The notes under the pieces were generated by a model, which saw nothing but the letters and a program-made list of their open reading frames with translations, was not told the DNA's origin and searched no databases. From an uncultured Alphaproteobacteria bacterium (GTDB taxonomy: Bacteria > Pseudomonadota > Alphaproteobacteria > HIMB59): DNA of 64,000 nt. Location: positions 1 to 64,000 of the forward strand of contig CACLZM010000001.1 in the NCBI GenBank assembly GCA_902611415.1, written 5' to 3'. Below are positions 1 to 64,000 of this stretch, piece after piece. The position numbers and the translations under genes were made by a program. How positions within the stretch are numbered: the first letter of the stretch is position 1; every line of letters begins with the position of its first letter.

Positions 1-1
1 A

Positions 2-810
2 AAGTGTGTAGACACAGCCGAAAAAGCTGGAAAGCAAGATTATATTTTTGTTACTCTAAAAGCTCATTCAGTTCCGGGTTGTCTTGATGCATTTGAAGTT
101 CTTATGAAAGATGATACTTCATTTGTCTGGGGTGTGAATGGTATCCCATGGTGGTATTTCTACAATCACACTAATGCTGATTTCAAAGACAAAAAAGTTA
201 CCTCAGTTGATCCAGATGGAAGTCAATGGGATAGAATTGGCCCTGAAAAAATCATCGGCTGTATAGTTAATCCCGCATCAGAAGTTATCAAACCTGGCGT
301 TATTCAGCACTTAGAGGGAGATAAGTTTCAACTAGGAGAAATAAATGGAGAGGAAACAGATAGAATTAAAAATCTTTCTGAAACTTTAGAGAAAGCAGGC
401 TTTCAAGCACCTATAAGACCTAATATAAAAGGTGATATCTGGTTAAAACTTTTTGGTAATCTTTCTCTTAATCCTATTAGTGCACTTACAACATCTACAC
501 TAGTCAAAATTTGTAGTAACGACGAAGTCAGAGCCGTCATAAAAATATGATGAATGAAGCTCATGCAATTTCTCAAAATTTAGGAATAGACAAGCCTTTC
601 GATGTTGAGAGAAGAATTGATGCAGCTAAAGCAGTTGGCGAACATAAAACATCTATGCTCCAAGATTTAGAACGCGATAGACCTATGGAGATTGATGCTT
701 TAATCACCTCTGTTCAAGAGCTTGGAAAAATTACAAATGTTCCAACACCTACAATTGATACAGTTCTTGCTTTAACCAAACTAAGAGCCAAAGAAGCTAA
801 ATTATATTAG
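2..810 (+). pseudogene. 2-dehydropantoate 2-reductase-like gene, 5'-truncated by window edge and frameshifted
   Basis: The frame is open from base 2, so the N-terminal NADP-binding part lies outside the window. The first piece ends at a TGA (548-550) just after a segment reading EVRAVIK; the family continues here with a helix like MMNEAHAIS, and exactly that sequence opens the second piece at 547 in another frame. It then runs through a typical C-terminal domain (TSMLQDLERDRPMEID, PTPTIDTV). Adding one A to the run of five A near 542-546 would join them. Known family role: NADPH reduction of ketopantoate in pantothenate/CoA synthesis, although many paralogues act on other 2-oxoacids. It may be a real decay event or a homopolymer sequencing error. 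Its stop overlaps the convergent sucD stop by three bases within TTAG. Confidence 0.72.
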
Positions 811-1679
811 TTTAAAGCTTCTTTGATTGTCTCACCTAGCTTTGCTGGTGATTTGGATATATGAACTCCTGCTTCTTCTAAAGCACTAAACTTTGACTCT
901 GCTGTGCCTTTTCCACCAGAAATAATAGCACCTGCATGACCCATTCTTTTTCCAGCAGGAGCACTGGCACCAGCTATAAAAGAAGCAACTGGTTTTTTTA
1001 TTTCAGATTTTTTAATAAATTCTGCAGCTTCCTCTTCAGCAGTTCCACCAATCTCTCCAATCATTATGATACCTTCAGTTTCGGGATCTTTTAAAAAAAG
1101 ATCAAGGCAATCTATAAAGTTTGTTCCATTAATAGGATCACCCCCAATACCAATACAAGTCGATTGACCCAGACCTACTGCAGAAGTTTGTGCTACTGCT
1201 TCATATGTTAGTGTGCCAGATCTACTAACAACTCCTATTTTTCCTTTTTTGTGAATATGACCTGGCATAATGCCTATTTTACATTCATCAGGTGTAATTA
1301 TTCCAGGGCAGTTGGGTCCAATTAAACGCGATTTTGATTTTTCCAATTTTCTTTTTACTTGCATCATATCAAGAACTGGAACTCCTTCAGTTATACAAAC
1401 AATTAGTTCCATGTCTGCATCAATCGCTTCAATTATAGCACCAGCTGCAAAAGGTGGTGGAACGTATATTACAGTTGCATTTGCATCTGTGTTGTCTTTT
1501 GCCTCTTTAACACTATTAAACACAGGAAGCCCTAAATGCTCCTGGCCACCTTTCTTTGGTGTCACCCCACCAACCATTTGAGTTCCATATTTTATAGCTT
1601 GTTCTGAGTGAAATGTACCTTGAGAACCAGTAAAACCCTGGCAAATAACTTTTGTGTTTTTATTAATTAATACTGACAT
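807..1679 (-). CDS. sucD: Succinyl-CoA synthetase alpha subunit
   Basis: 290 residues, the normal length. The N-terminal CoA-binding Rossmann domain ([10 protein letters not shown] near 15-24) is followed by [10 protein letters not shown] near 121 and the phosphohistidine loop GHAGAI with His at about 248, matching the active-site His of the E. coli alpha subunit. It carries out reversible succinyl-CoA + Pi + NDP to succinate + NTP in the TCA cycle together with SucC. It lies 10 bases downstream of sucC on the same strand, clearly one transcription unit. The stop codon overlaps the convergent upstream gene. Confidence 0.97.
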
Positions 1680-1689
1680 AATTTCTCCT

Positions 1690-2877
1690 TTAGTTTAAAG
1701 CCCTAACTGCCTTTTGAGCTGCATCTTCTAAATTATCTGCCGAAATAATTGACAACCCAGACTTATTTAAAATTTCTTTTCCTAAGTCAACATTGGTTCC
1801 TTCTAATCTTACCACCAATGGAACTTGAATAGATAGCTCTTTAGCTGCAGCTACCACACCCTCAGCGATAATGTCACATTTCATAATGCCACCAAAAATA
1901 TTTACCAAAATAGCTTTTACATTTGGATCTTGCAGAATTATAGAAAAAGCTTTTGCCACTCTTTCTTTTGTAGCTCCTCCTCCTACATCTAGAAAATTTG
2001 CAGGACTGCCACCATGTAATTTTATTATATCCATTGTTCCCATCGCAAGACCAGCTCCATTTACCATGCATCCAATTTGACCATCTAATTTGACGTAGTT
2101 AAGCTCATGTTTTGAAGCCTCAATCTCTGCAGGGTCCTCTTCAGTTTCATCTCTCATTGAAGCTACATCTTTATGTTTATAAAGCGCATTATCATCTATC
2201 GATACCTTCGCATCTAAAGCCAAAAAATTATCCTCACCAGTCAATACAAAAGGATTAACTTCTACTAAAGAGGCATCTGAAGACAAAAAGCTATTGTAAA
2301 TTTTTTGAATTTGATCACAAAAATCATTTGATAAGTCTTGATCAATCTTTAGACCTTCAGTTAATTTATTTAAACTATTTTGGTCAATTATACTGTCCCC
2401 AGGGACATTAACAGTAATAATTTTTTCAGGTTGCTTTTCTGCCACCTCCTCAATTTCCATACCACCCTCAGTAGAGGCTATGATTGAAATTGAAGATGAG
2501 GCTCTATCCACGAGCATACTTAGATAGTACTCTTTTTTGATATCACACCCTTCCTCAATATAAAGTCTATTTACCTGTTTTCCACTTGGACCAGTTTGTT
2601 TTGTAACTAAAGTTTTACCAAACATTTTTTTTGCATTGTCTTTGGCTTCATCTTTTGAGAAGCAAACTCTCACACCACCTTTGTCATCACCACAATCTGT
2701 AAATTTTCCAGCACCTCTTCCACCTGCATGAATTTGAGACTTCACAACCATAACGGGAGTTTGGATAGAGTCTACAGCAGCTTCTATATCGCTATCATCT
2801 AATACTGGGTAGCCATTTAAAACTCTAACGTTATTATTTTTTAATAATATTTTCGCTTGGTATTCGTGCAGATTCAT
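1690..2877 (-). CDS. sucC: Succinyl-CoA synthetase beta subunit (ADP-forming type)
   Basis: 395 residues with the family N-terminus MNLHEYQAK, an ATP-grasp nucleotide-binding domain ([16 protein letters not shown] near 45-60) and the C-terminal ligase domain with [13 protein letters not shown]. It pairs with SucD to form succinyl-CoA synthetase, cytoplasmic, TCA cycle. Its ATG overlaps the stop of the upstream qor-like gene in an ATGA arrangement, so translation of the three genes is probably coupled. The unusual partner is that qor-like reductase, since sucCD more often follows mdh or precedes sucAB in alphaproteobacteria. Confidence 0.97.
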
Positions 2878-3884
2878 TTTTTTTCTCCTTTTATGCTTAA
2901 AACTATTTTTCCTATATGGTCAGATTTTTCCATAACCTCATGTGCTTTATTTACATCACTCATATTAAAAGTTTCAAAAATCGTTGGTTTATATTTATCA
3001 TTCTCTATCAAAGGCCATATTTCTTTGACAACCTGATCAACAATATTTCCCTTTTCAGAGGGAGATCTTGATCTTAATGTTGATCCAGATATTTTTAATT
3101 GTTTATTCATTATATGTAAAAGATTAGTTTCTCCTTTAATCCCACCAAGAGCAGCAATATAAGTAAGTCTTCCTTTAAAATTTAATATTTTTAAATTTTT
3201 TTTTAAGTAATCTCCTCCAACCATATCTAATATTACATCAACCTTTAATTTTTTCTCATTAAAATATTCTTCAAAATCTGTATCTTTGTAGTTAATAGCA
3301 TCAGTGGCTCCTAATTCGATACAACTCTTACATTTCCCACTCGTACCAGCTGTTACAAAAATATTTTTTGTATAGTTTTTAAGAATTGAAATAGCAGTTG
3401 TGCCGATACCACTACTTCCACCATGTATTAAAATCGCCTCATCTCTTTGAAATTTAGATACATTGAAAATATTCTCAAAAACAGTGAGTGTGGTCTCTGG
3501 TAAGCAGCCAGCTTCATGTAAATTTAAATTTTTTGGTAATGGCATTACTTGTTTCTCATTAACATTAACGTACTCCGCATATCCACCGCCTCCAAGAATT
3601 GCACAAACTTGGTCTCCTAAACTAAAGTTTTTTACTGACTTTCCTAATTTGGTAACTATTCCGGAACACTCTAATCCAATAATTTCACTCTCACCTGAGG
3701 GAGGTGGATAATGTCCGTTTTTTTGGAGAATATCTGCTCTGTTTATTCCAGAGAAATGAATTTCAATTTGGATTTGTTCATCAAGAGGGTCAGCGATCTC
3801 TTTTTCGTCTAGAAACAAACTTCCATCTTTATAATTTATAAACTTCAATTTAACTGCCTGTGGTATTTTGTATACATTATACAA
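2874..3884 (-). CDS. Zinc-independent quinone oxidoreductase / medium-chain reductase (PIG3 type)
   Basis: Medium-chain dehydrogenase/reductase without the structural zinc cysteine cluster. Segments [16 protein letters not shown] and IGLECSG near 50-80 and the nucleotide motif [10 protein letters not shown] near 153 are typical of NADPH:quinone reductases of the PIG3 (TP53I3) group. The first possible start is a TTG at 3884, but this lies inside a 17-base palindrome; a second TTG at 3848 (residue 13) gives an N-terminus (LKFINYKDG) closer to the family length, so I suspect 3848 is the true start. Physiological substrate unknown; quinones or conjugated carbonyls are usual. It is co-transcribed with sucCD through a 4-base overlap. 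Confidence 0.85.
3868..3884. promoter_or_regulatory. 17-base palindromic operator, copy 1 (probable GntR site)
   Basis: TTGTATA-CAT-TATACAA, a perfect inverted repeat with a 3-base spacer, in the divergent region between the qor-sucCD unit and tctC. The same architecture (TGGTATA-CAT-TATACCA) recurs at 7799-7815 upstream of the ThDP lyase, at the other end of a block that encodes a GntR/FCD regulator. The regulator assignment is inference from proximity and from the FadR-subfamily preference for TGGTNNACCA-like sites. Confidence 0.6.
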
Positions 3885-3970
3885 TTAAATAACACAATCA
3901 CTGTTGTAAATGTCAAGAAAATCAATGCTAAAACAAGGTTTTTTTCTAATTTTAAATAAATCCTAAATTA

Positions 3971-3991
3971 AGAATATATTTTTAATATTCT
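3971..3991. repeat. Inverted repeat upstream of tctC
   Basis: AGAATAT, a 7-base spacer, then ATATTCT, a perfect short inverted repeat 45 bases upstream of the tctC start codon. It could be a regulator site or a weak hairpin in the leader. Being made almost only of A and T, it may also be chance. Confidence 0.25.
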
Positions 3992-4035
3992 CTTAAATAG
4001 TTTATTGTACTGCTTAACCTATAGGAGGAAACAAT

Positions 4036-5013
4036 ATGTCAATAATCAAAAAATTAGCATTAGTTATTGTTTCACTTTCACTTGTCGCTGTTAGTTCAGT
4101 GTCTTCTGCGAAGCCTTTTAGTCCAAAGAAGCCAGTTGAACTTATTATCCCAGCTGGTCAAGGTGGTGGAGCTGACGAAATTGCTAGATTAGTTCAAGGT
4201 GTTATTGAAAAGAATGACTATGCGTCTAAGCCTGTGATTCCAATTAACAAAGCTGGTGGATCAGGTGGTGAGGCAATGACTTATGTTAAGAAAAAAGCTG
4301 GTGATGAGCACACACTTATCATCACTCTTAACAACGTTCTTACAACACCGGTTAACCAACCAGAATTAGGTATCGACTTCTTCAATGATTTCACACCTTT
4401 AGCAAGACTTATCACTGATACATTCTTAGTTTGGATTGCAACAGAAGGTAAGAACACTGCTGGTGTTGAAACTTTTGATGATTTCATCGACCTCGCAAGA
4501 GGAAATGGTCTAGTGATGGGTGGTACAGGAAGTATGTCTGAGGACGAATTACTTCTTGGTATGATGAGAGGTCAATTTGGATTTGATGCTAAGTATGTTC
4601 CATACAGCGGCGGTGGTGCTGTGGCAAAGGGACTTGTTGGTGGCGAGTCTGACTTCACATTAAACAACCCTTCAGAGCAAATGGGTTTCTATCAATCAGG
4701 TGACTCAAAAGCATTAGTTATGATGACTCCTGAGAGAAATCCTGCATTCCCTGAAGTACCATCTTCATATGAATTAGGTTATCCTGATCTTGAATACTAC
4801 ATGATGAGAGCATTTATGGCTCCAGCTGGTATTGATGCAGAGGTAGAGAAGTACTACACAGGACTTCTTCACACTGTTTATCATGATAACGAGTTCCAAA
4901 CTTTCAACATCGACGATGGAAAGTTAATGAGCTGGTTAGAGGGTTTTGGTCTTAAAGATTTCTTAGCAATCGAATATGCTAAGCACGGTGAGATCATTAA
5001 AAACTTTAACTAA
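4036..5013 (+). CDS. tctC: Tripartite tricarboxylate transporter, periplasmic binding protein (TctC family)
   Basis: 325 residues with a cleavable signal peptide (basic MSIIKK, a hydrophobic stretch, SSAK cleavage region near 25) followed by the TctC-family opening KPVELIIPAGQGGGADEIAR. A strong AGGAGG precedes the ATG. It captures a carboxylate in the periplasm and delivers it to the TctA/TctB membrane pair encoded directly downstream. TctC proteins bind varied substrates (citrate, dicarboxylates, aromatic acids), so the ligand cannot be read from sequence. The downstream formyl-CoA transferase trio makes oxalate or a small hydroxyacid a reasonable guess. G+C is somewhat higher than its neighbours, as is usual for a highly expressed binding protein. 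Confidence 0.92.
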   Translation: MSIIKKLALVIVSLSLVAVSSVSSAKPFSPKKPVELIIPAGQGGGADEIARLVQGVIEKNDYASKPVIPINKAGGSGGEAMTYVKKKAGDEHTLIITLNNVLTTPVNQPELGIDFFNDFTPLARLITDTFLVWIATEGKNTAGVETFDDFIDLARGNGLVMGGTGSMSEDELLLGMMRGQFGFDAKYVPYSGGGAVAKGLVGGESDFTLNNPSEQMGFYQSGDSKALVMMTPERNPAFPEVPSSYELGYPDLEYYMMRAFMAPAGIDAEVEKYYTGLLHTVYHDNEFQTFNIDDGKLMSWLEGFGLKDFLAIEYAKHGEIIKNFN

Positions 5014-5032
5014 TATTTAAATTAAGAGTGAT

Positions 5033-5557
5033 ATGAGCATAACAAACAAAATAACTGTCAAAAGAGCAGAAATTGCAGTGGCGGTTATTTTAGCGTTATG
5101 CTCAATCGCTCTGATGATTAAAAGTGCTGAGAATAGAATTACATGGAACGCGGAAGAAAACATGGGTGCGGGATTTCTTCCTTTTTACCTTTCTCTTGGC
5201 ATGTTTATTTGTACCGTCCTCACCATAATAAAATTTGTTCTAAAGAGGTCACCACAATCTAAAGATGACTCACCTTTTATTGATGCTGAAGCATTCAAAT
5301 ATATTGCAGTAACAATTATTTCATTAGTTATTTTAGTTTTAGCAATAGGCTACTTGGGAATTTACTTTTCACTTATCTTTTTTTTAGCTTTTTATCTTAG
5401 ATATTTTAGTTCTAAAAGTGTTCTATTTATATCTGTATTTTCTTTAATCACACCAGTTTTAACCTTTTTATTTTTTGAATGGCTTTTAAAAATACCTTTA
5501 CCTCAAGGTATTTCAGAGCCCTTATTTTATCCAGTATACGATTTTATGTATTCATAA
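5033..5557 (+). CDS. tctB: Tripartite tricarboxylate transporter, small membrane subunit (TctB family)
   Basis: 174 residues with about four predicted membrane helices (AEIAVAVILALCSIALMI, FYLSLGMFICTVLTIIKF, YIAVTIISLVILVLAIGYL, LFISVFSLITPVLTFLFF) and the glycine-containing NMGAGFLPF segment near 41-49 seen in TctB proteins. It lies between tctC and tctA with 19- and 28-base gaps, the standard order for this family. It is the poorly conserved small inner-membrane subunit that assembles with TctA; assignment rests on topology plus position. Confidence 0.88.
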   Translation: MSITNKITVKRAEIAVAVILALCSIALMIKSAENRITWNAEENMGAGFLPFYLSLGMFICTVLTIIKFVLKRSPQSKDDSPFIDAEAFKYIAVTIISLVILVLAIGYLGIYFSLIFFLAFYLRYFSSKSVLFISVFSLITPVLTFLFFEWLLKIPLPQGISEPLFYPVYDFMYS

Positions 5558-5585
5558 TGAGATTGGTAAAGTAAAGACATAAAAG

Positions 5586-7109
5586 ATGGATGTATTTATA
5601 CTTCTTTTAGAGGGAATTTTTGTATCCTTTCAACCCTTAAACCTTGGTCTTTTAATATTTGGCTGTCTAATTGGTTTATTCGTGGGTGCAATGCCTGGTC
5701 TCGGTTCAGTTAATGGTGTTGCAATACTTATTCCAATTACATTTATTATACCACCCACTGCAGCAATAATATTTTTAGCAGCTGTCTATTACGGCGCTAT
5801 GTATGGAGGTGCCATAAGTTCAGTTATGCTAGGTATACCTGGAGCTTCAACTGCAGTAGCTACAGTTTTTGATGGAAGACCCTTAGCTGTTAAAGGAGAA
5901 GCTATGACAGCTTTAACTGCAGCAGCAGTCGGTTCATTCGTTGGTGGTACCGTATCCGTTATTTTATTTACTTTATTTGCACCACCTCTGGCTGAGGTAG
6001 CACTAAGATTTAATGCGCCTGAAACCTTTGCATTAATGGTAATGGCATTTGCAACATTTGTTGGCTTAGGTGGAGATGACGTTCCAAAAACTATTTTTTC
6101 TATATTAATTGGATTAGCTTTATCAACTATAGGCTTAGATCTAATTACAGGAAAGCCAAGATTAATTTTCTTTAATATCCCTGGATTTCTTCATGGAATT
6201 AATTTCCTTGTACTTGCTATCGGAATTTACGGAATTGGCGAAATGCTTTGGACCCTTGAAGAAACAAAAGGTAAAGTTCAAATGTCAAAATTATCAGTCA
6301 ATATGAAGGAAGTTGGAAGAGCATTTGGCGCTCTTAAAAAAACTATAATGGCTATGAACATTGGTTCTTTTCTAGGTTTCTTTGTAGGAATTCTCCCTGC
6401 TGCAGGTGCCACACCGGCATCACTTATGTCATATGGAATTACAAAACAATTATCAAAAAATTCAAAAGAATTTGGTTCAGGTGTCCCTGCTGGAGTTGTT
6501 GCTCCAGAATGCGCAAATAATTCTGCTAGCACTGGAAGCATGCTCCCTATGTTAACATTAGGTATTCCAGGGTCACCTACAACTGCTATTTTACTTGGGG
6601 GGATGATTTTATGGGGACTTACACCAGGCCCTCTTTTATTCACTCAAGAGCCCGAGTTTGTTTGGGGCTTAATTGGTAGTCTTTACATTGCTAACTTCTT
6701 TACACTGGTTTTAAATATTGCGTTAATTCCAGCATTTTTAATGGTATTAAGGATACCATTTGCCATCTTGGCCCCGGTTATTTTTGTTCTTTGTGTAACA
6801 GGCGGTTATGCACCTACACAAAGTCTTCACGACGTATGGTTAATGTTGCTATTCGGTTTTGCTGGATACATTTTGAGAAAATTAGATTACCCTGTGGCAC
6901 CAGCTGTTTTATCTATTGTTCTTGGTCCATTAGCTGAAAAAGCTTTAAGACAGTCTCTAATTTTATCTGATGGTAGTATGGGAATATTCTTTGATATGTC
7001 AGAAAAACCTATTGCTGCAATCATAATGTATATTGCAATTGTACTTTTAATTATGCCAGCATTTGGCCCTCTCTATAGAAAATTTTTTAAAAAAGCACAG
7101 ACTACTTAA
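5586..7109 (+). CDS. tctA: Tripartite tricarboxylate transporter, large membrane subunit (TctA family)
   Basis: 507 residues, about 11-12 membrane helices, the normal length for TctA. Signature glycine-rich loops are present: GLFVGAMPGLGSVNG near 31-45, YGAMYGGAISSVMLGIPG near 69-86, and the second repeat GFFVGILPAAGATPASLMSYG with PECANNSASTGSMLPMLTLGIPG. This is the channel-forming, ion-coupled subunit. Its TAA is followed with no gap by the ATG of the GntR regulator, so the transporter and regulator genes share a transcript. Confidence 0.95.
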   Translation: MDVFILLLEGIFVSFQPLNLGLLIFGCLIGLFVGAMPGLGSVNGVAILIPITFIIPPTAAIIFLAAVYYGAMYGGAISSVMLGIPGASTAVATVFDGRPLAVKGEAMTALTAAAVGSFVGGTVSVILFTLFAPPLAEVALRFNAPETFALMVMAFATFVGLGGDDVPKTIFSILIGLALSTIGLDLITGKPRLIFFNIPGFLHGINFLVLAIGIYGIGEMLWTLEETKGKVQMSKLSVNMKEVGRAFGALKKTIMAMNIGSFLGFFVGILPAAGATPASLMSYGITKQLSKNSKEFGSGVPAGVVAPECANNSASTGSMLPMLTLGIPGSPTTAILLGGMILWGLTPGPLLFTQEPEFVWGLIGSLYIANFFTLVLNIALIPAFLMVLRIPFAILAPVIFVLCVTGGYAPTQSLHDVWLMLLFGFAGYILRKLDYPVAPAVLSIVLGPLAEKALRQSLILSDGSMGIFFDMSEKPIAAIIMYIAIVLLIMPAFGPLYRKFFKKAQTT

Positions 7110-7769
7110 ATGATCCAAAAAATAGGACCGGTAAACCTAAAAGGTAAGGTATACGACTCACTAAAAAAATATATTTTGTCACTTAATATATATTTAAAAC
7201 AAAGTGATTTTCATCTAGATGAAAGACAATTGTCTGAAAAGCTAGGAGTTAGTCGGACACCTATTCGAGAAGCTGTTGCTAAATTAGAGCAAGAGGGAAT
7301 TGTTAAAACAGTTCCAAGAAGAGGCGTATTTGTGCACAGAAAATCAAAAAAAGAATTGATTGATATTGTAACTGTATGGGCAGGTCTAGAGGGTTATGCA
7401 GCTCATTTAATTATTGCTAATTCCACTAAAGATGAGATTGAAAGTTTAAATAAGTATTGTCATTACTCAAAAGAGAACGTTTTGTCTGAACTTGATAACT
7501 ACTCAAATGATAATATTAAATTTCATAATCAAATTATGAAATTAACTAAAGTAAAATTAATGGGAGAAATTTTAGAGTCACAGTTAATTCATTTACAATA
7601 CTTGAGGAAAAAATTTGTAATAGAGTCACATAGAGCTGTGAAATCAATTGATGAACATAATGACATTGTTAGATCTCTTGTCGCAGGCCAGGGATCAAAA
7701 GCAGAAAAACTTCTTAAAAATCATGCACTTACTTTAGTTGATAAGATACAAGAAAGCATTAATTCATAA
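7110..7769 (+). CDS. GntR-family transcriptional regulator with FCD domain
   Basis: 219 residues. The N-terminal winged helix has the GntR signature LDERQLSEKLGVSRTPIREAVAKLEQEGIV (near 37-66) and VPRRGVFV. The all-alpha FCD ligand domain follows, with histidines in positions typical of metal/carboxylate binding (KFHNQIMKL, DEHNDIVRSL). It starts immediately at the tctA stop. The perfect palindromes at 3868-3884 and 7799-7815 bracket the transporter-regulator block and are plausible targets, which would make it the local carboxylate-responsive repressor of tctCBA and of the lyase/CoA-transferase genes. Ligand unknown. Confidence 0.93.
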   Translation: MIQKIGPVNLKGKVYDSLKKYILSLNIYLKQSDFHLDERQLSEKLGVSRTPIREAVAKLEQEGIVKTVPRRGVFVHRKSKKELIDIVTVWAGLEGYAAHLIIANSTKDEIESLNKYCHYSKENVLSELDNYSNDNIKFHNQIMKLTKVKLMGEILESQLIHLQYLRKKFVIESHRAVKSIDEHNDIVRSLVAGQGSKAEKLLKNHALTLVDKIQESINS

Positions 7770-7798
7770 GGCAAAATTCTTTGCAAGACCTCTAAATC

Positions 7799-7815
7799 TG
7801 GTATACATTATACCA
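7799..7815. promoter_or_regulatory. 17-base palindromic operator, copy 2 (probable GntR site)
   Basis: TGGTATA-CAT-TATACCA, a perfect inverted repeat with the same 3-base CAT spacer as copy 1, placed 17 bases before the ThDP lyase start codon. A GAGAGG ribosome binding site follows directly. Its position suggests it controls the lyase-frc-formyltransferase part of the locus. Confidence 0.65.
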
Positions 7816-7832
7816 CCAGGGAGAGGTAAAAA

Positions 7833-9509
7833 ATGTCTACAGGATCTAACGAACAAATGATAACTGGCGGAGAGCTGGTTGCTAAAGCCCTTAAAGCAGA
7901 GGGAGTTGAGGTTATTTACACTTTATGTGGGGGACACATTATTGATATTTACAATGGATGTCTAAACGAAGGAATTAAAATTATTGACGTACGTCATGAA
8001 GAAGTTGCCTCTCATGCAGCTGATGGTTATGCAAGAATGACAGGTAAACCTGGGTGTGCAGTTGTAACTGCTGGACCAGGCACGACACATGCATTAACAG
8101 GAGTAGCAAATGCTTTTAGAGCTGAAATCCCAATGCTTTTAATAGGAGGACAAAGTTCACTCACACAACATAAAATGGGATCTTTACAAGATTTACCCCA
8201 CGTAGACATGATGCAACCAATTACAAAATTTGCAGCAACTGTAATGTCAACCGAGAGATGTGCAGACATGGTATCAATGGCTTTTAGGGAAACTAGAAAT
8301 GGATCTTTTGGCCCATCATTTTTAGAAATTCCTAGAGACATACTTGACTCTTCAATTCCAATGAGCAAAGCCGTCTTACCAGAAGCTGGAAAATATAGTG
8401 CTTCATCAAAAACATTAGCAGACCCAGTAGATGTACAAAAAGCTGCAGACATAATTTCAAATGCAGAGAGACCATGCATACTTTTAGGTCAACAGGTTTG
8501 GACTTGCCAATCTACTAAAGATGCAATTGACTTTGTTAAAAATATGAATATCCCTGCTTATTTAAATGGTGCTGCAAGAGGTTCAATGCCTCCTGGAGAC
8601 CCACATCACTTTCACAGAACAAGAAGAAATGCCTTTACCAAGTCAGATTGTATTATAATTGTTGGAACACCTTTTGATTTTAGAATGGGTTACGGAAAAA
8701 GATTAAATCCTAACGCAACTGTTATTCAAATTGATATGGACTATAGAACTGTAGGAAAAAATAGAGATATATCACTTGGTTTAGTTGGACATATAGGAAC
8801 AACTCTAAAGGCTATCTCTGAAGCAGGAACAAAAAAAGATCGATCAGATTGGTTTAATGAACTTCGATCTGGAGAAGAGGCAGCTTTAGAAAAATTGATG
8901 CCTACATTTACAACAGATAAATCTCCTATTAGTCCTTATAGAGTAGCTTGGGAACTCAACCAGTTTTTAAATGATGATACTATATACATAGGTGATGGAG
9001 GAGACGTTGTAACCATAAGCGCTCAAGCAGTTCAACCTAGAATGCCTGGTGCTTGGATGGACCCAGGGCCTCTTGGAACTTTAGGTGTCGGAGTACCATA
9101 CGCGCTTGCAGCCAAATTAGCTGCACCTGAAAAAGAAATTCTTTTATATTGTGGTGATGGTGCTTTTTCGATGACCGGAATGGATTTCGAGGCTTTTGTC
9201 AGACACAAAGCACCTGTTTTAACAGTTATTGGTAATAACTCTGCTCAAAACCAGATCAGATTTGGTCAAATTATGAAGTATGGTGAAGATAAAGGAAATG
9301 TTGGAAATATCTTGGGTGATGTTAACTTTGATGAGTTTGCAAAAATCTTTGGTGGTCATGGCGAAGCTGTTAGAGAAGCAAAAGAAATACAACCTGCCCT
9401 TCAAAGAGCCAGAGAAGCCGTAAAGTCAGGTATACCTGCAATCGTAAATATTTGGGTGGATAAAGAAGAATTTGCTCCTGGTACAAAAAACCAGACTATG
9501 TACAAATAA
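7833..9509 (+). CDS. ThDP-dependent oxalyl-CoA decarboxylase / 2-hydroxyacyl-CoA lyase-like enzyme
   Basis: 558 residues in the acetolactate-synthase-like ThDP family: N-terminal pyrimidine domain with RHEEVASHAADGYARMTG (the ThDP-activating Glu is about residue 56), a central domain with a nucleotide-like fold, and the C-terminal pyrophosphate domain with GDGAFSMTGMDFE about 30 residues before the NN pair. True acetolactate synthase is unlikely because a Frc-like CoA transferase is next door. Oxalyl-CoA decarboxylase and 2-hydroxyacyl-CoA lyase both release formyl-CoA and fit that partner. I do not see the Tyr-Glu pair that Oxalobacter Oxc has in the SSERE region (here GGQSSLTQHKMG), so substrate identity is open. 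Confidence 0.75.
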   Translation: MSTGSNEQMITGGELVAKALKAEGVEVIYTLCGGHIIDIYNGCLNEGIKIIDVRHEEVASHAADGYARMTGKPGCAVVTAGPGTTHALTGVANAFRAEIPMLLIGGQSSLTQHKMGSLQDLPHVDMMQPITKFAATVMSTERCADMVSMAFRETRNGSFGPSFLEIPRDILDSSIPMSKAVLPEAGKYSASSKTLADPVDVQKAADIISNAERPCILLGQQVWTCQSTKDAIDFVKNMNIPAYLNGAARGSMPPGDPHHFHRTRRNAFTKSDCIIIVGTPFDFRMGYGKRLNPNATVIQIDMDYRTVGKNRDISLGLVGHIGTTLKAISEAGTKKDRSDWFNELRSGEEAALEKLMPTFTTDKSPISPYRVAWELNQFLNDDTIYIGDGGDVVTISAQAVQPRMPGAWMDPGPLGTLGVGVPYALAAKLAAPEKEILLYCGDGAFSMTGMDFEAFVRHKAPVLTVIGNNSAQNQIRFGQIMKYGEDKGNVGNILGDVNFDEFAKIFGGHGEAVREAKEIQPALQRAREAVKSGIPAIVNIWVDKEEFAPGTKNQTMYK

Positions 9510-9525
9510 ACTTTAGGAGGAAACT

Positions 9526-10773
9526 ATGGAAGCTTTAAAAGGTGTCAAAATATTAGACATGACACACGTCCAGTCCGGACCAACTTGCACACAATTACTA
9601 GCTTGGTTTGGTGCAGATGTCGTAAAAGTTGAAAGACCAGGAGTGGGTGATGCTACAAGAGGTCAGCTAAGAGACGTTCCTGATGCAGACAGTTTGTACT
9701 TTACAATGCTAAACTCAAATAAAAGAAGCATAACATTAAACCCAAAGAAACCAGAGGGTTCAAAAATATTTACTAAGTTAATCCAAGAGTGTGATGTCAT
9801 GGTAGAAAATTTTGCTCCTGGTGCTTTAGATAGAATGGGCTTTTCATGGGAAAAAATTCAAGAAATAAATCCAAGAATGATTTATGCGTCCGTTAAAGGT
9901 TTTGGTCCTGGCAAATATGAAGATTGTAAAGTTTATGAGAATGTTGCTCAGTGCGCAGGTGGATCTGCTTCAACAACAGGTATGCTTGGAGAAGTTCCTT
10001 TAGTCACCGGTGCACAAATAGGAGATAGTGGAACAGGACTACATTTAGCATTGGGTATAGTTACTGCCTTATTCCATAGAGAAAAGTCAGGAAAGGGACA
10101 AAGAGTATCTGCTGCAATGCAAGATGGAGTTTTAAATCTCTGTAGAGTTAAACTTCGTGACCAACAAAGACTCTCAAGAGGACCTTTAAAAGAATACTCT
10201 CAATTTGGAGAGGACATTCCGTTTGGTGACTCTACGCCTCGCGCAGGTAACGACTCAGGTGGTGGTCAGCCAGGAAGAATTCTTAAATGTAAGGGTTGGG
10301 AAAAGGATCCTAATGCATATACATATTTTATTACCCAAGCGGCTGTTTGGGAAAAAGTATGTGATGTTATTGGTAAACCCGAATGGAAAGAGGATGAAAA
10401 TTACTCAACTCCTGCTAAAAGACTACCAAGGTTAAACGAAATATTTGATACAATTGAGTCATGGACAATGACCAAGACTAAATTTGAGGTTATGGATATA
10501 TGTAACCCTTTAGATATACCAGTTGGCCCAATATTATCTCTAAAAGAATTAGCTGAAGATCAAGGCCTGAGAGACACTAATACTATAGTTGAAGTCGATC
10601 ACCCTGAACGAGGGAAATATTTGACTGTTGGTAATCCAATTAAGTTATCTGACTCCCCAGCAAAAGTTGAAAGATCTCCACTTCTCGGAGAGCATACTGA
10701 TGAGATATTAAAAGAATTTTGTAAGATGAGTGACGATGAAATTAAAGCTGTAAGAGAGGCCGGAGCAGTATAA
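9526..10773 (+). CDS. frc: Formyl-CoA:oxalate CoA-transferase-like class III CoA transferase
   Basis: 415 residues. Class III fold with the catalytic Asp in GDSGTG (Asp about 167). It matches the Oxalobacter Frc protein as I recall it along the middle of the chain: [19 protein letters not shown] near 199-217, the glycine loop SGGGQ near 244-248 followed by [16 protein letters not shown], and [10 protein letters not shown] at the C-terminus. Known reaction: formyl-CoA + oxalate to oxalyl-CoA + formate. It lies 16 bases after the ThDP lyase with an AGGAGG site, so the two form the core of an oxalate-type cycle. The exact acceptor acid could differ. Confidence 0.88.
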
Positions 10774-10799
10774 GATATATTTTAATTTAAGGAGCAATA

Positions 10800-11717
10800 A
10801 TGAAAATAATTTTAATGGGGCAACAGGCATTTGGAAAAAGTGCTTTAGAAAAATTTCACACAGAAACAGACCATGAAGTAGTAGCGGTATATTGTGCACC
10901 TGACAAAGAGGGTAAACCAGTCGATCCTGTTAAAGAATACGCTCAAAGTGTGAGTTTGCCTGTTTACCAACCCTCAAATTTTAAAGACCAAGAGGTACTA
11001 GACCAAATTAAGTCTCATGGTGCGGATTTATGTGTCATGGCTTATGTAATAATTTTTGTACCTGAAGGAGCAAGAGATATTCCCACTCATGGATCTATTT
11101 GTTTTCACCCCTCACTACTTCCACTCCATAGAGGCCCAAGTTCAATAAACTGGCCTATAATTGGTGGCTCCACAAAAACAGGTCTTTCAATTTTTTATCC
11201 AAATGATGGGCTAGATGAGGGTGAAATATTACTTCAAAAAGAAGTTGATATTGGTCCTGATGATACTTTAGGAGATGTTTATTTTAAAAAGATTTTTCCA
11301 TTAGGTCTTGAAGCTTGTGTTGAAGCTGCAAATTTAATTGAGTCTGGCAATGCACCAAAGACACCTCAAGATGACTCTAAAGCAACATATGAGTCTTGGT
11401 GTAAAAAAAGTGATGCAAGAATTGATTGGAAAAAACCTGGAAATGAAATTTACAATTTAATAAGAGGTTGCAACCCTCAGCCTGGTGCATGGGCCGAATT
11501 CATGGGTGATGAGTATGTCTTTTATGACACTAAGTTTATTGACGAGCAAAGTGCTGAGCATTTTCCAGGTCAAATCATATCAATTAATGCTGAAAACGTC
11601 AGAATCGCAGTTAAAGGTGGATTTATTGAGGTATCAAGATTTAAATCAGACCAAGGTAAATTATTTGTTAAAGACATGAATACTGCAGTATTTACAGAGG
11701 GTGATTTATTCTCATAA
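10800..11717 (+). CDS. Stand-alone formyltransferase / 10-formyl-THF hydrolase-like protein
   Basis: 305 residues: N-terminal formyltransferase domain plus C-terminal Fmt-like domain. The sequence resembles the N-terminal domain of 10-formyltetrahydrofolate dehydrogenase (ALDH1L1) more than tRNA formyltransferase: MKIILMGQQAFGKSAL at the start, HGSICFHPSLLPLHRG with His about 103 and NDGLDEGEILLQKE with Asp about 139. The Asn of the usual Fmt motif NxHxS is replaced by Cys. No aldehyde dehydrogenase domain is attached. Lying directly after frc, it may move formyl groups between formyl-CoA chemistry and tetrahydrofolate, or deformylate 10-formyl-THF. A true tRNA Fmt is expected elsewhere in the genome. 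Confidence 0.8.
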   Translation: MKIILMGQQAFGKSALEKFHTETDHEVVAVYCAPDKEGKPVDPVKEYAQSVSLPVYQPSNFKDQEVLDQIKSHGADLCVMAYVIIFVPEGARDIPTHGSICFHPSLLPLHRGPSSINWPIIGGSTKTGLSIFYPNDGLDEGEILLQKEVDIGPDDTLGDVYFKKIFPLGLEACVEAANLIESGNAPKTPQDDSKATYESWCKKSDARIDWKKPGNEIYNLIRGCNPQPGAWAEFMGDEYVFYDTKFIDEQSAEHFPGQIISINAENVRIAVKGGFIEVSRFKSDQGKLFVKDMNTAVFTEGDLFS

Positions 11718-11726
11718 TAGCTTTTA

Positions 11727-12221
11727 GTGGCTAAACTTAATAAAGATTCACTTAAGACTTTATCATTTATAACTTATTTCATAATACTTTTTGTATTCTG
11801 GTTTATTTTATCTGGTTACCTTAAATCGCTTTTACTTTTTTTTGGACTAGTCAGTGTTCTTTTTGTTTTTTGGATGTCTTATAGAGCCAAAGCTCTCGAG
11901 GAAGACTCTCTTCCTTTAAAAATTATTCTTAGATTACCATTTTATTGGATTTGGCTATTTAAAGAAATTTTTAAATCTGGAATTACGACAACAGCTTTAA
12001 TATGGAATGGTAAATACTCTCCTCAACTAATAAGTGTTAAAGCATCTCAGAAGAATAGAACAGGTATTGCAAACTATGCAAACGCTATAACACTTACTCC
12101 GGGTACAGTAACAATAGAAGTAGATAAAAAAACATTTCTAGTACACGCATTAAGTAAGAAGCTATCAGAAGACTTGCAAACAGATGATATGAACAAAGTA
12201 ATTACGGATTTAGATAAATGA
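11727..12221 (+). CDS. mrpE: Mrp-type cation/proton antiporter subunit E
   Basis: 164 residues, GTG start 9 bases after the formyltransferase stop. Two to three hydrophobic helices at the N-terminus, then the MnhE signature region with TGIANYANAITLTPGTVTIEV near 112-132, and the C-terminal HALSKKLSEDL. Accessory subunit of the multisubunit Na+(K+)/H+ antiporter. First gene of a ten-gene operon with overlapping ends that continues to 18990. Confidence 0.92.
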   Translation: MAKLNKDSLKTLSFITYFIILFVFWFILSGYLKSLLLFFGLVSVLFVFWMSYRAKALEEDSLPLKIILRLPFYWIWLFKEIFKSGITTTALIWNGKYSPQLISVKASQKNRTGIANYANAITLTPGTVTIEVDKKTFLVHALSKKLSEDLQTDDMNKVITDLDK

Positions 12222-12487
12222 TTTTTTTTGCAACATTAATTGTTCTGGGGGTTTCTGTAGCATTATGTTTAGTAAGAGCAATCAAAGGACCAACCCCTTT
12301 TGATAGAATATTATCTATATCAAGCATCGGGACTATTATTGCTATAGGTATCAGTGTTCATGGTTTTGCATTTGATAGACCTGATTTTGTCGATATTTCT
12401 TTGATGTATATTCTTTTGAATTTTTTAGGCACCATAGCAATACTTAGGTATTACAAAATAAAAAGAAAAAAAGGTAATGTCGTATAA
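12218..12487 (+). CDS. mrpF: Mrp-type antiporter subunit F
   Basis: 89 residues, three membrane helices, with the MnhF core VRAIKGPTPFDRILSISSIGT near 19-39, including the conserved Pro and Asp-Arg. It overlaps mrpE by 4 bases and mrpG by 11. Small membrane subunit needed for assembly of the antiporter complex. Confidence 0.92.
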   Translation: MIFFATLIVLGVSVALCLVRAIKGPTPFDRILSISSIGTIIAIGISVHGFAFDRPDFVDISLMYILLNFLGTIAILRYYKIKRKKGNVV

Positions 12488-12791
12488 TTATATCGAGTTG
12501 ATTTCTTTGGTCTTATTAGCAATTGGCTGCTTCTTCATTTTATCTGGGAGTCTGGGCTTAATAAAGTTACCCGATGTATTTAGTCGAATTCATGCTGCTG
12601 GTCTCATTGATACACTGGGATCGGGTTTTATTGTCCTAGCTTTAATAATTTATTCAGGTTTTAGTTTATTAAGCCTTAAACTTTTATTAATACCATTATT
12701 TTTAATATTCACTAGCCCTGTAACAGGCCATGCAATAGCTCTATTTGCTCATGAGTCTGGGTATAAACCAAGAGGAAAAAATAAAAAATGA
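12477..12791 (+). CDS. mrpG: Mrp-type antiporter subunit G
   Basis: 104 residues with three helices and the MnhG/PhaG signature GSLGLIKLPDVFSRIHAAG near 24-42, followed by the SPVTGHAIA segment near 80. It overlaps the next gene by 4 bases. Small membrane subunit of the cation/proton antiporter. Confidence 0.93.
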   Translation: MSYNYIELISLVLLAIGCFFILSGSLGLIKLPDVFSRIHAAGLIDTLGSGFIVLALIIYSGFSLLSLKLLLIPLFLIFTSPVTGHAIALFAHESGYKPRGKNKK

Positions 12792-13357
12792 ATTTTTTAT
12801 TAATTAATTTTTTCTTAATTTCCCTTCTATTGGTGACAACCTTTTTTATTTTTAAAACCACTTCATTAATAAGTGTTGTTGCACTTACAGGCGCTTTTAC
12901 TTTGTTATGCTCAGCTATATATGTGAATTTAGATGCGGTTGATGTGGCATTTACTGAAGCTGCAGTTGGTTCTGGTATATCAACAATTTTAATGGTAATG
13001 GCTGCTGCAAAATTACCAGAAGGAAAAAAAAATAAATTAATAAACTTATTTCCGAGCATTATTCTTGCAGTAGCGATATCACTTATATTGATTATTATAA
13101 TTGCAAACCTCCCTCTATTAGGAGATCCTAATGCACCAATACATCTTCATGTAGTTCCAGAGTACTTAAAGGAAAGTAAAGATTTTTTTCATATACCTAA
13201 TGTTGTTACTAATATTTTAGCAAGTTATAGAGGTTTCGATACTTTGGGAGAAACAATAGTAATATTTACTGCAGGCTTAGGTGTCATTGCTTTATTAACT
13301 AGCAACACTCTTAATCGTAAAACTAATTTTAAAAAAAATAAAAAAAATGAGAGATAA
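12788..13357 (+). CDS. MrpA C-terminal-like subunit (DUF4040/MbhD plus MbhE-like)
   Basis: 189 residues. The first half (VVALTGAFTLLCSAIYV, DAVDVAFTEAAVGSGIST near 50-67) is the DUF4040/MbhD motif that forms part of the C-terminal extension of a full-length MrpA. The second half (SYRGFDTLGETIVIFTAGLGV near 142-162) is the MbhE-like region that precedes MrpB in fused proteins. Here this part is a separate gene, so MrpA is split as in group 2 Mrp operons and membrane-bound hydrogenase modules. It ends with a lysine-rich tail and overlaps mrpB by 11 bases. Confidence 0.85.
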   Translation: MNFLLINFFLISLLLVTTFFIFKTTSLISVVALTGAFTLLCSAIYVNLDAVDVAFTEAAVGSGISTILMVMAAAKLPEGKKNKLINLFPSIILAVAISLILIIIIANLPLLGDPNAPIHLHVVPEYLKESKDFFHIPNVVTNILASYRGFDTLGETIVIFTAGLGVIALLTSNTLNRKTNFKKNKKNER

Positions 13358-13784
13358 AATTTCATCTAGTCCAGTATTAAGCGTTGTTAGCAAAATTCTT
13401 TTTGCACCGATTATTATATTTGGGCTTTACGTTCAATTTCATGGTGACTATGGACCAGGCGGTGGATTTCAGGCTGGGGTAATAGTAGCGGCAGCATTTA
13501 TATTGTATTCAATGATATTTGGGCTTTCAAAAGGAGAAACTTTAGTTCCAATAATGATCAATCGATATTTAATGTGCTTAGGTGTTTTGTTATATGCAGG
13601 TGTCGGAATAGTTTCAATATTTCTTGATGGGATGTATTTAGATTACAATGTTTTGTCATCAGACCCATCAACTGGTCAACATATTGGTATTATATTAGTT
13701 GAGCTAGGAGTAGGCATTACAGTTGCAACTGTAATGATTGCTTTGTATCACTCTTTTGCTTCCTTTGGGGAAATAAATGAGTAA
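13347..13784 (+). CDS. mrpB: Mrp-type antiporter subunit B
   Basis: 145 residues with four membrane helices. The MnhB motif GLYVQFHGDYGPGGGFQAGVI near 22-42 is intact. It overlaps mrpC by 8 bases. Membrane subunit of the multisubunit antiporter. Confidence 0.94.
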   Translation: MRDKISSSPVLSVVSKILFAPIIIFGLYVQFHGDYGPGGGFQAGVIVAAAFILYSMIFGLSKGETLVPIMINRYLMCLGVLLYAGVGIVSIFLDGMYLDYNVLSSDPSTGQHIGIILVELGVGITVATVMIALYHSFASFGEINE

Positions 13785-14139
13785 TTTTATATATTTTTGG
13801 AACCATTTTGCCTTTATTTTACTTATGGTTGGCGGATTATTTATAATCATCACAAGTCAAAACTATTTAAAAAAAGTAGTTGGCTTAGCAATTTTTCAAA
13901 CTGCAGTTTTTGTATTTTTTGTATCACTCGCAAAAGTTTTAGATGGAACCGCCCCTATATTAACAAAAATGGCAAATGCTTATTCAAATCCATTGCCACA
14001 CGTCTTAATACTGACCGCTATCGTCGTTGGAGTAGCTACTTCAGCGCTTGGATTAGCTTTAGTATTACAAATTTACAAGAACTACGAAACAATTGAAGAA
14101 AAAGAAATAGAGTTTTTGGAGCTAAAGTCAGATAAATAA
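13777..14139 (+). CDS. mrpC: Mrp-type antiporter subunit C (NuoK-like)
   Basis: 120 residues, three helices, homologous to NuoK of respiratory complex I: GGLFIIITSQNYLKKVVGL near 19-37 and the HVLILTAIVVGVATSALGLAL segment near 75-95. It is followed with no gap by the large subunit gene. Part of the membrane arm of the antiporter. Confidence 0.93.
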   Translation: MSNFIYFWNHFAFILLMVGGLFIIITSQNYLKKVVGLAIFQTAVFVFFVSLAKVLDGTAPILTKMANAYSNPLPHVLILTAIVVGVATSALGLALVLQIYKNYETIEEKEIEFLELKSDK

Positions 14140-15636
14140 ATGTTTGATATATTTTTAGACGATGCTCCTGCATTGGTAGTAGTTTTACCTCTACTTATTT
14201 CTGCAATTATTGCATTTATTTCGTCAAAAATATGGCCTTGGATAATTTCAATCATCACTTTGTTGTTACATTTATTTTTATCTTTACATCTTCTTAAAGA
14301 AATTTCTGTTTCTGGTTTAATTATATATGAGTTTGGAAATTGGCAACCACCATGGGGTATTTCTTTTAAAATAGATGGGGTGAATATTGGACTTCAATTG
14401 TTATTTTCAATTTTTGTTTTGGTATCAACATTTTACTCAAGAAAAATCTTCTTGAATGAAATTGACTATAGGGACTCTGGAAAGGCCTATTCTTTGTGGT
14501 TATTGGCAGTTGGAAGCCTGAACGGGATTATTTTAACTAATGATATTTTCAATTTATTTGTCTTTTTAGAAATATCTGCATTAGCTTCTATTTCTTTAAT
14601 TGCCTTAGGTGCAGGACAAAATAGAAAAGCATTACTCGCAGCTTTTAATTATCTAATTATCGGGGCGATCGGGGCTACATTTTATGTAATTGGGGTTGGC
14701 TTTGCCTACGCTATGACAGGTACGTTGAACATGAATGATCTTGTAATTCAACTGGCCCAATATTCCGATGGTCAGTTAGCTATCTTCGCAGGTATGTCAT
14801 TCATGCTCATAGGTCTTATGGTAAAGGCTGCAATTTTTCCTGTCCATATTTGGTTACCACCTGCATATAGTTATGCTCCATCAGCTGTCTCAACACTTTT
14901 GGCTGCTTTAGCGACAAAAACAATTCTTTATTTTTTTGTGAGACTTTTGTACGAAGTATTCATAATTTATCCGAGCTATTTAAGTTTGTTTTTAGATTTT
15001 GTTTTATATCCTCTATCTTTACTCGCTATATTCATTGGGACTGTAATAGCCATCTATCAAGATGATATAAAAAAACTTTTGGCATTTTCCTCAATTGCAC
15101 AAATTGGTTACATCACACTGGCTTTTAGCCTTAAAGACCACATTGGAGTAGCTTCAGGCTTTGTGCATATATTTAATCATGCTTTGATCAAAGGAGGATT
15201 ATTTATGGCTGTTGGTTACTTCGCTATTCTTTATAAGGATAGAGTAACCCTAAACAGTTTAAAAGGTTTTGGCTATAAATACCCCATAACTTCATTTGCT
15301 TTATTAATTTGTGGATTATCTTTAATTGGATTACCTCTAACAAATGGCTTCATTTCAAAATTATATTTATTTCAAGCTCTTTATACAAACCAAATGTATT
15401 TTTCAATCGCTTTAGTTGCGGTAAGCTCCGCATTAGCTGTTGTATATTTCTGGAAAATAGTGGAACAGATGTGGTTTTCAGAAATTAAATTTAAATCTGA
15501 AAAAGAAGATGCTTATATTTATTTACCAATATGGATAGTTACAATTTCAATCATTGTTTTTGGGATATATTCAACACCAATAATTGAATTTTCTAACTTG
15601 TCCGCAGACTATTTAATATCAGGTTATCAAAATTGA
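14140..15636 (+). CDS. mrpD: Mrp-type antiporter large subunit D (NuoN/M-like)
   Basis: 498 residues, about 14 helices, proton-conducting family (Oxidored_q1). Conserved features are the Glu in FLEISALASISL, the Lys in MVKAAIFPVHIWLPPAYSYAPS near 227-248, and HIFNHALIKGGLF near 342. It follows mrpC as in standard Mrp operons. It is likely one of the ion-translocating subunits that exchange Na+ or K+ for protons. Confidence 0.92.
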   Translation: MFDIFLDDAPALVVVLPLLISAIIAFISSKIWPWIISIITLLLHLFLSLHLLKEISVSGLIIYEFGNWQPPWGISFKIDGVNIGLQLLFSIFVLVSTFYSRKIFLNEIDYRDSGKAYSLWLLAVGSLNGIILTNDIFNLFVFLEISALASISLIALGAGQNRKALLAAFNYLIIGAIGATFYVIGVGFAYAMTGTLNMNDLVIQLAQYSDGQLAIFAGMSFMLIGLMVKAAIFPVHIWLPPAYSYAPSAVSTLLAALATKTILYFFVRLLYEVFIIYPSYLSLFLDFVLYPLSLLAIFIGTVIAIYQDDIKKLLAFSSIAQIGYITLAFSLKDHIGVASGFVHIFNHALIKGGLFMAVGYFAILYKDRVTLNSLKGFGYKYPITSFALLICGLSLIGLPLTNGFISKLYLFQALYTNQMYFSIALVAVSSALAVVYFWKIVEQMWFSEIKFKSEKEDAYIYLPIWIVTISIIVFGIYSTPIIEFSNLSADYLISGYQN

Positions 15637-17084
15637 GTAATTCGTTTTTAATTATACTAGGTATTATCACCCCACTTTTTGCAGCATTATTTTCTTATGT
15701 CTGTAGGTATAATAATAACTTAAGAGACTCTTTTGGTATAATTGGAGGACTGATTACCTTTGTAATCAGTTTAAAAATTTTTCATGGAATACAAAATAAT
15801 GAGGTATATCAAATAACTTTTTTTACACTTTTTGATGGGGTAGATTTTGCTTTTAAAGTATCAGCTCTTGGATCTATTTTTAGTTTAGTGGCATCTTCAT
15901 TATGGATATTGGCATCTATCTACACTATTGGTTATATGAGGGGTGCTGGTGAAAAAAATCAAACAAGATTTGTAATTTTTTATTCAATCGCAATCCATGC
16001 TGCACTGGCAATAGCTTGGTCTGGAAATCTTCTAGTCTTATTTATTTTTTATGAAATATTAACTTTTTCAACTTTCCCTTTAGTTGGACATAAGCAAAAC
16101 GCTGAATCTCAATCTGCAGGAAGGCTCTATTTGTCGATTTTAGTGGGTACCTCTTTAATATTTTTCTTACCAGCTATATTTTGGATTTGGCTTAAAACAG
16201 GGACTTTAGATTTTCAAGATGGGGGAATACTTATGAATAAATTCCCAGCAGAGTACCTATCTTTTCTAATAGCTATGCTTGTGTTTGGTATAGGTAAAGC
16301 AGCAATTATGCCTATTCATCGTTGGTTGCCTGCTGCAATGGTGGCGCCAACTCCAGTTTCTGCATTACTCCACGCCGTTGCTGTAGTAAAAGCTGGTGTA
16401 TTTAGCTTTCTCGTGGTTGTTGTTTATATTGTTGGTCCAGACTTTTTACTTCAAACAAAAGGCTCTGACTGGTTAGTCTGGTTAGCATGTTTCACTATAA
16501 TGGCTTCTAGTATCATAGCGATAACAAAAGATGACTTAAAAGCGAGATTAGCTTATTCTACTATAAGTCAACTTTCCTACATTATTTTGGGAGCAGCTTT
16601 GGCTTCATCTTTAGCTCTAAAAGGAGCATCTTTTCATATTATAACTCATGCTTTAGGTAAGATAACTCTATTCTTCTGTGCAGGTGCTATTTATGTAACT
16701 GCCCATATTAAAAAGGTAAGTGACTTAAAAGGTATGGGCTACAAATTACCGTTAATATTTTTTGCTTACACTTTAGGAGCTCTATCTATCATTGGGGTTC
16801 CTCCCTTTATTGGTTCTTGGAGTAAATTTTATTTAATCATGGGCTCTATTGAGAGAGAATTTATAATCGTTGCAATAATCTTAGGTATTTCCTCATTGCT
16901 AAATATTTATTATCTATTACAGCCTGTAGTAATAGGCTTCACTCAAAACTCTAAGAAAGAGATAAAATTAAGTAAAGCCCCTTTAACTGTTTGGCCACCA
17001 TTAATTACAGGTTTAGGCTGTTTAGTTTTCTTTTTTTATGCAAACTATTTTTTGAATAATATTAGTGGAGTAATAGTGAATTAA
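15633..17084 (+). CDS. Second Mrp-type large antiporter subunit (NuoL/M-like)
   Basis: 483 residues, about 14 helices, TTG start overlapping the mrpD stop by 4 bases. Proton-channel family markers: FYEILTFSTFPLVGH near 134-149, IGKAAIMPIHRWLPAAMVAPTPVSALLHAVAVVKAG near 220-255 and HIITHALGKITLFF near 334. It lacks the MrpA C-terminal extension, which is encoded separately at 12788-13357. It may serve as the MrpA core (NuoL role) in this split complex. Confidence 0.88.
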   Translation: MSNSFLIILGIITPLFAALFSYVCRYNNNLRDSFGIIGGLITFVISLKIFHGIQNNEVYQITFFTLFDGVDFAFKVSALGSIFSLVASSLWILASIYTIGYMRGAGEKNQTRFVIFYSIAIHAALAIAWSGNLLVLFIFYEILTFSTFPLVGHKQNAESQSAGRLYLSILVGTSLIFFLPAIFWIWLKTGTLDFQDGGILMNKFPAEYLSFLIAMLVFGIGKAAIMPIHRWLPAAMVAPTPVSALLHAVAVVKAGVFSFLVVVVYIVGPDFLLQTKGSDWLVWLACFTIMASSIIAITKDDLKARLAYSTISQLSYIILGAALASSLALKGASFHIITHALGKITLFFCAGAIYVTAHIKKVSDLKGMGYKLPLIFFAYTLGALSIIGVPPFIGSWSKFYLIMGSIEREFIIVAIILGISSLLNIYYLLQPVVIGFTQNSKKEIKLSKAPLTVWPPLITGLGCLVFFFYANYFLNNISGVIVN

Positions 17085-17318
17085 ATGAAAAAAAATGATT
17101 TAAAGAGTATGGGTAAAAGCTTTACAAAGTACATACTTATAATCGGAGCACTTTTAATTCTTTTAGACTTTACTTTTCACAGACATGAATACTTTTCCTT
17201 TGCCGAGATATATGGCTTCCCAGCATTTTTCGGTTTTGTAAGTTTTGTTTTTATAGTCATGTTAGGAAAGTGGCTGAGGAAATTCTTAATGAGGAAGGAG
17301 GATTATTATGATCAGTAA
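17085..17318 (+). CDS. Small hydrophobic protein of the Mrp operon
   Basis: 77 residues, ATG directly after the preceding stop and 11-base overlap with the next large subunit gene, so it is embedded in the operon. Two predicted helices (YILIIGALLILLDFTF near 16-31 and FPAFFGFVSFVFIVMLGKWL near 45-64) and a charged C-terminus MRKEDYYDQ. Not one of the named Mrp A-G subunits I recognise. Inferred to be an extra membrane subunit or an assembly factor. Confidence 0.75.
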   Translation: MKKNDLKSMGKSFTKYILIIGALLILLDFTFHRHEYFSFAEIYGFPAFFGFVSFVFIVMLGKWLRKFLMRKEDYYDQ

Positions 17319-18990
17319 TTTTATTCCCGGTTTAATTATGATAATTACTTCATTCTTATTGCCAACCATTCCTCAATACTTTAGACATCCTGCGATGTTA
17401 TTATCGGTGGGTTTATCAGCTTTATCTTTATTTAATGGTTATGGAACTTTTTTAGAGTGGGACATACTTGGTTTAAATTTAATATTATATCAATCAGATA
17501 GTTTAACTCTTCCATTTGCTATTATTTTTCATATTGCAGCTATACTTGTAATAATTTTTAGCTGGCACAGTAAAAATTTAATGGAGCACATGGCGACACT
17601 AGCTTATGCAGGCTCTGCTATTGGTGCTCTCCACGCAGGAGATTTTTTTAGTTTATTTATTTGGTGGGAAGCAACAGCTCTTACTTCAGTCTTTATAGTT
17701 TTTGCTGGAAATACAAAAGCAGCAAAAGATGCAGCTATGAGATATTTGATCATTCAAGTTTCTTCAGGTGTATTACTTTTAATTGGTGCATGTTTAATGC
17801 TATATCAAACAGGAAACCATAATTTAGCTGTTCTAGATTTAAAAACAAATTTTGGAATTTTTATATTTATTGCTTTTGGAATTAAGGCTGCATTTCCTCT
17901 TTTAAATGGTTGGCTACAAGACTCTTACCCTGAGTCTTCGGTTACTGGCACAGTGGCACTTTCTGCTTTTACAACAAAATTGGCAATTTATGCTTTAGCT
18001 AGAACTTTTCCAGGCACTGACTCACTGATTTGGATAGGTGCAATAATGACAGCTTTTCCTGTATTTTTTGCAGTCATAGAAAATGATTTAAGAAGAGTTT
18101 TGTCATTTAGTCTTAATAACCAATTAGGCTTTATGGTTGTTGGTATTGGTATTGGGACAGAACTTTCTCTTAATGGAACGGTAGCGCATGCGTTCGTTCA
18201 TATAATTTATAAAGCTCTTTTGTTTATGAGTATGGGTGCTGTTTTATACAGAGCTGGAACAACAAAAGCTTCTGAATTAGGTGGCCTTTACAAATACATG
18301 CCATTCACAACAATATTTTGCATTATAGGGGCCATGTCTATTTCTGCATTTCCGCTGTTCAGCGGATTTGTCGCCAAATCTTTAATAATGTCCTCGCTTG
18401 GAGGTATGGGAATGGTTTTAATTTACTTTATTTTATTCTTTGCTTCCGCAGGTGTTTTGGAGCACTCAGGGATAAAGATACCTTACTTTGCTTTTTTTGC
18501 ACACGAGAGGAAGAAGAAAGTTAAAGAGGCTCCAATTAATATGCTCATTGCAATGGGCATCGCTGCTTTTTTATGTATTGCTATAGGTGTATTCCCAAAA
18601 TATTTGTATCAAATACTTCCACACGCAGTTGAGTATCAGCCCTATACTTTAGACCATGTAATAAGTCAGCTACAACTTTTAGTTTTTGCAATTATTGCAT
18701 TTTTATTTTTAGTTAAATTTAAACTTTATCCCTCCGAGATTAGATCAACTGTTTTAAATTCTGATTGGTTTTACAGAAAAATGTTACCTGGTATTGGTAA
18801 ACCCTTATTAAAAAAAATAGGTATATTAACAGATAGATTATATAAAAATTTAGGTTCATCTTTTAAACAAGTATTAAGTAAATCTTATAAATTTAGTAAT
18901 TTATCCTACATTAAAGTTACAACACCAAGTTTTGCAGGCACAATTCTAATATCAATTTTATTTATAATGTTAGTAATCGTTTTGGTGTGA
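17308..18990 (+). CDS. Third Mrp-type large antiporter subunit (NuoL/M-like)
   Basis: 560 residues, about 14-16 helices. Channel-family features: WWEATALTSVFIVFAG near 119-134, IKAAFPLLNGWLQDSYPESS near 192-211 and HAFVHIIYKALLFMSMGAV near 294-312. It carries an extra C-terminal part with a soluble loop and a final helix (TILISILFIMLVIVLV). Third ion-channel-like subunit in the same operon, which is more than a canonical Mrp complex contains. The stop abuts the convergent chorismate mutase gene with no intervening base. Confidence 0.87.
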   Translation: MISNFIPGLIMIITSFLLPTIPQYFRHPAMLLSVGLSALSLFNGYGTFLEWDILGLNLILYQSDSLTLPFAIIFHIAAILVIIFSWHSKNLMEHMATLAYAGSAIGALHAGDFFSLFIWWEATALTSVFIVFAGNTKAAKDAAMRYLIIQVSSGVLLLIGACLMLYQTGNHNLAVLDLKTNFGIFIFIAFGIKAAFPLLNGWLQDSYPESSVTGTVALSAFTTKLAIYALARTFPGTDSLIWIGAIMTAFPVFFAVIENDLRRVLSFSLNNQLGFMVVGIGIGTELSLNGTVAHAFVHIIYKALLFMSMGAVLYRAGTTKASELGGLYKYMPFTTIFCIIGAMSISAFPLFSGFVAKSLIMSSLGGMGMVLIYFILFFASAGVLEHSGIKIPYFAFFAHERKKKVKEAPINMLIAMGIAAFLCIAIGVFPKYLYQILPHAVEYQPYTLDHVISQLQLLVFAIIAFLFLVKFKLYPSEIRSTVLNSDWFYRKMLPGIGKPLLKKIGILTDRLYKNLGSSFKQVLSKSYKFSNLSYIKVTTPSFAGTILISILFIMLVIVLV

Positions 18991-19290
18991 TTATTTTTTT
19001 ATTTTTGCGGACTCTAGTTTAATAGCTTCTTGTATAAAAATTTGCCAAATTCTAACAATTATTTCAGCGTCAATTTTATTTTTTTTTGCTTTTGATTGAA
19101 CAGACTTTAAAATATGAGTAATTCTTTCGTGATCAATTATTTCTTCTCTATTTTCCTTTAATTTAGTGACTTTGTGTATTTCTTTAAATCTATCACCAAT
19201 CAGCTCAATAATCTTGTTATCAATATTATCAATTTTCTTTCTTACTTTTTTAAGCTCTTCAATGTTATTTTTTTTAGTCATTTTTTTCAA
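18991..19290 (-). CDS. Chorismate mutase, AroQ class (stand-alone)
   Basis: 99 residues, all-alpha, matching the AroQ domain: LKKVRKKIDNIDNKIIELIGDRF near 14-36 with the early Arg, KLKENREEIIDHERITHIL near 44-62 with Lys and the Asp/Glu-Arg region, and WQIFIQEAIKLE near 82 where the active-site Gln sits. It converts chorismate to prephenate for Phe/Tyr synthesis. Monofunctional, since no prephenate dehydratase domain follows. Either of the Met codons at residues 1 and 4 could be the start. Confidence 0.88.
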   Translation of the reverse strand: MKKMTKKNNIEELKKVRKKIDNIDNKIIELIGDRFKEIHKVTKLKENREEIIDHERITHILKSVQSKAKKNKIDAEIIVRIWQIFIQEAIKLESAKIKK

Positions 19291-19312
19291 TATTGTTGTA
19301 CAGTAAATCTAT

Positions 19313-19864
19313 ATGAAATTAAAAAATTCTAAACATAAAGTTGCCGTATTTTGCGGATCTATGTTTGGATCAAACAAAAATTTTAAAGATTTAGCTATAA
19401 CAGTTACAAAATATCTGGCACAAAATGATTATGACATTGTTTATGGAGGTGGAGAAAATGGATTAATGGGTGTTGTTGCTAAGACAGCATTAAAATATAA
19501 CACCCATGTAACTGGTATCATCCCATCTTTTCTAGATAAGCGCGAGAAAATTCACACAAAAATTAACAAAATATATGTTACGAAAACAATGGAGCAAAGA
19601 AAAAAAAAGTTTTTACAATTGTCAGATAGTTTTGTCGCTTTACCCGGAGGTGGGGGTACAATAGAAGAAATTAGTTTAGTAATCAGTGCTCTTCAATTGG
19701 GTGTTATAAAGGGTAAAAAATGTATTTTGTTTAATTATAATAATTATTGGTCTGATATAATTAATCAATACAAAAAAGTGATGAACTCCAAATTTGCTTA
19801 TAAAAACTTTAAAGATTTATTTTCAGTTTGTAATAATCTAAAAGAATTTAAAGAATTATATTAA
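19313..19864 (+). CDS. LOG-family protein (nucleotide 5'-monophosphate phosphoribohydrolase-like)
   Basis: 183 residues, Rossmann-like. The family motif PGGGGTIEE is at about 111-119 and the YGGGENGLMG loop at about 44-53. Family members are often annotated as lysine decarboxylases but act as phosphoribohydrolases on cytokinin-type or purine nucleotides. Bacterial physiological substrate unclear. Monocistronic; its stop overlaps the stop of the convergent amidotransferase within TTAA. Confidence 0.88.
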   Translation: MKLKNSKHKVAVFCGSMFGSNKNFKDLAITVTKYLAQNDYDIVYGGGENGLMGVVAKTALKYNTHVTGIIPSFLDKREKIHTKINKIYVTKTMEQRKKKFLQLSDSFVALPGGGGTIEEISLVISALQLGVIKGKKCILFNYNNYWSDIINQYKKVMNSKFAYKNFKDLFSVCNNLKEFKELY

Positions 19865-20646
19865 TTCTTTCTTAAATAACTTAGCCAATTTTTTAATTCT
19901 TTGTGTCTTAACGTATCTTTTAACAAAGATTGACTATAACTCTTGTTACTAGGTCTTTTAAGGTCTTTGATTAACCCTTGTATTTGATTTTTACTAAATA
20001 GTTTTTCTTTGAGTAAAATATTTTTTCTTGCATTTAAAATTTGTCCTGTGTATTTGAAATTAAATTCAGGATGATATTGGGTACCCCAAAATTTATTGCT
20101 TACAAGAGACTGAATTGAGTAATGATTGTCTGACAGAACATGAGAACTATTAGGCTTTTGTGATATATGGTCAATATGAGAAGCAAAAGCATCAAATATC
20201 AAGGGCTTATCTTTGTACATTGGATGATGCGCACCATATTTATTAATACTTATATTATAGGCTATTCCAATTTCTCTTCCTTTAGGATTTTTTTTAACTG
20301 CGCCACCATTTGCAACAGTAAAAAGTTGCATACCCCAACAACTACCAAACATATTTACCTTTAACTTTGATAACTTTTTCATGAGAGAAATTTGGTTTTT
20401 AATTTCTCTTGTATTATCATAAATATTGAGACTTGAACCTGTCCACACAATGCCGGTAAATGATTTGATGAAACTTTCATCATAATTTTCATCTAAGTTC
20501 ATAGATGGATAAATGAATGTAGTTTTTATTTTTGAATTAATTATTTTTAGTTGGTCTCTGTAAAACTCACATATTGGTTGTAATCCATATCTAGCTAGTT
20601 TACCCCATCCGTTTTTGTCATATCCATTAACTATTAGTAAATTCAT
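19861..20646 (-). CDS. Class I glutamine amidotransferase-like protein (GMP synthase-like)
   Basis: 261 residues. Nucleophile elbow GSCWGMQ with Cys about 103 and catalytic His in QYHPEFN about 192, so the hydrolase triad looks intact. No synthetase partner domain is attached and none is encoded beside it. Such stand-alone proteins range from gamma-glutamyl hydrolases to unknown amidases; the substrate cannot be told. Divergent from the EamA gene with a 28-base gap. Confidence 0.83.
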   Translation of the reverse strand: MNLLIVNGYDKNGWGKLARYGLQPICEFYRDQLKIINSKIKTTFIYPSMNLDENYDESFIKSFTGIVWTGSSLNIYDNTREIKNQISLMKKLSKLKVNMFGSCWGMQLFTVANGGAVKKNPKGREIGIAYNISINKYGAHHPMYKDKPLIFDAFASHIDHISQKPNSSHVLSDNHYSIQSLVSNKFWGTQYHPEFNFKYTGQILNARKNILLKEKLFSKNQIQGLIKDLKRPSNKSYSQSLLKDTLRHKELKNWLSYLRKN

Positions 20647-20674
20647 TCATATTTAATATATTTAGATTAACCAC

Positions 20675-21547
20675 ATGTCAGCATTTATCTACAAGTCTTT
20701 GTCCGTGCTTTTTTTTGTTTTAATGAGTGTATGTATAAAAGCAACAGGCGACGACTTACCATTATTTGAGGTAGTTTTTTTCAGAAATCTATTTGCTCTT
20801 ATTCCATTGGTAGTTGTCATTTATTATTTAAATCTAAAAATATCTTCTATTAATAATTATAAACTTCATTTTTTTAGAGGTTTAGTAGGAATTTCAGCAA
20901 TGAGTCTTTTCTTCATATCTCTTAGATATGTTCCGCTGATCGAAATGCAAACAATCAGTTTTTCATCTGTTTTTTTTATATCTATATTATCAATTTTTTT
21001 TCTAGGTGAAAAAATTGGATATAGGAGGGTAATTGCAATTATTATTGGTTTTATAGGAGTAGTAATTATTTTGAAACCGGACGTGAATTTATTAAACAAC
21101 TATTCTGTTTTACCACTTTTAGCTAGTATATTTTTGTCAATGGCAGTGATAATTCTAAAAAAAATATTAATAACTAATAATAATATTTTAACGGTATGGG
21201 CCTTTACTTTATTTGGAACAGTTTCAAGTTTATTTTTCTATAGTGATGATTGGATATGGCCAAATAATTTAGACTTAGTTTTTCTAATTGCTTCGGGTTT
21301 TTTAGGGTTTACTGCTCAATTTTGTCTTACAAAATCTTTTCAATTAGCAGAAGCCTCTGTTCTTGCTCCTTTAGACTTCACTTCTGTTGTTTGGGCATTT
21401 GTCATTGGTTATATTTTTTTTGGTGAGTTTCTCTCGAAAGAGGTGCTACTAGGAGGTCCATTAATTTTACTTTCAGTCGGATATATATTTTATCGTGAAA
21501 CTGTCCTTCGAAAAAAAATAGTCCTTGGTAGCAATAAGCAATTTTAG
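20675..21547 (+). CDS. EamA/DMT-family transporter
   Basis: 290 residues, ten predicted membrane helices in two EamA repeats: the first runs from SVLFFVLMSVCIKAT to IGFIGVVIILKP, the second from YSVLPLLASIFLSMAVIIL to GGPLILLSVGYIFY. The repeat-end motif SVFFISILSIFFLGEKIGYRR near 98-118 is typical. Drug/metabolite transporter superfamily, exporter of unknown small metabolite. No informative neighbours. Confidence 0.9.
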   Translation: MSAFIYKSLSVLFFVLMSVCIKATGDDLPLFEVVFFRNLFALIPLVVVIYYLNLKISSINNYKLHFFRGLVGISAMSLFFISLRYVPLIEMQTISFSSVFFISILSIFFLGEKIGYRRVIAIIIGFIGVVIILKPDVNLLNNYSVLPLLASIFLSMAVIILKKILITNNNILTVWAFTLFGTVSSLFFYSDDWIWPNNLDLVFLIASGFLGFTAQFCLTKSFQLAEASVLAPLDFTSVVWAFVIGYIFFGEFLSKEVLLGGPLILLSVGYIFYRETVLRKKIVLGSNKQF

Positions 21548-21589
21548 AAATTTTTAGACAGATTTAAAATTTTTTGATATTTAATCTTA

Positions 21590-22030
21590 ATGGAATATTT
21601 GCACACAATGGTTCGAGTAAGTGATATTGAGCAATCACTTGACTTTTACTGTAATAAATTAGGACTAATTGAATACTCGAGAAAAGAGAGTGAAAAGGGT
21701 CGATTTACTCTAATTTTTCTTTGTGCTCCTGATGATAAAGACACTGCTGATAGTAAAAAGAAACCTCTTTTAGAATTAACTTACAATTGGGACAAAGAAG
21801 AATACAAAGGTGGCAGAAATTTTGGTCATCTAGCTTTTAGAGTAGATAATATTTATCAAGTTTGTGAAAATCTGATTAAAAAGGATGTTGTGATAAACAG
21901 GCCTCCTAGAGATGGATATATGGCATTCATAAAATCACCAGACGGCATATCAATAGAGTTACTTCAAAAAGGTGAGAGCCTTGAAATAAAAGAGCCTTGG
22001 GCCAGTATGCAAAATAATGGGTCTTGGTAG
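21590..22030 (+). CDS. gloA: Lactoylglutathione lyase (glyoxalase I)
   Basis: 146 residues, vicinal oxygen chelate fold. Metal ligands expected of glyoxalase I are visible: His in YLHTMVRVSDIEQSLDFY near 3-20, Glu in LLELTYNW near 60, His in FGHLAFRVDN near 79 and Glu in GISIELLQKGE near 123. Converts the methylglyoxal-glutathione hemithioacetal to lactoylglutathione. The gene ends one base before the convergent zeta-inhibitor gene. Confidence 0.92.
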   Translation: MEYLHTMVRVSDIEQSLDFYCNKLGLIEYSRKESEKGRFTLIFLCAPDDKDTADSKKKPLLELTYNWDKEEYKGGRNFGHLAFRVDNIYQVCENLIKKDVVINRPPRDGYMAFIKSPDGISIELLQKGESLEIKEPWASMQNNGSW

Positions 22031-22031
22031 A

Positions 22032-22313
22032 TTATATTTCTGAAAGTTTTTTTACTAGATCTTCTCTAGTCAGGCTACCATTATTTTGATCTAATACATC
22101 TAAGGCTTTACGTATTATGTCTTCATCTCCTGGTTCCTCAAGATCAGATAATATTATTTCTCTAAGTAATTCTGAATTATCGGATTGTCCAATATCATCT
22201 AAAATGTATTGAGCAAAGATTTTATTTCTTGAATTTCTTTTTTCAAATTCTGTTTGCTCTTTTTGGCTTTGCTCTGCTTCAAAGGCTTTTTGTCTGTCTT
22301 TAAATTTGTCCAT
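22032..22313 (-). CDS. ATP synthase F1 zeta-subunit-type inhibitor (DUF1476)
   Basis: 93 residues, charged and helical: FKDRQKAFEAEQSQKEQTEFE at the start, then RNKIFAQYILDDIG, and an acidic C-terminal half. This matches DUF1476, described in Paracoccus denitrificans as the zeta inhibitor of F1Fo ATP synthase and found mainly in alphaproteobacteria. Its N-terminal segment blocks the ATPase direction of the motor. It lies 6 bases downstream of mmsA on the same strand. Confidence 0.85.
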   Translation of the reverse strand: MDKFKDRQKAFEAEQSQKEQTEFEKRNSRNKIFAQYILDDIGQSDNSELLREIILSDLEEPGDEDIIRKALDVLDQNNGSLTREDLVKKLSEI

Positions 22314-22319
22314 AATTCA

Positions 22320-23810
22320 TTATTTCATAGTTGGCATGTTGAGTGAAGCCCCTGCGACATCATCTGGCCATCTCGATGTTATTGTCTTACGTTTGGTATA
22401 AAAATTAATCCCTTCTACTCCGTGCATTCCATGACCACCAAATATTGAACCTTTCCAGCCACCAAAAGTATAAAAAGACATTGGAACTGGAATAGGAATG
22501 TTTATCCCAACCATTCCTATTTGGACATTTTTCATAAAATTTCTCGCTAATGAACCACTTGATGTATATATAGAAGTGCCATTGCCAAACTGATGTTTAT
22601 TAATCAGTTTTATAGCCTCTTCAAAATTATTCATATTAAGGACAGATAAAACAGGGCCAAAAATCTCTTCTTTGTATATAGTCATACCATCAGTAACATT
22701 ATTAAATATTGTAGGACCAACAAAATTACCATTTTCATAACCTTGAAGACTAATTCCTCTTCCATCTAACTCTAATTTTGCACCCTCTTGAACACCTTTT
22801 TCAATATATGATAGAACTTTTTGTTTGTGTTCCTTTGTAATGAGAGGTCCCATTTCACTTTGTGGGTCTAAAGACCCCCCAACTTTAATTTTACTTGTCT
22901 TCTCCTTTAGCAAATCCATAAATGGTTTTTGAATATTTCCAACAGGCATAGCAACTGATGTTGCCATACAACGTTCACCAGCAGATCCAAAAGCTGCTCC
23001 AATTAGTCCATTTACTGCATCCTCTAAATTCGCGTCTTCCATTATAAGCATATGGTTTTTAGCACCACCAAGAGCTTGAACTCTTTTATTTGTTTTTGAA
23101 CACTCGGTGTAAATGTACTTAGCAACAGGTGTTGAGCCAACAAAACTTACTGAAGAAATATCTTCACACTGAAGTATTAGATCTACAATATTTTTATCGC
23201 CATTTACGACCGTGAGGACGTTATCAGGAAGACCAGCTTCACTCATTAATTCTGCAAGTTTTAAAGAGCATTGAGGAACTTTCTCAGAGGGTTTTAACAT
23301 AAAGGCATTTCCACATGCTATAGATAATGGAAACATCCACATTGGAACCATAGCTGGGAAATTAAATGGTGTAATACCAGCACAAATTCCCAAAGGCTGC
23401 TTAATATCAAACAAATCTACGTTTGTTCCAACGTTAATTGAGTGATTTCCTTTCAATAAATGAGGAATACCGCATGCAAAGTCAACTACTTCAAGACCTC
23501 TTTGTAAAGATCCTTTAGCATCAGAAAAAACCTTGCCATGCTCTTCAGATATTATTTTTGCTATTAAATCAAAATTTTTTTCAATTAAATTTTTAAATTT
23601 AAATAAAATTTCACTTCTTTTCGTAATGGGTGTATTAGCCCATAAAGGTTGTGCTAATTTCATTTTATTAATAATTTTTTCAAACTCATCTCTTGTTGTT
23701 TTTGGAACATGCGCATATTCCTCACCCGTACTAGGTTTATATAATTTTATGAAGTCTTCTGAATTACTAGATATTCCTTTAGAGTCAGAGAAGTTTTCAA
23801 TTATTTTCAT
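22320..23810 (-). CDS. mmsA: Methylmalonate-semialdehyde dehydrogenase (CoA-acylating)
   Basis: 496 residues, aldehyde dehydrogenase fold. Nucleophile Cys about 281 in GSAGERCMATS, cofactor region FVGSTPVAKYI near 223-233, and CGIPHLLKG / VDLFDIKQPLGICAGITPFNFP characteristic of MmsA rather than general ALDH. Converts methylmalonate semialdehyde or malonate semialdehyde with CoA and NAD to propionyl-CoA or acetyl-CoA, in valine, beta-alanine and inositol breakdown. No other genes of those pathways are adjacent. Confidence 0.93.
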   Translation of the reverse strand: MKIIENFSDSKGISSNSEDFIKLYKPSTGEEYAHVPKTTRDEFEKIINKMKLAQPLWANTPITKRSEILFKFKNLIEKNFDLIAKIISEEHGKVFSDAKGSLQRGLEVVDFACGIPHLLKGNHSINVGTNVDLFDIKQPLGICAGITPFNFPAMVPMWMFPLSIACGNAFMLKPSEKVPQCSLKLAELMSEAGLPDNVLTVVNGDKNIVDLILQCEDISSVSFVGSTPVAKYIYTECSKTNKRVQALGGAKNHMLIMEDANLEDAVNGLIGAAFGSAGERCMATSVAMPVGNIQKPFMDLLKEKTSKIKVGGSLDPQSEMGPLITKEHKQKVLSYIEKGVQEGAKLELDGRGISLQGYENGNFVGPTIFNNVTDGMTIYKEEIFGPVLSVLNMNNFEEAIKLINKHQFGNGTSIYTSSGSLARNFMKNVQIGMVGINIPIPVPMSFYTFGGWKGSIFGGHGMHGVEGINFYTKRKTITSRWPDDVAGASLNMPTMK

Positions 23811-23884
23811 GTGATGTTTTTAATATTAAATTTGTTTTTAGTAAAGATAATTGATTTATTTTAGTTAGTTTGATAATATTAAGG

Positions 23885-23970
23885 TTTAAGGGGTGCTGAA
23901 AGGCTGAGAAAGGTAATACTTAACCCTCGAACCTGATCCAGGTAATTCTGGCGTAGGAAGTTCCCTTAAA
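23885..23970 (+). promoter_or_regulatory. TPP (THI-box) riboswitch
   Basis: Closing stem P1 pairs TTTAAGGG (23885-23892) with CCCTTAAA (23963-23970). The conserved aptamer blocks are present: GGGTGC, GGCTGAGA (23902-23909), ACCTGATCC (23931-23939), GGTAAT and GCGTAGG (23951-23957). It ends 25 bases before the symporter start codon, so binding of thiamine diphosphate most likely blocks translation initiation of the thiV-thiMED operon. No separate terminator hairpin with a T run is visible after the aptamer. Confidence 0.96.
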
Positions 23971-23995
23971 TACTTTTAAAACAAGAACAAATTAG

Positions 23996-25381
23996 ATGGA
24001 AATTCTTTTTTTAATTTTTTTTGGATTAATTTTTACTGGGTCATTCTTTTTTTTGAAAAAAAATGAATTATCAGATGATAAGTTCGTTATTAAAAATAAA
24101 TATAACTTATTTTTTTCAATATCTTCTTTTGTATCTTCTGCATTGGGTTTTTGGATAATATTTTCTCCTGCCGCAGCAGCTACTTGGGGTGGAATGGGTA
24201 ATGTGATTGGTTATGCACTTGGAGCTGCGATGCCTTTAGTTTTATTCATCTTTATAGGAAAATATGTAAGAAAGGTTTTTCCAAACTCAACAGGCTTTCA
24301 CAATTGTATCGAAAATCGGTTTGGCAAGAACTTATCCCACTTTGTTATAATAGTTTCGTTAGTTTATATGACAGTTTTCTTAATAGCTGAAATTACAGCT
24401 ATCTCAAAGTTCTTTAATTTTTTAAATGATACACCTTATTGGATTTCTTCAATGATAATTATATTAATTGCTTCATCGTACGTTCTAATTGGAGGGTTGT
24501 CGGCAACAATATTCACCGATTTAATTCAATTCATATTCATTATAGGAATTTGTTTGTTTTTAGTTTTTAAAATTCCATTCCAAGACTTTTCAAATAACTC
24601 TTCATTTATGATCGAAAATGCACATTTATTTGATTTTAATAATCAATTCCTATGGATAACAGGTTTGACTTTTTTAATAGCAGTTACATTTACAAATCTC
24701 TTTCACCATGGTAATTGGCAAAGAATTTATGCTGCTAAAGATAATAAAACACTTAGTATTGGTTTAGTTATATCTGCTTTAATTATATTTATAATTGTTT
24801 ATTTCATTGGATACTCTGGACTAGTTTCAATCTCACTTTACGCAATGGACGATCCTGATTTAACATTTGTGAAACTTTTCGGTTTACTCGAGACTTCATT
24901 TATAAAATACATTTTTGTAATATTAGCTACTTCCCTTGTATTAAGTAGTATTGATACATTAATAAATGCGATAAATTCTCAGATTGTATCCCTAAGCACA
25001 AGTTACTCCTTAAAATCCTCTTCAAACTTATACTTTATATTTGTTTTCTTGGTGGCAGTTTTCATACTATCCTCGCAAGGCTACAATGTCTTATACGTTT
25101 TCTTAATTGCTGATTTAATTTGTTGTTGCTTAGTTTTACCTTTTCTGTTGGGATTATTTGGTTTTAATATCTCTACAAAACAAATATATATAATCTCTTT
25201 TTTGAGCTTACTACTGGGAGTATTAATATTTCCTGATCCCTCATTCAGCAAAAATATAATGAGCGATTTTCTAAATATTAATTTCACATTTATTAATAAC
25301 TATAAATTATTCTCATCATTTTTAGTGCCAATTCTATTTTCAACAATATTGACACTTTTGATGAAAAGGAAAGGTATATAA
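23996..25381 (+). CDS. thiV: Sodium:solute symporter, probable thiamine-pyrimidine (HMP) transporter
   Basis: 461 residues, about 13 membrane helices, SSS family: FWIIFSPAAAATWGGMGNVIGYALGAAMPL near the N-terminus, GGLSATIFTDLIQF near 160, FTNLFHHGNWQRIYAAKD near 234 and SSIDTLINAINSQ near 320. It sits directly behind the TPP riboswitch and before thiM-thiE-thiD. SAR11 has a riboswitch-controlled SSS transporter named ThiV, proposed to import the pyrimidine precursor HMP; this gene matches in family and context. Here the ThiM partner raises the chance that thiazole alcohol or thiamine is the substrate instead. Confidence 0.85.
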   Translation: MEILFLIFFGLIFTGSFFFLKKNELSDDKFVIKNKYNLFFSISSFVSSALGFWIIFSPAAAATWGGMGNVIGYALGAAMPLVLFIFIGKYVRKVFPNSTGFHNCIENRFGKNLSHFVIIVSLVYMTVFLIAEITAISKFFNFLNDTPYWISSMIIILIASSYVLIGGLSATIFTDLIQFIFIIGICLFLVFKIPFQDFSNNSSFMIENAHLFDFNNQFLWITGLTFLIAVTFTNLFHHGNWQRIYAAKDNKTLSIGLVISALIIFIIVYFIGYSGLVSISLYAMDDPDLTFVKLFGLLETSFIKYIFVILATSLVLSSIDTLINAINSQIVSLSTSYSLKSSSNLYFIFVFLVAVFILSSQGYNVLYVFLIADLICCCLVLPFLLGLFGFNISTKQIYIISFLSLLLGVLIFPDPSFSKNIMSDFLNINFTFINNYKLFSSFLVPILFSTILTLLMKRKGI

Positions 25382-26178
25382 TGGAACATATTTATAATGA
25401 TTTAAAAAACTTAAGGAATAAAGGAGCGCTTGTACATTGTATTACAAATTACGTGGCAATGAACATAAACGCTAATATTCTTCTCTCTATCGGAGCATCT
25501 CCTTTGATGTCTCATGCAACAAATGAACTTAAAGAAATAGCTGCTATATCGTCTTGTCTTGTTAATAATATTGGAACGTTAGACGATAATTGGAGACCTA
25601 GCTTTTTAGAGGCTTCTAAATATTATGTTGAACAAGAAAAACCAATCATATTAGACCCTGTGGGTTCAGGTGCGAGTAAGTTAAGAACTCAAACTTCTCT
25701 TGACATTATTAAAAGCTCTAAAAAATTAATTATCAGAGGAAACGCATCTGAAATTCAATCACTAGTAGATCAAAATAAAATATCTTCAAAGGGAGTTGAC
25801 TCATCAATTGAAAGTCACGCAGCTATTGAGTCTGGAAAAATTTTATCTAATGAGAATAATTGCGTTGTATTTATAAGCGGTAGAGACGACTTCATTATTT
25901 ATGAAGATGATGTCACTAAAATTTCAAATGGATCAAGTGTAATGACGAAGGTTACAGCTATCGGTTGCTCTTTATCGTGCATAGTAGGAGCATTTGCTGC
26001 TGTAGGTGAAAGTTTATACAAATCTGCGATAAGCTCAGCGGCTATTTTTTCAATCGCAGGAGAACTCGCAGCATCAAAATCAGAAGGGCCAGGAGATTTT
26101 CAAGTAAATTTCTTGAACAAATTAAATAATATTACAGAAAAAGAAATTTTAGATAATTTAAAAATTACTAGTGTTTAA
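25381..26178 (+). CDS. thiM: Hydroxyethylthiazole kinase
   Basis: 265 residues, ribokinase-like ThiM fold. CITNYVAMNINANILLSIGASPLMSHA near 21-47 is the signature substrate-binding stretch; ILDPVGSGASKLRT near 94 and the C-terminal VTAIGCSLSCIVGAF near 195 (ATP/anion hole with a Cys as in ThiM) complete it. Phosphorylates 4-methyl-5-(2-hydroxyethyl)thiazole for salvage. Its start overlaps the end of thiV and its stop overlaps thiE by 8 bases. Gives this organism a route from external thiazole alcohol to thiamine phosphate. Confidence 0.95.
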   Translation: MEHIYNDLKNLRNKGALVHCITNYVAMNINANILLSIGASPLMSHATNELKEIAAISSCLVNNIGTLDDNWRPSFLEASKYYVEQEKPIILDPVGSGASKLRTQTSLDIIKSSKKLIIRGNASEIQSLVDQNKISSKGVDSSIESHAAIESGKILSNENNCVVFISGRDDFIIYEDDVTKISNGSSVMTKVTAIGCSLSCIVGAFAAVGESLYKSAISSAAIFSIAGELAASKSEGPGDFQVNFLNKLNNITEKEILDNLKITSV

Positions 26179-26794
26179 ATTTTGTTTTGTTACTGACGAT
26201 AAACTTACACCATTAAGTAAGTTGGATAATTATTTGAAAATAATATTTGAGAGTAAGATCGATTGTATTCAATTAAGGTTTAAAAATTTAAAAACAATTG
26301 ATTTATACAACTTAGGAAAAGATTTAAAAAAAGATTGTGTTAAATTTAAAAAAACCCTCATTGTCAATGATCGTGTGGATATTGCAAAATCTATAAATGC
26401 TCATGGTGCACATGTTGGTATGGATGATTTACCCTATAATCAAGCTAGAAAAATATTGGGAAGAAAAGCTATAATAGGAGTTTCAGCAAGTAATAAAAAT
26501 GAATTCATAAAGGTAAAAAAGTTAAAGGGAGTTGACTACATAGGTGTTTCAGCCTTCTCGTCAAATACAAAAAAAGAAATGAAAAATTATTTTGGTTTAA
26601 GCGGGCTTAAAATTTGTGCTAAAGCTACAAAAATTCCTTTAATAGCAATAGGAGGAATCAATATTAGTGATGTAAATAGTATACTTAAACTAAAAATCCA
26701 TGGAGTTGCTATGATATCCTCTTTATTAAAAGGTAATATTAAAAAGAATTGTATGGATGTAAGTAAAATTATTTCAAGTTATGAAAAGATATAA
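26171..26794 (+). CDS. thiE: Thiamine-phosphate synthase
   Basis: 207 residues with a GTG start inside the thiM end. TIM-barrel ThiE features: CIQLRFKN near 34-41, LIVNDRVDIAKSINAHGAHVGMDDLP near 62-87, IIGVSASN near 100, DYIGVSAFSSNTKKEM and IAIGGIN near 160. Couples HMP diphosphate with HET phosphate to thiamine monophosphate. Overlaps the thiD start by 14 bases. Confidence 0.95.
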   Translation: MFKFCFVTDDKLTPLSKLDNYLKIIFESKIDCIQLRFKNLKTIDLYNLGKDLKKDCVKFKKTLIVNDRVDIAKSINAHGAHVGMDDLPYNQARKILGRKAIIGVSASNKNEFIKVKKLKGVDYIGVSAFSSNTKKEMKNYFGLSGLKICAKATKIPLIAIGGINISDVNSILKLKIHGVAMISSLLKGNIKKNCMDVSKIISSYEKI

Positions 26795-27572
26795 AACTGT
26801 ATTAACAATTGCAGGTTCTGACTCATCAGGAGGGGCGGGTATCCAAGCTGATATTAAAACTATAACATACTTTAAATGTTATGCGATGTCTGTAATTACT
26901 GCTTTAACTGCACAAAATACTCAAGAGGTAAAAAGTATTTTTAATACAACCCCAAAGTTTATAAGAGAACAACTTAATACGACGTGTAGTGATATTAAAC
27001 CAGACTCAATAAAGATTGGTATGTTAAGTGATAAAAAAATTATTCAAGAAATTTCAAAATTTATTGACAACCATAAAATATCTAAAGTTGTTTTAGACCC
27101 TGTTATGGTGTCAACATCTGGTTATTTACTCTTAAAGAAAAGCGCTATATCAAGTTTAACTAAAAACCTTATAACAAAATCTATGATAATTACTCCTAAT
27201 TTGGAGGAGGCAGAAATTCTTACAAATACCAAGATTAATAGTAAAGATGATATGATTAATGCAATTCAAATTTTAGTAAAAATTGGCGCTAAGAATATAC
27301 TGATCAAAGGTCTAATCAAAAATGGAAAAATATTCGACTGTCTATTTTTAAAAAAAAATAAAAAAATTCATTTTTTTGAGTCTAGAATCATTAAAAGTAA
27401 AAATACACATGGAACTGGTTGTACTTTATCGTCAGCAATTGCTTCGAATTTAGCTTTAGGTGAAGATATTTTAAATTCTGTCAAAAAATCAAGAAATTAT
27501 ATAAAAAGAGCCATAATTAAAGGAAGTTTGTATAAAATTGGTAAAGGTAGCGGTCCGGTTTACCATTTTTAA
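26781..27572 (+). CDS. thiD: Hydroxymethylpyrimidine/phosphomethylpyrimidine kinase
   Basis: 263 residues, ribokinase fold. TIAGSDSSGGAGIQADIKT near 9-27, MSVITALTAQNTQ near 36, VLDPVMVSTSGYLLLK near 100 and the GTGCTLSSAIASNLA anion hole near 211-225 with the Cys typical of ThiD. Phosphorylates HMP twice before ThiE coupling. Last gene of the riboswitch-controlled salvage operon; the thiC pyrimidine synthase is absent from this locus, consistent with dependence on external pyrimidine. Confidence 0.96.
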   Translation: MKRYKTVLTIAGSDSSGGAGIQADIKTITYFKCYAMSVITALTAQNTQEVKSIFNTTPKFIREQLNTTCSDIKPDSIKIGMLSDKKIIQEISKFIDNHKISKVVLDPVMVSTSGYLLLKKSAISSLTKNLITKSMIITPNLEEAEILTNTKINSKDDMINAIQILVKIGAKNILIKGLIKNGKIFDCLFLKKNKKIHFFESRIIKSKNTHGTGCTLSSAIASNLALGEDILNSVKKSRNYIKRAIIKGSLYKIGKGSGPVYHF

Positions 27573-27715
27573 CTTTAAATTTAGAAAAATTGCTATAAAA
27601 AGTTTACCAATATTTAGGCTTACTATTTGAATACTAATTAAAAAATCTCATAAAATTTTTAACTATGTTTGGATACGCTAAATATTTACTACTTAAGATT
27701 AAGAAAGGACTATAA

Positions 27716-27919
27716 ATGGCTACAGGAACAGTGAAATGGTTTAACCCAAAAAAAGGATATGGGTTTATTGCCCCTGATGGAGAAGATAAAGATATCTTTG
27801 TCCACATCACAGCTGTTCAACAAGCAGGTTTAGACCGCCTCGATGAAGGCGACAAAGTCGAATTTGAAGTTGTTGAAGACAAAGGCAAATCCAAAGCAGA
27901 TCAGTTAAAAAAAGTTTAA
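27716..27919 (+). CDS. cspA: Cold-shock protein (CspA family)
   Basis: 67 residues with RNP1 KGYGFI and RNP2 DIFVHI, the normal OB-fold length. Binds single-stranded nucleic acid as an RNA chaperone. It is preceded by a 143-base AT-rich stretch without an ORF, long enough for the 5' leader that cold-shock genes often carry; I cannot see a specific structure in it. Stop overlaps the convergent DjlA-like gene stop within TTAA. Base use is less AT-rich than the flanks, fitting high expression. Confidence 0.96.
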
Positions 27920-28647
27920 TTGATTTTGCGAATACTTTTTATTTTATCGTAGGCTTGATTTATCTCGGATAGTCTGTCTTCAGATTTAATGATTAATTCT
28001 TGAGGAACACCCTGTGCCCTTAATTGGTCAGGGTGTAACTCTTTGCTTAGCTGTATCCATCTCTTTCTAATTTCACCATCAGAAAAACTTTTCTCAACTC
28101 CTAAAATTTTGTATGGATCAATTTGTTTATCCATCCAAATAGTTTTTATGCTTTCATATTGAGCTTTATTTAGTCCAAAATAATCAGAACAATTTTGAAT
28201 AAATACTATCTCTGAGTCGCTAATTTCACCATCAGCCTCTGCGATATAAAAAAGCAAGTTTAAAATTTGCTCCAAAACTTGAGGCTGTCCACGAAATAGC
28301 ATTCCTATTTGTTGAGCATATTGATGATAGTCATCAGAGCTTTTTTTAGCTTCATTAAATATTTTGCTAACATCGCTTTGAAAATCAGGAGGTATTTTAA
28401 ATTTTTCTTTAAAGGCGCTTATTTCATCAGTTGTAACTTGACCATCTGCTTTAGCCAGTTTAGCTGCTAAAATAATTATACCTATCGTTATAATTTCTTG
28501 TGGTGAATTAGAGGCTATATTAGAGTCAGATTTTTGGTTTCGAATACGATCAACACTGTGACCCGCTATTACACCTAACATAGCTCCGATTGGCCCCCCA
28601 AGAGCAAAACCAAAAGTCCCAGCTAAAAGTTTTCCCCATATACTCAT
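27916..28647 (-). CDS. DjlA-like co-chaperone (TerB plus DnaJ domains)
   Basis: 243 residues. The N-terminal glycine-rich hydrophobic segment [24 protein letters not shown] (near 6-29) may anchor it in the membrane. The TerB-like helical domain with acidic residues follows ([20 protein letters not shown] near 60, [11 protein letters not shown] near 133), then a C-terminal J domain with the HPD tripeptide in [11 protein letters not shown] near 215. Expected to stimulate DnaK ATPase at the inner membrane. Monocistronic. Confidence 0.9.
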
Positions 28648-28677
28648 CTAAAATTTATTTTTTATAAGTCTTATTAA

Positions 28678-29715
28678 TTATTTAAGCCATTCGTTAGTTT
28701 TGTTAATGTCCTTAAGACTGCTTTCTGTGCCATGAGAAAAATGTTTGCTCATATCAGGGTAATATTTATAAGAAATTGGTTTTCTACCCATAGCAACTGC
28801 CATTTCTCTTACATGATGAGGGTCGGCACCGCAACAAATACCAATAAAATTTACATTGATGTCCATACATTGTTTGGTGAATTCAGCCATTTCAAACCTG
28901 TTACATGTTAATCCATCAAGAGCAATGTGAGAAACATTACCATCTAAACAATTACAATTTGGATCCTCTATATACATGTGTGTTGGGAATTCTTCAGTTG
29001 TTCTATATGGAACAGGTAATGCAGCCACATGGCATGAGACTTTTTCTCTAATGCTTGGCAGCAGTTTCATTGTCATTTCAGGACCACGATAACAGTTAAG
29101 GCCAACTACATCAGCACCATGGTCTTCCAAAATTTTACAGGCTTCTGCAGCACTATGGCCTTCTCTTGTTTTGTCACCTTTAGGTATAGCAAGATTTACG
29201 ACAGCTATTAAACCTGCATTTTTAATTTCCTTTAATGCTAATTTAGCTTCTTCAGTCCAATTAATTGTTTCAGCAATAACAAAATCAACATTAGCTTCTT
29301 TTGCCCAAGCTATTTGTTCTTCAAACATTTTTTGACAATCAATGTGAGATTGTTTGTCATCAGGGTCATAAATATTAGTATTAGCTACATTACCAGCTAT
29401 CATTAAATCTAACTGGGGAAACTCAGCTGCAGCATTTTTTGCAATTTCTAATGCATTTTTTTGAAGAGGTTCTAATAATTCTTCCTTTCCAATCAAACGC
29501 AACTTTTCTCTGTGACCGTAATAAGTAAATGCTTGAACAACATCACTACCAGCTCTAATAAACTCTCTATGAAGTTGAGTTACTACTTCAGGATTATCAA
29601 GAACAACCTCAGGAACGTAAGTTCCTGCCTGTAAATATCCTCTTCTCTCCATTGCAAAAAGATAGCCTTCTGCACACAAAATAGGTCCTTCATTGAGTCT
29701 CTGTATTAGATCCAT
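28678..29715 (-). CDS. Betaine-homocysteine S-methyltransferase-like protein
   Basis: 345 residues from the ATG at 29715, chosen because an AGGAGG lies just upstream; the longer frame to 29817 adds a basic non-family N-terminus. S-methyltransferase domain (Pfam Methyltrans homocysteine type): zinc Cys in GLNCYRGPEM, and the paired CC in FIGICCGADPHHV near the C-terminus. Zinc-activated homocysteine takes a methyl group, most likely from glycine betaine, giving methionine and dimethylglycine. Context supports betaine: the divergent operon encodes dimethylglycine/sarcosine dehydrogenase. S-methylmethionine or DMSP as donor cannot be excluded. Confidence 0.86.
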   Translation of the reverse strand: MDLIQRLNEGPILCAEGYLFAMERRGYLQAGTYVPEVVLDNPEVVTQLHREFIRAGSDVVQAFTYYGHREKLRLIGKEELLEPLQKNALEIAKNAAAEFPQLDLMIAGNVANTNIYDPDDKQSHIDCQKMFEEQIAWAKEANVDFVIAETINWTEEAKLALKEIKNAGLIAVVNLAIPKGDKTREGHSAAEACKILEDHGADVVGLNCYRGPEMTMKLLPSIREKVSCHVAALPVPYRTTEEFPTHMYIEDPNCNCLDGNVSHIALDGLTCNRFEMAEFTKQCMDINVNFIGICCGADPHHVREMAVAMGRKPISYKYYPDMSKHFSHGTESSLKDINKTNEWLK

Positions 29716-29838
29716 ACTACCTCCTAAATAAATATCTAGATTATTATAGCTTTTAAAAAAAATTCTATAAAAAAATTTCACAATGTTTTTGGATTTTATC
29801 CGTAGAAAATAATTCAAAGATCAGTATGTTTTAATCAA

Positions 29839-30696
29839 ATGGAATTTGAAAATAAAATCAAGAGTCTTCCAATATGGAAAAATCTTGAAAATATTGAACC
29901 TTTAGCGGGAGGAATTACAAATCTTAATTTCCTAGTATCAGACTCTGGTTCTAAATCAGTTGTTAGATTAGGTTCAGATATACCAGAACATCTAGTTTAT
30001 CGATCAAACGAAATTATTGTTAGTGAAGCAGCTTATCAAATAGGGGTGTCTCCAAAATTAATTTATAATGAACCTGGAGTATTGGTCTTAGAATTCATTG
30101 AAAGTAAAACTCTTGAACCAAAAACTGTAAGAGAAAATTTAAATAAAATTGTTCCGATCATAAGAAAAATTCATGATGAAATACCTAACAAGTTATCAGG
30201 TCAGCCTCAAATTTTCTGGGTTTTTTATGTCATAAAGTACTACTCAAATTACTTATTAAATAATAATAGCTCTCACATTTCATTAATTCCAAGTTTGTTA
30301 AAAAAAGCAGAAAAGTTAGAAAAACTCTCCTCTCCAAGAGAAATTGTATTTGGTCATAATGATTTATTGGCTGCAAATTTTCTTGATGATGGTTCAAAAA
30401 TATGGGTAGTAGATTGGGAATATGGTGGTTTTAATGATCCTTTGTTTGATATAGGAGGTTTATCTTCTAATAATGATTTAGATGAAAATCTAGAAAATGA
30501 AGTTTTAGAAATGTATTTTAAAGAAAAAACATCAAAAGATTTAATAATTAAATATAACGCAATGAAAACTGCTAGTTTATTAAGAGAGACAATGTGGAGT
30601 ATGGTTTCTGAGATCACTTCTAAGATAGAATTTAATTATGCTGAGTATACTTCAGATAATCTCAAAAAATTTGAGGAATCATTTGATAAACTATAA
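29839..30696 (+). CDS. Choline/aminoglycoside kinase-like phosphotransferase
   Basis: 285 residues, APH/choline kinase fold: GGITNLNFLV near 24-33 (nucleotide loop), catalytic FGHNDLLAANFL near 171-182 and metal-binding VVDWEYGGFNDPLFDIG near 193-209. It overlaps the downstream dimethylglycine dehydrogenase gene (TAATG), so the two are co-expressed. A choline- or ethanolamine-type kinase is plausible beside betaine catabolism, but why a kinase is coupled to a demethylase is unclear; the substrate is not determined. Confidence 0.82.
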   Translation: MEFENKIKSLPIWKNLENIEPLAGGITNLNFLVSDSGSKSVVRLGSDIPEHLVYRSNEIIVSEAAYQIGVSPKLIYNEPGVLVLEFIESKTLEPKTVRENLNKIVPIIRKIHDEIPNKLSGQPQIFWVFYVIKYYSNYLLNNNSSHISLIPSLLKKAEKLEKLSSPREIVFGHNDLLAANFLDDGSKIWVVDWEYGGFNDPLFDIGGLSSNNDLDENLENEVLEMYFKEKTSKDLIIKYNAMKTASLLRETMWSMVSEITSKIEFNYAEYTSDNLKKFEESFDKL

Positions 30697-33128
30697 TGAT
30701 AGATAGTTCAAAAATTGTAGTAATTGGGGGTGGTATAGTGGGTTGCTCTACTGCATATCACTTAGCTGATTTAGGACATGAAGTTGTACTTATTGAAAGT
30801 GGTAAATTAACATCTGGTAGTACATGGCATGCTGCTGGACTAGTTGGCCAATTAAGAACAAATGCAAATATTACTCAATTATTAGGATATTCTGTTGATC
30901 TTTATGACAAGCTTGAAAAAGAAACAGGATTAGGAACAGGATGGAAGATGAATGGTGGATTAAGACTAGCTTGTAATAAAGAGAGATGGCAGGAGGTTTT
31001 AAGACAAACTACTACAGCTCATTCATTTGGTTTGGAGATGGATCTAATTACTCCAAAAGAGGCTCAAGATTTATGGCCAATCATGAATATAGATGATGTT
31101 TATGGAGCAGCCTTCCTTCCTACAGATGGACAAGCAAATCCGACAGATATTTCACAAGCATTGGCTAAAGGAGCTAGAAACAAAGGAGCAAAAATATTTG
31201 AGGAAACTAGAGTATCAAAGGTAATTATAAATAATGGTGTAATTGAAGGTATTGAAACATCTAAAGGTAAAGTAAAGTGTGAAAAAATTGTTTGTTGTTG
31301 TGGTCAGTGGACCAGACAGTTTGCACAAGATGTTGGAGTTAATGTCCCTTTAGTATCTTTTCAACATCAATATTTGGTTACTGAAAAAATAGAGGGTGTT
31401 AAATCAGACCTTCCTACTTTAAGAGATCCTGACAGGTTAATTTATTTTAAAGAGGAAGTTGGGGGCCTTGCAATGGGAGGGTATGAACCAAACCCTTTAT
31501 CATGGGCTGAAAAATCAGTCCCAGAGGATTTTCATTTTTCACTTTTAGACTCAAATTACGATCATTTTGAACAAATAATGAATAATGCTCTTGGAAGAGT
31601 CCCTAGTCTTGAAACTGCTGGGGTCAAAGAATTAATAAATGGACCTGAGAGTTTTACTCCAGATGGAAACTTTATTTTAGGAGAGAGTCCTGAATTGAAA
31701 AACTTTTATGTTGGCGCAGGTTTCAACGCATATGGGATAGCTGCTGGAGGTGGAGCGGGTATGGCACTTGCAGAATGGGTAGCTAATGGAAGACCACCTT
31801 ACGATTTATGGCCAGTTGATATAAGAAGATTTGGAAAACCCCATCAAGATTTGGAGTGGGTAAGAAAAAGAACTTATGAGGCTTATGCTAAACATTACAC
31901 TATGGCATGGCCTTTTGAGGAAAACTCCTCAGTGAGAGAGTTTAAAAAATCTCCAATTTATGAAAAACTTAAAAACTCAAATGCATGCTTTGGTGAAAAA
32001 ATGGGTTGGGAGAGACCTAATTGGTTTGCACCAAAAGGAAGTGAGCCTCGGGATATTTATTCCTTTGACAGACAAAATTGGTTTGAATTTGTTGGAAATG
32101 AAGTAAAGGCCGCAAGAGAGAGTGCTGTTCTGATTGATCAAACATCTTTCGCTAAGTTTATTGTATCAGGTAAAGACTCACTACAAGCTTTAGAGTATTT
32201 ATGTGCAAATAAAATTGATAGACCAATCGGTTCGACCATCTATACCCAAATGTTGAATGACGATGGTGGAATTGAATGTGATTTAACAATAACAGTTATA
32301 GATAAAAATACCTTTTATATTATAACTGGAACAGGTTTTATGACCCATGACTATGATTGGATAATTTCAAATATTCCAAATAATTTAGAAGTAGAAGTTA
32401 AAAATATAACATTTGATAATTCAGTTTTTTCATTAATGGGACCAAATTCTAGAAAGATCCTTCAAGGGCTAACAAATACAGATTTATCAAATGATAATTT
32501 TCCATTTGCTACATGTAAAAAAATCAAAATTGCATCAAAAGATGTTTATGCAATTAGAATAACCTACATGGGTGAGTTAGGTTGGGAGCTTCATTTCCCA
32601 ATAGATTTTTCCTCAGAAATTTATTCCAAGATAATGGAATATGGAAATCAATTTGGACTAGTTAATGCTGGATATCGATGTATAGAGAGTTGTCGTTTAG
32701 AAAAGGGCTACAGAGCTTGGGGTTCAGATATCGGGCCGGACCATACCCCTCTTGAGGCTGGATTAGGATGGGCAACTAAAATTAACTCTGACAAAGATTT
32801 CATTGGAAAAAAAGCACTTTTAAATCAAAAATCAAAAGGTTTGAAAAAGATTTTTGCAGGTTTTACGTGTGATGATCCAAATCAAATACTTTTAGGAAGA
32901 GAAACTATATTTAGAGATGGTAAACAAGTAGGTTGGTTATCAAGCGGGGGTTACGGATACACCATAGGCAAATCTATTGGTTATGGGTACATAAGAAGTA
33001 TAGATGTTATTGATCAAAACTTTGTAGAAAATGGTAATTACGAATTAGAGATAGCTACTAAAAAAGTTCCCTGCAATGTGCATCTTTATCCTATCTATGA
33101 TAAAGAGATGATTAAGATTAAATCTTAA
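30696..33128 (+). CDS. Dimethylglycine / sarcosine dehydrogenase-like flavoprotein
   Basis: 810 residues, the full DMGDH/SARDH length. N-terminal DAO domain with GGGIVGCSTAYHL near 11-23 and the STWHAAG motif whose His (about 45) carries covalent FAD in this family. An FAO_M linker region follows, then GcvT and GcvT C-terminal folate domains (YMGELGWELHFP, GYRCIESCRLEKGYRAWG, EAGLGWATK). Oxidative N-demethylation passes electrons to ETF and the methyl group, as methylene, to tetrahydrofolate. etfB-etfA-ETF:QO lie just downstream. Dimethylglycine versus sarcosine cannot be resolved; the divergent BHMT-like gene favours dimethylglycine. Confidence 0.9.
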   Translation: MIDSSKIVVIGGGIVGCSTAYHLADLGHEVVLIESGKLTSGSTWHAAGLVGQLRTNANITQLLGYSVDLYDKLEKETGLGTGWKMNGGLRLACNKERWQEVLRQTTTAHSFGLEMDLITPKEAQDLWPIMNIDDVYGAAFLPTDGQANPTDISQALAKGARNKGAKIFEETRVSKVIINNGVIEGIETSKGKVKCEKIVCCCGQWTRQFAQDVGVNVPLVSFQHQYLVTEKIEGVKSDLPTLRDPDRLIYFKEEVGGLAMGGYEPNPLSWAEKSVPEDFHFSLLDSNYDHFEQIMNNALGRVPSLETAGVKELINGPESFTPDGNFILGESPELKNFYVGAGFNAYGIAAGGGAGMALAEWVANGRPPYDLWPVDIRRFGKPHQDLEWVRKRTYEAYAKHYTMAWPFEENSSVREFKKSPIYEKLKNSNACFGEKMGWERPNWFAPKGSEPRDIYSFDRQNWFEFVGNEVKAARESAVLIDQTSFAKFIVSGKDSLQALEYLCANKIDRPIGSTIYTQMLNDDGGIECDLTITVIDKNTFYIITGTGFMTHDYDWIISNIPNNLEVEVKNITFDNSVFSLMGPNSRKILQGLTNTDLSNDNFPFATCKKIKIASKDVYAIRITYMGELGWELHFPIDFSSEIYSKIMEYGNQFGLVNAGYRCIESCRLEKGYRAWGSDIGPDHTPLEAGLGWATKINSDKDFIGKKALLNQKSKGLKKIFAGFTCDDPNQILLGRETIFRDGKQVGWLSSGGYGYTIGKSIGYGYIRSIDVIDQNFVENGNYELEIATKKVPCNVHLYPIYDKEMIKIKS

Positions 33129-33663
33129 GCTCTTTTATTTTTAAAAAAGCGTATTTTGTAACAATATTTTGTGTTTTATTTGTTTTTAAAATTTCTAAAA
33201 TTTGTTTTTTTTTCATCGGGATTATCTTTATATATTCTCCCTCATTAGGATTTATAATTTTAAAGTTTGTAATTCTAGGTACGTATGCAAGATATATATC
33301 AGTAATTTCTTCTAAAATATCTGGAGCAATAATGAGTGACTCCAACTTTTTTACCGAAATCGGTTTGACTCCAAGTTCCTCTTTGATTTCTCTAATAATA
33401 GCTTGTCTACTTGATTCTTTATTTTTAATCCCACCTGCTACTATTTCTAGAGGGTAGGATGAAAATTTATTAAAAAAATAATTTGGTCTCATCTGTCTTA
33501 TGAAATAAAAAACTTGATCTTGTTTGTTAAAACAAATAGCTGAGACACTATTTCCATTATAAATGTAGTTTTCTCTTATCTCCTTAAAATCAAGTTTATT
33601 GGTATATTTAATAAATAATTCATAAATATTTTTATAGATCTTCCTCTTCTTAATATTTGTCAT
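33118..33663 (-). CDS. Nudix hydrolase (ADP-ribose pyrophosphatase-like)
   Basis: 181 residues with an exact Nudix box GX5EX7REUXEELGU (GGIKNKE...REIKEELGV near 96-118). The surrounding N-terminus (VSAICFNKQDQVFYFIRQMRP) resembles ADP-sugar pyrophosphatases. It overlaps the convergent dehydrogenase gene by 11 bases, so its last residues are encoded antisense to that gene's end. Substrate probably ADP-ribose or a nucleotide sugar. Confidence 0.87.
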   Translation of the reverse strand: MTNIKKRKIYKNIYELFIKYTNKLDFKEIRENYIYNGNSVSAICFNKQDQVFYFIRQMRPNYFFNKFSSYPLEIVAGGIKNKESSRQAIIREIKEELGVKPISVKKLESLIIAPDILEEITDIYLAYVPRITNFKIINPNEGEYIKIIPMKKKQILEILKTNKTQNIVTKYAFLKIKELKI

Positions 33664-33715
33664 AGTTTTTGGATCTTGTAAGTTGTTTAACTTAGTTTAT
33701 TTTATTGAAATTCAA

Positions 33716-34465
33716 ATGAAAGTTTTAGTTGCTGTCAAAAGGGTTGTTGATTACAAAGTGCAGATTAGAGTAAAAAGCGACAATAGTGGAGTAGAAACAC
33801 AAAATGTTAAAATGTCTGTTAATCCACCAGATGAAAATGCCATTGAAGAGGCAGTAAAGCTTAAGGAACAGGGTCTTGCGAATGAGATAATATCAGTATC
33901 TATTGGAGATGATAAATCTCAAGATGTTTTAAGAACATCCATGGCTATGGGAATTGATAGGTCTATATTGGTCAAAAGTCAAAACACATTAGAGCCATTA
34001 GCAGTTGCTAAAACACTAAAAATAATAATTGATAAAGAAAAACCAGATCTCGTTTTAATGGGTAAACAAGCTATCGATGATGATTCAAATCAAACAGGTC
34101 AGATTTTATCTGCATTATTAAATTGGCCACAAGGATGTTTTATTTCAAATTTAAAAATTGAAAATAATAAAGTTTTTATATCAAGGGAGATAGATGAAGG
34201 TATTGAAAACCTAGAAACTTCACTTCCAGCTGTTTTAACATGTGATTTAAGATTAAACACACCAAGGTTTGCCTCTCTTCCAAATATAATGAAGGCTAAA
34301 AAAAAACCTCTTGAGACAATTGATATTGACACTCTTGGAATTGATACATCATCAAAAATTAAAACTTTAAAAGTAATTGAGCCTCCAAAAAGAAAAGCAG
34401 GTATTATGGTCAATGATGTTAAAGAATTGGTTCAAAAACTAAAATACGAGGCAAAAGTAATTTAA
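33716..34465 (+). CDS. etfB: Electron transfer flavoprotein beta subunit
   Basis: 249 residues from the ATG at 33716, where the family sequence MKVLVAVKRVVDYKVQIRV begins; an upstream TTG would add 11 atypical residues. NPPDENAIEEAVKLKE near 40 and LVLMGKQAIDDDSNQTGQ near 115 are family signatures, and CDLRLNTPRFASLPNIMKAKKK near 185 contains the recognition region contacting dehydrogenases. Binds AMP and forms the ETF heterodimer with EtfA. Immediately followed by etfA. Confidence 0.96.
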   Translation: MKVLVAVKRVVDYKVQIRVKSDNSGVETQNVKMSVNPPDENAIEEAVKLKEQGLANEIISVSIGDDKSQDVLRTSMAMGIDRSILVKSQNTLEPLAVAKTLKIIIDKEKPDLVLMGKQAIDDDSNQTGQILSALLNWPQGCFISNLKIENNKVFISREIDEGIENLETSLPAVLTCDLRLNTPRFASLPNIMKAKKKPLETIDIDTLGIDTSSKIKTLKVIEPPKRKAGIMVNDVKELVQKLKYEAKVI

Positions 34466-35419
34466 ATGTCTGTACTTGTAGTAGCGGAACATGATAACAA
34501 AAATTTAAAATCATCAACTCTTAATACTATTAGTGCTGCCGAAAAATTAAGCGAAGATATTCATCTTTTAATTTTAGGTAATAAAATTGAAGATCTTGCT
34601 AAAAGTTCAAAATCAATACAGTTAGTTAAAAAAGTAATTATTTGTGATCATGAGAAATTAGAAAATCAAATACCAGAATTATCATCTCCTATAATTTCTA
34701 ATTTAGCTGAAAACTATTCACACATTTTAGCACCTTCTAGTACATTTGGAAAAAATCTGCTACCTAGAGTATCTGCTCTGTTAGATGTCACACAAATAAG
34801 CGATATCATAGGTATAGAGTCCCAAGATACTTTTATCAGACCTATTTATGCGGGAAACGCTATTTCTTATGTTCAGACTGATCAAAAAATTAATTTAATG
34901 ACTGTCAGACCCACTTCTTTTGAAAAATGTGAAGAAACAGGGGGTGATGCTGCTGTAGAAAATATTTCTTTCATCGACTCAGAGGTTAAAACAACATTTG
35001 TAAGTAGAGAAGTATCAAAGAGTGACAGACCTGAATTGGGTAATGCTCGGGTAGTTGTATCTGGTGGCAGAGGACTTGAAAACTCTGATAATTTTAAATT
35101 ATTATATGATTTAGCTGATAAACTTAATGCTGCTGTTGGAGCTTCGAGGGCTGCTGTTGACTCAGGATACATTGGCAATGAATATCAAGTTGGTCAAACT
35201 GGTAAAATGGTTGCTCCTGAGCTTTATATTGCCGTAGGTATATCCGGTGCAATACAGCATTTAGCGGGTATGAAAGAAAGTAAAGTCATAGTCGCTATTA
35301 ATAAGGATTTAGAGGCACCGATATTTAATATAGCTGACTACGGACTTTCTTCTGATTTATTTCAAGCAATACCTGAAATTATTAAAGAGTTAGATCTACT
35401 TAATCAGATAGAATCGTAA
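34466..35419 (+). CDS. etfA: Electron transfer flavoprotein alpha subunit
   Basis: 317 residues starting directly after the etfB stop. The C-terminal FAD-binding half is typical: [10 protein letters not shown] near 194, [11 protein letters not shown] near 229, [25 protein letters not shown] near 245 and [17 protein letters not shown] near 281. Carries electrons from flavin dehydrogenases (DMG/sarcosine dehydrogenase upstream, acyl-CoA dehydrogenase downstream) to ETF:ubiquinone oxidoreductase. Confidence 0.96.
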
Positions 35420-35441
35420 TATTTAATATATAATCAACATT

Positions 35442-37079
35442 ATGAGCGAAGTGCAGAGAGAAGAATTAAATTACGATGTAGTAATAGTTGGAGCTGGTCC
35501 AGCTGGTTTATCAACAGCAATTAAACTAAAACAACTCGATACGAATTTGTCTATTTGTGTACTAGAAAAAGCATCTGAAGTCGGAGCTCATATTTTAAGT
35601 GGTAATGTTTTTGAAACTAAGGCTTTAGATGAACTCATTCCAAATTGGAAAGAACTTAATAGTCCAATCAATACATCAGTAACATCAGAAGATTTTTTAT
35701 TTTATACAAAAACTAAAAGTATGAAGGTGCCAAACTTTTTTTTACCAAATGTTTTAAAAAATCATGGAAACTACATAATTAGCCTATCTAATCTTTGTAA
35801 ATGGTTAGGTGAATTTGCCGAAAACTTAGGAGTGGAGATCTTTCCAGGATTTGCAGCTAGTAAATTACTTTATGATAACGATCAAAAGGTAATTGGTGTT
35901 CAAACAGGTGATATGGGTTTAGACAAAAATTTTAAACCTAAAGATAATTATGAACCTGGGATTAATATTAAAGGTAAAGTTACAGTTTTATCAGAGGGTT
36001 GTAGAGGTCACCTGGGAAAAGAGGTCCTTAAAAAATTTAATTTAGACTCCAACAATAAATCTCCTCAACAATACGGTATAGGCTTTAAAGAAATTTGGGA
36101 GATCAATTCTGAAAATCATCAAATTGGTAAAGTTTCACATAGTGTGGGATGGCCTCTTGAAAGTGATACATATGGAGGTAGTTTTTGTTATCATGCTGAA
36201 AATAATCAAATATACCTAGGTTACGTAATCGGTTTGGATTATAAGAACCCATACCTTTCTCCTTATGATGAATTTCAACAGTTTAAAACACACCCTGATA
36301 TCAAAAAATTATTAGATGGTGGTAAAAGAATTTCTTATGGAGCAAGAGCTCTAATAGAGGGAGGATTGCAGAGCCTTCCACAAATGCATATGCCAGGGGC
36401 ATTATTGATAGGATGTGATGCAGGCACTCTAAATATGCCAAAAATTAAAGGATCACATACCGCAATGAAAAGTGGAATAATTGCTGCAGAAGTCATCAAT
36501 GATCACATAAATAGCAATAAAGAACTGTCAGAGTATGAGTCAAAATTTAAAAACTCATGGGTATTTGAAGAATTATACAAAGCAAGAAATGTAAAGCCCA
36601 GTTTTCAATGGGGCCTGATACCTGCAATGATTTTTACTGGATTAGATCAAAAAATATTTGGAGGTAAACTTCCCTTTACCCTTCAACATAAGCACGCTGA
36701 TCATGAATCTTTGATCCCAGCTAAAAAAGCAAAAAAAATTACCTATCCTAAATATGATGGTGTTATTACTTTTGATAAACCCAGCTCAGTTTATCTATCA
36801 GGAACTAACCACGCAGATGATCAACCTAACCATTTGTTACTTAATGATAAAGATCTGTCAACTAATTTTACTATTGAAGAATACGACGAACCTGCCCAAA
36901 GGTATTGCCCCGCAGGTGTGTATGAAGTTGAATTTGATAATGACCTCCAGAAAAAAATTTTAAAAATTAATTCTCAAAATTGTATTCATTGTAAGACATG
37001 CGATATTAAAGAACCTTCTCAAAATATTCAGTGGGTAACTCCTGAGGGTGGGGGTGGACCTATTTACTCTGGGACCTAA
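35442..37079 (+). CDS. Electron transfer flavoprotein:ubiquinone oxidoreductase
   Basis: 545 residues, full length for ETF-QO. N-terminal FAD motif VVIVGAGPAGLSTAIKL near 13-29, GAHILSGNVFE near 48, a central ubiquinone/membrane-facing domain (YGARALIEGGLQSLPQ), and a C-terminal 4Fe-4S domain with Cys in RYCPAGVYE and CIHCKTCDIKEPSQNI. Passes electrons from ETF into the ubiquinone pool at the inner membrane. Third gene of the etf cluster after a 22-base gap. Stop overlaps the convergent gene's stop within CTAA. Confidence 0.96.
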   Translation: MSEVQREELNYDVVIVGAGPAGLSTAIKLKQLDTNLSICVLEKASEVGAHILSGNVFETKALDELIPNWKELNSPINTSVTSEDFLFYTKTKSMKVPNFFLPNVLKNHGNYIISLSNLCKWLGEFAENLGVEIFPGFAASKLLYDNDQKVIGVQTGDMGLDKNFKPKDNYEPGINIKGKVTVLSEGCRGHLGKEVLKKFNLDSNNKSPQQYGIGFKEIWEINSENHQIGKVSHSVGWPLESDTYGGSFCYHAENNQIYLGYVIGLDYKNPYLSPYDEFQQFKTHPDIKKLLDGGKRISYGARALIEGGLQSLPQMHMPGALLIGCDAGTLNMPKIKGSHTAMKSGIIAAEVINDHINSNKELSEYESKFKNSWVFEELYKARNVKPSFQWGLIPAMIFTGLDQKIFGGKLPFTLQHKHADHESLIPAKKAKKITYPKYDGVITFDKPSSVYLSGTNHADDQPNHLLLNDKDLSTNFTIEEYDEPAQRYCPAGVYEVEFDNDLQKKILKINSQNCIHCKTCDIKEPSQNIQWVTPEGGGGPIYSGT

Positions 37080-37567
37080 TTAAAGTCGTATTCAAAGTTT
37101 TGCGAAGTTGCATTGATATTTACTAATTTAGCACCATGCTTTATATGAAAATGTGTTGCAATAGGTGTCAAAGGAGAGAGTGTGATAAAGCGATCTATAT
37201 TTTTCATTTCATCTTTAACAAGCTTTTTTGTTGTAAAAATAGTTTGTTTACCTGCTCCTCTTTTTCTTGACCAAACAGTATAGGCTACAGCAATGTTTGC
37301 GTTTTTTTCATGAAAAGCATTTTTGCTCATTAAGTCTAATTCTTTCATTGTTTGTGGTACATCGTTACAGAATGCTAGACAAATGAACCCTTCAACATCT
37401 TCATTAGATTTTAATCCATAAATCTTGCGGCCATACGAGGTGCGAAATTCATTGTCAATATCTGGTCTGATTGGATCTTCGCTAGTATCCACTGAGTCTA
37501 ACTCGACTAATTCTGCCTTTGATAGCCAACTAAAAAAATTACTTAATTTATTTTTAAATTTTTCCAA
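37076..37567 (-). CDS. Conserved-looking protein of unknown function (possibly GNAT fold)
   Basis: 163 residues. I do not recognise the family with confidence. The middle reads IAVAYTVWSRKRGAGKQTIF followed by RFITLSPLTPIATHFHIKHGAKLVNIN, a strand-helix-strand pattern ending in a residue pattern like that of GNAT acetyltransferases or of the C-terminal acetyltransferase-like part of malonyl-CoA decarboxylase. No signal peptide or membrane helix. It lies one base downstream of the acyl-CoA dehydrogenase gene on the same strand, so a role in CoA-thioester metabolism is possible. Confidence 0.6.
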   Translation of the reverse strand: MEKFKNKLSNFFSWLSKAELVELDSVDTSEDPIRPDIDNEFRTSYGRKIYGLKSNEDVEGFICLAFCNDVPQTMKELDLMSKNAFHEKNANIAVAYTVWSRKRGAGKQTIFTTKKLVKDEMKNIDRFITLSPLTPIATHFHIKHGAKLVNINATSQNFEYDFN

Positions 37568-37568
37568 A

Positions 37569-39332
37569 TTACAACCATTGATGCTTCATAGCTAAAACAT
37601 CCTCATCACCATGCAAAATTATGGAAGCTAAACTATCAATTTTTGGCAAAATACTTGATACATAAATGCTTGATGTAGCTATTTTTGCGTCCAGAAATTC
37701 ATTATCAATTTCACCTTTATCTTTTAATTCAAGTGATTTTTTAGCAGTTTTAATCATCATCCAACCTCCAAAAATATAACCTAACATCATTAAATAATTT
37801 ACACTCGATACAGCAGGTCTTTTTTTATTATTAGATGAAGAAACAATGTGCTCAACAACTTTTTTTGCAGTGTCAATTGAACTATCCATTTTTTTGCATA
37901 ACTCTTTTAATCGATCTGAACTCGCAGATGCTTCTGTATCAGTTTTAATTTCATCAATTAATTCTAATATGCTTTTACCATTGTCTCGAAGCGTCTTCCT
38001 AAAAACTAAATCATTTGCTTGAATTGCAGTGGTGCCCTCGTATATAGGGAGAATTCTAGCATCTCTATAATGTTGTGCGATTCCTGTTTCTTCAATAAAA
38101 CCCATTCCACCATGAATTTGAATAGCATTTGATGTAATCTCAAGTGACCTTTCAGTCAACCACCCTTTAATAATAGGTATCATTAAAGATGATTTTGTTT
38201 CCCAATATTCACTCTCTTCTGACTTAGTCATATCCAAAGCAAAAGCTCCATAAATTGCAAGAGCTCTCATAGCTTCGATTTCTGATTTCATAGTCGAGGA
38301 TAATCGAAGCACATCTGGGTGATGAATAATAGGATCACCTTTCTGACCATCAATCGGAACTCCTTGAACTCTATCAAAGGCATACATTTTAGATTGTTGA
38401 TAAGCTCTTTCAGAAACAGCAAGTCCTTGTACTCCAACTGAGAACCTTGCATGGTTCATCATTTCGAACATGATATTTAAACCCTGATTTTCTTCTCCAA
38501 CCAAATAACCAATAGCTCCATCCTGTTCACCAAACTGTAAAACTGCAGTAGGAGAACCTTTAACACCAAGTTTTTTTTCAATAGACAAACAGGTTACATC
38601 ATTTTTTTTGCCGATACTGCCGTCATCATTTGGAATAAATTTAGGTACAAGAAAAACAGAAATACCTTTATTACCCTCTGGCGCTTCAGGTGTTCTGGCT
38701 AAAACCAAATGAATAATATTCTCAGATAAATCATGTTCCCCATAGGTAATATAAATTTTTTGTCCATAGATTTTATAATGACCATTTTCTTTAATAGCTT
38801 TAGTTTTAATCGTAGACAGGTCTGTTCCCGATTGTGGTTCAGTTAAATTCATCGTACCTGTCCAATGACCTGATGCTAATTTTGGTATATAAAAGCTTTT
38901 TTGATCTTCTGATGCTGATTTTTGCAATGCATATATTAAACCTTGTGTTAATAGGTGGCAAAGCGCCAATGACATATTAGAACTATGCCAAATCTCATTA
39001 ACAGCGGCAGATAAAGTTACTGGTATCTGTTGACCACCAAATTTTTCTTTGGCCTCTAAGCCAAACCACCCACCATCTCTTAAACTCTCATAAGCCTCTT
39101 TGTAGCCTTTAGGAGTTACGACTTCACCAGTATCGAGTCTTTTTGAGCCCTCATGGTCTCCTGAAAGGTTACAAGGGTCTAACACTTCAGAAGCTATTTT
39201 TCCTGCCTCTTCAAGAACGGCTTCAACTAAATCATCAGAAAATTCAGAATAATCACTAACTTTATTTAGTTTGCCTAAATCTATAAGATTTTTAATTACA
39301 AAATTTAAATCTTTAATTGGAGCTTCGTACAT
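37569..39332 (-). CDS. Acyl-CoA dehydrogenase, long DmdC-like type
   Basis: 587 residues, longer than classic 380-residue enzymes and matching the 590-residue group that includes DmdC (3-methylmercaptopropionyl-CoA dehydrogenase). Contains MNLTEPQSGTDLSTIKTKA near 156 (FAD contact), IHGGMGFIEETGIAQHYRDARI near 408 and the catalytic-base region LPIYEGTTAIQ near 432, plus a C-terminal helical domain. Electrons go to ETF, whose genes lie just across the convergent junction. No other dmd gene is recognisable here, so DMSP breakdown is only one possibility; a medium/long-chain acyl-CoA is another. Confidence 0.87.
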   Translation of the reverse strand: MYEAPIKDLNFVIKNLIDLGKLNKVSDYSEFSDDLVEAVLEEAGKIASEVLDPCNLSGDHEGSKRLDTGEVVTPKGYKEAYESLRDGGWFGLEAKEKFGGQQIPVTLSAAVNEIWHSSNMSLALCHLLTQGLIYALQKSASEDQKSFYIPKLASGHWTGTMNLTEPQSGTDLSTIKTKAIKENGHYKIYGQKIYITYGEHDLSENIIHLVLARTPEAPEGNKGISVFLVPKFIPNDDGSIGKKNDVTCLSIEKKLGVKGSPTAVLQFGEQDGAIGYLVGEENQGLNIMFEMMNHARFSVGVQGLAVSERAYQQSKMYAFDRVQGVPIDGQKGDPIIHHPDVLRLSSTMKSEIEAMRALAIYGAFALDMTKSEESEYWETKSSLMIPIIKGWLTERSLEITSNAIQIHGGMGFIEETGIAQHYRDARILPIYEGTTAIQANDLVFRKTLRDNGKSILELIDEIKTDTEASASSDRLKELCKKMDSSIDTAKKVVEHIVSSSNNKKRPAVSSVNYLMMLGYIFGGWMMIKTAKKSLELKDKGEIDNEFLDAKIATSSIYVSSILPKIDSLASIILHGDEDVLAMKHQWL

Positions 39333-39335
39333 GAC

Positions 39336-40424
39336 TTATATATATACTTTTCTTAAGTTCCTGCCTAAAGAAATTAAAATCTCGTGTTCATTAGTCCCAG
39401 TTTCATATGCAATTCTCTCATATCGTTGATTACTTCCAATTATTTCGACAGGTTTGCCCAGATACAATTTATTATTGGGAACTTTCGACACATCAATCGT
39501 GATCAAGTCCATTGAAACTCTTCCTAAAATTCTACATTGAAATTTATCTATATAAACAGATGCTTTATTACTTCCGCTTCTAAGAAATCCATCAGAGTAA
39601 CCAAAATCTATTGTTGCAACTTTTAAGTCTCTTTTAAGTTTATAAGTTTGGCTGTAGCCAATTGAATTTCCTTTTCTGACATTTTGAACTTGTAATATAG
39701 GTGAGTAAATACTCATAACCTGTCTTAAGTTAAATCTTTTTTTATAGAAAGGATTAATTCCGTATAGGCTTTTTCCAGGTCTTACATAATTTAAATGATA
39801 TTGTTTTCCTAAAAAAATTCCAGAGGAATTAGCTATGCTTAAAGGTAAATTATAATTTTTATTTAGGTCAATAAGTTTATTTAATTGTTTACTTGACTCA
39901 TTTTTTTTTAAATCATCTGCAGAAGATAGGTGAGACATTAAAAAGATAATATTTTTTTTATCGATTAAATTTGAATATTTTTCAAGTTCGCTTGACTGCA
40001 ATCCAAGACGATTCATTCCAGTATCAATATGCAAAACGTACTTAAGTTTTTGTAGATTTTTTAATAAGGATAATTGATCGACATTATTAATAATAGGAAT
40101 TATTTTATATTTTTTTATTTCTTTTAAATCATTGTTTGAAATCACACCTGATAACAGGTAAATATTGATATTCTTAAAATTTTCTCTCAGTTTGATAGCA
40201 TCATCTAACCTAGCAACATAAAAATCTTTACATTTACTCGTTTTTAATATTTTACAACATTCCAAAAGGCCGTGCCCATAGCCATCACCTTTTATTACAC
40301 TTATAATCTTTGAATTACCTGAAAACTTATCGATTTGCCTGTAATTATGCGACAGATTTTCTTTACTCACAAAAATCATTTTTTTGTTGATTTTTTGGTT
40401 TTTTTTAAAGACTAGTTGTTTCAT
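39336..40424 (-). CDS. alr: Alanine racemase
   Basis: 362 residues, type III PLP fold. PLP Lys about 45 in ISVIKGDGYGHG (usual KADAYGHG is altered to KGDGYGHG), HIDTGMNRLGL near 134, YVRPGKSLYGINP near 209, and the catalytic Tyr in GNSIGYSQTY near 252. Supplies D-alanine for peptidoglycan. The start may instead be Met16 (40379); no clear ribosome site favours either. The first ATG sits inside a TGTTTCA-type operator-like sequence shared with tmoX. Confidence 0.9.
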   Translation of the reverse strand: MKQLVFKKNQKINKKMIFVSKENLSHNYRQIDKFSGNSKIISVIKGDGYGHGLLECCKILKTSKCKDFYVARLDDAIKLRENFKNINIYLLSGVISNNDLKEIKKYKIIPIINNVDQLSLLKNLQKLKYVLHIDTGMNRLGLQSSELEKYSNLIDKKNIIFLMSHLSSADDLKKNESSKQLNKLIDLNKNYNLPLSIANSSGIFLGKQYHLNYVRPGKSLYGINPFYKKRFNLRQVMSIYSPILQVQNVRKGNSIGYSQTYKLKRDLKVATIDFGYSDGFLRSGSNKASVYIDKFQCRILGRVSMDLITIDVSKVPNNKLYLGKPVEIIGSNQRYERIAYETGTNEHEILISLGRNLRKVYI

Positions 40425-40435
40425 ATTTTGGATTT
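40417..40435. promoter_or_regulatory. Degenerate IclR-type operator upstream of tmoX (site D)
   Basis: TGTTTCATATTTTGGATTT matches 15 of the first 16 bases of the site at 49751-49769 (TGTTTCATATTATGGAACA), with the right arm worn to GGATTT. It lies about 70 bases upstream of the tmoX start. It may be a weaker site of the same regulator or a chance match in AT-rich DNA. Confidence 0.35.
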
Positions 40436-40504
40436 TAAGGCTTCAACCTTGTTGTCTTATGCCCTATATTACTTCTACTATTATAATAGATATAGGAGGA
40501 GTAA

Positions 40505-41446
40505 ATGAAAAAATTTATTTCATTATTTTACGCTCTAGTCCTGTTTGCTGGTTTTACAACTGTAGCAAAAGCGGCAGACCCGATTAGAATTCCAGTTTTA
40601 AACTGGTCAAGCCAAATCGTTATGGCTAACGTTATGGCACAAGCTTTTGAAGAGCTTGGTTATGATGTTGAATTAGTCCCTGCTGAGTCAGCAACAAGAT
40701 ATGAAGCTGTCAGAGTAGGTGAGCTTCACGTTGCCCATGAAACATGGCAGTCAACTATGGCTAAACCATTTTATGAAGCTATGGACAAAGGTGGTTTAAT
40801 CGATGCTGGTTCACACTTAGCTCCAACTCTTGAAGATATGGGTGTTCCACAATGGGTTATTGATGAAAATTTATGTCCAGGTCTTCCAAATTGGGAAGCT
40901 TTAAAATCTCCTGAGTGTCAAGCTAACTTTGCTACACCTGACTCTGAAGGTAAAGGTAGATGGTTAGAAGGTCCTTATGAATGGCACACTGATGTGATGC
41001 CTAACAGACTAAAAGGTCTTGGCCTAGATGACCAGTGGATGGTTAAGTTTGCTGGTAGTGCTGATGCACTATGGGCAGAACTAGCAGCTGCAAAAAAAGA
41101 AGGTAGAGGAACAGTGATCTTTAACTGGACACCAAACTTTACTGATGCTGAGGGATTTGTATTTATTGAATTCCCACCTTTCTACCAAGGTTGTAGAATT
41201 GAAGACGGCGGTTCTGTTGAGACAACTGGTTGTGGTTCACCAATTGGTTGGTTAAAAAAAGCAGCACACATCAAGTTCCCAATCACTCACACATCTGCAT
41301 ATAAATTCTACACAAAAATGGAATTTACATCAGGTAACATTGGTGAAATGGCTAACTATGTTGATAACGGTGGTATGACTCACGCAGAGGCAGCTACTGC
41401 ATATATTGCTAATAACAGAGATCAAATCGATCTCTTCATGAAGTAA
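40505..41446 (+). CDS. tmoX: TMAO (or betaine) ABC transporter, periplasmic binding protein
   Basis: 313 residues, OpuAC-type binding protein with signal peptide (MKKFISLFYALVLFAGFTTVAKA, cleavage near 23). An AGGAGG precedes the ATG. Trp-rich segments suitable for an aromatic quaternary-ammonium box are visible (LNWSSQ, HETWQS, GPYEWHTD, FNWTPN, IGWLKK). Identification as TmoX, the TMAO-binding protein of SAR11 and roseobacters, rests on the gene order tmoX-tmoW-tmoV-tdm followed by tmm; choline or glycine betaine cannot be ruled out from sequence. It is separated from tmoW by a terminator-like hairpin, and codon use suggests high expression. Confidence 0.85.
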   Translation: MKKFISLFYALVLFAGFTTVAKAADPIRIPVLNWSSQIVMANVMAQAFEELGYDVELVPAESATRYEAVRVGELHVAHETWQSTMAKPFYEAMDKGGLIDAGSHLAPTLEDMGVPQWVIDENLCPGLPNWEALKSPECQANFATPDSEGKGRWLEGPYEWHTDVMPNRLKGLGLDDQWMVKFAGSADALWAELAAAKKEGRGTVIFNWTPNFTDAEGFVFIEFPPFYQGCRIEDGGSVETTGCGSPIGWLKKAAHIKFPITHTSAYKFYTKMEFTSGNIGEMANYVDNGGMTHAEAATAYIANNRDQIDLFMK

Positions 41447-41458
41447 TATAATATTTTT

Positions 41459-41502
41459 AAAATCCTCCCTTAAATGGGAGGATTTTAGTTTTAATTTTTT
41501 TT
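41459..41502 (+). terminator. Hairpin with T run between tmoX and tmoW
   Basis: AAAATCCTCCC pairs perfectly with GGGAGGATTTT (41459-41469 and 41476-41486) around a 6-base loop, followed by a T-rich tract ending in eight T at 41502. Structure of an intrinsic terminator or mRNA-stabilising 3' hairpin. The downstream tmoW starts only 15 bases later, so partial termination probably sets a high ratio of binding protein to membrane parts. Confidence 0.85.
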
Positions 41503-41516
41503 GATAGGTTAATCTT

Positions 41517-42533
41517 ATGTCACCAACTATTAGTTGCGATTCTGTCTACAAGATCTTTGGCGCCAATGCGAACAAGCTATTAGCAGACTCTAATGGGTCT
41601 GTGGATGCTAAACAATTTCAAGAAGCAGGATGTATAGTGGGTGTAAATAATGCCTCTTTTGATGTTGAAAAAGGAGAGATGTTAGTTGTCATGGGCCTAT
41701 CAGGCTCAGGAAAATCCACCTTATTGAGATGTATTTCAAGATTGACTGACGCAACCGCAGGTAAAATATTAGTTGACGGTGAAGATATTTGTTTAATGAA
41801 CAACAAACAATTAGTTGAGCTTAGAAGAGAGAAAATGGGAATGGTTTTTCAAAATTTTGCCCTACTTCCTCATAAAACAGTCATTGAAAATATTGCCTTC
41901 CCCTTGCAGGTAAAAGGAGTCAGTACAGAAAATAGTATGTACAAGGCTTTAGAAATGGTCGAATTGGTTGGGCTCAAAGGAAGAGAAAATTACTTTCCAA
42001 GAGAGTTATCTGGTGGACAGCAACAAAGAGTAGGAATAGCTAGATCACTGGCAGTTGAGCCAGACATTTGGTTTTTAGATGAACCATTCTCTGCATTAGA
42101 TCCTTTAATTCGAAAAGAAATGCAGGATGAATTTTTAAGACTTCAAGGGGTTCTTAACAAAACAATTATGTTTGTTACACACGATTTTGATGAGGCTCTT
42201 AGATTAGCTGATCGTATTGCAATTATGAAAGATGGAATTATTGAACAATTAGATACCCCGGGTAATATTGTTTTAAACCCCGCAACTGATTATGTTAAAA
42301 AATTTACAGAAGATGTTCCTAGAGAAAAAGTATTAAAAATAGAGTCTATAATGGACCCTAAGGACACAAATGCTTCAGACAATTTAAAAGTATCTAAAGA
42401 CGACATTATAGAGAGTGTTGCTGAAAAAATTCTTAATAGTAAAGAAATAATAAAAGTTATAGATCCTAAAGATAGTTCAGAAGTTGGATCAATCAACCCT
42501 TCAAAAGTAATAAAAGTTTTATTTGGTGGATAA
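41517..42533 (+). CDS. tmoW: TMAO/betaine ABC transporter ATP-binding protein
   Basis: 338 residues, quaternary-amine-type ATPase (ProV/OpuAA subfamily). Walker A GLSGSGKST near 60-68, Q-loop MVFQNFALLPHKT near 110, signature LSGGQQQR near 163, Walker B IWFLDEPFSALDP near 182 and switch His in VTHDFDEA near 221. The N-terminal insertion before the Walker A region (residues 1-50) is typical of ProV. The C-terminal regulatory tail is degenerate compared with CBS domains. Drives import by TmoV; stop overlaps the tmoV start. Confidence 0.92.
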   Translation: MSPTISCDSVYKIFGANANKLLADSNGSVDAKQFQEAGCIVGVNNASFDVEKGEMLVVMGLSGSGKSTLLRCISRLTDATAGKILVDGEDICLMNNKQLVELRREKMGMVFQNFALLPHKTVIENIAFPLQVKGVSTENSMYKALEMVELVGLKGRENYFPRELSGGQQQRVGIARSLAVEPDIWFLDEPFSALDPLIRKEMQDEFLRLQGVLNKTIMFVTHDFDEALRLADRIAIMKDGIIEQLDTPGNIVLNPATDYVKKFTEDVPREKVLKIESIMDPKDTNASDNLKVSKDDIIESVAEKILNSKEIIKVIDPKDSSEVGSINPSKVIKVLFGG

Positions 42534-44598
42534 GAACTACTTAGAAACTATAAGAAATTCTAAGCCAGCTCAATTTGGCATTCTTATATTTATTTTTCTT
42601 ATTCTTTACTTTCTTATCCCACAAAGTGAAAATAATTATTTATGGAGACTCCCATCAGTCCTTAAAGGAATTCCATTAGCAATTAATAACGTAATCTTTA
42701 ATGCTTTATATGAGTGGTTCCCATTAAAGGTTTGGGATCCAGTCTTTGAAATGTACGAAGAAAAAGCTGCTTTTAGAGAATTCACTAAAGCTGTTTCACA
42801 AGGTTTGCTCTTTTTAATCACTGTCGTAAGAGAACTCTTATTAGGCGGAGACAAAATAATAGATGTATTTGTAAGCGACTCATGGCTAAAAGAAAATGAT
42901 TGGTTAAGTTGGCCTGCATTGCCTTGGACAGCAACAACTGTGGGTGCATTTCTTCTTGGATACCAGCTAAATGGTATCAGGCTTGGGCTTTTAGGAGGTA
43001 TAGGTGCTTTATATATTTCGGTATTTGGAAATTACGTTCCGTCAATTCAAACATTGTCATTTGTGTTGATTACTACGCCAATTTGTTTCGTTCTTGGTCT
43101 TTCTTTTGGAATTTGGGGATACCTTGATAAAAAAGTCGAGACTGCCTTACAACCAGTTTTAAATGTTATGCAGACTATGCCTCAGTTTGCATATTTAGTT
43201 CCAATTATTGCTTTATTTGGACTAGGAGATCACGCTGGTTCAATCGCTACTATTATTATTGCAACTCCACCTATGATAAGAAATACAATTCTTGGACTGA
43301 AAAGAATTTCTCCTGAAGTTGTTGAGGCAGGCTTAATGAGTGGGTGTACAAAACCGCAATTGCTTTTTAAAGTTTTAATTCCAGCAGCTAGAAGAGATAT
43401 TCTTAATGGCGTAAATACAGTTATTATGCAATGTCTAGCAATGGTTGTCATAGCTTCATTCGTAGGAGCTAAAGGCTTAGGTTTGAATTTAAAAATTGCA
43501 TTAAACAGTTTAAAAATTGGAAAAGCAGCAGAGGCAGGTTTGTGTATCGTTATTATAGCGGTTATCCTCGATAGATTTACAAAAGCTTGGGCAGATAAAC
43601 AAAAAGACTATTTTGAAAATTTAACATTCTTCCAAAGATATAAATTATTAATTATTTTTGCTATTTCTGTCGTCATTTTTTCAATCATTGCTTTTATATC
43701 TGGTGGTTACTTTGATAAAATAAACTACTTATATGTTATTCCCATAGAAAAAGGTTTAACAATAGCTCATTACATTGATGGTGCAGTTGACTGGGTTTGG
43801 GAGACATTTTTTTACTCATTAAATTCTTTTAACAAGTTTTTGCTAACGCAAGTATTAGGACCAATGAAACATGCCTACTTAGGTATGCCAGTTATTGCAA
43901 CATTTACTCTAGCGATGGGTGCAGCGTATATTGTAGGTAATGCAAGAACAGCTTTGATCGTTGGCGGTATGTTATTGTTTATTGCATTATCTGAATATTG
44001 GGACAGAGCTTTAATTACAATGTATATGGGATCATTTGCAGTAATTATGGCTTCACTTAATGGAATTATTTTAGGTTCAATATTTGGTAGAACTGAAAGA
44101 GGTGGAAGAATACTTTTATCTTTCTGCGATTTTTTTGAAACATTCCCTTCTTTCGTTTACCTAATTCCAGTTATATTTTTATTTAATATAACTGACACTT
44201 CAGTGCTAATTGCAGCTATAGTTTATGCTACAGTTCCAGCAACAAGATATACAGTTTGGGGTTTAAAAAGTGTTCCACTATCTCTTCACGAGGCTGGAAC
44301 TATGTCAGGAGTTTCAGCTTTTCAACGATGGACAAATATTGAAATACCCATTGCTTTCCCAACAGTAATGTTGGGAGTCAACCAAACAGTCGTTTTCTCT
44401 CTTCAGATGGTAATTTTAGGCGCACTTATAGGAACTGAAGATCTAGGACAAATTATTTTTGGTGCTTTATCTAGAACAAAAGACGGTGCAGGTGTCGCTT
44501 TAACACTTGGAATATTTGTCTCTCTTATAGCTATATGTGTAGATGTTATTGTTAGAAATTGGGCAGAGGAAAGAAAAAAAGCTCTTGGATTAGCATAG
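42523..44598 (+). CDS. tmoV: TMAO/betaine ABC transporter permease, two fused permease domains
   Basis: 691 residues carrying two BPD_transp_1 domains in one chain. EAA-like loops are EAGLMSGCTKPQLLFKVLIPAA near 267-288 and EAGTMSGVSAFQRWTNIEIPIA near 590-611, each followed by a glycine loop (GAKGLG, GTEDLGQ). Start is TTG at 42523 or GTG at 42526, inside the end of tmoW. Fused double permeases of this length occur with TMAO and choline/betaine importers of marine alphaproteobacteria. It ends 3 bases before tdm. Confidence 0.9.
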   Translation: MVDKNYLETIRNSKPAQFGILIFIFLILYFLIPQSENNYLWRLPSVLKGIPLAINNVIFNALYEWFPLKVWDPVFEMYEEKAAFREFTKAVSQGLLFLITVVRELLLGGDKIIDVFVSDSWLKENDWLSWPALPWTATTVGAFLLGYQLNGIRLGLLGGIGALYISVFGNYVPSIQTLSFVLITTPICFVLGLSFGIWGYLDKKVETALQPVLNVMQTMPQFAYLVPIIALFGLGDHAGSIATIIIATPPMIRNTILGLKRISPEVVEAGLMSGCTKPQLLFKVLIPAARRDILNGVNTVIMQCLAMVVIASFVGAKGLGLNLKIALNSLKIGKAAEAGLCIVIIAVILDRFTKAWADKQKDYFENLTFFQRYKLLIIFAISVVIFSIIAFISGGYFDKINYLYVIPIEKGLTIAHYIDGAVDWVWETFFYSLNSFNKFLLTQVLGPMKHAYLGMPVIATFTLAMGAAYIVGNARTALIVGGMLLFIALSEYWDRALITMYMGSFAVIMASLNGIILGSIFGRTERGGRILLSFCDFFETFPSFVYLIPVIFLFNITDTSVLIAAIVYATVPATRYTVWGLKSVPLSLHEAGTMSGVSAFQRWTNIEIPIAFPTVMLGVNQTVVFSLQMVILGALIGTEDLGQIIFGALSRTKDGAGVALTLGIFVSLIAICVDVIVRNWAEERKKALGLA

Positions 44599-44601
44599 AG
44601 A

Positions 44602-46953
44602 ATGATCATCCCAAGAGTTACTCAACCTTATGAACCTGGATTACCAGCTCTTGGTGACGACTTAGAAAATTATTTGGTAACTGGTGGAGGTTCTCTCACA
44701 TTAAAATTAGAACCAGATGACAAATTTAAAATAATTAATTTAGAAGGCCATCAACAGGCCGAGATTGTATGCTTTAATTCAAAGCGAGAGTGTAATCTAT
44801 CAGCTTTAGGTCTTAATAACGAGCACAACGGACAATTAACAAAAAAAATCCTTACGAGCGAGGAGGAGTCAGCTCAAATAGCACGTACTAAATTAAAAAA
44901 ACTTGGATATGAGGTAGAGTCTATTAGTCAATCGATTTTAGTATTTTCTCAAAATTCACTCTCAGGTTCAATTGAAGAGTTTAAATCAAACGACTCCATT
45001 GTTTGTATAATTTCTGCACCAGGCGAAAGTGAAATTACACATGAAAATATTCCTGCATCCGAACTACGAGTAATTGTTCAAAGAAATAAAAAACGTGAAG
45101 AGGGGGAATTTTTATTACCAGATCCTTTAATGGATCCTGTTGAAGAAATTTTTGTTAAAAGATATACCGCAATGGCCTATGAGGTCAAAGAAGGAGACTT
45201 TATTCAGATAATTGATGTTTATGGAAGACAATGTTCTGACTTTATGGCATTCGACTCAGAGAGCCTTCAAAAAGGCCAAGAGCTCTCAATAGATACAACT
45301 AATAGTAGATATTTAATGGGAAGTGCTTTTCCAATGCCAGGTCTCCATTCTAAATATTACGATGAAAATCAAATGCCAATGGTTGAAGTCTACAGAGACA
45401 CTGTCGGAAGACATGATACGTTCGGTACTGCATGTACTTCAAAATTTTATGATGATATTGGCTATTTTGGTCATCCAAATTGCTCTGATAATTTCAATTA
45501 TGTATTAGATAAGTTTACTGTGAGAAAAAGACTAGGTTGGAATGCTATAAATTTATTTTACAACACAGCCATTGATGCAAATAATGCTTTAATTTTTGAT
45601 GAACCATGGTCTAGACCAGGAGACTATGTGATGTTTAAAGCCCTGAAAAATTTAGTTTGTGTCTCCTCTGCCTGTCCAGACGATGTAGATGCAGCTAATG
45701 GATGGAATCCTACTGACATTTTTGTTAGAGTCTATAGACCGAATAGACCTTTTAGTAAAGGAATGGCATTTAGAATGAAAGCAGACTCTGATCCCAAATT
45801 AACTAAAGAAACTGGTTTTCACCCAAGAGTATCAAAACTTACTGAAAATATTGTTGAGTACAAAGGCTTCTGGTTAGCTTCTAATTATAATAATCTCGGG
45901 GCGCACCAAGAATATGAAGCTTGCAGAGAGAGAGCTATTATTATGGATCTATCTGCACTAAGAAAGTTTGAAGTACGAGGCCCAGACGCTGAAGAACTTT
46001 TACAAATGACTTGCACCAGAAACATCAGAAAACTATCTGTTGGCCAAGTTGTTTACACTGCGATGTGCTACGAGCATGGAGGTATGCTTGATGACGGTAC
46101 AGTATTCAAAATGACGGATGATAATTTTAGGTGGATTTGTGGAGATGAATATTGCGGTGAATGGTTAAGAGAAAAAGCAAAGGAACATAACTTAAAGGTA
46201 TGGATTAAATCTTCTACTGATAATTTACATAATGTTTCCGTCCAAGGGCCAAAGAGTAGAGAAATATTAAAAAAGATAATCTGGACACCTCCTCATCAAA
46301 CATCATTGACTGATTTAGAGTGGTTTAGGTTTTCTATAGCTAGATTAAATACTTTAGATGGAATTCCTTTAATGGTTTCTAGAACTGGATATACAGGTGA
46401 ACTAGGTTATGAAATATTTTGTCATCCGAGTAAAGCTGCTGAAGTTTGGGATGCTGTAATGAAAGCTGGAGAAGAGTTTGGAATTGTGCCTATGGGATTG
46501 GACGCTTTGGATTTAGTTAGAATTGAAGCTGGTTTAGTTTTCGCAAATTATGAATTCGATGATCAAACTGATCCGTTTGAGGCAGGAATTGGTTTTACAG
46601 TTCCTCTTAAATCAAAAGAGGATAACTTTATTGGTAAAGAAGCTTTACTTGAAAGAAAGACAAACCCTCAAAGAAAACTAGTTGGACTGGAGATTGAGGG
46701 AAATGAAACTACCGGGCATGGTGACTGTGTTCATCCTTCAAATAATGGAAGGGAACAAGTTGGCATTATAACAAGTGGTATGAAATCCCCTGTTCTAAAT
46801 AAAAATATTGCTCTTTGTAAAATAAATGTCAAATACAGCGAGCTTAATACTGAAGTTGAAATAGGTAAGTTAGATGGTCAACAAAAAAGAATAAAGGCTA
46901 AGGTTGTACCTTTTCCATTTTATGATCCAAGTAAATCAAGAGTTAAATCCTAA
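44602..46953 (+). CDS. tdm: Trimethylamine N-oxide demethylase
   Basis: 783 residues. The N-terminal DUF1989-like domain covers about 1-390; a GcvT-type tetrahydrofolate domain covers about 400-780 (MCYEHGGMLDDGTVF, SRTGYTGELGYEIFCHP, RIEAGLVFANYEFDD). Cysteines at 278, 294 and 358 keep the 16- and 64-residue spacing I recall for the zinc ligands of Methylocella silvestris Tdm, and Asp 213 in QCSDF corresponds to its proposed catalytic Asp. Reaction: TMAO to dimethylamine and formaldehyde, with the C1 unit captured on folate. Position after tmoXWV and near tmm fits exactly. Function in this organism inferred by homology. Confidence 0.93.
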   Translation: MIIPRVTQPYEPGLPALGDDLENYLVTGGGSLTLKLEPDDKFKIINLEGHQQAEIVCFNSKRECNLSALGLNNEHNGQLTKKILTSEEESAQIARTKLKKLGYEVESISQSILVFSQNSLSGSIEEFKSNDSIVCIISAPGESEITHENIPASELRVIVQRNKKREEGEFLLPDPLMDPVEEIFVKRYTAMAYEVKEGDFIQIIDVYGRQCSDFMAFDSESLQKGQELSIDTTNSRYLMGSAFPMPGLHSKYYDENQMPMVEVYRDTVGRHDTFGTACTSKFYDDIGYFGHPNCSDNFNYVLDKFTVRKRLGWNAINLFYNTAIDANNALIFDEPWSRPGDYVMFKALKNLVCVSSACPDDVDAANGWNPTDIFVRVYRPNRPFSKGMAFRMKADSDPKLTKETGFHPRVSKLTENIVEYKGFWLASNYNNLGAHQEYEACRERAIIMDLSALRKFEVRGPDAEELLQMTCTRNIRKLSVGQVVYTAMCYEHGGMLDDGTVFKMTDDNFRWICGDEYCGEWLREKAKEHNLKVWIKSSTDNLHNVSVQGPKSREILKKIIWTPPHQTSLTDLEWFRFSIARLNTLDGIPLMVSRTGYTGELGYEIFCHPSKAAEVWDAVMKAGEEFGIVPMGLDALDLVRIEAGLVFANYEFDDQTDPFEAGIGFTVPLKSKEDNFIGKEALLERKTNPQRKLVGLEIEGNETTGHGDCVHPSNNGREQVGIITSGMKSPVLNKNIALCKINVKYSELNTEVEIGKLDGQQKRIKAKVVPFPFYDPSKSRVKS

Positions 46954-46970
46954 TTTTTTTATCTTTTTAA

Positions 46971-48140
46971 ATGAGTTCAATTTTTTTAGATAAATCTTCA
47001 ACTTTACCAATTAGTGATAACAGGTTTGATAAAGGGCCTTTTTTTGAATTTTATCATAAAGAGGATAATTCTTATGGTGTATACGCCGATCGCTATTTTC
47101 CAATATCTGTTGGAAATAAAATCAAAGATAGTTACTGGAATTTGAGAAGAAAAGCTGTCATGTATGATGTACCTGAAAAACCTATTCAAATAGAGGGACC
47201 ACAGTCAGAGGAATTTCTTGATAAAATATTTTGTCGCAAAATTAAAGATATGAAAGTAGGAAGAGGTAAATACGCAATTGCCTGTTATGAAAATGGCGGA
47301 ATATTTATAGATGGTGTACTTTTTAGATTAGAGCAAAATAAATTTTGGTACGTCCAACCTGATGGACCCCTTGAAACTTGGTTAAAAGCTCATCAAAAAA
47401 ACTATGAAGTTACTATAACTGACCCTAATTCTCGAGTGATACAAATTCAAGGTCCAATTTCTAAAGATATAATTTCAAAGCTAACAAATGGAGAAATAAA
47501 CGATGAATTTAAATACTATCATTCAGGTTATTCAAAAATTGCTGATCAAAATGTATATGTCTCTAGAACAGGATGGACTTCTGAATTAGGCTACGAAATT
47601 TATACTCTAGGAAATAAGACTGATTATAAAAAAATTTGGGATACTATTTGTGAAATCGGATATCCGATGGGTATGACATTTGATGGTCTAGAATCAATGG
47701 ATATAAGAAGAATTGAAGCGGGCATCCTAGATAACAACACAGATTTTGACTCTTCAATGAATCCTTATGAAATTGGATTAGGCTCTCTAGTTGATTTAGA
47801 GAAAGAAAATTTTATTGGAAAAAAAGCTTTAGAATTTTTATCAACAAAATTTGGAAAGAGATTATTTGGTATAACTACCGATAAAGAAATTATTCCAAGA
47901 GCAAAAGTTTATTTATCATCAAATGAACAAAAAATTGGATATCTTTCAGCATCAACTTGGTCTCCTACTTTAGAAAAGTATGTAGGTTATGTACGTTTTG
48001 ACTACCCTGGTGAGTGGAAAGAATTTCAAATTAAAGTCGAGTCTGTTAATGATAATTTAGCTGACTGCGAAATAATTGATTTACCATTTTACGATAAAGA
48101 AAAACTCATCCCAAAGGGGATAGACAAAAATATTCCTTAA
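46971..48140 (+). CDS. GcvT-family aminomethyltransferase-like protein, possible demethylase
   Basis: 389 residues, GcvT fold plus C-terminal beta-barrel: RRKAVMYDVPEKPIQIEGPQ near 56, CYENGGIFIDGVLFRL near 104, SRTGWTSELGYEIYT near 198, RRIEAGILDNN near 245 and ENFIGKKALEFL near 279. Tetrahydrofolate-dependent C1 transfer is the family role. It follows tdm by 17 bases and lies end-to-end with the tmm unit. Not the glycine cleavage T protein, since no gcvH/gcvP is near. It could be a second methylamine demethylase component or a DMSP-demethylase relative; I cannot decide which. Confidence 0.78.
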   Translation: MSSIFLDKSSTLPISDNRFDKGPFFEFYHKEDNSYGVYADRYFPISVGNKIKDSYWNLRRKAVMYDVPEKPIQIEGPQSEEFLDKIFCRKIKDMKVGRGKYAIACYENGGIFIDGVLFRLEQNKFWYVQPDGPLETWLKAHQKNYEVTITDPNSRVIQIQGPISKDIISKLTNGEINDEFKYYHSGYSKIADQNVYVSRTGWTSELGYEIYTLGNKTDYKKIWDTICEIGYPMGMTFDGLESMDIRRIEAGILDNNTDFDSSMNPYEIGLGSLVDLEKENFIGKKALEFLSTKFGKRLFGITTDKEIIPRAKVYLSSNEQKIGYLSASTWSPTLEKYVGYVRFDYPGEWKEFQIKVESVNDNLADCEIIDLPFYDKEKLIPKGIDKNIP

Positions 48141-48310
48141 TCTTTATTTTTTTCTTTTCTAAAGAAGGGTATTAAAAAAACAAAACAAGCTACAAAGAAA
48201 AAAAGACTTCCAAACATAGCCCAGAAACTACCAATACTTGATATTATAAAGCCTACGGCAGAAATAATAAATAAAACCCATCCAATAAAATTAAGAGTAT
48301 TATTGGACAT
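48137..48310 (-). CDS. Small two-helix membrane protein downstream of tmm
   Basis: 57 residues read directly from the minus strand: starts MSNNTLNFIGWVLFI at 48310 and ends RKEKNKD with TAA at 48137. Two hydrophobic helices (about 8-24 and 29-50) with a positively charged C-terminal tail, giving a helical hairpin topology. The ATG is 7 bases after the tmm stop, so it is probably translated by coupling. Its stop overlaps the stop of the convergent GcvT-like gene by 4 bases, an arrangement seen at four other real gene pairs here. No family recognised. It may help anchor Tmm or pass substrate, but this is speculation. Confidence 0.65.
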   Translation of the reverse strand: MSNNTLNFIGWVLFIISAVGFIISSIGSFWAMFGSLFFFVACFVFLIPFFRKEKNKD

Positions 48311-48317
48311 ATAATAT

Positions 48318-49652
48318 TTATTTTGTATCTAAATATGTAGCCATAGAGTCATCCATAGCATCCAACCATGTAGTGTGATGTGAGGGACCAGTGGTGCCAG
48401 TGACAGGCGAGGAAAAGGATTTATCTCTATAAGTCAGGATATTTTCTTCCTTATGGTGCTCCCAATCATAAAAATGTTTGCGAATTAACTCAAAGTCAAT
48501 TTTTGGGTAGTCAACAGCAGAACATAAATCCACACAATAATCTGTTTGAAAATCAATCATTTGATAGGCATCCTCTAGGGCCTCTTCCTTTTTAACCCAG
48601 TTATCAATATCCTTTGCTAACTCATCAGCTGAAGGCAGAATTATTTTGTTCATTATTATGTCTCTAACATACCAAGCTTGGGCATCAAACATGTTAAAAG
48701 TATGAAACTGATCTTGCATACCAAGATAAAACAAATTTTGATTATTTTGCCATACTACTCCTTTGTATAAGTTTGGAGGATACAGCCTGTTATGAGTTTT
48801 TAATTTTAGATCTTCTGGTAAAAAAGGAAAATGATGCAAGTAACCTGTACATAGTATTAAGGCATCCATTTCTTGAACTGTGCCATCTTTAAAAACTGCT
48901 TTGTTTCCATCGATCTTATCCATGTAATGTACTTCTTTCATGCCTTCAGGCCAATTGAAACCCATTGGATTGTTTCTATAACCAATAGTAACAGTTTTAG
49001 CTCCATATTTATGGCACTGTAACGCTACATCTTCAGCAGAATAACTACTTCCAAGAACGACAACGTTTTTATCTCTAAACTCTTCAGCGTCTCTGAAATC
49101 ATGAGAGTGCATTATTCTCCCTGGAAAACTATTCATTCCCTCATATTCAGGAATGTAGGGAACAGAGAAGTGACCAGTCGCAACAACTAATTTATCAAAA
49201 CTCTCAGTTTTAGTTTGATCGTCTTTTTTATTTCGGTATGTAATATCAAATCCATTACCATTATCAGCAACAGAGGTAACAGTAGTGTTAAACTTTACGT
49301 ATTTTTTTACATCTGAATTTTCTGCACGACCTAAAATGTAATCTTGAAGGACGGCTCTTGGAGGGAAGGAGGGAATTGGTTTTTTGAAATGCTCATCAAA
49401 AGAATAATCTGCAAATTCAAGGCACTCTTTTGGCCCATTCGACCAAAGGTATCTATACATGCTATTGTGAATTGGATCTCCATATTGATCAGACCCGGTT
49501 CTCCAAGTATAATTCCAAAGACCACCCCAACTTTCTTGTTTTTCAAAGGCAACAACCTCAGGAATATTTTCGCCTTTGCTTTGCGCTTGATGCAGAGATC
49601 TTAAAAAAGATAGTCCACAGGGACCTGTACCAATTAGTGCAACTTTTGTCAT
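48318..49652 (-). CDS. tmm: Trimethylamine monooxygenase (flavin-containing)
   Basis: 444 residues, the usual Tmm length. FAD motif VALIGTGPCGLSFLR near 4-18, the FMO identifying motif FPGRIMHSHDF at about 176-186, and NADPH motif VLGSSYSAEDVA near 198-209. GGAGGAGA precedes the ATG. Oxidises trimethylamine to TMAO with NADPH and oxygen; it can also act on DMS. Transcribed away from mgdA; the intervening 173 bases hold a palindromic operator. Together with Tdm and the importer it completes TMA to dimethylamine conversion. Confidence 0.95.
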   Translation of the reverse strand: MTKVALIGTGPCGLSFLRSLHQAQSKGENIPEVVAFEKQESWGGLWNYTWRTGSDQYGDPIHNSMYRYLWSNGPKECLEFADYSFDEHFKKPIPSFPPRAVLQDYILGRAENSDVKKYVKFNTTVTSVADNGNGFDITYRNKKDDQTKTESFDKLVVATGHFSVPYIPEYEGMNSFPGRIMHSHDFRDAEEFRDKNVVVLGSSYSAEDVALQCHKYGAKTVTIGYRNNPMGFNWPEGMKEVHYMDKIDGNKAVFKDGTVQEMDALILCTGYLHHFPFLPEDLKLKTHNRLYPPNLYKGVVWQNNQNLFYLGMQDQFHTFNMFDAQAWYVRDIIMNKIILPSADELAKDIDNWVKKEEALEDAYQMIDFQTDYCVDLCSAVDYPKIDFELIRKHFYDWEHHKEENILTYRDKSFSSPVTGTTGPSHHTTWLDAMDDSMATYLDTK

Positions 49653-49750
49653 TATTCTCCTCCGATTTGAATTAATATTAATAATTAAATTTTAATTTCC
49701 AATCCATTTTTTGTCATACTCTGTAATAAATACAGGGATAATAAAAATGT

Positions 49751-49769
49751 TGTTTCATATTATGGAACA
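49751..49769. promoter_or_regulatory. IclR-type palindromic operator between tmm and mgdA (site A)
   Basis: TGTTTCATATTATGGAACA, an inverted repeat with one arm mismatch, 57 bases before mgdA and about 99 bases before tmm on the other strand. Near-identical palindromes lie at 57870-57888 and 58711-58737, next to the iclR gene. Site and regulator assignment inferred from recurrence. Confidence 0.7.
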
Positions 49770-49825
49770 GGTTTATTGTAGCATTTTATTAGGAATATAT
49801 ATTTTCGAAGAGGTTTAATTGAATC

Positions 49826-51082
49826 ATGCAAAAGTACTCAGTTTTTAGTTTAGTAAAAAATGCTTTCACCAACCATGAAAATTGGGAGGTAGCTTGGAAA
49901 GACCCTGAGCCTAAAAAAGAATACGATGTCATAATTGTAGGCGGCGGTGGTCATGGTCTTGCAACAGCTTATTATCTTGCAAAAGAACATGGCATCACAA
50001 ACGTTGCCATTCTTGAAAAGGGTTGGATTGGTGGAGGTAATGTTGGAAGAAACACCACCATCTTGAGATCTAACTATATGTTTGATTCAAACGCTCATTT
50101 TTATGAGTTTGGCATGAAGCTTTGGGAAACACTTAGCCAAGAATTAAATTACAACGTTATGTACTCACCGAGAGGAATTATAAACTTAGCTCACTCTGAT
50201 GCACAAATGAATGCTTACGCTAGAAGAGGTAACTCTATGAGATTAAATGGTATTGATGCAATTCTTCTTGGAAGGGATGATTTAAAAAAGATGATCCCAT
50301 TTGCAGATTTTTCAGAAACATGTCGTTTTCCCATTCATGGTGGTTTAATGCAACCACGTGGAGGAACTGCAAGACATGATGCAGTTGCTTGGGGATATGC
50401 GAGACAGGCAGACTCCATGGGTGTCGATATAATTCAAAATTGTGAAGTGACAGGTTTTGATGTTAACAACGGAAAAATAGAAGGTGTTCAAACATCAAGA
50501 GGAAATATTAAAACTAAAAAAGTTGGATTGTGTGTTGCTGGAAGCACTACACTTTTAGCAGACATGTTAAATATGAGACTTCCAATTGAAGCACATGTTC
50601 TGCAAGCTTGTGTCTCAGAACCAGTTAAACCTTTACTTCATAACGTAGTTACATTCGGAGCAGGTCACTTTTATTGTAGCCAATCTGACAAAGGTGAAAT
50701 GGTTATGGGTGGTGATTTAGATGGTTACAATAGCTATGCTCAAAGAGGAAATATGCCAATGATACAGCATGTTTTAACAGGTGGATTGGCTGTCTTCCCA
50801 AACTTTAGTAGACTCAAAATGCTTCGAACTTGGGGAGGTATTATGGATATGTCCATGGATGGTTCTCCAATAATCGATAAAACTCATATTGAGGGGGTAT
50901 ATCTTAATTGCGGTTGGTGTTATGGAGGCTTTAAAGCTACTCCTAGCTCAGGTTTTGTTTTTGCACATACAATAGCACAAGATCAAGTACATGAACTCAA
51001 CTCAGAATTTAACCTTGAAAGATTTCATACTGGAAAAATTATAGATGAAAAGGGTGTAGGCCCTAAACCTTGGATCGGTTAA
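49826..51082 (+). CDS. mgdA: N-methylglutamate dehydrogenase subunit A (sarcosine oxidase beta-like)
   Basis: 418 residues, SoxB-like. FAD-binding VIIVGGGGHGLATAYYLAKEHG near 35-56, GNVGRNTTILRSNY near 71, and GGTARHDAVAWGYARQAD with His about 184, the position of the His that holds covalent FMN in heterotetrameric sarcosine oxidase. First gene of a four-gene SoxBDAG-like set. Near tmm, gmaS and mgsABC such sets are N-methylglutamate dehydrogenases: N-methylglutamate to glutamate plus a C1 unit. A sarcosine oxidase role remains possible because sequence alone does not separate the two well. Confidence 0.86.
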   Translation: MQKYSVFSLVKNAFTNHENWEVAWKDPEPKKEYDVIIVGGGGHGLATAYYLAKEHGITNVAILEKGWIGGGNVGRNTTILRSNYMFDSNAHFYEFGMKLWETLSQELNYNVMYSPRGIINLAHSDAQMNAYARRGNSMRLNGIDAILLGRDDLKKMIPFADFSETCRFPIHGGLMQPRGGTARHDAVAWGYARQADSMGVDIIQNCEVTGFDVNNGKIEGVQTSRGNIKTKKVGLCVAGSTTLLADMLNMRLPIEAHVLQACVSEPVKPLLHNVVTFGAGHFYCSQSDKGEMVMGGDLDGYNSYAQRGNMPMIQHVLTGGLAVFPNFSRLKMLRTWGGIMDMSMDGSPIIDKTHIEGVYLNCGWCYGGFKATPSSGFVFAHTIAQDQVHELNSEFNLERFHTGKIIDEKGVGPKPWIG

Positions 51083-51085
51083 AAG

Positions 51086-51358
51086 ATGTTAGAAATAAAA
51101 TGCCCATACTGTGGTAAGCGCTCACAAAATGAATTTTCTTATGGCGGAGACGCCACTATAAAAAGACCTCAACTAGGAGAAGAAATTTCAACCGAGGATT
51201 GGGATAATTTTGTTTACTACAGAGATAACCCAAGGGGAAAACACTCAGAACTATGGCATCATGTTTCTGGATGTAGACAATGGTTTAAAGTCTCAAGAGA
51301 CACCGCTACACATGAAATTTTTGACACTTGTAAAATGAACGAGGACTTTAATGTTTAA
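51086..51358 (+). CDS. mgdB: N-methylglutamate dehydrogenase subunit B (sarcosine oxidase delta-like)
   Basis: 90 residues, SoxD-like zinc protein: CPYCGKRSQNEFSY near 5-18 and HHVSGCRQWFKVSRDTATHEI near 64-84 give the three Cys and one His metal site. Structural small subunit of the heterotetramer. 3-base gap after mgdA and 8-base overlap with mgdC. Confidence 0.92.
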   Translation: MLEIKCPYCGKRSQNEFSYGGDATIKRPQLGEEISTEDWDNFVYYRDNPRGKHSELWHHVSGCRQWFKVSRDTATHEIFDTCKMNEDFNV

Positions 51359-54350
51359 CAGTTTTAGAACAACCAACTCAACTGGACTTATTAATAAGGA
51401 TAAGAAAATTAATTTTACTTTTAACGGTACTATTTATCATGGCTATGAAGGAGACACTCTTGCATCTGCTTTAATTGCAAATGGTGTTCATTTAGTTGGA
51501 AGAAGTTTTAAGTATCATCGACCTCGCGGTTTTTTGGGAGTTGGTGTTGAAGAACCAAATGCAATGGTACAATTGCATGATGGCAATAAATCTGAACCTA
51601 ATATCATTGCAACCGAAGTTGAGTTAGTTGAGGGATTAAAAGCTAAAAGTCAAAATTGTTGGCCTTCAGTTCAATTTGATATTGGAGAAATCAATAATGT
51701 CTTAAATCGTTTTTTTCCTGCAGGTTTCTATTACAAAACATTTATGTGGCCAAAAAGTTTTTGGATGAAAATCTATGAACCATTTATAAGAAAAGCTGCT
51801 GGTATGGGTAAAGCACCGCTGTTACCTGACCCAGATAGGTACGAGCATAATTATGAACACTGCGATGTACTAGTTGTTGGCTCTGGCCCATCAGGCCTCG
51901 CAAGTGCTCTGGCTGCTGCTAAAAATGGGGCAAGGGTTATATTAGCAGAAGACAAGCCTAATTTTGGTGGCTCTCTTCTAACTGACGAAGTTACGATTGG
52001 TAACATGTCAGGAAAAGAGTGGGCTAGTGATACCATTTCCCAACTAAAAAGTATGCCAAATGTAATATTAAAAAAAAGGTCACAAGTCTTCGGATACTAT
52101 GATCACAATATGACGGTAATGATTGAAAGAGTTAGCGATCATATTGAAAATCCGTCAAAATACACACCAAGACAAAGACTACATTATATTAGAGCTGGAG
52201 AAGTAATAGTTTCAACTGGTTCTATTGAAAGACCAATATCTTTTGGAAACAATGATAGACCAGGAATTGTATTAGCCTCAGCAGCAAAAGAGTATATGAA
52301 GGTTTATGAAACATTAGTTGGTAAGAAACCAATTATATTTACCAATAATGATACAGCATATTCAACTGCCCTTGAGTTTATTAAAAATGATATTGAACCA
52401 ATCATTGTAGACACTCGAGACAGCTCAAACGGTGAATTAGTCAAGGAAGTTCAGCAAAAGGGTATTTCTATAAAATTTAATTCAGGGATCGCAGACACTA
52501 AAGGACATTTGAAGATAAATTCTGCTATCATCGGCAAGCTTGACTCTTCAAAAGAGTCTTTTATTTCAGAAGAAACAGTAGAGTGTGATTGCATTTGTAT
52601 GTCCGGAGGCTGGACACCAACGGTACATTTATCTTCCCAAGCTGGAAATAAATTAAAGTTTAATGAGGATATTGATGCGTTCGTACCGGATAAAAAAAGA
52701 CAAAAAGAAACAGCAATTGGAGCAGCTAATGGTTCTTTTACCTTAAATCAATCTCTAGCTGAAGGTTTTCAAGTGGGCTTTGATTTATCAAACAAATTCA
52801 CAGATCAAAATAATCCTACAAATAGTCCCAACTCAAATGAACCTAGCTATGAAAAACATGAAAAGCTCTGGTGTATGCCTTTACCATCTGGAAAAAAACC
52901 AAAACGCTTTATCGACTTTCAAAATGACGTTGCAGTTTCTGATGTAGAGCTAGCAATTAGAGAAGGCTTCAGATCAATTGAGCACGTCAAAAGATATACA
53001 ACTCTTGGGATGGCTGGCGATCAAGGCAAGACAAGTAATTTAAATGGTTTGCAATATGTATCTAAAATTGAAAAAAAGATTGTTCCAGAAGTTGGTCATA
53101 CAACATTTAGACCACCGTACACTCCTGTAACAATTGGAGCTATCGTGGGTAGAGAAGTTGGTAATCACTATTTACCGACAAGAAAATCTCCCATTCATAC
53201 ATGGCATGAGGAAAATAATGCTGTTTTTGTAGCGGCAGGTTTATGGCAAAGACCCAGATACTACCCAAGGGGTTCTGAGGATATGAACAGTGCTGTTAAT
53301 AGGGAAGCTGCAAATGTAAGAAAAAACGTTGGAATTTGTGATGTTACGACACTTGGTAAGATTGATATTAAAGGTCCGGATGCACCAGAATTCTTAAACA
53401 GAGTTTATACAAATGCATGGCTGAAACTGCCCGTTGGAAAAGCTAGATATGGTGTAATGCTAAGGGAAGATGGCATGGTTTTTGATGATGGAACAACATC
53501 TCGATTATCTGAAAATCATTTTCATATGACTACCACTACTGCCCAAGCTGCAAATGTTTTATCGCACTTAGAGTATTATTTACAAGTTGTATGGCCAGAT
53601 TTAGATGTAAATGTCTTATCAACTACTGAACAGTGGTCTGGTATAGCAGTGGCAGGTCCGAAATCTAGAGATCTTTTATCAAAATTATTTCCTGATGTAG
53701 ATATGTCAAATGAGGGTCTACCATTCATGGGTCTTGTTGACTCTTCAATAGACGGTATCAAAGCTAGAATTTATAGAATTTCTTTTTCTGGCGAACTAGC
53801 TTATGAGGTAAATGTCGAGTCAAACTATGGTCTTTATATTTGGAAGAAGATCATGGAAGAAGGTCAGTCATTTGATATTCAACCATACGGAACAGAGGCT
53901 CTATCAACCTTAAGAATAGAAATGGGTCATGTCGCAGGAGCAGAATTAGACGGACGCACTATTCCTTTTGATGTTGGACTGAATAGTATGGTGAGTCAGA
54001 AAAAAGATTTCATAGGTAAAAGATCTTTATCTAAAGACGCATTCACTGAGTCGGATAGACAAACTATTGTTGGACTTGTTCCATTAGACAAAAAAACAAA
54101 GATCCCAGAGGGTTCACATATTATAGAAGATAACAGTGCTGTTGCCCCAATACCTAAACTTGGACATGTTTCATCTTCTTGTTGGAGTGTTGAATATAAT
54201 AATCCTTTTTCCATAGCCATAATAAAAGATGGTAAAAATAAAATTGGTAAAAATCTATATGCTGTCTCTCCTTTAAAAGATATTTCAATTCCCGTTGAGG
54301 TAGTATCCTCACACTATGTTGACCCCGAAGGCTCAAGGGTGAGATCATAA
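51351..54350 (+). CDS. mgdC: N-methylglutamate dehydrogenase subunit C (sarcosine oxidase alpha-like)
   Basis: 999 residues, full SoxA length. N-terminal ferredoxin-like region (FNGTIYHGYEGDTLASALIANG, GRSFKYHRPRGFLGVGVEEPN), an NAD/FAD two-dinucleotide domain (DVLVVGSGPSGLASALAAAKNGA near 173-195), the A3 region (MSGGWTPTVHLSSQAG), and C-terminal GcvT domains (SFSGELAYEVNVES, RIEMGHVAGAELDGR). Binds NAD, FMN and tetrahydrofolate in the complex, so the released methyl can be trapped as methylene-THF. Ends in an overlap with mgdD. Confidence 0.92.
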   Translation: MFNSFRTTNSTGLINKDKKINFTFNGTIYHGYEGDTLASALIANGVHLVGRSFKYHRPRGFLGVGVEEPNAMVQLHDGNKSEPNIIATEVELVEGLKAKSQNCWPSVQFDIGEINNVLNRFFPAGFYYKTFMWPKSFWMKIYEPFIRKAAGMGKAPLLPDPDRYEHNYEHCDVLVVGSGPSGLASALAAAKNGARVILAEDKPNFGGSLLTDEVTIGNMSGKEWASDTISQLKSMPNVILKKRSQVFGYYDHNMTVMIERVSDHIENPSKYTPRQRLHYIRAGEVIVSTGSIERPISFGNNDRPGIVLASAAKEYMKVYETLVGKKPIIFTNNDTAYSTALEFIKNDIEPIIVDTRDSSNGELVKEVQQKGISIKFNSGIADTKGHLKINSAIIGKLDSSKESFISEETVECDCICMSGGWTPTVHLSSQAGNKLKFNEDIDAFVPDKKRQKETAIGAANGSFTLNQSLAEGFQVGFDLSNKFTDQNNPTNSPNSNEPSYEKHEKLWCMPLPSGKKPKRFIDFQNDVAVSDVELAIREGFRSIEHVKRYTTLGMAGDQGKTSNLNGLQYVSKIEKKIVPEVGHTTFRPPYTPVTIGAIVGREVGNHYLPTRKSPIHTWHEENNAVFVAAGLWQRPRYYPRGSEDMNSAVNREAANVRKNVGICDVTTLGKIDIKGPDAPEFLNRVYTNAWLKLPVGKARYGVMLREDGMVFDDGTTSRLSENHFHMTTTTAQAANVLSHLEYYLQVVWPDLDVNVLSTTEQWSGIAVAGPKSRDLLSKLFPDVDMSNEGLPFMGLVDSSIDGIKARIYRISFSGELAYEVNVESNYGLYIWKKIMEEGQSFDIQPYGTEALSTLRIEMGHVAGAELDGRTIPFDVGLNSMVSQKKDFIGKRSLSKDAFTESDRQTIVGLVPLDKKTKIPEGSHIIEDNSAVAPIPKLGHVSSSCWSVEYNNPFSIAIIKDGKNKIGKNLYAVSPLKDISIPVEVVSSHYVDPEGSRVRS

Positions 54351-54946
54351 TGGAACAAGCTCAAAATCTATCACCACTTCATTTTGATCATAAGCTCGGC
54401 TTGTTTGGCGACCATGAGAATAAAGAAAACCTATTAAAAATTTCGGAAATAAAAGACCTAAGTATTTTCCAAATTGCTAAATTTAAAAAAAGCTCAATTG
54501 AGATTGAAAAAGTTACCATAAATCAACTTAATTTACCGACAGAAAGCCTAAAAGTTTCTCACAACCAAGAAACAAGAGTATTGTGGACCGGCCCTGATAC
54601 CTGGTTAATTATCTCAAAAAAAATTGACTTGAAAGAAGAAATTTACAAATCGATTAAAGATCAGGATTTTGCTATTACAGATATTTCACAATCAAGAGCT
54701 GTATTACAAATATCTGGCGTAAATGCAAAAAATGTTTTAAAAAAAGGTTCTCCAATAAATTTTAACGAAAATATGTTTAAACCAAATAATTGCGTGAACA
54801 CTACATATAACGGAATTAACATATTGATCGACTATTTAGACGACCAACCGTTTTGTTTTAACCTTTATGCATTAAGAAGTTTTGGTGGTTCTTTTTACCA
54901 TAGCATTACTGACTCGTCATTAGAGTATGGGTATGAGGGTATTTAA
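54350..54946 (+). CDS. mgdD: N-methylglutamate dehydrogenase subunit D (sarcosine oxidase gamma-like)
   Basis: 198 residues, SoxG-like GcvT-related small subunit: TRVLWTGPDTWLIIS near 77-91, AITDISQSRAVLQISG near 107-122, LKKGSPINFN near 132 and a C-terminal RSFGGSFYHSITDSSLEYGYEG. Completes the heterotetramer. mgsA of the first synthase set follows after 5 bases, so dehydrogenase and synthase are co-transcribed. Confidence 0.9.
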   Translation: MEQAQNLSPLHFDHKLGLFGDHENKENLLKISEIKDLSIFQIAKFKKSSIEIEKVTINQLNLPTESLKVSHNQETRVLWTGPDTWLIISKKIDLKEEIYKSIKDQDFAITDISQSRAVLQISGVNAKNVLKKGSPINFNENMFKPNNCVNTTYNGINILIDYLDDQPFCFNLYALRSFGGSFYHSITDSSLEYGYEGI

Positions 54947-54951
54947 TTTTA

Positions 54952-55833
54952 ATGTGTGGTATAGTTGGAATATATTTAAAAAATAAAAAATACAATTCAC
55001 AATTAGGTAAATTTCTCACTGGGATGATGAATAGTATGGCTACGCGTGGTCCTGATAGCGCAGGTTTTGCGATATACTCATCTGAGAAAAAAAAGAAGTA
55101 TAAATATTCAGTCTGCTCTAATACTGATCAGGTAAAAGAAATTTCAAAAAAACTATCTAAGCATGTAAAAGATATAAAAGTAAAATCTATTTCAGATCAT
55201 TTAATAATTGAAACAGCAATGAAGCCTAAGAAATTTATAGAAATTTTAAAAAATCATGAAGAATTAAGTTTAGTTGGATATGGTAGTTGCATAGAAATAT
55301 TTAAACAAGTGGGAAATCCGAAGGATGTTGTTAAAAATTTTTCACTAGAGAAGTTTTCTGGCTCACATGCTATTGGGCATACAAGGATGGCAACAGAAAG
55401 TGCAATCACGACAGATGGCTCTCATCCATATTCCACAGGTGAGGATGAATGTCTTGTACATAACGGATCCTTGTCAAATCATAACAATTTAAGAAGATCG
55501 CTTCAGAAAAAAGGGATTGAAATAAAGTCCATGAATGATACGGAAGTCGCTGCAGGTTATATTTCAAATGGATTATCTGACAAAAAATCACTCAAAGAAA
55601 CACTTTTGGATGGACTGAAGGACCTCGATGGTTTTTACACATTTATTTCTGGAACCAAAAATGGCATGGCAATTGTTAGAGATGAGATTGCTTGTAAGCC
55701 CGCAGTTGTTGCAGAAACAAAGGATTATGTTGCTATTGCCTCAGAGTTTCAAGCAATGGCACATTTACCAAATGTAAATTCAGCAAAAATTTTTGAACCA
55801 GAGCCCGGAAAAGTATATAGCTGGGGCAAATAA
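54952..55833 (+). CDS. mgsA: N-methylglutamate synthase subunit A, copy 1 (class II glutamine amidotransferase)
   Basis: 293 residues. Ntn-type amidotransferase with Cys nucleophile exposed at residue 2 (MCGIVGIYL), RGPDSAGFAIY near 32 and GHTRMATESAITTDGSHPY near 139. Corresponds to GlxB / PurF-like domain of glutamate synthase. Together with the next two genes it forms the three-part enzyme that exchanges methylamine and glutamate groups to give N-methylglutamate. TAATG overlap with mgsB. Confidence 0.86.
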   Translation: MCGIVGIYLKNKKYNSQLGKFLTGMMNSMATRGPDSAGFAIYSSEKKKKYKYSVCSNTDQVKEISKKLSKHVKDIKVKSISDHLIIETAMKPKKFIEILKNHEELSLVGYGSCIEIFKQVGNPKDVVKNFSLEKFSGSHAIGHTRMATESAITTDGSHPYSTGEDECLVHNGSLSNHNNLRRSLQKKGIEIKSMNDTEVAAGYISNGLSDKKSLKETLLDGLKDLDGFYTFISGTKNGMAIVRDEIACKPAVVAETKDYVAIASEFQAMAHLPNVNSAKIFEPEPGKVYSWGK

Positions 55834-56516
55834 TGAATTTAAATTTAAAAAAAGAGTCATTGAGGAAAGTTAATGAAACTCTTCAAAGTATAGATAGAAA
55901 ATCAAACAAAAAGATTTTTAAAATTTCAAATCCAGATGGAAATCACGCTATTTGTGCTGGATTAAAAGACGAGATTGAAGTCACTATTGATGGTCACACA
56001 GGATACTATTGTGCTGGTATGAACATGAATGCAAATATCATTGTAAATGGAAATGTGGGCACAGGTGTTGCAGAAAATATGATGTCTGGAACTGTTCATG
56101 TTAAGGGTAATGCATCCCAATCAGCCGGAGCTACAGCACATGGTGGAACTTTGATCATTGATGGTGATACTAGTTCACGTTGTGGGATTTCAATGAAAGG
56201 AATAGATATTATAGTTAAAGGATCGGTAGGCCATATGTCTGCATTTATGGCTCAATCTGGAAATTTAGTTATATGTGGAGATGCTGGAGACGCTCTTGGA
56301 GACAGTATCTATGAAGCAAATATTTTTATTAAGGGTAAGGTGAAATCACTCGGTGCTGACTGCGAAGAGAAAAAAATGAAAAAAAAAGATCAAAATATTT
56401 TGAGATCTCTTTTAAAAAAAGCAAGTATAAATGAAAGTGAGATTAAAAACTTCAAAATGTATGGTTCAGCAAGAAAACTTTATAATTTTAATATAGATAA
56501 TGTATCTGAGTACTAA
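55833..56516 (+). CDS. mgsB: N-methylglutamate synthase subunit B, copy 1 (GltB C-terminal beta-helix type)
   Basis: 227 residues, right-handed beta-helix with repeating GxxG units (TGYYCAGMNMNANIIVNGNV, GTGVAENMMSG, CGISMKGIDIIVKG), the GXGG domain of glutamate synthase large subunit (GlxC). It lacks about 45 N-terminal residues present in copy 2 and has a lysine-rich segment near 185-200. TAATG overlap with mgsC. Confidence 0.86.
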   Translation: MNLNLKKESLRKVNETLQSIDRKSNKKIFKISNPDGNHAICAGLKDEIEVTIDGHTGYYCAGMNMNANIIVNGNVGTGVAENMMSGTVHVKGNASQSAGATAHGGTLIIDGDTSSRCGISMKGIDIIVKGSVGHMSAFMAQSGNLVICGDAGDALGDSIYEANIFIKGKVKSLGADCEEKKMKKKDQNILRSLLKKASINESEIKNFKMYGSARKLYNFNIDNVSEY

Positions 56517-57835
56517 TGGCAGAAAAATTTAAAACTACACCAAGAAAATCTTGGACATTTGATGACTATACAAACTCTGAAATTCGAAGAGCTGCAGAAA
56601 CAGGTATTTATGACATTAGAGGCGGTGGTTCAAAAAAAAGATTACCTCATTTTGACGATCTTCTTTTTTTAGGCGCATCAATGTCAAGATACCCTTTAGA
56701 GGGCTACAGAGAAAAGTGTAGCACTAACGTCACTCTTGGAACAAGATTTGCAAAAAAACCGCTTGAATTAGATATTCCAATAACAATTGCTGGAATGAGC
56801 TTTGGAGCTCTCTCAGGACCTGCAAAAGAAGCGCTTGGAAGAGGAGCTAGTATTGCCGGGACTTCAACGACTACAGGCGATGGTGGTATGACCCCTGAGG
56901 AGAGAGGACAATCAAAGCATTTGGTTTACCAATTACTTCCCTCAAGGTATGGAATGAACCCAGAGGATTTAAGAAAAGCAGATGCTATTGAAGTTGTGAT
57001 AGGTCAAGGTGCCAAACCTGGCGGTGGAGGTATGTTACTCGGTCAAAAGATAAGTGATCGTGTTGCCGAGATGAGAACACTACCAAAAGGGATTGATCAG
57101 AGATCAGCATGTAGACATCCAGATTGGACCGGACCAGATGATTTAGAAATTAAGATTTTAGAACTCAGGGAGATAACAGGTTGGAAAGTTCCTATATTTG
57201 TAAAAATTGCAGGATCTAGGCCTTACTACGATACTGCTCTTGCAGTAAAAGCAGGTGCTGATGTAGTGGTGCTTGATGGCATGCAAGGAGGTACTGCAGC
57301 TACACAAGAGGTATTTATCGAAAACGTAGGTCAGCCAACATTGGCATGTATCAGGCCAGCAGTAGATGCTTTATTAGACTTAGATATGCACAGGAAAGTT
57401 CAGTTAATTATTTCAGGCGGAATTAGAAATGGTGCTGATGTTGCTAAAGCTATGGCATTGGGTGCTGATGCTGTTTCCATTGGCTCATCAGCATTAATTG
57501 CACTTGGTGATAATGATCCAAAGTGGGAGAGTGATTACAAAAAACTTGGAACAACAGCTGGTGCCTTCGATGATTGGCATGAGGGTAAAGACCCATCTGG
57601 TATAAATACACAAGACCCAAAATTAATGAAAAGATTAGATCCAGTAAAAGGCGGAAAGAGATTATCTAATTATCTAAAGGTTATGACTCTTGAAGCCCAA
57701 ACTATAGCGAGGGCATGTGGTAAAAACGATTTACATAATCTTGAACCTGAGGACCTATGTGCATTAACAGTTGAAGCTGCTGCAATGGCAAGGGTTCCTT
57801 TAGCGGGAACCGGTTGGGTGCCTGGTAAGATTTAA
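56516..57835 (+). CDS. mgsC: N-methylglutamate synthase subunit C, copy 1 (glutamate synthase-like FMN domain)
   Basis: 439 residues, GltS FMN-binding TIM barrel: AGMSFGALSGPAKEALGRGA near 90, GDGGMTPEERGQS near 122, GQGAKPGGGGMLLGQKIS near 162, VLDGMQGGTAATQEVF near 243 and SGGIRNGADVAKAMALGADAVSIG near 300. Cysteine residues near 336-400 could host an iron-sulfur centre. Catalyses the N-methylglutamate-forming step with MgsA and MgsB. Last gene of the mgd-mgs unit. Confidence 0.88.
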   Translation: MAEKFKTTPRKSWTFDDYTNSEIRRAAETGIYDIRGGGSKKRLPHFDDLLFLGASMSRYPLEGYREKCSTNVTLGTRFAKKPLELDIPITIAGMSFGALSGPAKEALGRGASIAGTSTTTGDGGMTPEERGQSKHLVYQLLPSRYGMNPEDLRKADAIEVVIGQGAKPGGGGMLLGQKISDRVAEMRTLPKGIDQRSACRHPDWTGPDDLEIKILELREITGWKVPIFVKIAGSRPYYDTALAVKAGADVVVLDGMQGGTAATQEVFIENVGQPTLACIRPAVDALLDLDMHRKVQLIISGGIRNGADVAKAMALGADAVSIGSSALIALGDNDPKWESDYKKLGTTAGAFDDWHEGKDPSGINTQDPKLMKRLDPVKGGKRLSNYLKVMTLEAQTIARACGKNDLHNLEPEDLCALTVEAAAMARVPLAGTGWVPGKI

Positions 57836-57869
57836 TCATTAGTTGCCAATAACTTATACTTAACTATAA

Positions 57870-57888
57870 TGTTTCACAATCTGGAACA
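57870..57888. promoter_or_regulatory. IclR-type palindromic operator at the iclR start (site B)
   Basis: TGTTTCACAATCTGGAACA, same arms as site A. It lies before the GGAGG ribosome site and the TTG at 57905, and inside the longer ORF reading from the ATG at 57869, which argues that the ATG is not the start. Position between promoter and ribosome site suggests autoregulation. Confidence 0.7.
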
Positions 57889-57904
57889 TTGTTGGAGGAC
57901 AGTT

Positions 57905-58675
57905 TTGCAACAAGACTTAAAATATATAAATAAATCTCTGGAAAAATCTTTTAAAATTCTTGAAATTTTATCAAAATCAATTTTCCCGTTGAAGGCATCA
58001 AATATTTCCAGAAAAGCAGTTTTATCTAGAACAACTACATTTAGACTATTGTCTGTTTTATCTCAACTTGGTTATATCCATAAAAATACTGGAACTAATA
58101 CATACACTATGGGGCATAAAGCTTTTCAATTTGGAGAAACCTCAGATTATCTTCAGTCAATTTCTGAGACTTCTAAAGAAATTCTAAAAGAGGTCTCTAG
58201 TAAAACGAATTTAATTACCTATTTGGCAATGCTTGAAGGATCTCAAATAGTTCATTCTGATAAAATTTCTGACAACAATGATGATGCAACTATTAGAACT
58301 TTTAGAATGAGACTTGACGCTCATTGCTGTGCTTTGGGAAAAGTCATGCTTGCTTACAGACCTGAAAATGAAATTGCAACAATTTATCGAAGTTATAATT
58401 TTTATCCTCATACAAACAATACAATTACAAATTTAAATGATTTAAAAAGACAACTTGGCAAAATTAGAACTAACGGTTATGCGCTTAATCATGGAGAAGC
58501 TTTTGAAAACTCTTATGGAATAGGAGTTGCTATTTTAGACAAAGATAAAAGATCATTTGCAGGAATCGCTTTATCAGGAAGTAAAAATATCTTAAACCCA
58601 AAAACTATGATGGATTATGTTGATCTCCTTCAATCTGCCTCTATTAAAATTTCTCGACTAATTGTTGCCAATTGA
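57905..58675 (+). CDS. IclR-family transcriptional regulator
   Basis: 256 residues from the TTG at 57905, preferred over the ATG at 57869 because GGAGG lies 7 bases upstream and the ATG is inside an operator. N-terminal winged helix (SFKILEILSKS, ASNISRKAVLSRTTTFRLLSVLSQLGYI) and C-terminal effector domain (LDAHCCALGKVMLAY, GYALNHGEAFENSYGIGVAI). Lies between the mgd-mgs unit and the FAD oxidoreductase-gmaS-mgs unit. Palindromes A, B and C are its likely sites. Whether it represses or activates, and its ligand (perhaps a methylamine intermediate), is unknown. Confidence 0.9.
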   Translation: MQQDLKYINKSLEKSFKILEILSKSIFPLKASNISRKAVLSRTTTFRLLSVLSQLGYIHKNTGTNTYTMGHKAFQFGETSDYLQSISETSKEILKEVSSKTNLITYLAMLEGSQIVHSDKISDNNDDATIRTFRMRLDAHCCALGKVMLAYRPENEIATIYRSYNFYPHTNNTITNLNDLKRQLGKIRTNGYALNHGEAFENSYGIGVAILDKDKRSFAGIALSGSKNILNPKTMMDYVDLLQSASIKISRLIVAN

Positions 58676-58710
58676 CGATTATTGTTGATAAATAATAGAT
58701 TTTTGTAAAA

Positions 58711-58737
58711 ATTTTGTTTCATAATATGAAACAAAAT
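58711..58737. promoter_or_regulatory. Perfect 27-base palindrome upstream of the FAD oxidoreductase (site C)
   Basis: ATTTTGTTTCAT, a 3-base AAT centre, then ATGAAACAAAAT: both 12-base arms match exactly. It contains the TGTTTCA core of sites A and B and sits 55 bases before the oxidoreductase start codon. It is the strongest copy of the motif, next to the iclR gene. Confidence 0.75.
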
Positions 58738-58792
58738 GTGTTTTTTTCATACCTCGCAGACAAAATGTAATTGCTTGGAGGTTACTAAAATA

Positions 58793-60139
58793 ATGAGCTT
58801 ACCTACTAAATGTGACTATTTAATAATCGGTGCTGGAATTCACGGTCTGAGCACCGCATGGCATCTTTGTAAAAAATTATCCAGCAAAGGCCAACTCAAA
58901 GAAAATTCTGTAGTCGTTTTGGAAAAATCCAAAGTTGCAAATGGAGCTAGTGGTGTTGCATGTGGAATTGTAAGGAACAATTACTACCAGCCTGCAATGA
59001 GAAGACTAATGGCTCATTCTGTAAATGTTTGGAATGAGAATGCTGAGGCTTTAACTTACAAGCCAGTTGGCTACATGCAGATCAACTCCGAGCTTATGCA
59101 AGAGGGAATGTCTGAAGTTTATGAGCAGCAAAAAGAAATAGGATTTGACTCTGAGTTTATTGAGGGAGCATCAGATTGTGATAAGTATATGAAAGACATG
59201 TTGCCAGATTGGCAAGCTCAAGGCATCACTTCAGTTTTACACGAAAAGAAAACAGGATATGGAGCTAATAGAGGAGCCATAGAGGGCTTCCATAAGTTAG
59301 CAGTATCGGCTGGTGCAAAAGTTTTAGAAGGTGTGACTGTTAACAATTTAATTTCTTCTAATGGTAGTGGCGCAGTTTCGGCTGTAGAAACATCAGAGGG
59401 TAAAATTGAATGCACTCAATTAGTTGTTGCGGCTGGTCCATGGGTAAGAAAATTCTGGGAAATTTTAGAATTACCTAACACCGTAAAAATAAAAAAACCT
59501 GATGGTTCATTTACTGATGATATACCTATGTGGTCATACATGGCGCTTGAAGAGGGTGAGTTGGAAGTTGATCCAAGAAGTTATAAAACAGCAAACGGAA
59601 CAGAGTACCCAGTTATTCATGTTGATACAGAAGCTACACTTGTCTCAAATAAAACAGGAGATGTTATACATGAAAATGTTATGTGGGGTTTTTACTATAA
59701 GCCCGATGTCTACAGAGATGGTATACAAGGCGGCTCCTCTCCATATGACATAAATAAACCTGTAAACGATATAAGTCTTGACCCTTATGGTCATGACTCA
59801 GATGAGTTTCAACCAAGGGCTTCTTTTGAGGATAAATGGACCTCAGCTTTGGCTTTTTGCCAAAAGCAATTTGATGGATGTCACGCTAAATACAAAAAGC
59901 AAAAAGCTGGCGGTATTGGCTGTGTTACTCCAGATCGTTTTCCCGTATTCGACCGATACAGAGAAAACGTATATATTATAGCTGATGCAAACCATGGATA
60001 CAAAATGGCTGGGTTAGGTGATCTTGTATCTAATGAGTTACTTGGTGAGAAATCTGAAATTCTAGAACCTTTTAGATTTTCTCGTTATGAAGAAGGGAAG
60101 TTACATCCGGTTTCAAAGAGCCCGTTCCCTTGGAGTTGA
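58793..60139 (+). CDS. DAO-family FAD-dependent oxidoreductase of unknown substrate
   Basis: 448 residues from the ATG at 58793, which has TGGAGGT upstream; the longer frame from 58736 starts inside palindrome C. FAD motif YLIIGAGIHGLSTAWHLCKKL near 8-28, NGASGVACGIVRNNYYQPAMRRL near 58-80, C-terminal PVFDRYRENVYIIADANHGYKMAGLG near 380-405. Related to sarcosine oxidase beta / glycine oxidase-type amine oxidases. Co-directional and 21 bases before gmaS, so it belongs to the methylamine regulon. It has no SoxA/SoxD/SoxG partners of its own. Substrate could be a secondary or N-methyl amine. Confidence 0.82.
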   Translation: MSLPTKCDYLIIGAGIHGLSTAWHLCKKLSSKGQLKENSVVVLEKSKVANGASGVACGIVRNNYYQPAMRRLMAHSVNVWNENAEALTYKPVGYMQINSELMQEGMSEVYEQQKEIGFDSEFIEGASDCDKYMKDMLPDWQAQGITSVLHEKKTGYGANRGAIEGFHKLAVSAGAKVLEGVTVNNLISSNGSGAVSAVETSEGKIECTQLVVAAGPWVRKFWEILELPNTVKIKKPDGSFTDDIPMWSYMALEEGELEVDPRSYKTANGTEYPVIHVDTEATLVSNKTGDVIHENVMWGFYYKPDVYRDGIQGGSSPYDINKPVNDISLDPYGHDSDEFQPRASFEDKWTSALAFCQKQFDGCHAKYKKQKAGGIGCVTPDRFPVFDRYRENVYIIADANHGYKMAGLGDLVSNELLGEKSEILEPFRFSRYEEGKLHPVSKSPFPWS

Positions 60140-60160
60140 TGTAAAAGGAGGAGGAATAAA

Positions 60161-61630
60161 ATGACAGCGCTAGAAACGTACGTTAAGGATAAAAAGAGAC
60201 AAGACTATATAAAACAAGTTAGAAAAAAAATTGATAAATTAGGAATTGAGTACATTTATTATCAATTTATTTCTGTTACAGGTCGAATTGTAGGTAAAGG
60301 TGTTCCTGCAGATCATTGGGAGAGTGTAGCCAATAAAGGTTTCCAATTAGTTTATGGAGCTACTGCTAATCTATTTACAAATAGACATGGTGATTACATA
60401 GGTTATGGACCAGAGGCTCACGAATTAGTGGGTATACCTGACCCTGAAACATTTGTTCAAATTCCATGGGATAAAAGAATTGCCAGAGTTTTTTGTACTT
60501 GTTTTAGAAACAGGGAAGAAGAAAAAGATCCTGGTGGATATCTTACATCTGATTGCAGAGGTAACTTAAAAAGAGCCCACGAAGAATTTAAAAAGAAACA
60601 CAAACTAGAATTACGAGCAGGGACAGAACCTGAAATGATGTGGTTAACAAAAAACGAAGATGGTTCACCGACCGGTTCAGGTTTCTCTAAGCCCTACTGC
60701 TATCACATTGATCAATTTGAATCATTAAGACCTGTTTACATGAAAGTAATTGAGTATTCACGTGCAATGGGTTTGGACATTATCCAAGGTGATCATGAGG
60801 ACGCGCCTGGACAATTAGAACTAAATTTCAACTACGATGATGTTGTTAGAAACGCTGACAGGTTATCAACTTACAGACAAATATGTGCTCAAGTAGCAAG
60901 AGAATTTAATTTGATTGCTTGTTTTCTGAGTAAGCCATTTGTCGGCGTGTCTGCTTCTGGGTGTCACACAAATATTTCACTCTGGAAGGGCGGAAAAGAT
61001 GAGTTAATACCATGTGGTAACAAGACTATCCCAGGTATGGAAAATGTATTTCATCACCGTAGAGGAGGTACAAATGTCTTTATGCCGGACGGAAAAGATA
61101 GAAGAATTCCTGGAAAAATAGGCCTTCAAGCAATTGGTGGTGTCATGGAACACCTTCCTGCTTTGACAGCCTTGGGTTCCTCAACTGTGAATTCATATAG
61201 AAGACTTTGGGATACAGGTTTTTGGGCTCCAGTTTATGCGGACTGGGGATATCAAAACAGAACCTGTGGTTTAAGGGTATCTGCCCCTGGTAGATTTGAA
61301 TATCGATCAGTCGACTCAGCCCACAACCCATACTTAATGGGAAGCGGTCTGTTGAAAGCATTCGACCATGGTATTACAAAGAAAATGGATCCAGGCAAAC
61401 CTGAACAACAAAATATGTATGAACAAATGAAAGCTGGTAAGCAAGTTGAAAAATTACCAATGACTCTTGGTGAGGCATTAGATCGATTAGAAACCGACAA
61501 GGTAATACAAGATGCTCTACCAGGTGACATGATGAAAGTGTTTATGGAGTATAAAAGAGATGAGTGGGAAGAATTTTTAGCAACTCCGACTCAATGGGAT
61601 CTCGATAAATACCTAGATTGCTTACCATAA
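60161..61630 (+). CDS. gmaS: Gamma-glutamylmethylamide synthetase (glutamine synthetase-like)
   Basis: 489 residues, glutamine synthetase fold of the GlnT/GMAS type. N-terminal beta-grasp (YYQFISVTGRIVGKGVPADHWE near 28-49), catalytic domain with Glu pair in RAGTEPEMMWL near 150, HEDAPGQLELNFNYDD near 205, GCHTNISLWKG near 266 and HRRGGTNVF near 292. ATP-dependent coupling of glutamate and methylamine to gamma-glutamylmethylamide. AGGAGG precedes the ATG. Placed with mgs and mgd genes, which is why GMAS is preferred over ammonium-assimilating GlnA. Confidence 0.9.
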   Translation: MTALETYVKDKKRQDYIKQVRKKIDKLGIEYIYYQFISVTGRIVGKGVPADHWESVANKGFQLVYGATANLFTNRHGDYIGYGPEAHELVGIPDPETFVQIPWDKRIARVFCTCFRNREEEKDPGGYLTSDCRGNLKRAHEEFKKKHKLELRAGTEPEMMWLTKNEDGSPTGSGFSKPYCYHIDQFESLRPVYMKVIEYSRAMGLDIIQGDHEDAPGQLELNFNYDDVVRNADRLSTYRQICAQVAREFNLIACFLSKPFVGVSASGCHTNISLWKGGKDELIPCGNKTIPGMENVFHHRRGGTNVFMPDGKDRRIPGKIGLQAIGGVMEHLPALTALGSSTVNSYRRLWDTGFWAPVYADWGYQNRTCGLRVSAPGRFEYRSVDSAHNPYLMGSGLLKAFDHGITKKMDPGKPEQQNMYEQMKAGKQVEKLPMTLGEALDRLETDKVIQDALPGDMMKVFMEYKRDEWEEFLATPTQWDLDKYLDCLP

Positions 61631-61649
61631 GATAAGATAGGAGAAAAGT

Positions 61650-62591
61650 ATGTGTGGAATAGCTGGAGTTATAAATAAACAGAAGACAGTCAACGTCGGT
61701 GAACAAATGGGCCTTATGTTACAAGGTCTTAAACATAGGGGACCTGACTCAACAGGATATGCTATGTACGGAACACCTTTAAAAAAAGGCTTTGTAATGA
61801 GATTTAAAATATCTGAAAACGAGGCTGAAAAGGTAAATGCAACTGTCGACTCACCTGCTGATTTAAAAAATAGAAAAAATGCTGTCGACTCTATTTTAAA
61901 AAAACATGGTGCTAAAGTAACAAAAGAAAGCTCCAGCACCCCATACGCTTTCAGATATATATTTGATTTTAAAGGTGACCTCACAGATTTGGCTACTGAG
62001 ATAGAAACAGTCGAAAAAACTGAAATTTTATCAATTGGTAAGGGTCTCGAGCTCATTAAAGACTTAGGCGATGCAAATACTGTATCCAATCAATATGGCC
62101 TTGATAAATTTATGGGTACCCACGGTATTGGCCATACAAGGATGGCTACCGAGTCTGATGTAGATATTAAATCCGCACACCCTTATTGGGCTTTCCCTTT
62201 TGAGGATGTGTCAGTTGTTCATAATGGTCAATTGACTAATTATTGGGGCAATCGAAGAGTACTTGAAAGAAAAGGTTACAGGTTTAATTCAAATTGTGAC
62301 TCAGAAATAATTGCTGTTTATATAGCTGATAAGATGGCTAACGGCATTGAACTAGAAAAAGCTATGCATGATAGCTTGGATGAACTCGATGGAGTTTTTA
62401 CATATGTTGTAGCAACAAAGGATCAGTTGGGAATGGCAAAAGACCATATGGCCGCTAAGCCAATGGTAATCTACGAAAGTAAAGACATCGTAGCATGTGC
62501 ATCAGAGGAAGTTGCAATTAGGAATATATTTCCTCACGAAATTAAAACATATGACCCTTATGAAGCGGAGGTAAAAGTATGGCAGGCATAA
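61650..62591 (+). CDS. mgsA: N-methylglutamate synthase subunit A, copy 2 (class II amidotransferase)
   Basis: 313 residues, Cys2 nucleophile (MCGIAGVIN), LKHRGPDSTGYAMYG near 28-42, GIGHTRMATESDVDIKSAHPYW near 157 and VVHNGQLTNYWGNRR near 190. About 20 residues longer than copy 1, from an insertion near 50-110. It follows gmaS by 19 bases with an AGGAGA site. Overlaps mgsB copy 2 by 13 bases. It may hydrolyse gamma-glutamylmethylamide rather than glutamine, as the direct neighbour of GmaS. Confidence 0.87.
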   Translation: MCGIAGVINKQKTVNVGEQMGLMLQGLKHRGPDSTGYAMYGTPLKKGFVMRFKISENEAEKVNATVDSPADLKNRKNAVDSILKKHGAKVTKESSSTPYAFRYIFDFKGDLTDLATEIETVEKTEILSIGKGLELIKDLGDANTVSNQYGLDKFMGTHGIGHTRMATESDVDIKSAHPYWAFPFEDVSVVHNGQLTNYWGNRRVLERKGYRFNSNCDSEIIAVYIADKMANGIELEKAMHDSLDELDGVFTYVVATKDQLGMAKDHMAAKPMVIYESKDIVACASEEVAIRNIFPHEIKTYDPYEAEVKVWQA

Positions 62592-63415
62592 CAAAAAGAA
62601 CTACTGCTTTTGATGATGAAAATTTATCAGGTAGATCGCAAAAATTATATTTTGAAGTAACAGAAGAAGAAAATTATACCTACTACGGTAATCATGAAGT
62701 TGATTTTAATAAAAGAACCTCCATTGATTGTGAAGGCATTGATGCTCATGAATTGAATCAAAAAATTAGAGATGCAATTCGAAAGGGATATGGGTCTATA
62801 GTTATTAAAAACCCTGGTGCAAAACATTCACTTGGTGTGGGAATTCTAAATAAGTTAAACTTAATCTTTGAGGGTAGCTTAGGTTATTTTGGTATCGGTT
62901 GTATCGATGGACCAACAGTGAGAGTTAATGGAAGAGTTGGTTGGTCATGTGCTGAAAATATGATGTCAGGAAAAGTTGTTGTTGAAAACAATGCAGGATC
63001 TTGTTTTGGAGCTGCTCTTAGAGGCGGTGACCTAATTGTTAAAGGCGATGCAGGTGCAAGAACTGGAATTGATATGAAAGGTGGCACTATTCTTATTGGC
63101 GGAAATGCTGGAGCTTACACTGGATTTATGATGCAAAGAGGAAGAATTATAGTTTGTGGTGATGTAAACGCAAACATGGGTGACTCAATGTATGATGGAA
63201 TCATTTTTGTAGGAGGAGAGCCTCATTCGCTTGGAACAGACTGTGTACCTGGTGAAATGAATGAACACGAGGTTAGATGGCTAGAACAAAAAATTAAAAA
63301 TGCTGAGATTGATTGCAAGGTCCCAGCTTCAAAATTTAAGAAATACGTTGCAGGAAGAATGCTCTGGAATTATGACAATCTAGAGCCAGCAGAAAAGAAA
63401 GGAATATTAGGCTAA
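62579..63415 (+). CDS. mgsB: N-methylglutamate synthase subunit B, copy 2 (GltB C-terminal beta-helix type)
   Basis: 278 residues with an N-terminal extension of about 45 residues absent from copy 1 (GRSQKLYFEVTEEENYTYYG near 18-37), then the GXGG beta-helix (GRVGWSCAENMMSG, GARTGIDMKGGTILIGGNAG, GDSMYDGIIFVGGEPHSLG). TAATG overlap with the next gene. The extension may make copy 2 the functional partner for a different amine or amidotransferase. Confidence 0.87.
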   Translation: MAGITKRTTAFDDENLSGRSQKLYFEVTEEENYTYYGNHEVDFNKRTSIDCEGIDAHELNQKIRDAIRKGYGSIVIKNPGAKHSLGVGILNKLNLIFEGSLGYFGIGCIDGPTVRVNGRVGWSCAENMMSGKVVVENNAGSCFGAALRGGDLIVKGDAGARTGIDMKGGTILIGGNAGAYTGFMMQRGRIIVCGDVNANMGDSMYDGIIFVGGEPHSLGTDCVPGEMNEHEVRWLEQKIKNAEIDCKVPASKFKKYVAGRMLWNYDNLEPAEKKGILG

Positions 63416-64000
63416 TGGCAAAACGTAATACACAATTATTAGGACAAAACTCAATTTTTACCCCCGAGGTAATGGACGACATTCATATCAAATCACAACT
63501 TGGTCGTTATCGTATGCGTGGTATGGCGTTAATGAAAAAAATTCCTCACTGGGATGATTTAGTTTTTTTACCTGGCACATTAACAAGATTTGTTATTGAA
63601 GGTTACAGAGAGAAGTGTCTAACAGAAACAATAATAGGTCCTAGAGCAAAAAATCCTATCAAACTTGACATTCCTGTTTACATAACAAGTATGAGTTTTG
63701 GTGCTCTTTCTTATGAAGCAAAAACTGCTTTAGCTAGAGGTTCATCAATGGCTGGAAGTGCAACTTGCTCTGGAGAAGGGGGTATGATACCTGATGAGAG
63801 AAGGTACTCTCACAAATGGTATTATCAATGTATTCAATCCAGGTATGGCTTCAACCCACACCATGCTCAATTAGCTGACGCTATTGAGGTTTTCATTGGC
63901 CAAGGTCAAAAAGTTGGGATGGGTGGTCACTTAATGGGCCAGAAAGTTACTGACCAAGTAGCTGAGATGAGATCGTTACCTGCTGGTATTGATCAAAGAT
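63415..64000 (+). CDS. mgsC: N-methylglutamate synthase subunit C, copy 2 (3' end outside window)
   Basis: 195 complete codons are visible before the window ends. Starts MAKRNTQLLGQNSIFTPEVM, then the FMN-barrel entry ITSMSFGALSYEAKTALARGS, GEGGMIPDERRYSHKW and GQGQKVGMGGHLMGQKVTDQ, parallel to copy 1. ATG overlaps the mgsB stop (TAATG). Same role as copy 1 in glutamate synthase-like transfer; the C-terminal catalytic half cannot be checked here. Confidence 0.87.
   Translation, partial: MAKRNTQLLGQNSIFTPEVMDDIHIKSQLGRYRMRGMALMKKIPHWDDLVFLPGTLTRFVIEGYREKCLTETIIGPRAKNPIKLDIPVYITSMSFGALSYEAKTALARGSSMAGSATCSGEGGMIPDERRYSHKWYYQCIQSRYGFNPHHAQLADAIEVFIGQGQKVGMGGHLMGQKVTDQVAEMRSLPAGIDQR

Follow-up and report, generated by a model that had tools for sequence, protein, structure and literature searches.

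A conserved palindrome marks a probable IclR-controlled methylated-amine regulon in the HIMB59 lineage that quite likely extends to dimethylformamidase and a rhodopsin cluster

In a 64,000-nucleotide stretch of DNA (the window) from an uncultured Alphaproteobacteria bacterium of the HIMB59 lineage, a marine bacterium with a streamlined genome (GCA_902611415.1, CACLZM010000001.1, positions 1-64,000, forward strand), one palindrome precedes several genes for the use of trimethylamine (TMA) as well as the iclR gene, and conserved sites also precede genes for dimethylformamidase, flotillin-associated rhodopsin (FAR) and pxpA on another contig (C4). Because the same palindrome stands before each, one switch protein probably controls the genes for TMA use, iclR and the rhodopsin cluster together. 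Our overall account, which we consider likely, is that the palindrome is the operator of an IclR-family regulator that would activate a set of catabolic operons and repress its own gene. The sites were compared with 52 genomes of the same genus and with a sister family; the genome itself (1.24 Mb) is 81% complete.

The original prediction had placed three palindromes in the window, and all were found as described. The sites at 49751-49769 and 57870-57888 read TGTTTCATATTATGGAACA and TGTTTCACAATCTGGAACA, respectively, and the third has the core TGTTTCATAATATGAAACA at 58715-58733 within an inverted repeat that is perfect over 27 bases (58711-58737, odd centre). A fourth, asymmetric copy upstream of tmoXVW-tdm (40417-40435, plus strand, TGTTTCATATTTTGGATTT) carries three mismatches and had been called worn; it is indeed present, but it is not decaying, since 33/36 genus loci keep it at the same place and with the same left arm. 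Allowing up to three mismatches, the window contains 16 matches compared to 5.2 (s.d. 2.2) in shuffled sequence, and none of 100 shuffles reached 16. Exact matches to TGTTTCANNNTNTGNAACA occur at four places in the own genome, namely the three window sites and C4:83431-83449.

The site at 49751-49769 lies between the divergent genes tmm and mgdA, 98 nt and 56 nt from their respective starts. At iclR, the palindrome had been thought to sit on the start codon, and it does overlap an ATG (57869). Translation more probably starts at TTG 57905, which GGAGG precedes, and the site then ends 16 nt upstream. It overlaps the predicted transcription start. Similarly, the 58711-58737 palindrome is upstream of the FAD oxidoreductase gene as claimed, although translation probably begins at ATG 58793, 59 nt downstream of the site, and not at 58736.

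On the plus strand, the tmoX site is followed by what we take to be tmoX, tmoV and tmoW (TMAO uptake; names partly adopted from the original prediction) and by tdm (TMAO demethylase; NF053776, 1159 bits, cut-off 1100), together spanning 40505-46953. The minus-strand gene at 48318-49652 encodes trimethylamine monooxygenase (tmm; NF058570, 737 bits, cut-off 675). Its divergent plus-strand neighbours are mgdABCD, coding for sarcosine-oxidase-like subunits (49826-54946; TIGR01373, TIGR01372), and a first mgsABC set (54952-57835), both with inferred functional names, followed by iclR (57905-58675). The third palindrome precedes a plus-strand operon for an FAD-dependent oxidoreductase (58793-60139), a glutamine-synthetase-like ligase (60161-61630) and mgsA and mgsB of a second set (61650-63415), whose mgsC extends past the window. 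The ligase was considered as gmaS and rejected: it is a distant GmaS paralogue with 166 bits to 7cql, compared to 613 bits for the likely GmaS at L007:1845-3152. This likely canonical gmaS, which lies outside the window, is not part of the regulon in this clade: the site is lacking in its close relatives, and among the upstream sequences listed 4/16 have one with up to two mismatches.

Within the genus, TGTTYCA-N5-TGRAACA has 136 exact matches over the 52 genomes (one to four per genome), compared to none for the reversed pattern in the same genomes. In counts that include many near-identical relatives and are thus not independent, and from which loci without the gene's N-terminus were left out, the palindrome was kept upstream of the same genes: at tmm/mgdA in 38/38 loci (up to one mismatch), at iclR in 41/43 (up to two mismatches), at the FAD gene in 42/45 matches, the three misses being cross-hits at 29% identity, and, in its weaker form, 68-70 nt before tmoX in 33/36. 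Loci with less than 80% over the N-terminal 90 residues were left out of the tmoX count (L245-L247) and the iclR count (L045, L159 and L160). Of the three distant tmoX loci, L245 and L246 carry a copy with one mismatch further upstream, at approximately 133 and 162 nt from the estimated start, and L247 has nothing better than four mismatches; L045 has an iclR site with one mismatch, and L159 and L160 belong to the sister family.

With near-identical rows merged, the mean major-base frequency was higher in the arms than in the flanks at mgdA (0.97 versus 0.60), iclR (0.89 versus 0.58), dmfA1 (0.93 versus 0.71) and rhodopsin (0.94 versus 0.64). At tmm/mgdA, conservation in the spacer (0.85-0.87) almost equals that in the arms, and the flanks of the tmoX site are likewise well conserved (0.71). 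In the iclR site of 22 loci with near-identical IclR proteins, no variation is seen at 12 of 14 arm positions, and all five spacer positions vary. Two conditions named in the original prediction as refuting it were checked, and neither held. The palindrome is conserved before these genes in relatives, and it is not common at random sites, given the empty reversed-pattern control and the weaker matches in the own genome, which fell inside open reading frames of at least 80 aa in 22 of 23 inspected cases; one of these 22 (L006:19712), in a doubtful 83-aa frame, proved to lie upstream of pxpA. In favour of chance palindromes or an RNA element, with no regulator involved, the AT-rich region commonly holds near-palindromes that have three mismatches. 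We regard this as hardly credible: chance is contradicted by the empty reversed-pattern control and by the footprints with divergent flanks, and an RNA element was dismissed after Rfam gave no match over 38000-64000. No terminator-like hairpin was found over 57700-58900.

The original prediction had named tmm, mgd-mgs, iclR, the FAD gene and tmoX as members; these stand, but the regulon is probably wider. Before dmfA1, which lies on C4 in the own genome, a site is found exactly 40 nt upstream in 39/40 genus loci (three mismatches in genome G062), a count that leaves out L149 and L151 (less than 60% over the N-terminal 90 residues) and one locus whose upstream sequence was too short; at three loci of dmfA paralogues no good site was seen. 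The rhodopsin site is kept in 15/15 loci with one mismatch and the pxpA site in 13/13 with up to three. The large subunit of the putative N,N-dimethylformamidase aligns to 6lvb over residues 3-784 with 648 bits (PF20254, 307 bits), ahead of N-acetyl-beta-phenylalanine acylase as its next best solved relative (453 bits), and a candidate small subunit matches 6lvb_B weakly (E 0.0072). The rhodopsin is of type 1 (PF01036, 110 bits), and its gene directly adjoins a flotillin gene (PF15975, 102 bits). A search for dimethylformamidase in the closed genome G030 gave no match. Judging from the placement of these sites, the FAR and dimethylformamidase operons quite probably belong to the regulon and, to our knowledge, the sites before dimethylformamidase, FAR rhodopsin and pxpA are the first regulatory clue to FAR function.

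The promoters fall into different layouts relative to the site. At tmoX, the operator is followed by TTCAAC (40442-40447), 17 nt and TATATT (40465-40470) on the plus strand, and TAnnnT begins 29 nt after the operator in 8/8 distinct genus rows. At mgdA, a -10-like TATATT (49798-49803, plus strand) lies 28 nt after the operator, and TAnnnT is found at 26-29 nt in 11/11 distinct rows. The same spacing holds for dmfA1 and rhodopsin in all distinct genus rows, and the pxpA site fits in 13/13. Only 9 of 5000 circular shifts equalled this spacing, and among 64 XYnnnZ patterns TAnnnT alone reached it, for a rule that was set after viewing the alignments, with pxpA and the sister-family tmoX as its only later tests. 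The -35 hexamers of these five promoters look poor by eye, unlike that of the plus-strand iclR promoter, TTGCCA-16-TATAAT (57843-57870), which is near consensus (11/12), has a -10 element abutting the operator and keeps TTGC(T/C)A and TATAAT in 22/22 close relatives. The TAnnnT element approximately 28 nt past the site suggests an activator-like layout at the five promoters, and the abutting near-consensus -10 suggests an autorepressor-like one at iclR.

The rule does not extend to every promoter. TAnnnT at 26-29 nt was found in only 1/18 distinct genus rows of the FAD operon, where a conserved block offers a possible -10, CAAAAT (58761-58766, plus strand, 27 nt after the operator), that does not fit, and in 0/15 of genus tmm; in the sister family it was found in 0/21 FAD loci and is missing from 13/16 tmm promoters. 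The odds of activation, and of the account as a whole, are slightly lowered because the sister-family tmoX fits in only 8/16 cases, with TAGTTG at 28 nt in five more. Alternatively, IclR might be a plain repressor of the same regulon, acting at every site until an intermediate in the breakdown of methylated amines releases it. KdgR is a repressor. E. coli IclR and AllR are also repressors according to the part of PMC11323563 drawn on here, and such a role would suit the overlap of the iclR site with its own start region and the absence of the layout from tmm, the FAD operon and half of the sister-family tmoX promoters. In contrast, the five genus promoters place the site upstream of a poor -35 position, with the -10-like element downstream, and on this ground we hold repression throughout to be rather unlikely. 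Activation of the catabolic promoters by IclR, as the promoter layouts would have it, is the somewhat better-founded reading.

As for the protein itself, the product of 57905-58675 (plus strand) exceeds the cut-offs of both IclR domains (PF09339, 37.9 bits, cut-off 22; PF01614, 102.2 bits, cut-off 24), and its predicted model (pLDDT 75) has the two-domain fold, with 1mkm as the best Foldseek match (E 1.5e-16, TM approximately 0.57) and a full-length fold match to PcaR (8eju). It is the one HTH_IclR gene found in the own genome. Such a gene is present in 41 genus genomes, 37 of which carry no second one, and AraC-type HTH_18 is absent from 50/52 genus genomes including the own genome. The sister-family IclR proteins are 43-47% identical, and an intergenic site stands beside iclR in 23/23 sister-family genomes with the orthologue (20 exact, three with one or two mismatches), where all 15 inspected of 27 other matches are inside open reading frames. 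The palindrome also precedes the sister-family FAD gene (21/21 with up to two mismatches) and tmm (14/16 with up to two mismatches, compared to 47/960 random 200-nt pieces).

Adjacency is not binding, and a true operator could be bound by a different regulator, with iclR a mere neighbour and target. Sister-family iclR genes lack an upstream site, and 10/52 genus genomes have the site without an IclR match; however, in all six of these ten that were examined (G019, G034, G027 and G071 were outside this check) the tmoX contig ends before the iclR position, and we do not count the missing genes as counter-evidence. Given the constant company of site and iclR in the sister family and the scarcity of other candidates, we consider a different regulator improbable. 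IclR itself, which is tied to the palindrome by adjacency, by the iclR site in the own genus, by being mostly the only gene of its kind and by the sister family, very likely binds TGTTYCA-N5-TGRAACA, and the predicted IclR-controlled methylated-amine regulon is thus supported at the level of sequence comparison.

According to our model, the seven sites in the genus would belong to a single regulon with eight or more promoters. These are tmm and mgdABCD-mgsABC, which share a site, then tmoXVW-tdm, iclR and the FAD-oxidoreductase/GS-like/mgsABC-2 operon, and further dmfA1A2 (dimethylformamidase) and the FAR operons rhodopsin-flotillin and pxpA. IclR would bind a carboxylate intermediate of methylated-amine breakdown, an effector class that we put forward tentatively, and, positioned just upstream of weak -35 regions, activate the catabolic and FAR promoters. 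At the strong iclR promoter, where operator and transcription start overlap, IclR would repress its own gene. Such autorepression is likely in the own genus only: the originally predicted autoregulation agrees with the iclR site there but is not general, because 0/21 sister-family iclR loci carry an upstream site with up to two mismatches. Whether one IclR activator, confined as sampled to the order HIMB59, links TMA and methylamine catabolism to the FAR cluster is evenly balanced in our estimation; the cluster would then serve uptake and hydrolysis of N-methylated amides, with its unusual rhodopsin made only during use of methylated nitrogen and dimethylformamide or a natural relative as the FAR substrate. 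The role of the FAR cluster thereby becomes testable via methylated amines or amides and rhodopsin transcripts.

We found no report joining IclR with the regulation of trimethylamine or methylamine use in the open-licence PMC literature, mostly judged from unopened papers, and nothing there on HIMB59 together with trimethylamine. Two papers there contain IclR, trimethylamine and methylamine together but, going by title and the opening of the abstract, have a different subject. Within the FAR cluster as presented in part of PMC10308929, rhodopsin adjoins flotillin and is accompanied by a sodium symporter, PxpA and N,N-dimethylformamidase, the same rhodopsin-flotillin, PxpA and dimethylformamidase content as on C4. 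That part draws no tie to methylated-amine regulation, although it mentions a LuxR-type regulator and a hybrid histidine kinase for the Pseudothioglobus cluster, and its main text has no word beginning with methylamin, IclR or promoter.

Other IclR-type systems share single traits with the regulator described here. Its top NCBIfam match is TIGR02431 (PcaR/PcaU/PobR) at 113.5 bits, below the cut-off of 284.75, and that subfamily differs in serving aromatic catabolism. Some of its members are activators. The KdgR model NF011671 gave 105.3 bits (cut-off 275). The KdgR operator, AAATGAAACAnTGTTTCATTT in the excerpt of PMC5559549 used here, likewise belongs to an IclR-family multi-operon regulon and has the half-site letters TGTTTCA/TGAAACA in common, but with the half-sites in reversed order (here TGTTTCA-N5-TGAAACA, 5-nt spacer) and for another pathway. 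BhcR of Paracoccus denitrificans, as far as PMC11323563 was covered, is an alphaproteobacterial IclR-type protein adjoining a catabolic operon, which it activates, and a proposed self-repressor, the same pattern that we propose; it differs in its single gene cluster and glyoxylate effector, and the IclR protein here scores only 107.2 bits against the BhcR model NF045644 (cut-off 350).

A functional counterpart is found in Ruegeria pomeroyi DSS-3, where the portion of PMC13390433 drawn on here describes TmaR (AraC family) and TmoR (GntR), and where neither IclR nor HIMB59 appears as a word in the main text. TmaR is encoded beside mgd, acts on the tmm, tdm, gmaS-mgs and mgd promoters, binds its own promoter and activates the downstream genes; it thus resembles the HIMB59-lineage regulator in adjoining mgd and in having sites at tmm, mgd and its own promoter. 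In contrast to the AraC-type TmaR, the regulator here is IclR-type, HTH_18 occurs in only 2/52 genus genomes, and the IclR regulon would also cover dimethylformamidase and the rhodopsin cluster. A conserved methylated-amine regulon of several operons would mean that a dedicated switch has survived streamlining here, one other than the AraC-type TmaR recently described in a roseobacter.

The three TGTTYCA-N5-TGRAACA palindromes of the original prediction and their imperfect copy before tmoX were all present in the window sequence (49751-49769 between tmm and mgdA, 57870-57888 at iclR, 58711-58737 at a FAD oxidoreductase gene, and 40417-40435 before tmoX), confirming a shared palindrome in the methylamine region. 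Allowing up to three mismatches, the window held 16 matches, compared to 5.2 expected. Across the source genome as scanned (30 contigs totalling 1.24 Mb; 81% complete), TGTTTCANNNTNTGNAACA was found exactly at four places, i.e. the three named sites and one on another contig, C4. Weaker matches fell within open reading frames of at least 80 amino acids in 22 of 23 inspected cases, although two of these frames, at the extracted loci L009 and L006:19712, are shorter than 100 amino acids and doubtful, and the L006:19712 match turned out to be a pxpA site. Scanning of relatives showed that the motif is rare and kept before orthologous genes: each of 52 same-genus genomes carried one to four matches to the symmetric pattern TGTTYCA-N5-TGRAACA (136 in total), compared to 0 matches for the reversed pattern.

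In the window, the first site lies between tmm (48318-49652, minus strand) and the divergent mgdABCD-mgsABC genes (49826-57835, plus strand). After mgsC follows iclR, whose likely start is a TTG at 57905 behind a GGAGG, so that the second site is located 16 nt upstream of the start and not, as had been proposed, on top of it. The third site is found 59 nt upstream of the FAD oxidoreductase ATG (58793). This gene is followed by one for a glutamine-synthetase-like ligase and then by another mgsABC set, and all of these together form a second gamma-glutamyl-type module (58793-63415 and on into the adjoining locus L007). The glutamine-synthetase-like gene was rejected as canonical GmaS, as it scored 166 bits to 7cql versus 613 for L007:1845-3152; the latter, just past the window on the same contig (C1) and next to an ammonium transporter gene, is by its sequence likely the true GmaS. 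In this clade, such a gmaS would not belong to the predicted regulon, as a site was found in 4 of the 16 upstream sequences listed. Among distant relatives, four (L034, L039, L040, and L048) have the palindrome ahead of their GmaS orthologue. Further elements were observed in this region. The tmm leader contains, between tmm and the predicted operator, a AAAAAATGGATTGGAAA-like block (49697-49713, minus strand) that is shared by many relatives. Immediately ahead of the ribosome-binding site of tmoX lies a perfect palindrome of 12 nt, CTATTATAATAG (40478-40489), which is kept or nearly so in the genus tmoX rows seen and may represent a second promoter. Elsewhere, 7110-7769 encodes a GntR-family regulator with an FCD domain.

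The fourth exact site lies on C4, 40 nt upstream of two genes encoding proteins of 142 and 784 amino acids. The larger protein matched 6lvb, the large subunit of N,N-dimethylformamidase, at 648 bits, and the small-subunit comparison for the 142-aa gene gave a weak match (E 0.0072). One-mismatch sites were found 57 nt upstream of a rhodopsin gene followed by a flotillin gene, and 58 nt upstream of pxpA. The rhodopsin-flotillin locus is the flotillin-associated rhodopsin (FAR) cluster described in PMC10308929; according to that paper, it also contains dimethylformamidase, PxpA, and a sodium symporter. On C4 the cluster (C4:80611-97500; loci L006 and L283) comprises dimethylformamidase, sodium symporter, ABC transporter, biotin carboxylase, and pxpA genes, and three palindrome copies head its operons. 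Upstream of dmfA1 (L006:7392-7431), no ribosome-binding site was evident and a -10-like TAAAAT ends 6 nt before the ATG; a leaderless transcript is therefore possible.

Conservation within the genus was counted over loci with an orthologous N-terminus, from relatives that are not independent of one another. At most one mismatch was found at the tmm/mgdA site (38/38 loci), the FAD gene site (42/45; the misses L016, L050, and L155 are 29%-identity cross-hits), and the dmfA1 site (39/40, 40 nt upstream); no good site stood upstream of dmfA1 in genome G062 or upstream of dmfA paralogues. The iclR site was kept with at most two mismatches in 41 of 43 loci; the two misses (L039 and L154) both come from genome G015, in which a copy with two mismatches runs across the estimated start. 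All 15 rhodopsin loci carried exactly one mismatch, and pxpA sites were found in 13/13 loci (at most two mismatches in ten, three in three). The tmoX site was present at 68-70 nt in 33 of 36 loci, with one (n = 7), three (n = 25), or four (n = 1) mismatches. Arms were more conserved than flanks for mgdA (0.97 versus 0.60) and the FAD gene (0.92 versus 0.63), and for tmoX by only 0.89 versus 0.71. The spacer of the tmm/mgdA site was conserved almost like its arms; at the iclR site, in 22 loci whose IclR N-termini share at least 96% identity, 5/5 spacer positions varied versus 2/14 arm positions.

A -10-like TAnnnT element begins 26-29 nt past the site in all distinct genus rows of mgdA (11), tmoX (8), dmfA1 (8), and rhodopsin (9). 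Four promoters at one offset arose in 9 of 5000 circular shifts of the downstream columns, and among 64 XYnnnZ patterns TAnnnT alone reached three or more promoters; pxpA, examined later, had the layout in 13/13. The layout is not common to all targets: it was seen in 0/15 genus tmm rows and 1/18 FAD operon rows, the latter carrying a CAAAAT-like block at 27 nt instead, and in the related sister family in 0/21 (FAD operon), 3/16 (tmm), and 8/16 (tmoX) rows. At iclR the order is reversed, with a TTGCCA-16-TATAAT promoter (11/12 matches) ending where the palindrome starts, and both hexamers were kept in 22/22 close relatives. Judged from sequence, the site layout is thus of the activator type at several catabolic promoters and of the repressor type at the iclR promoter.

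The regulator has IclR domains above cut-off, and its model shows an IclR fold (pLDDT 75, best match 1mkm). It fell below cut-off for every NCBIfam subfamily listed, the best being PcaR/PcaU/PobR (113.5 of 284.75 bits). Titles of solved relatives name complexes with glyoxylate, 4-hydroxybenzoate, and succinate, and by analogy we would guess a carboxylate intermediate as effector. The source genome yielded one HTH_IclR gene, and 41/52 genus genomes had at least one (two in four of these); AraC-type HTH_18 was absent from 50/52. At E 1e-30, iclR matches among 385 sampled genomes of the class were limited to three genus genomes and one other, at 32% identity; the HIMB59 group corresponds to AEGEAN-169, once SAR11 subclade V, according to PMC10308909. 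Ten genus genomes had a site and no IclR match; in all six of these that were checked, contig ends explain the absence. In G062:C3 and L045 iclR was found in pieces, likely by sequencing error, since several neighbouring L045 genes are likewise fragmented.

In the sister family, 23 of 110 sampled genomes encode an IclR orthologue (43-47% identity), and an exact site adjoins iclR in 20 of these 23, the remaining three having 1, 1, and 2 mismatches. The tmm site was found in 16/16 loci with at most three mismatches (one, n = 9; two, n = 5; three, n = 2). Since tmm and tmoX diverge here, it would be the tmoX site as well in the 16 loci in which tmoX could be located. Pieces of 200 nt drawn at random from these loci, without excluding the real sites, reached two or fewer mismatches in 47/960. 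Of 47 exact matches in total, 27 lay away from iclR, and 15/15 inspected were within open reading frames. None of 21 iclR upstream regions carried a copy at two or fewer mismatches.

The predicted IclR regulon stands on sequence evidence, with wider membership, the likely gmaS outside, and a sister-family iclR without the site. It is apparently a new regulon of an ordinary kind, which would unexpectedly link methylated-amine use to a rhodopsin cluster. The KdgR operator given in PMC5559549 has the same half-site letters as the palindrome but in opposite order, and BhcR, an IclR-type activator of Paracoccus, was proposed in PMC11323563 to act alike, as activator and self-repressor.
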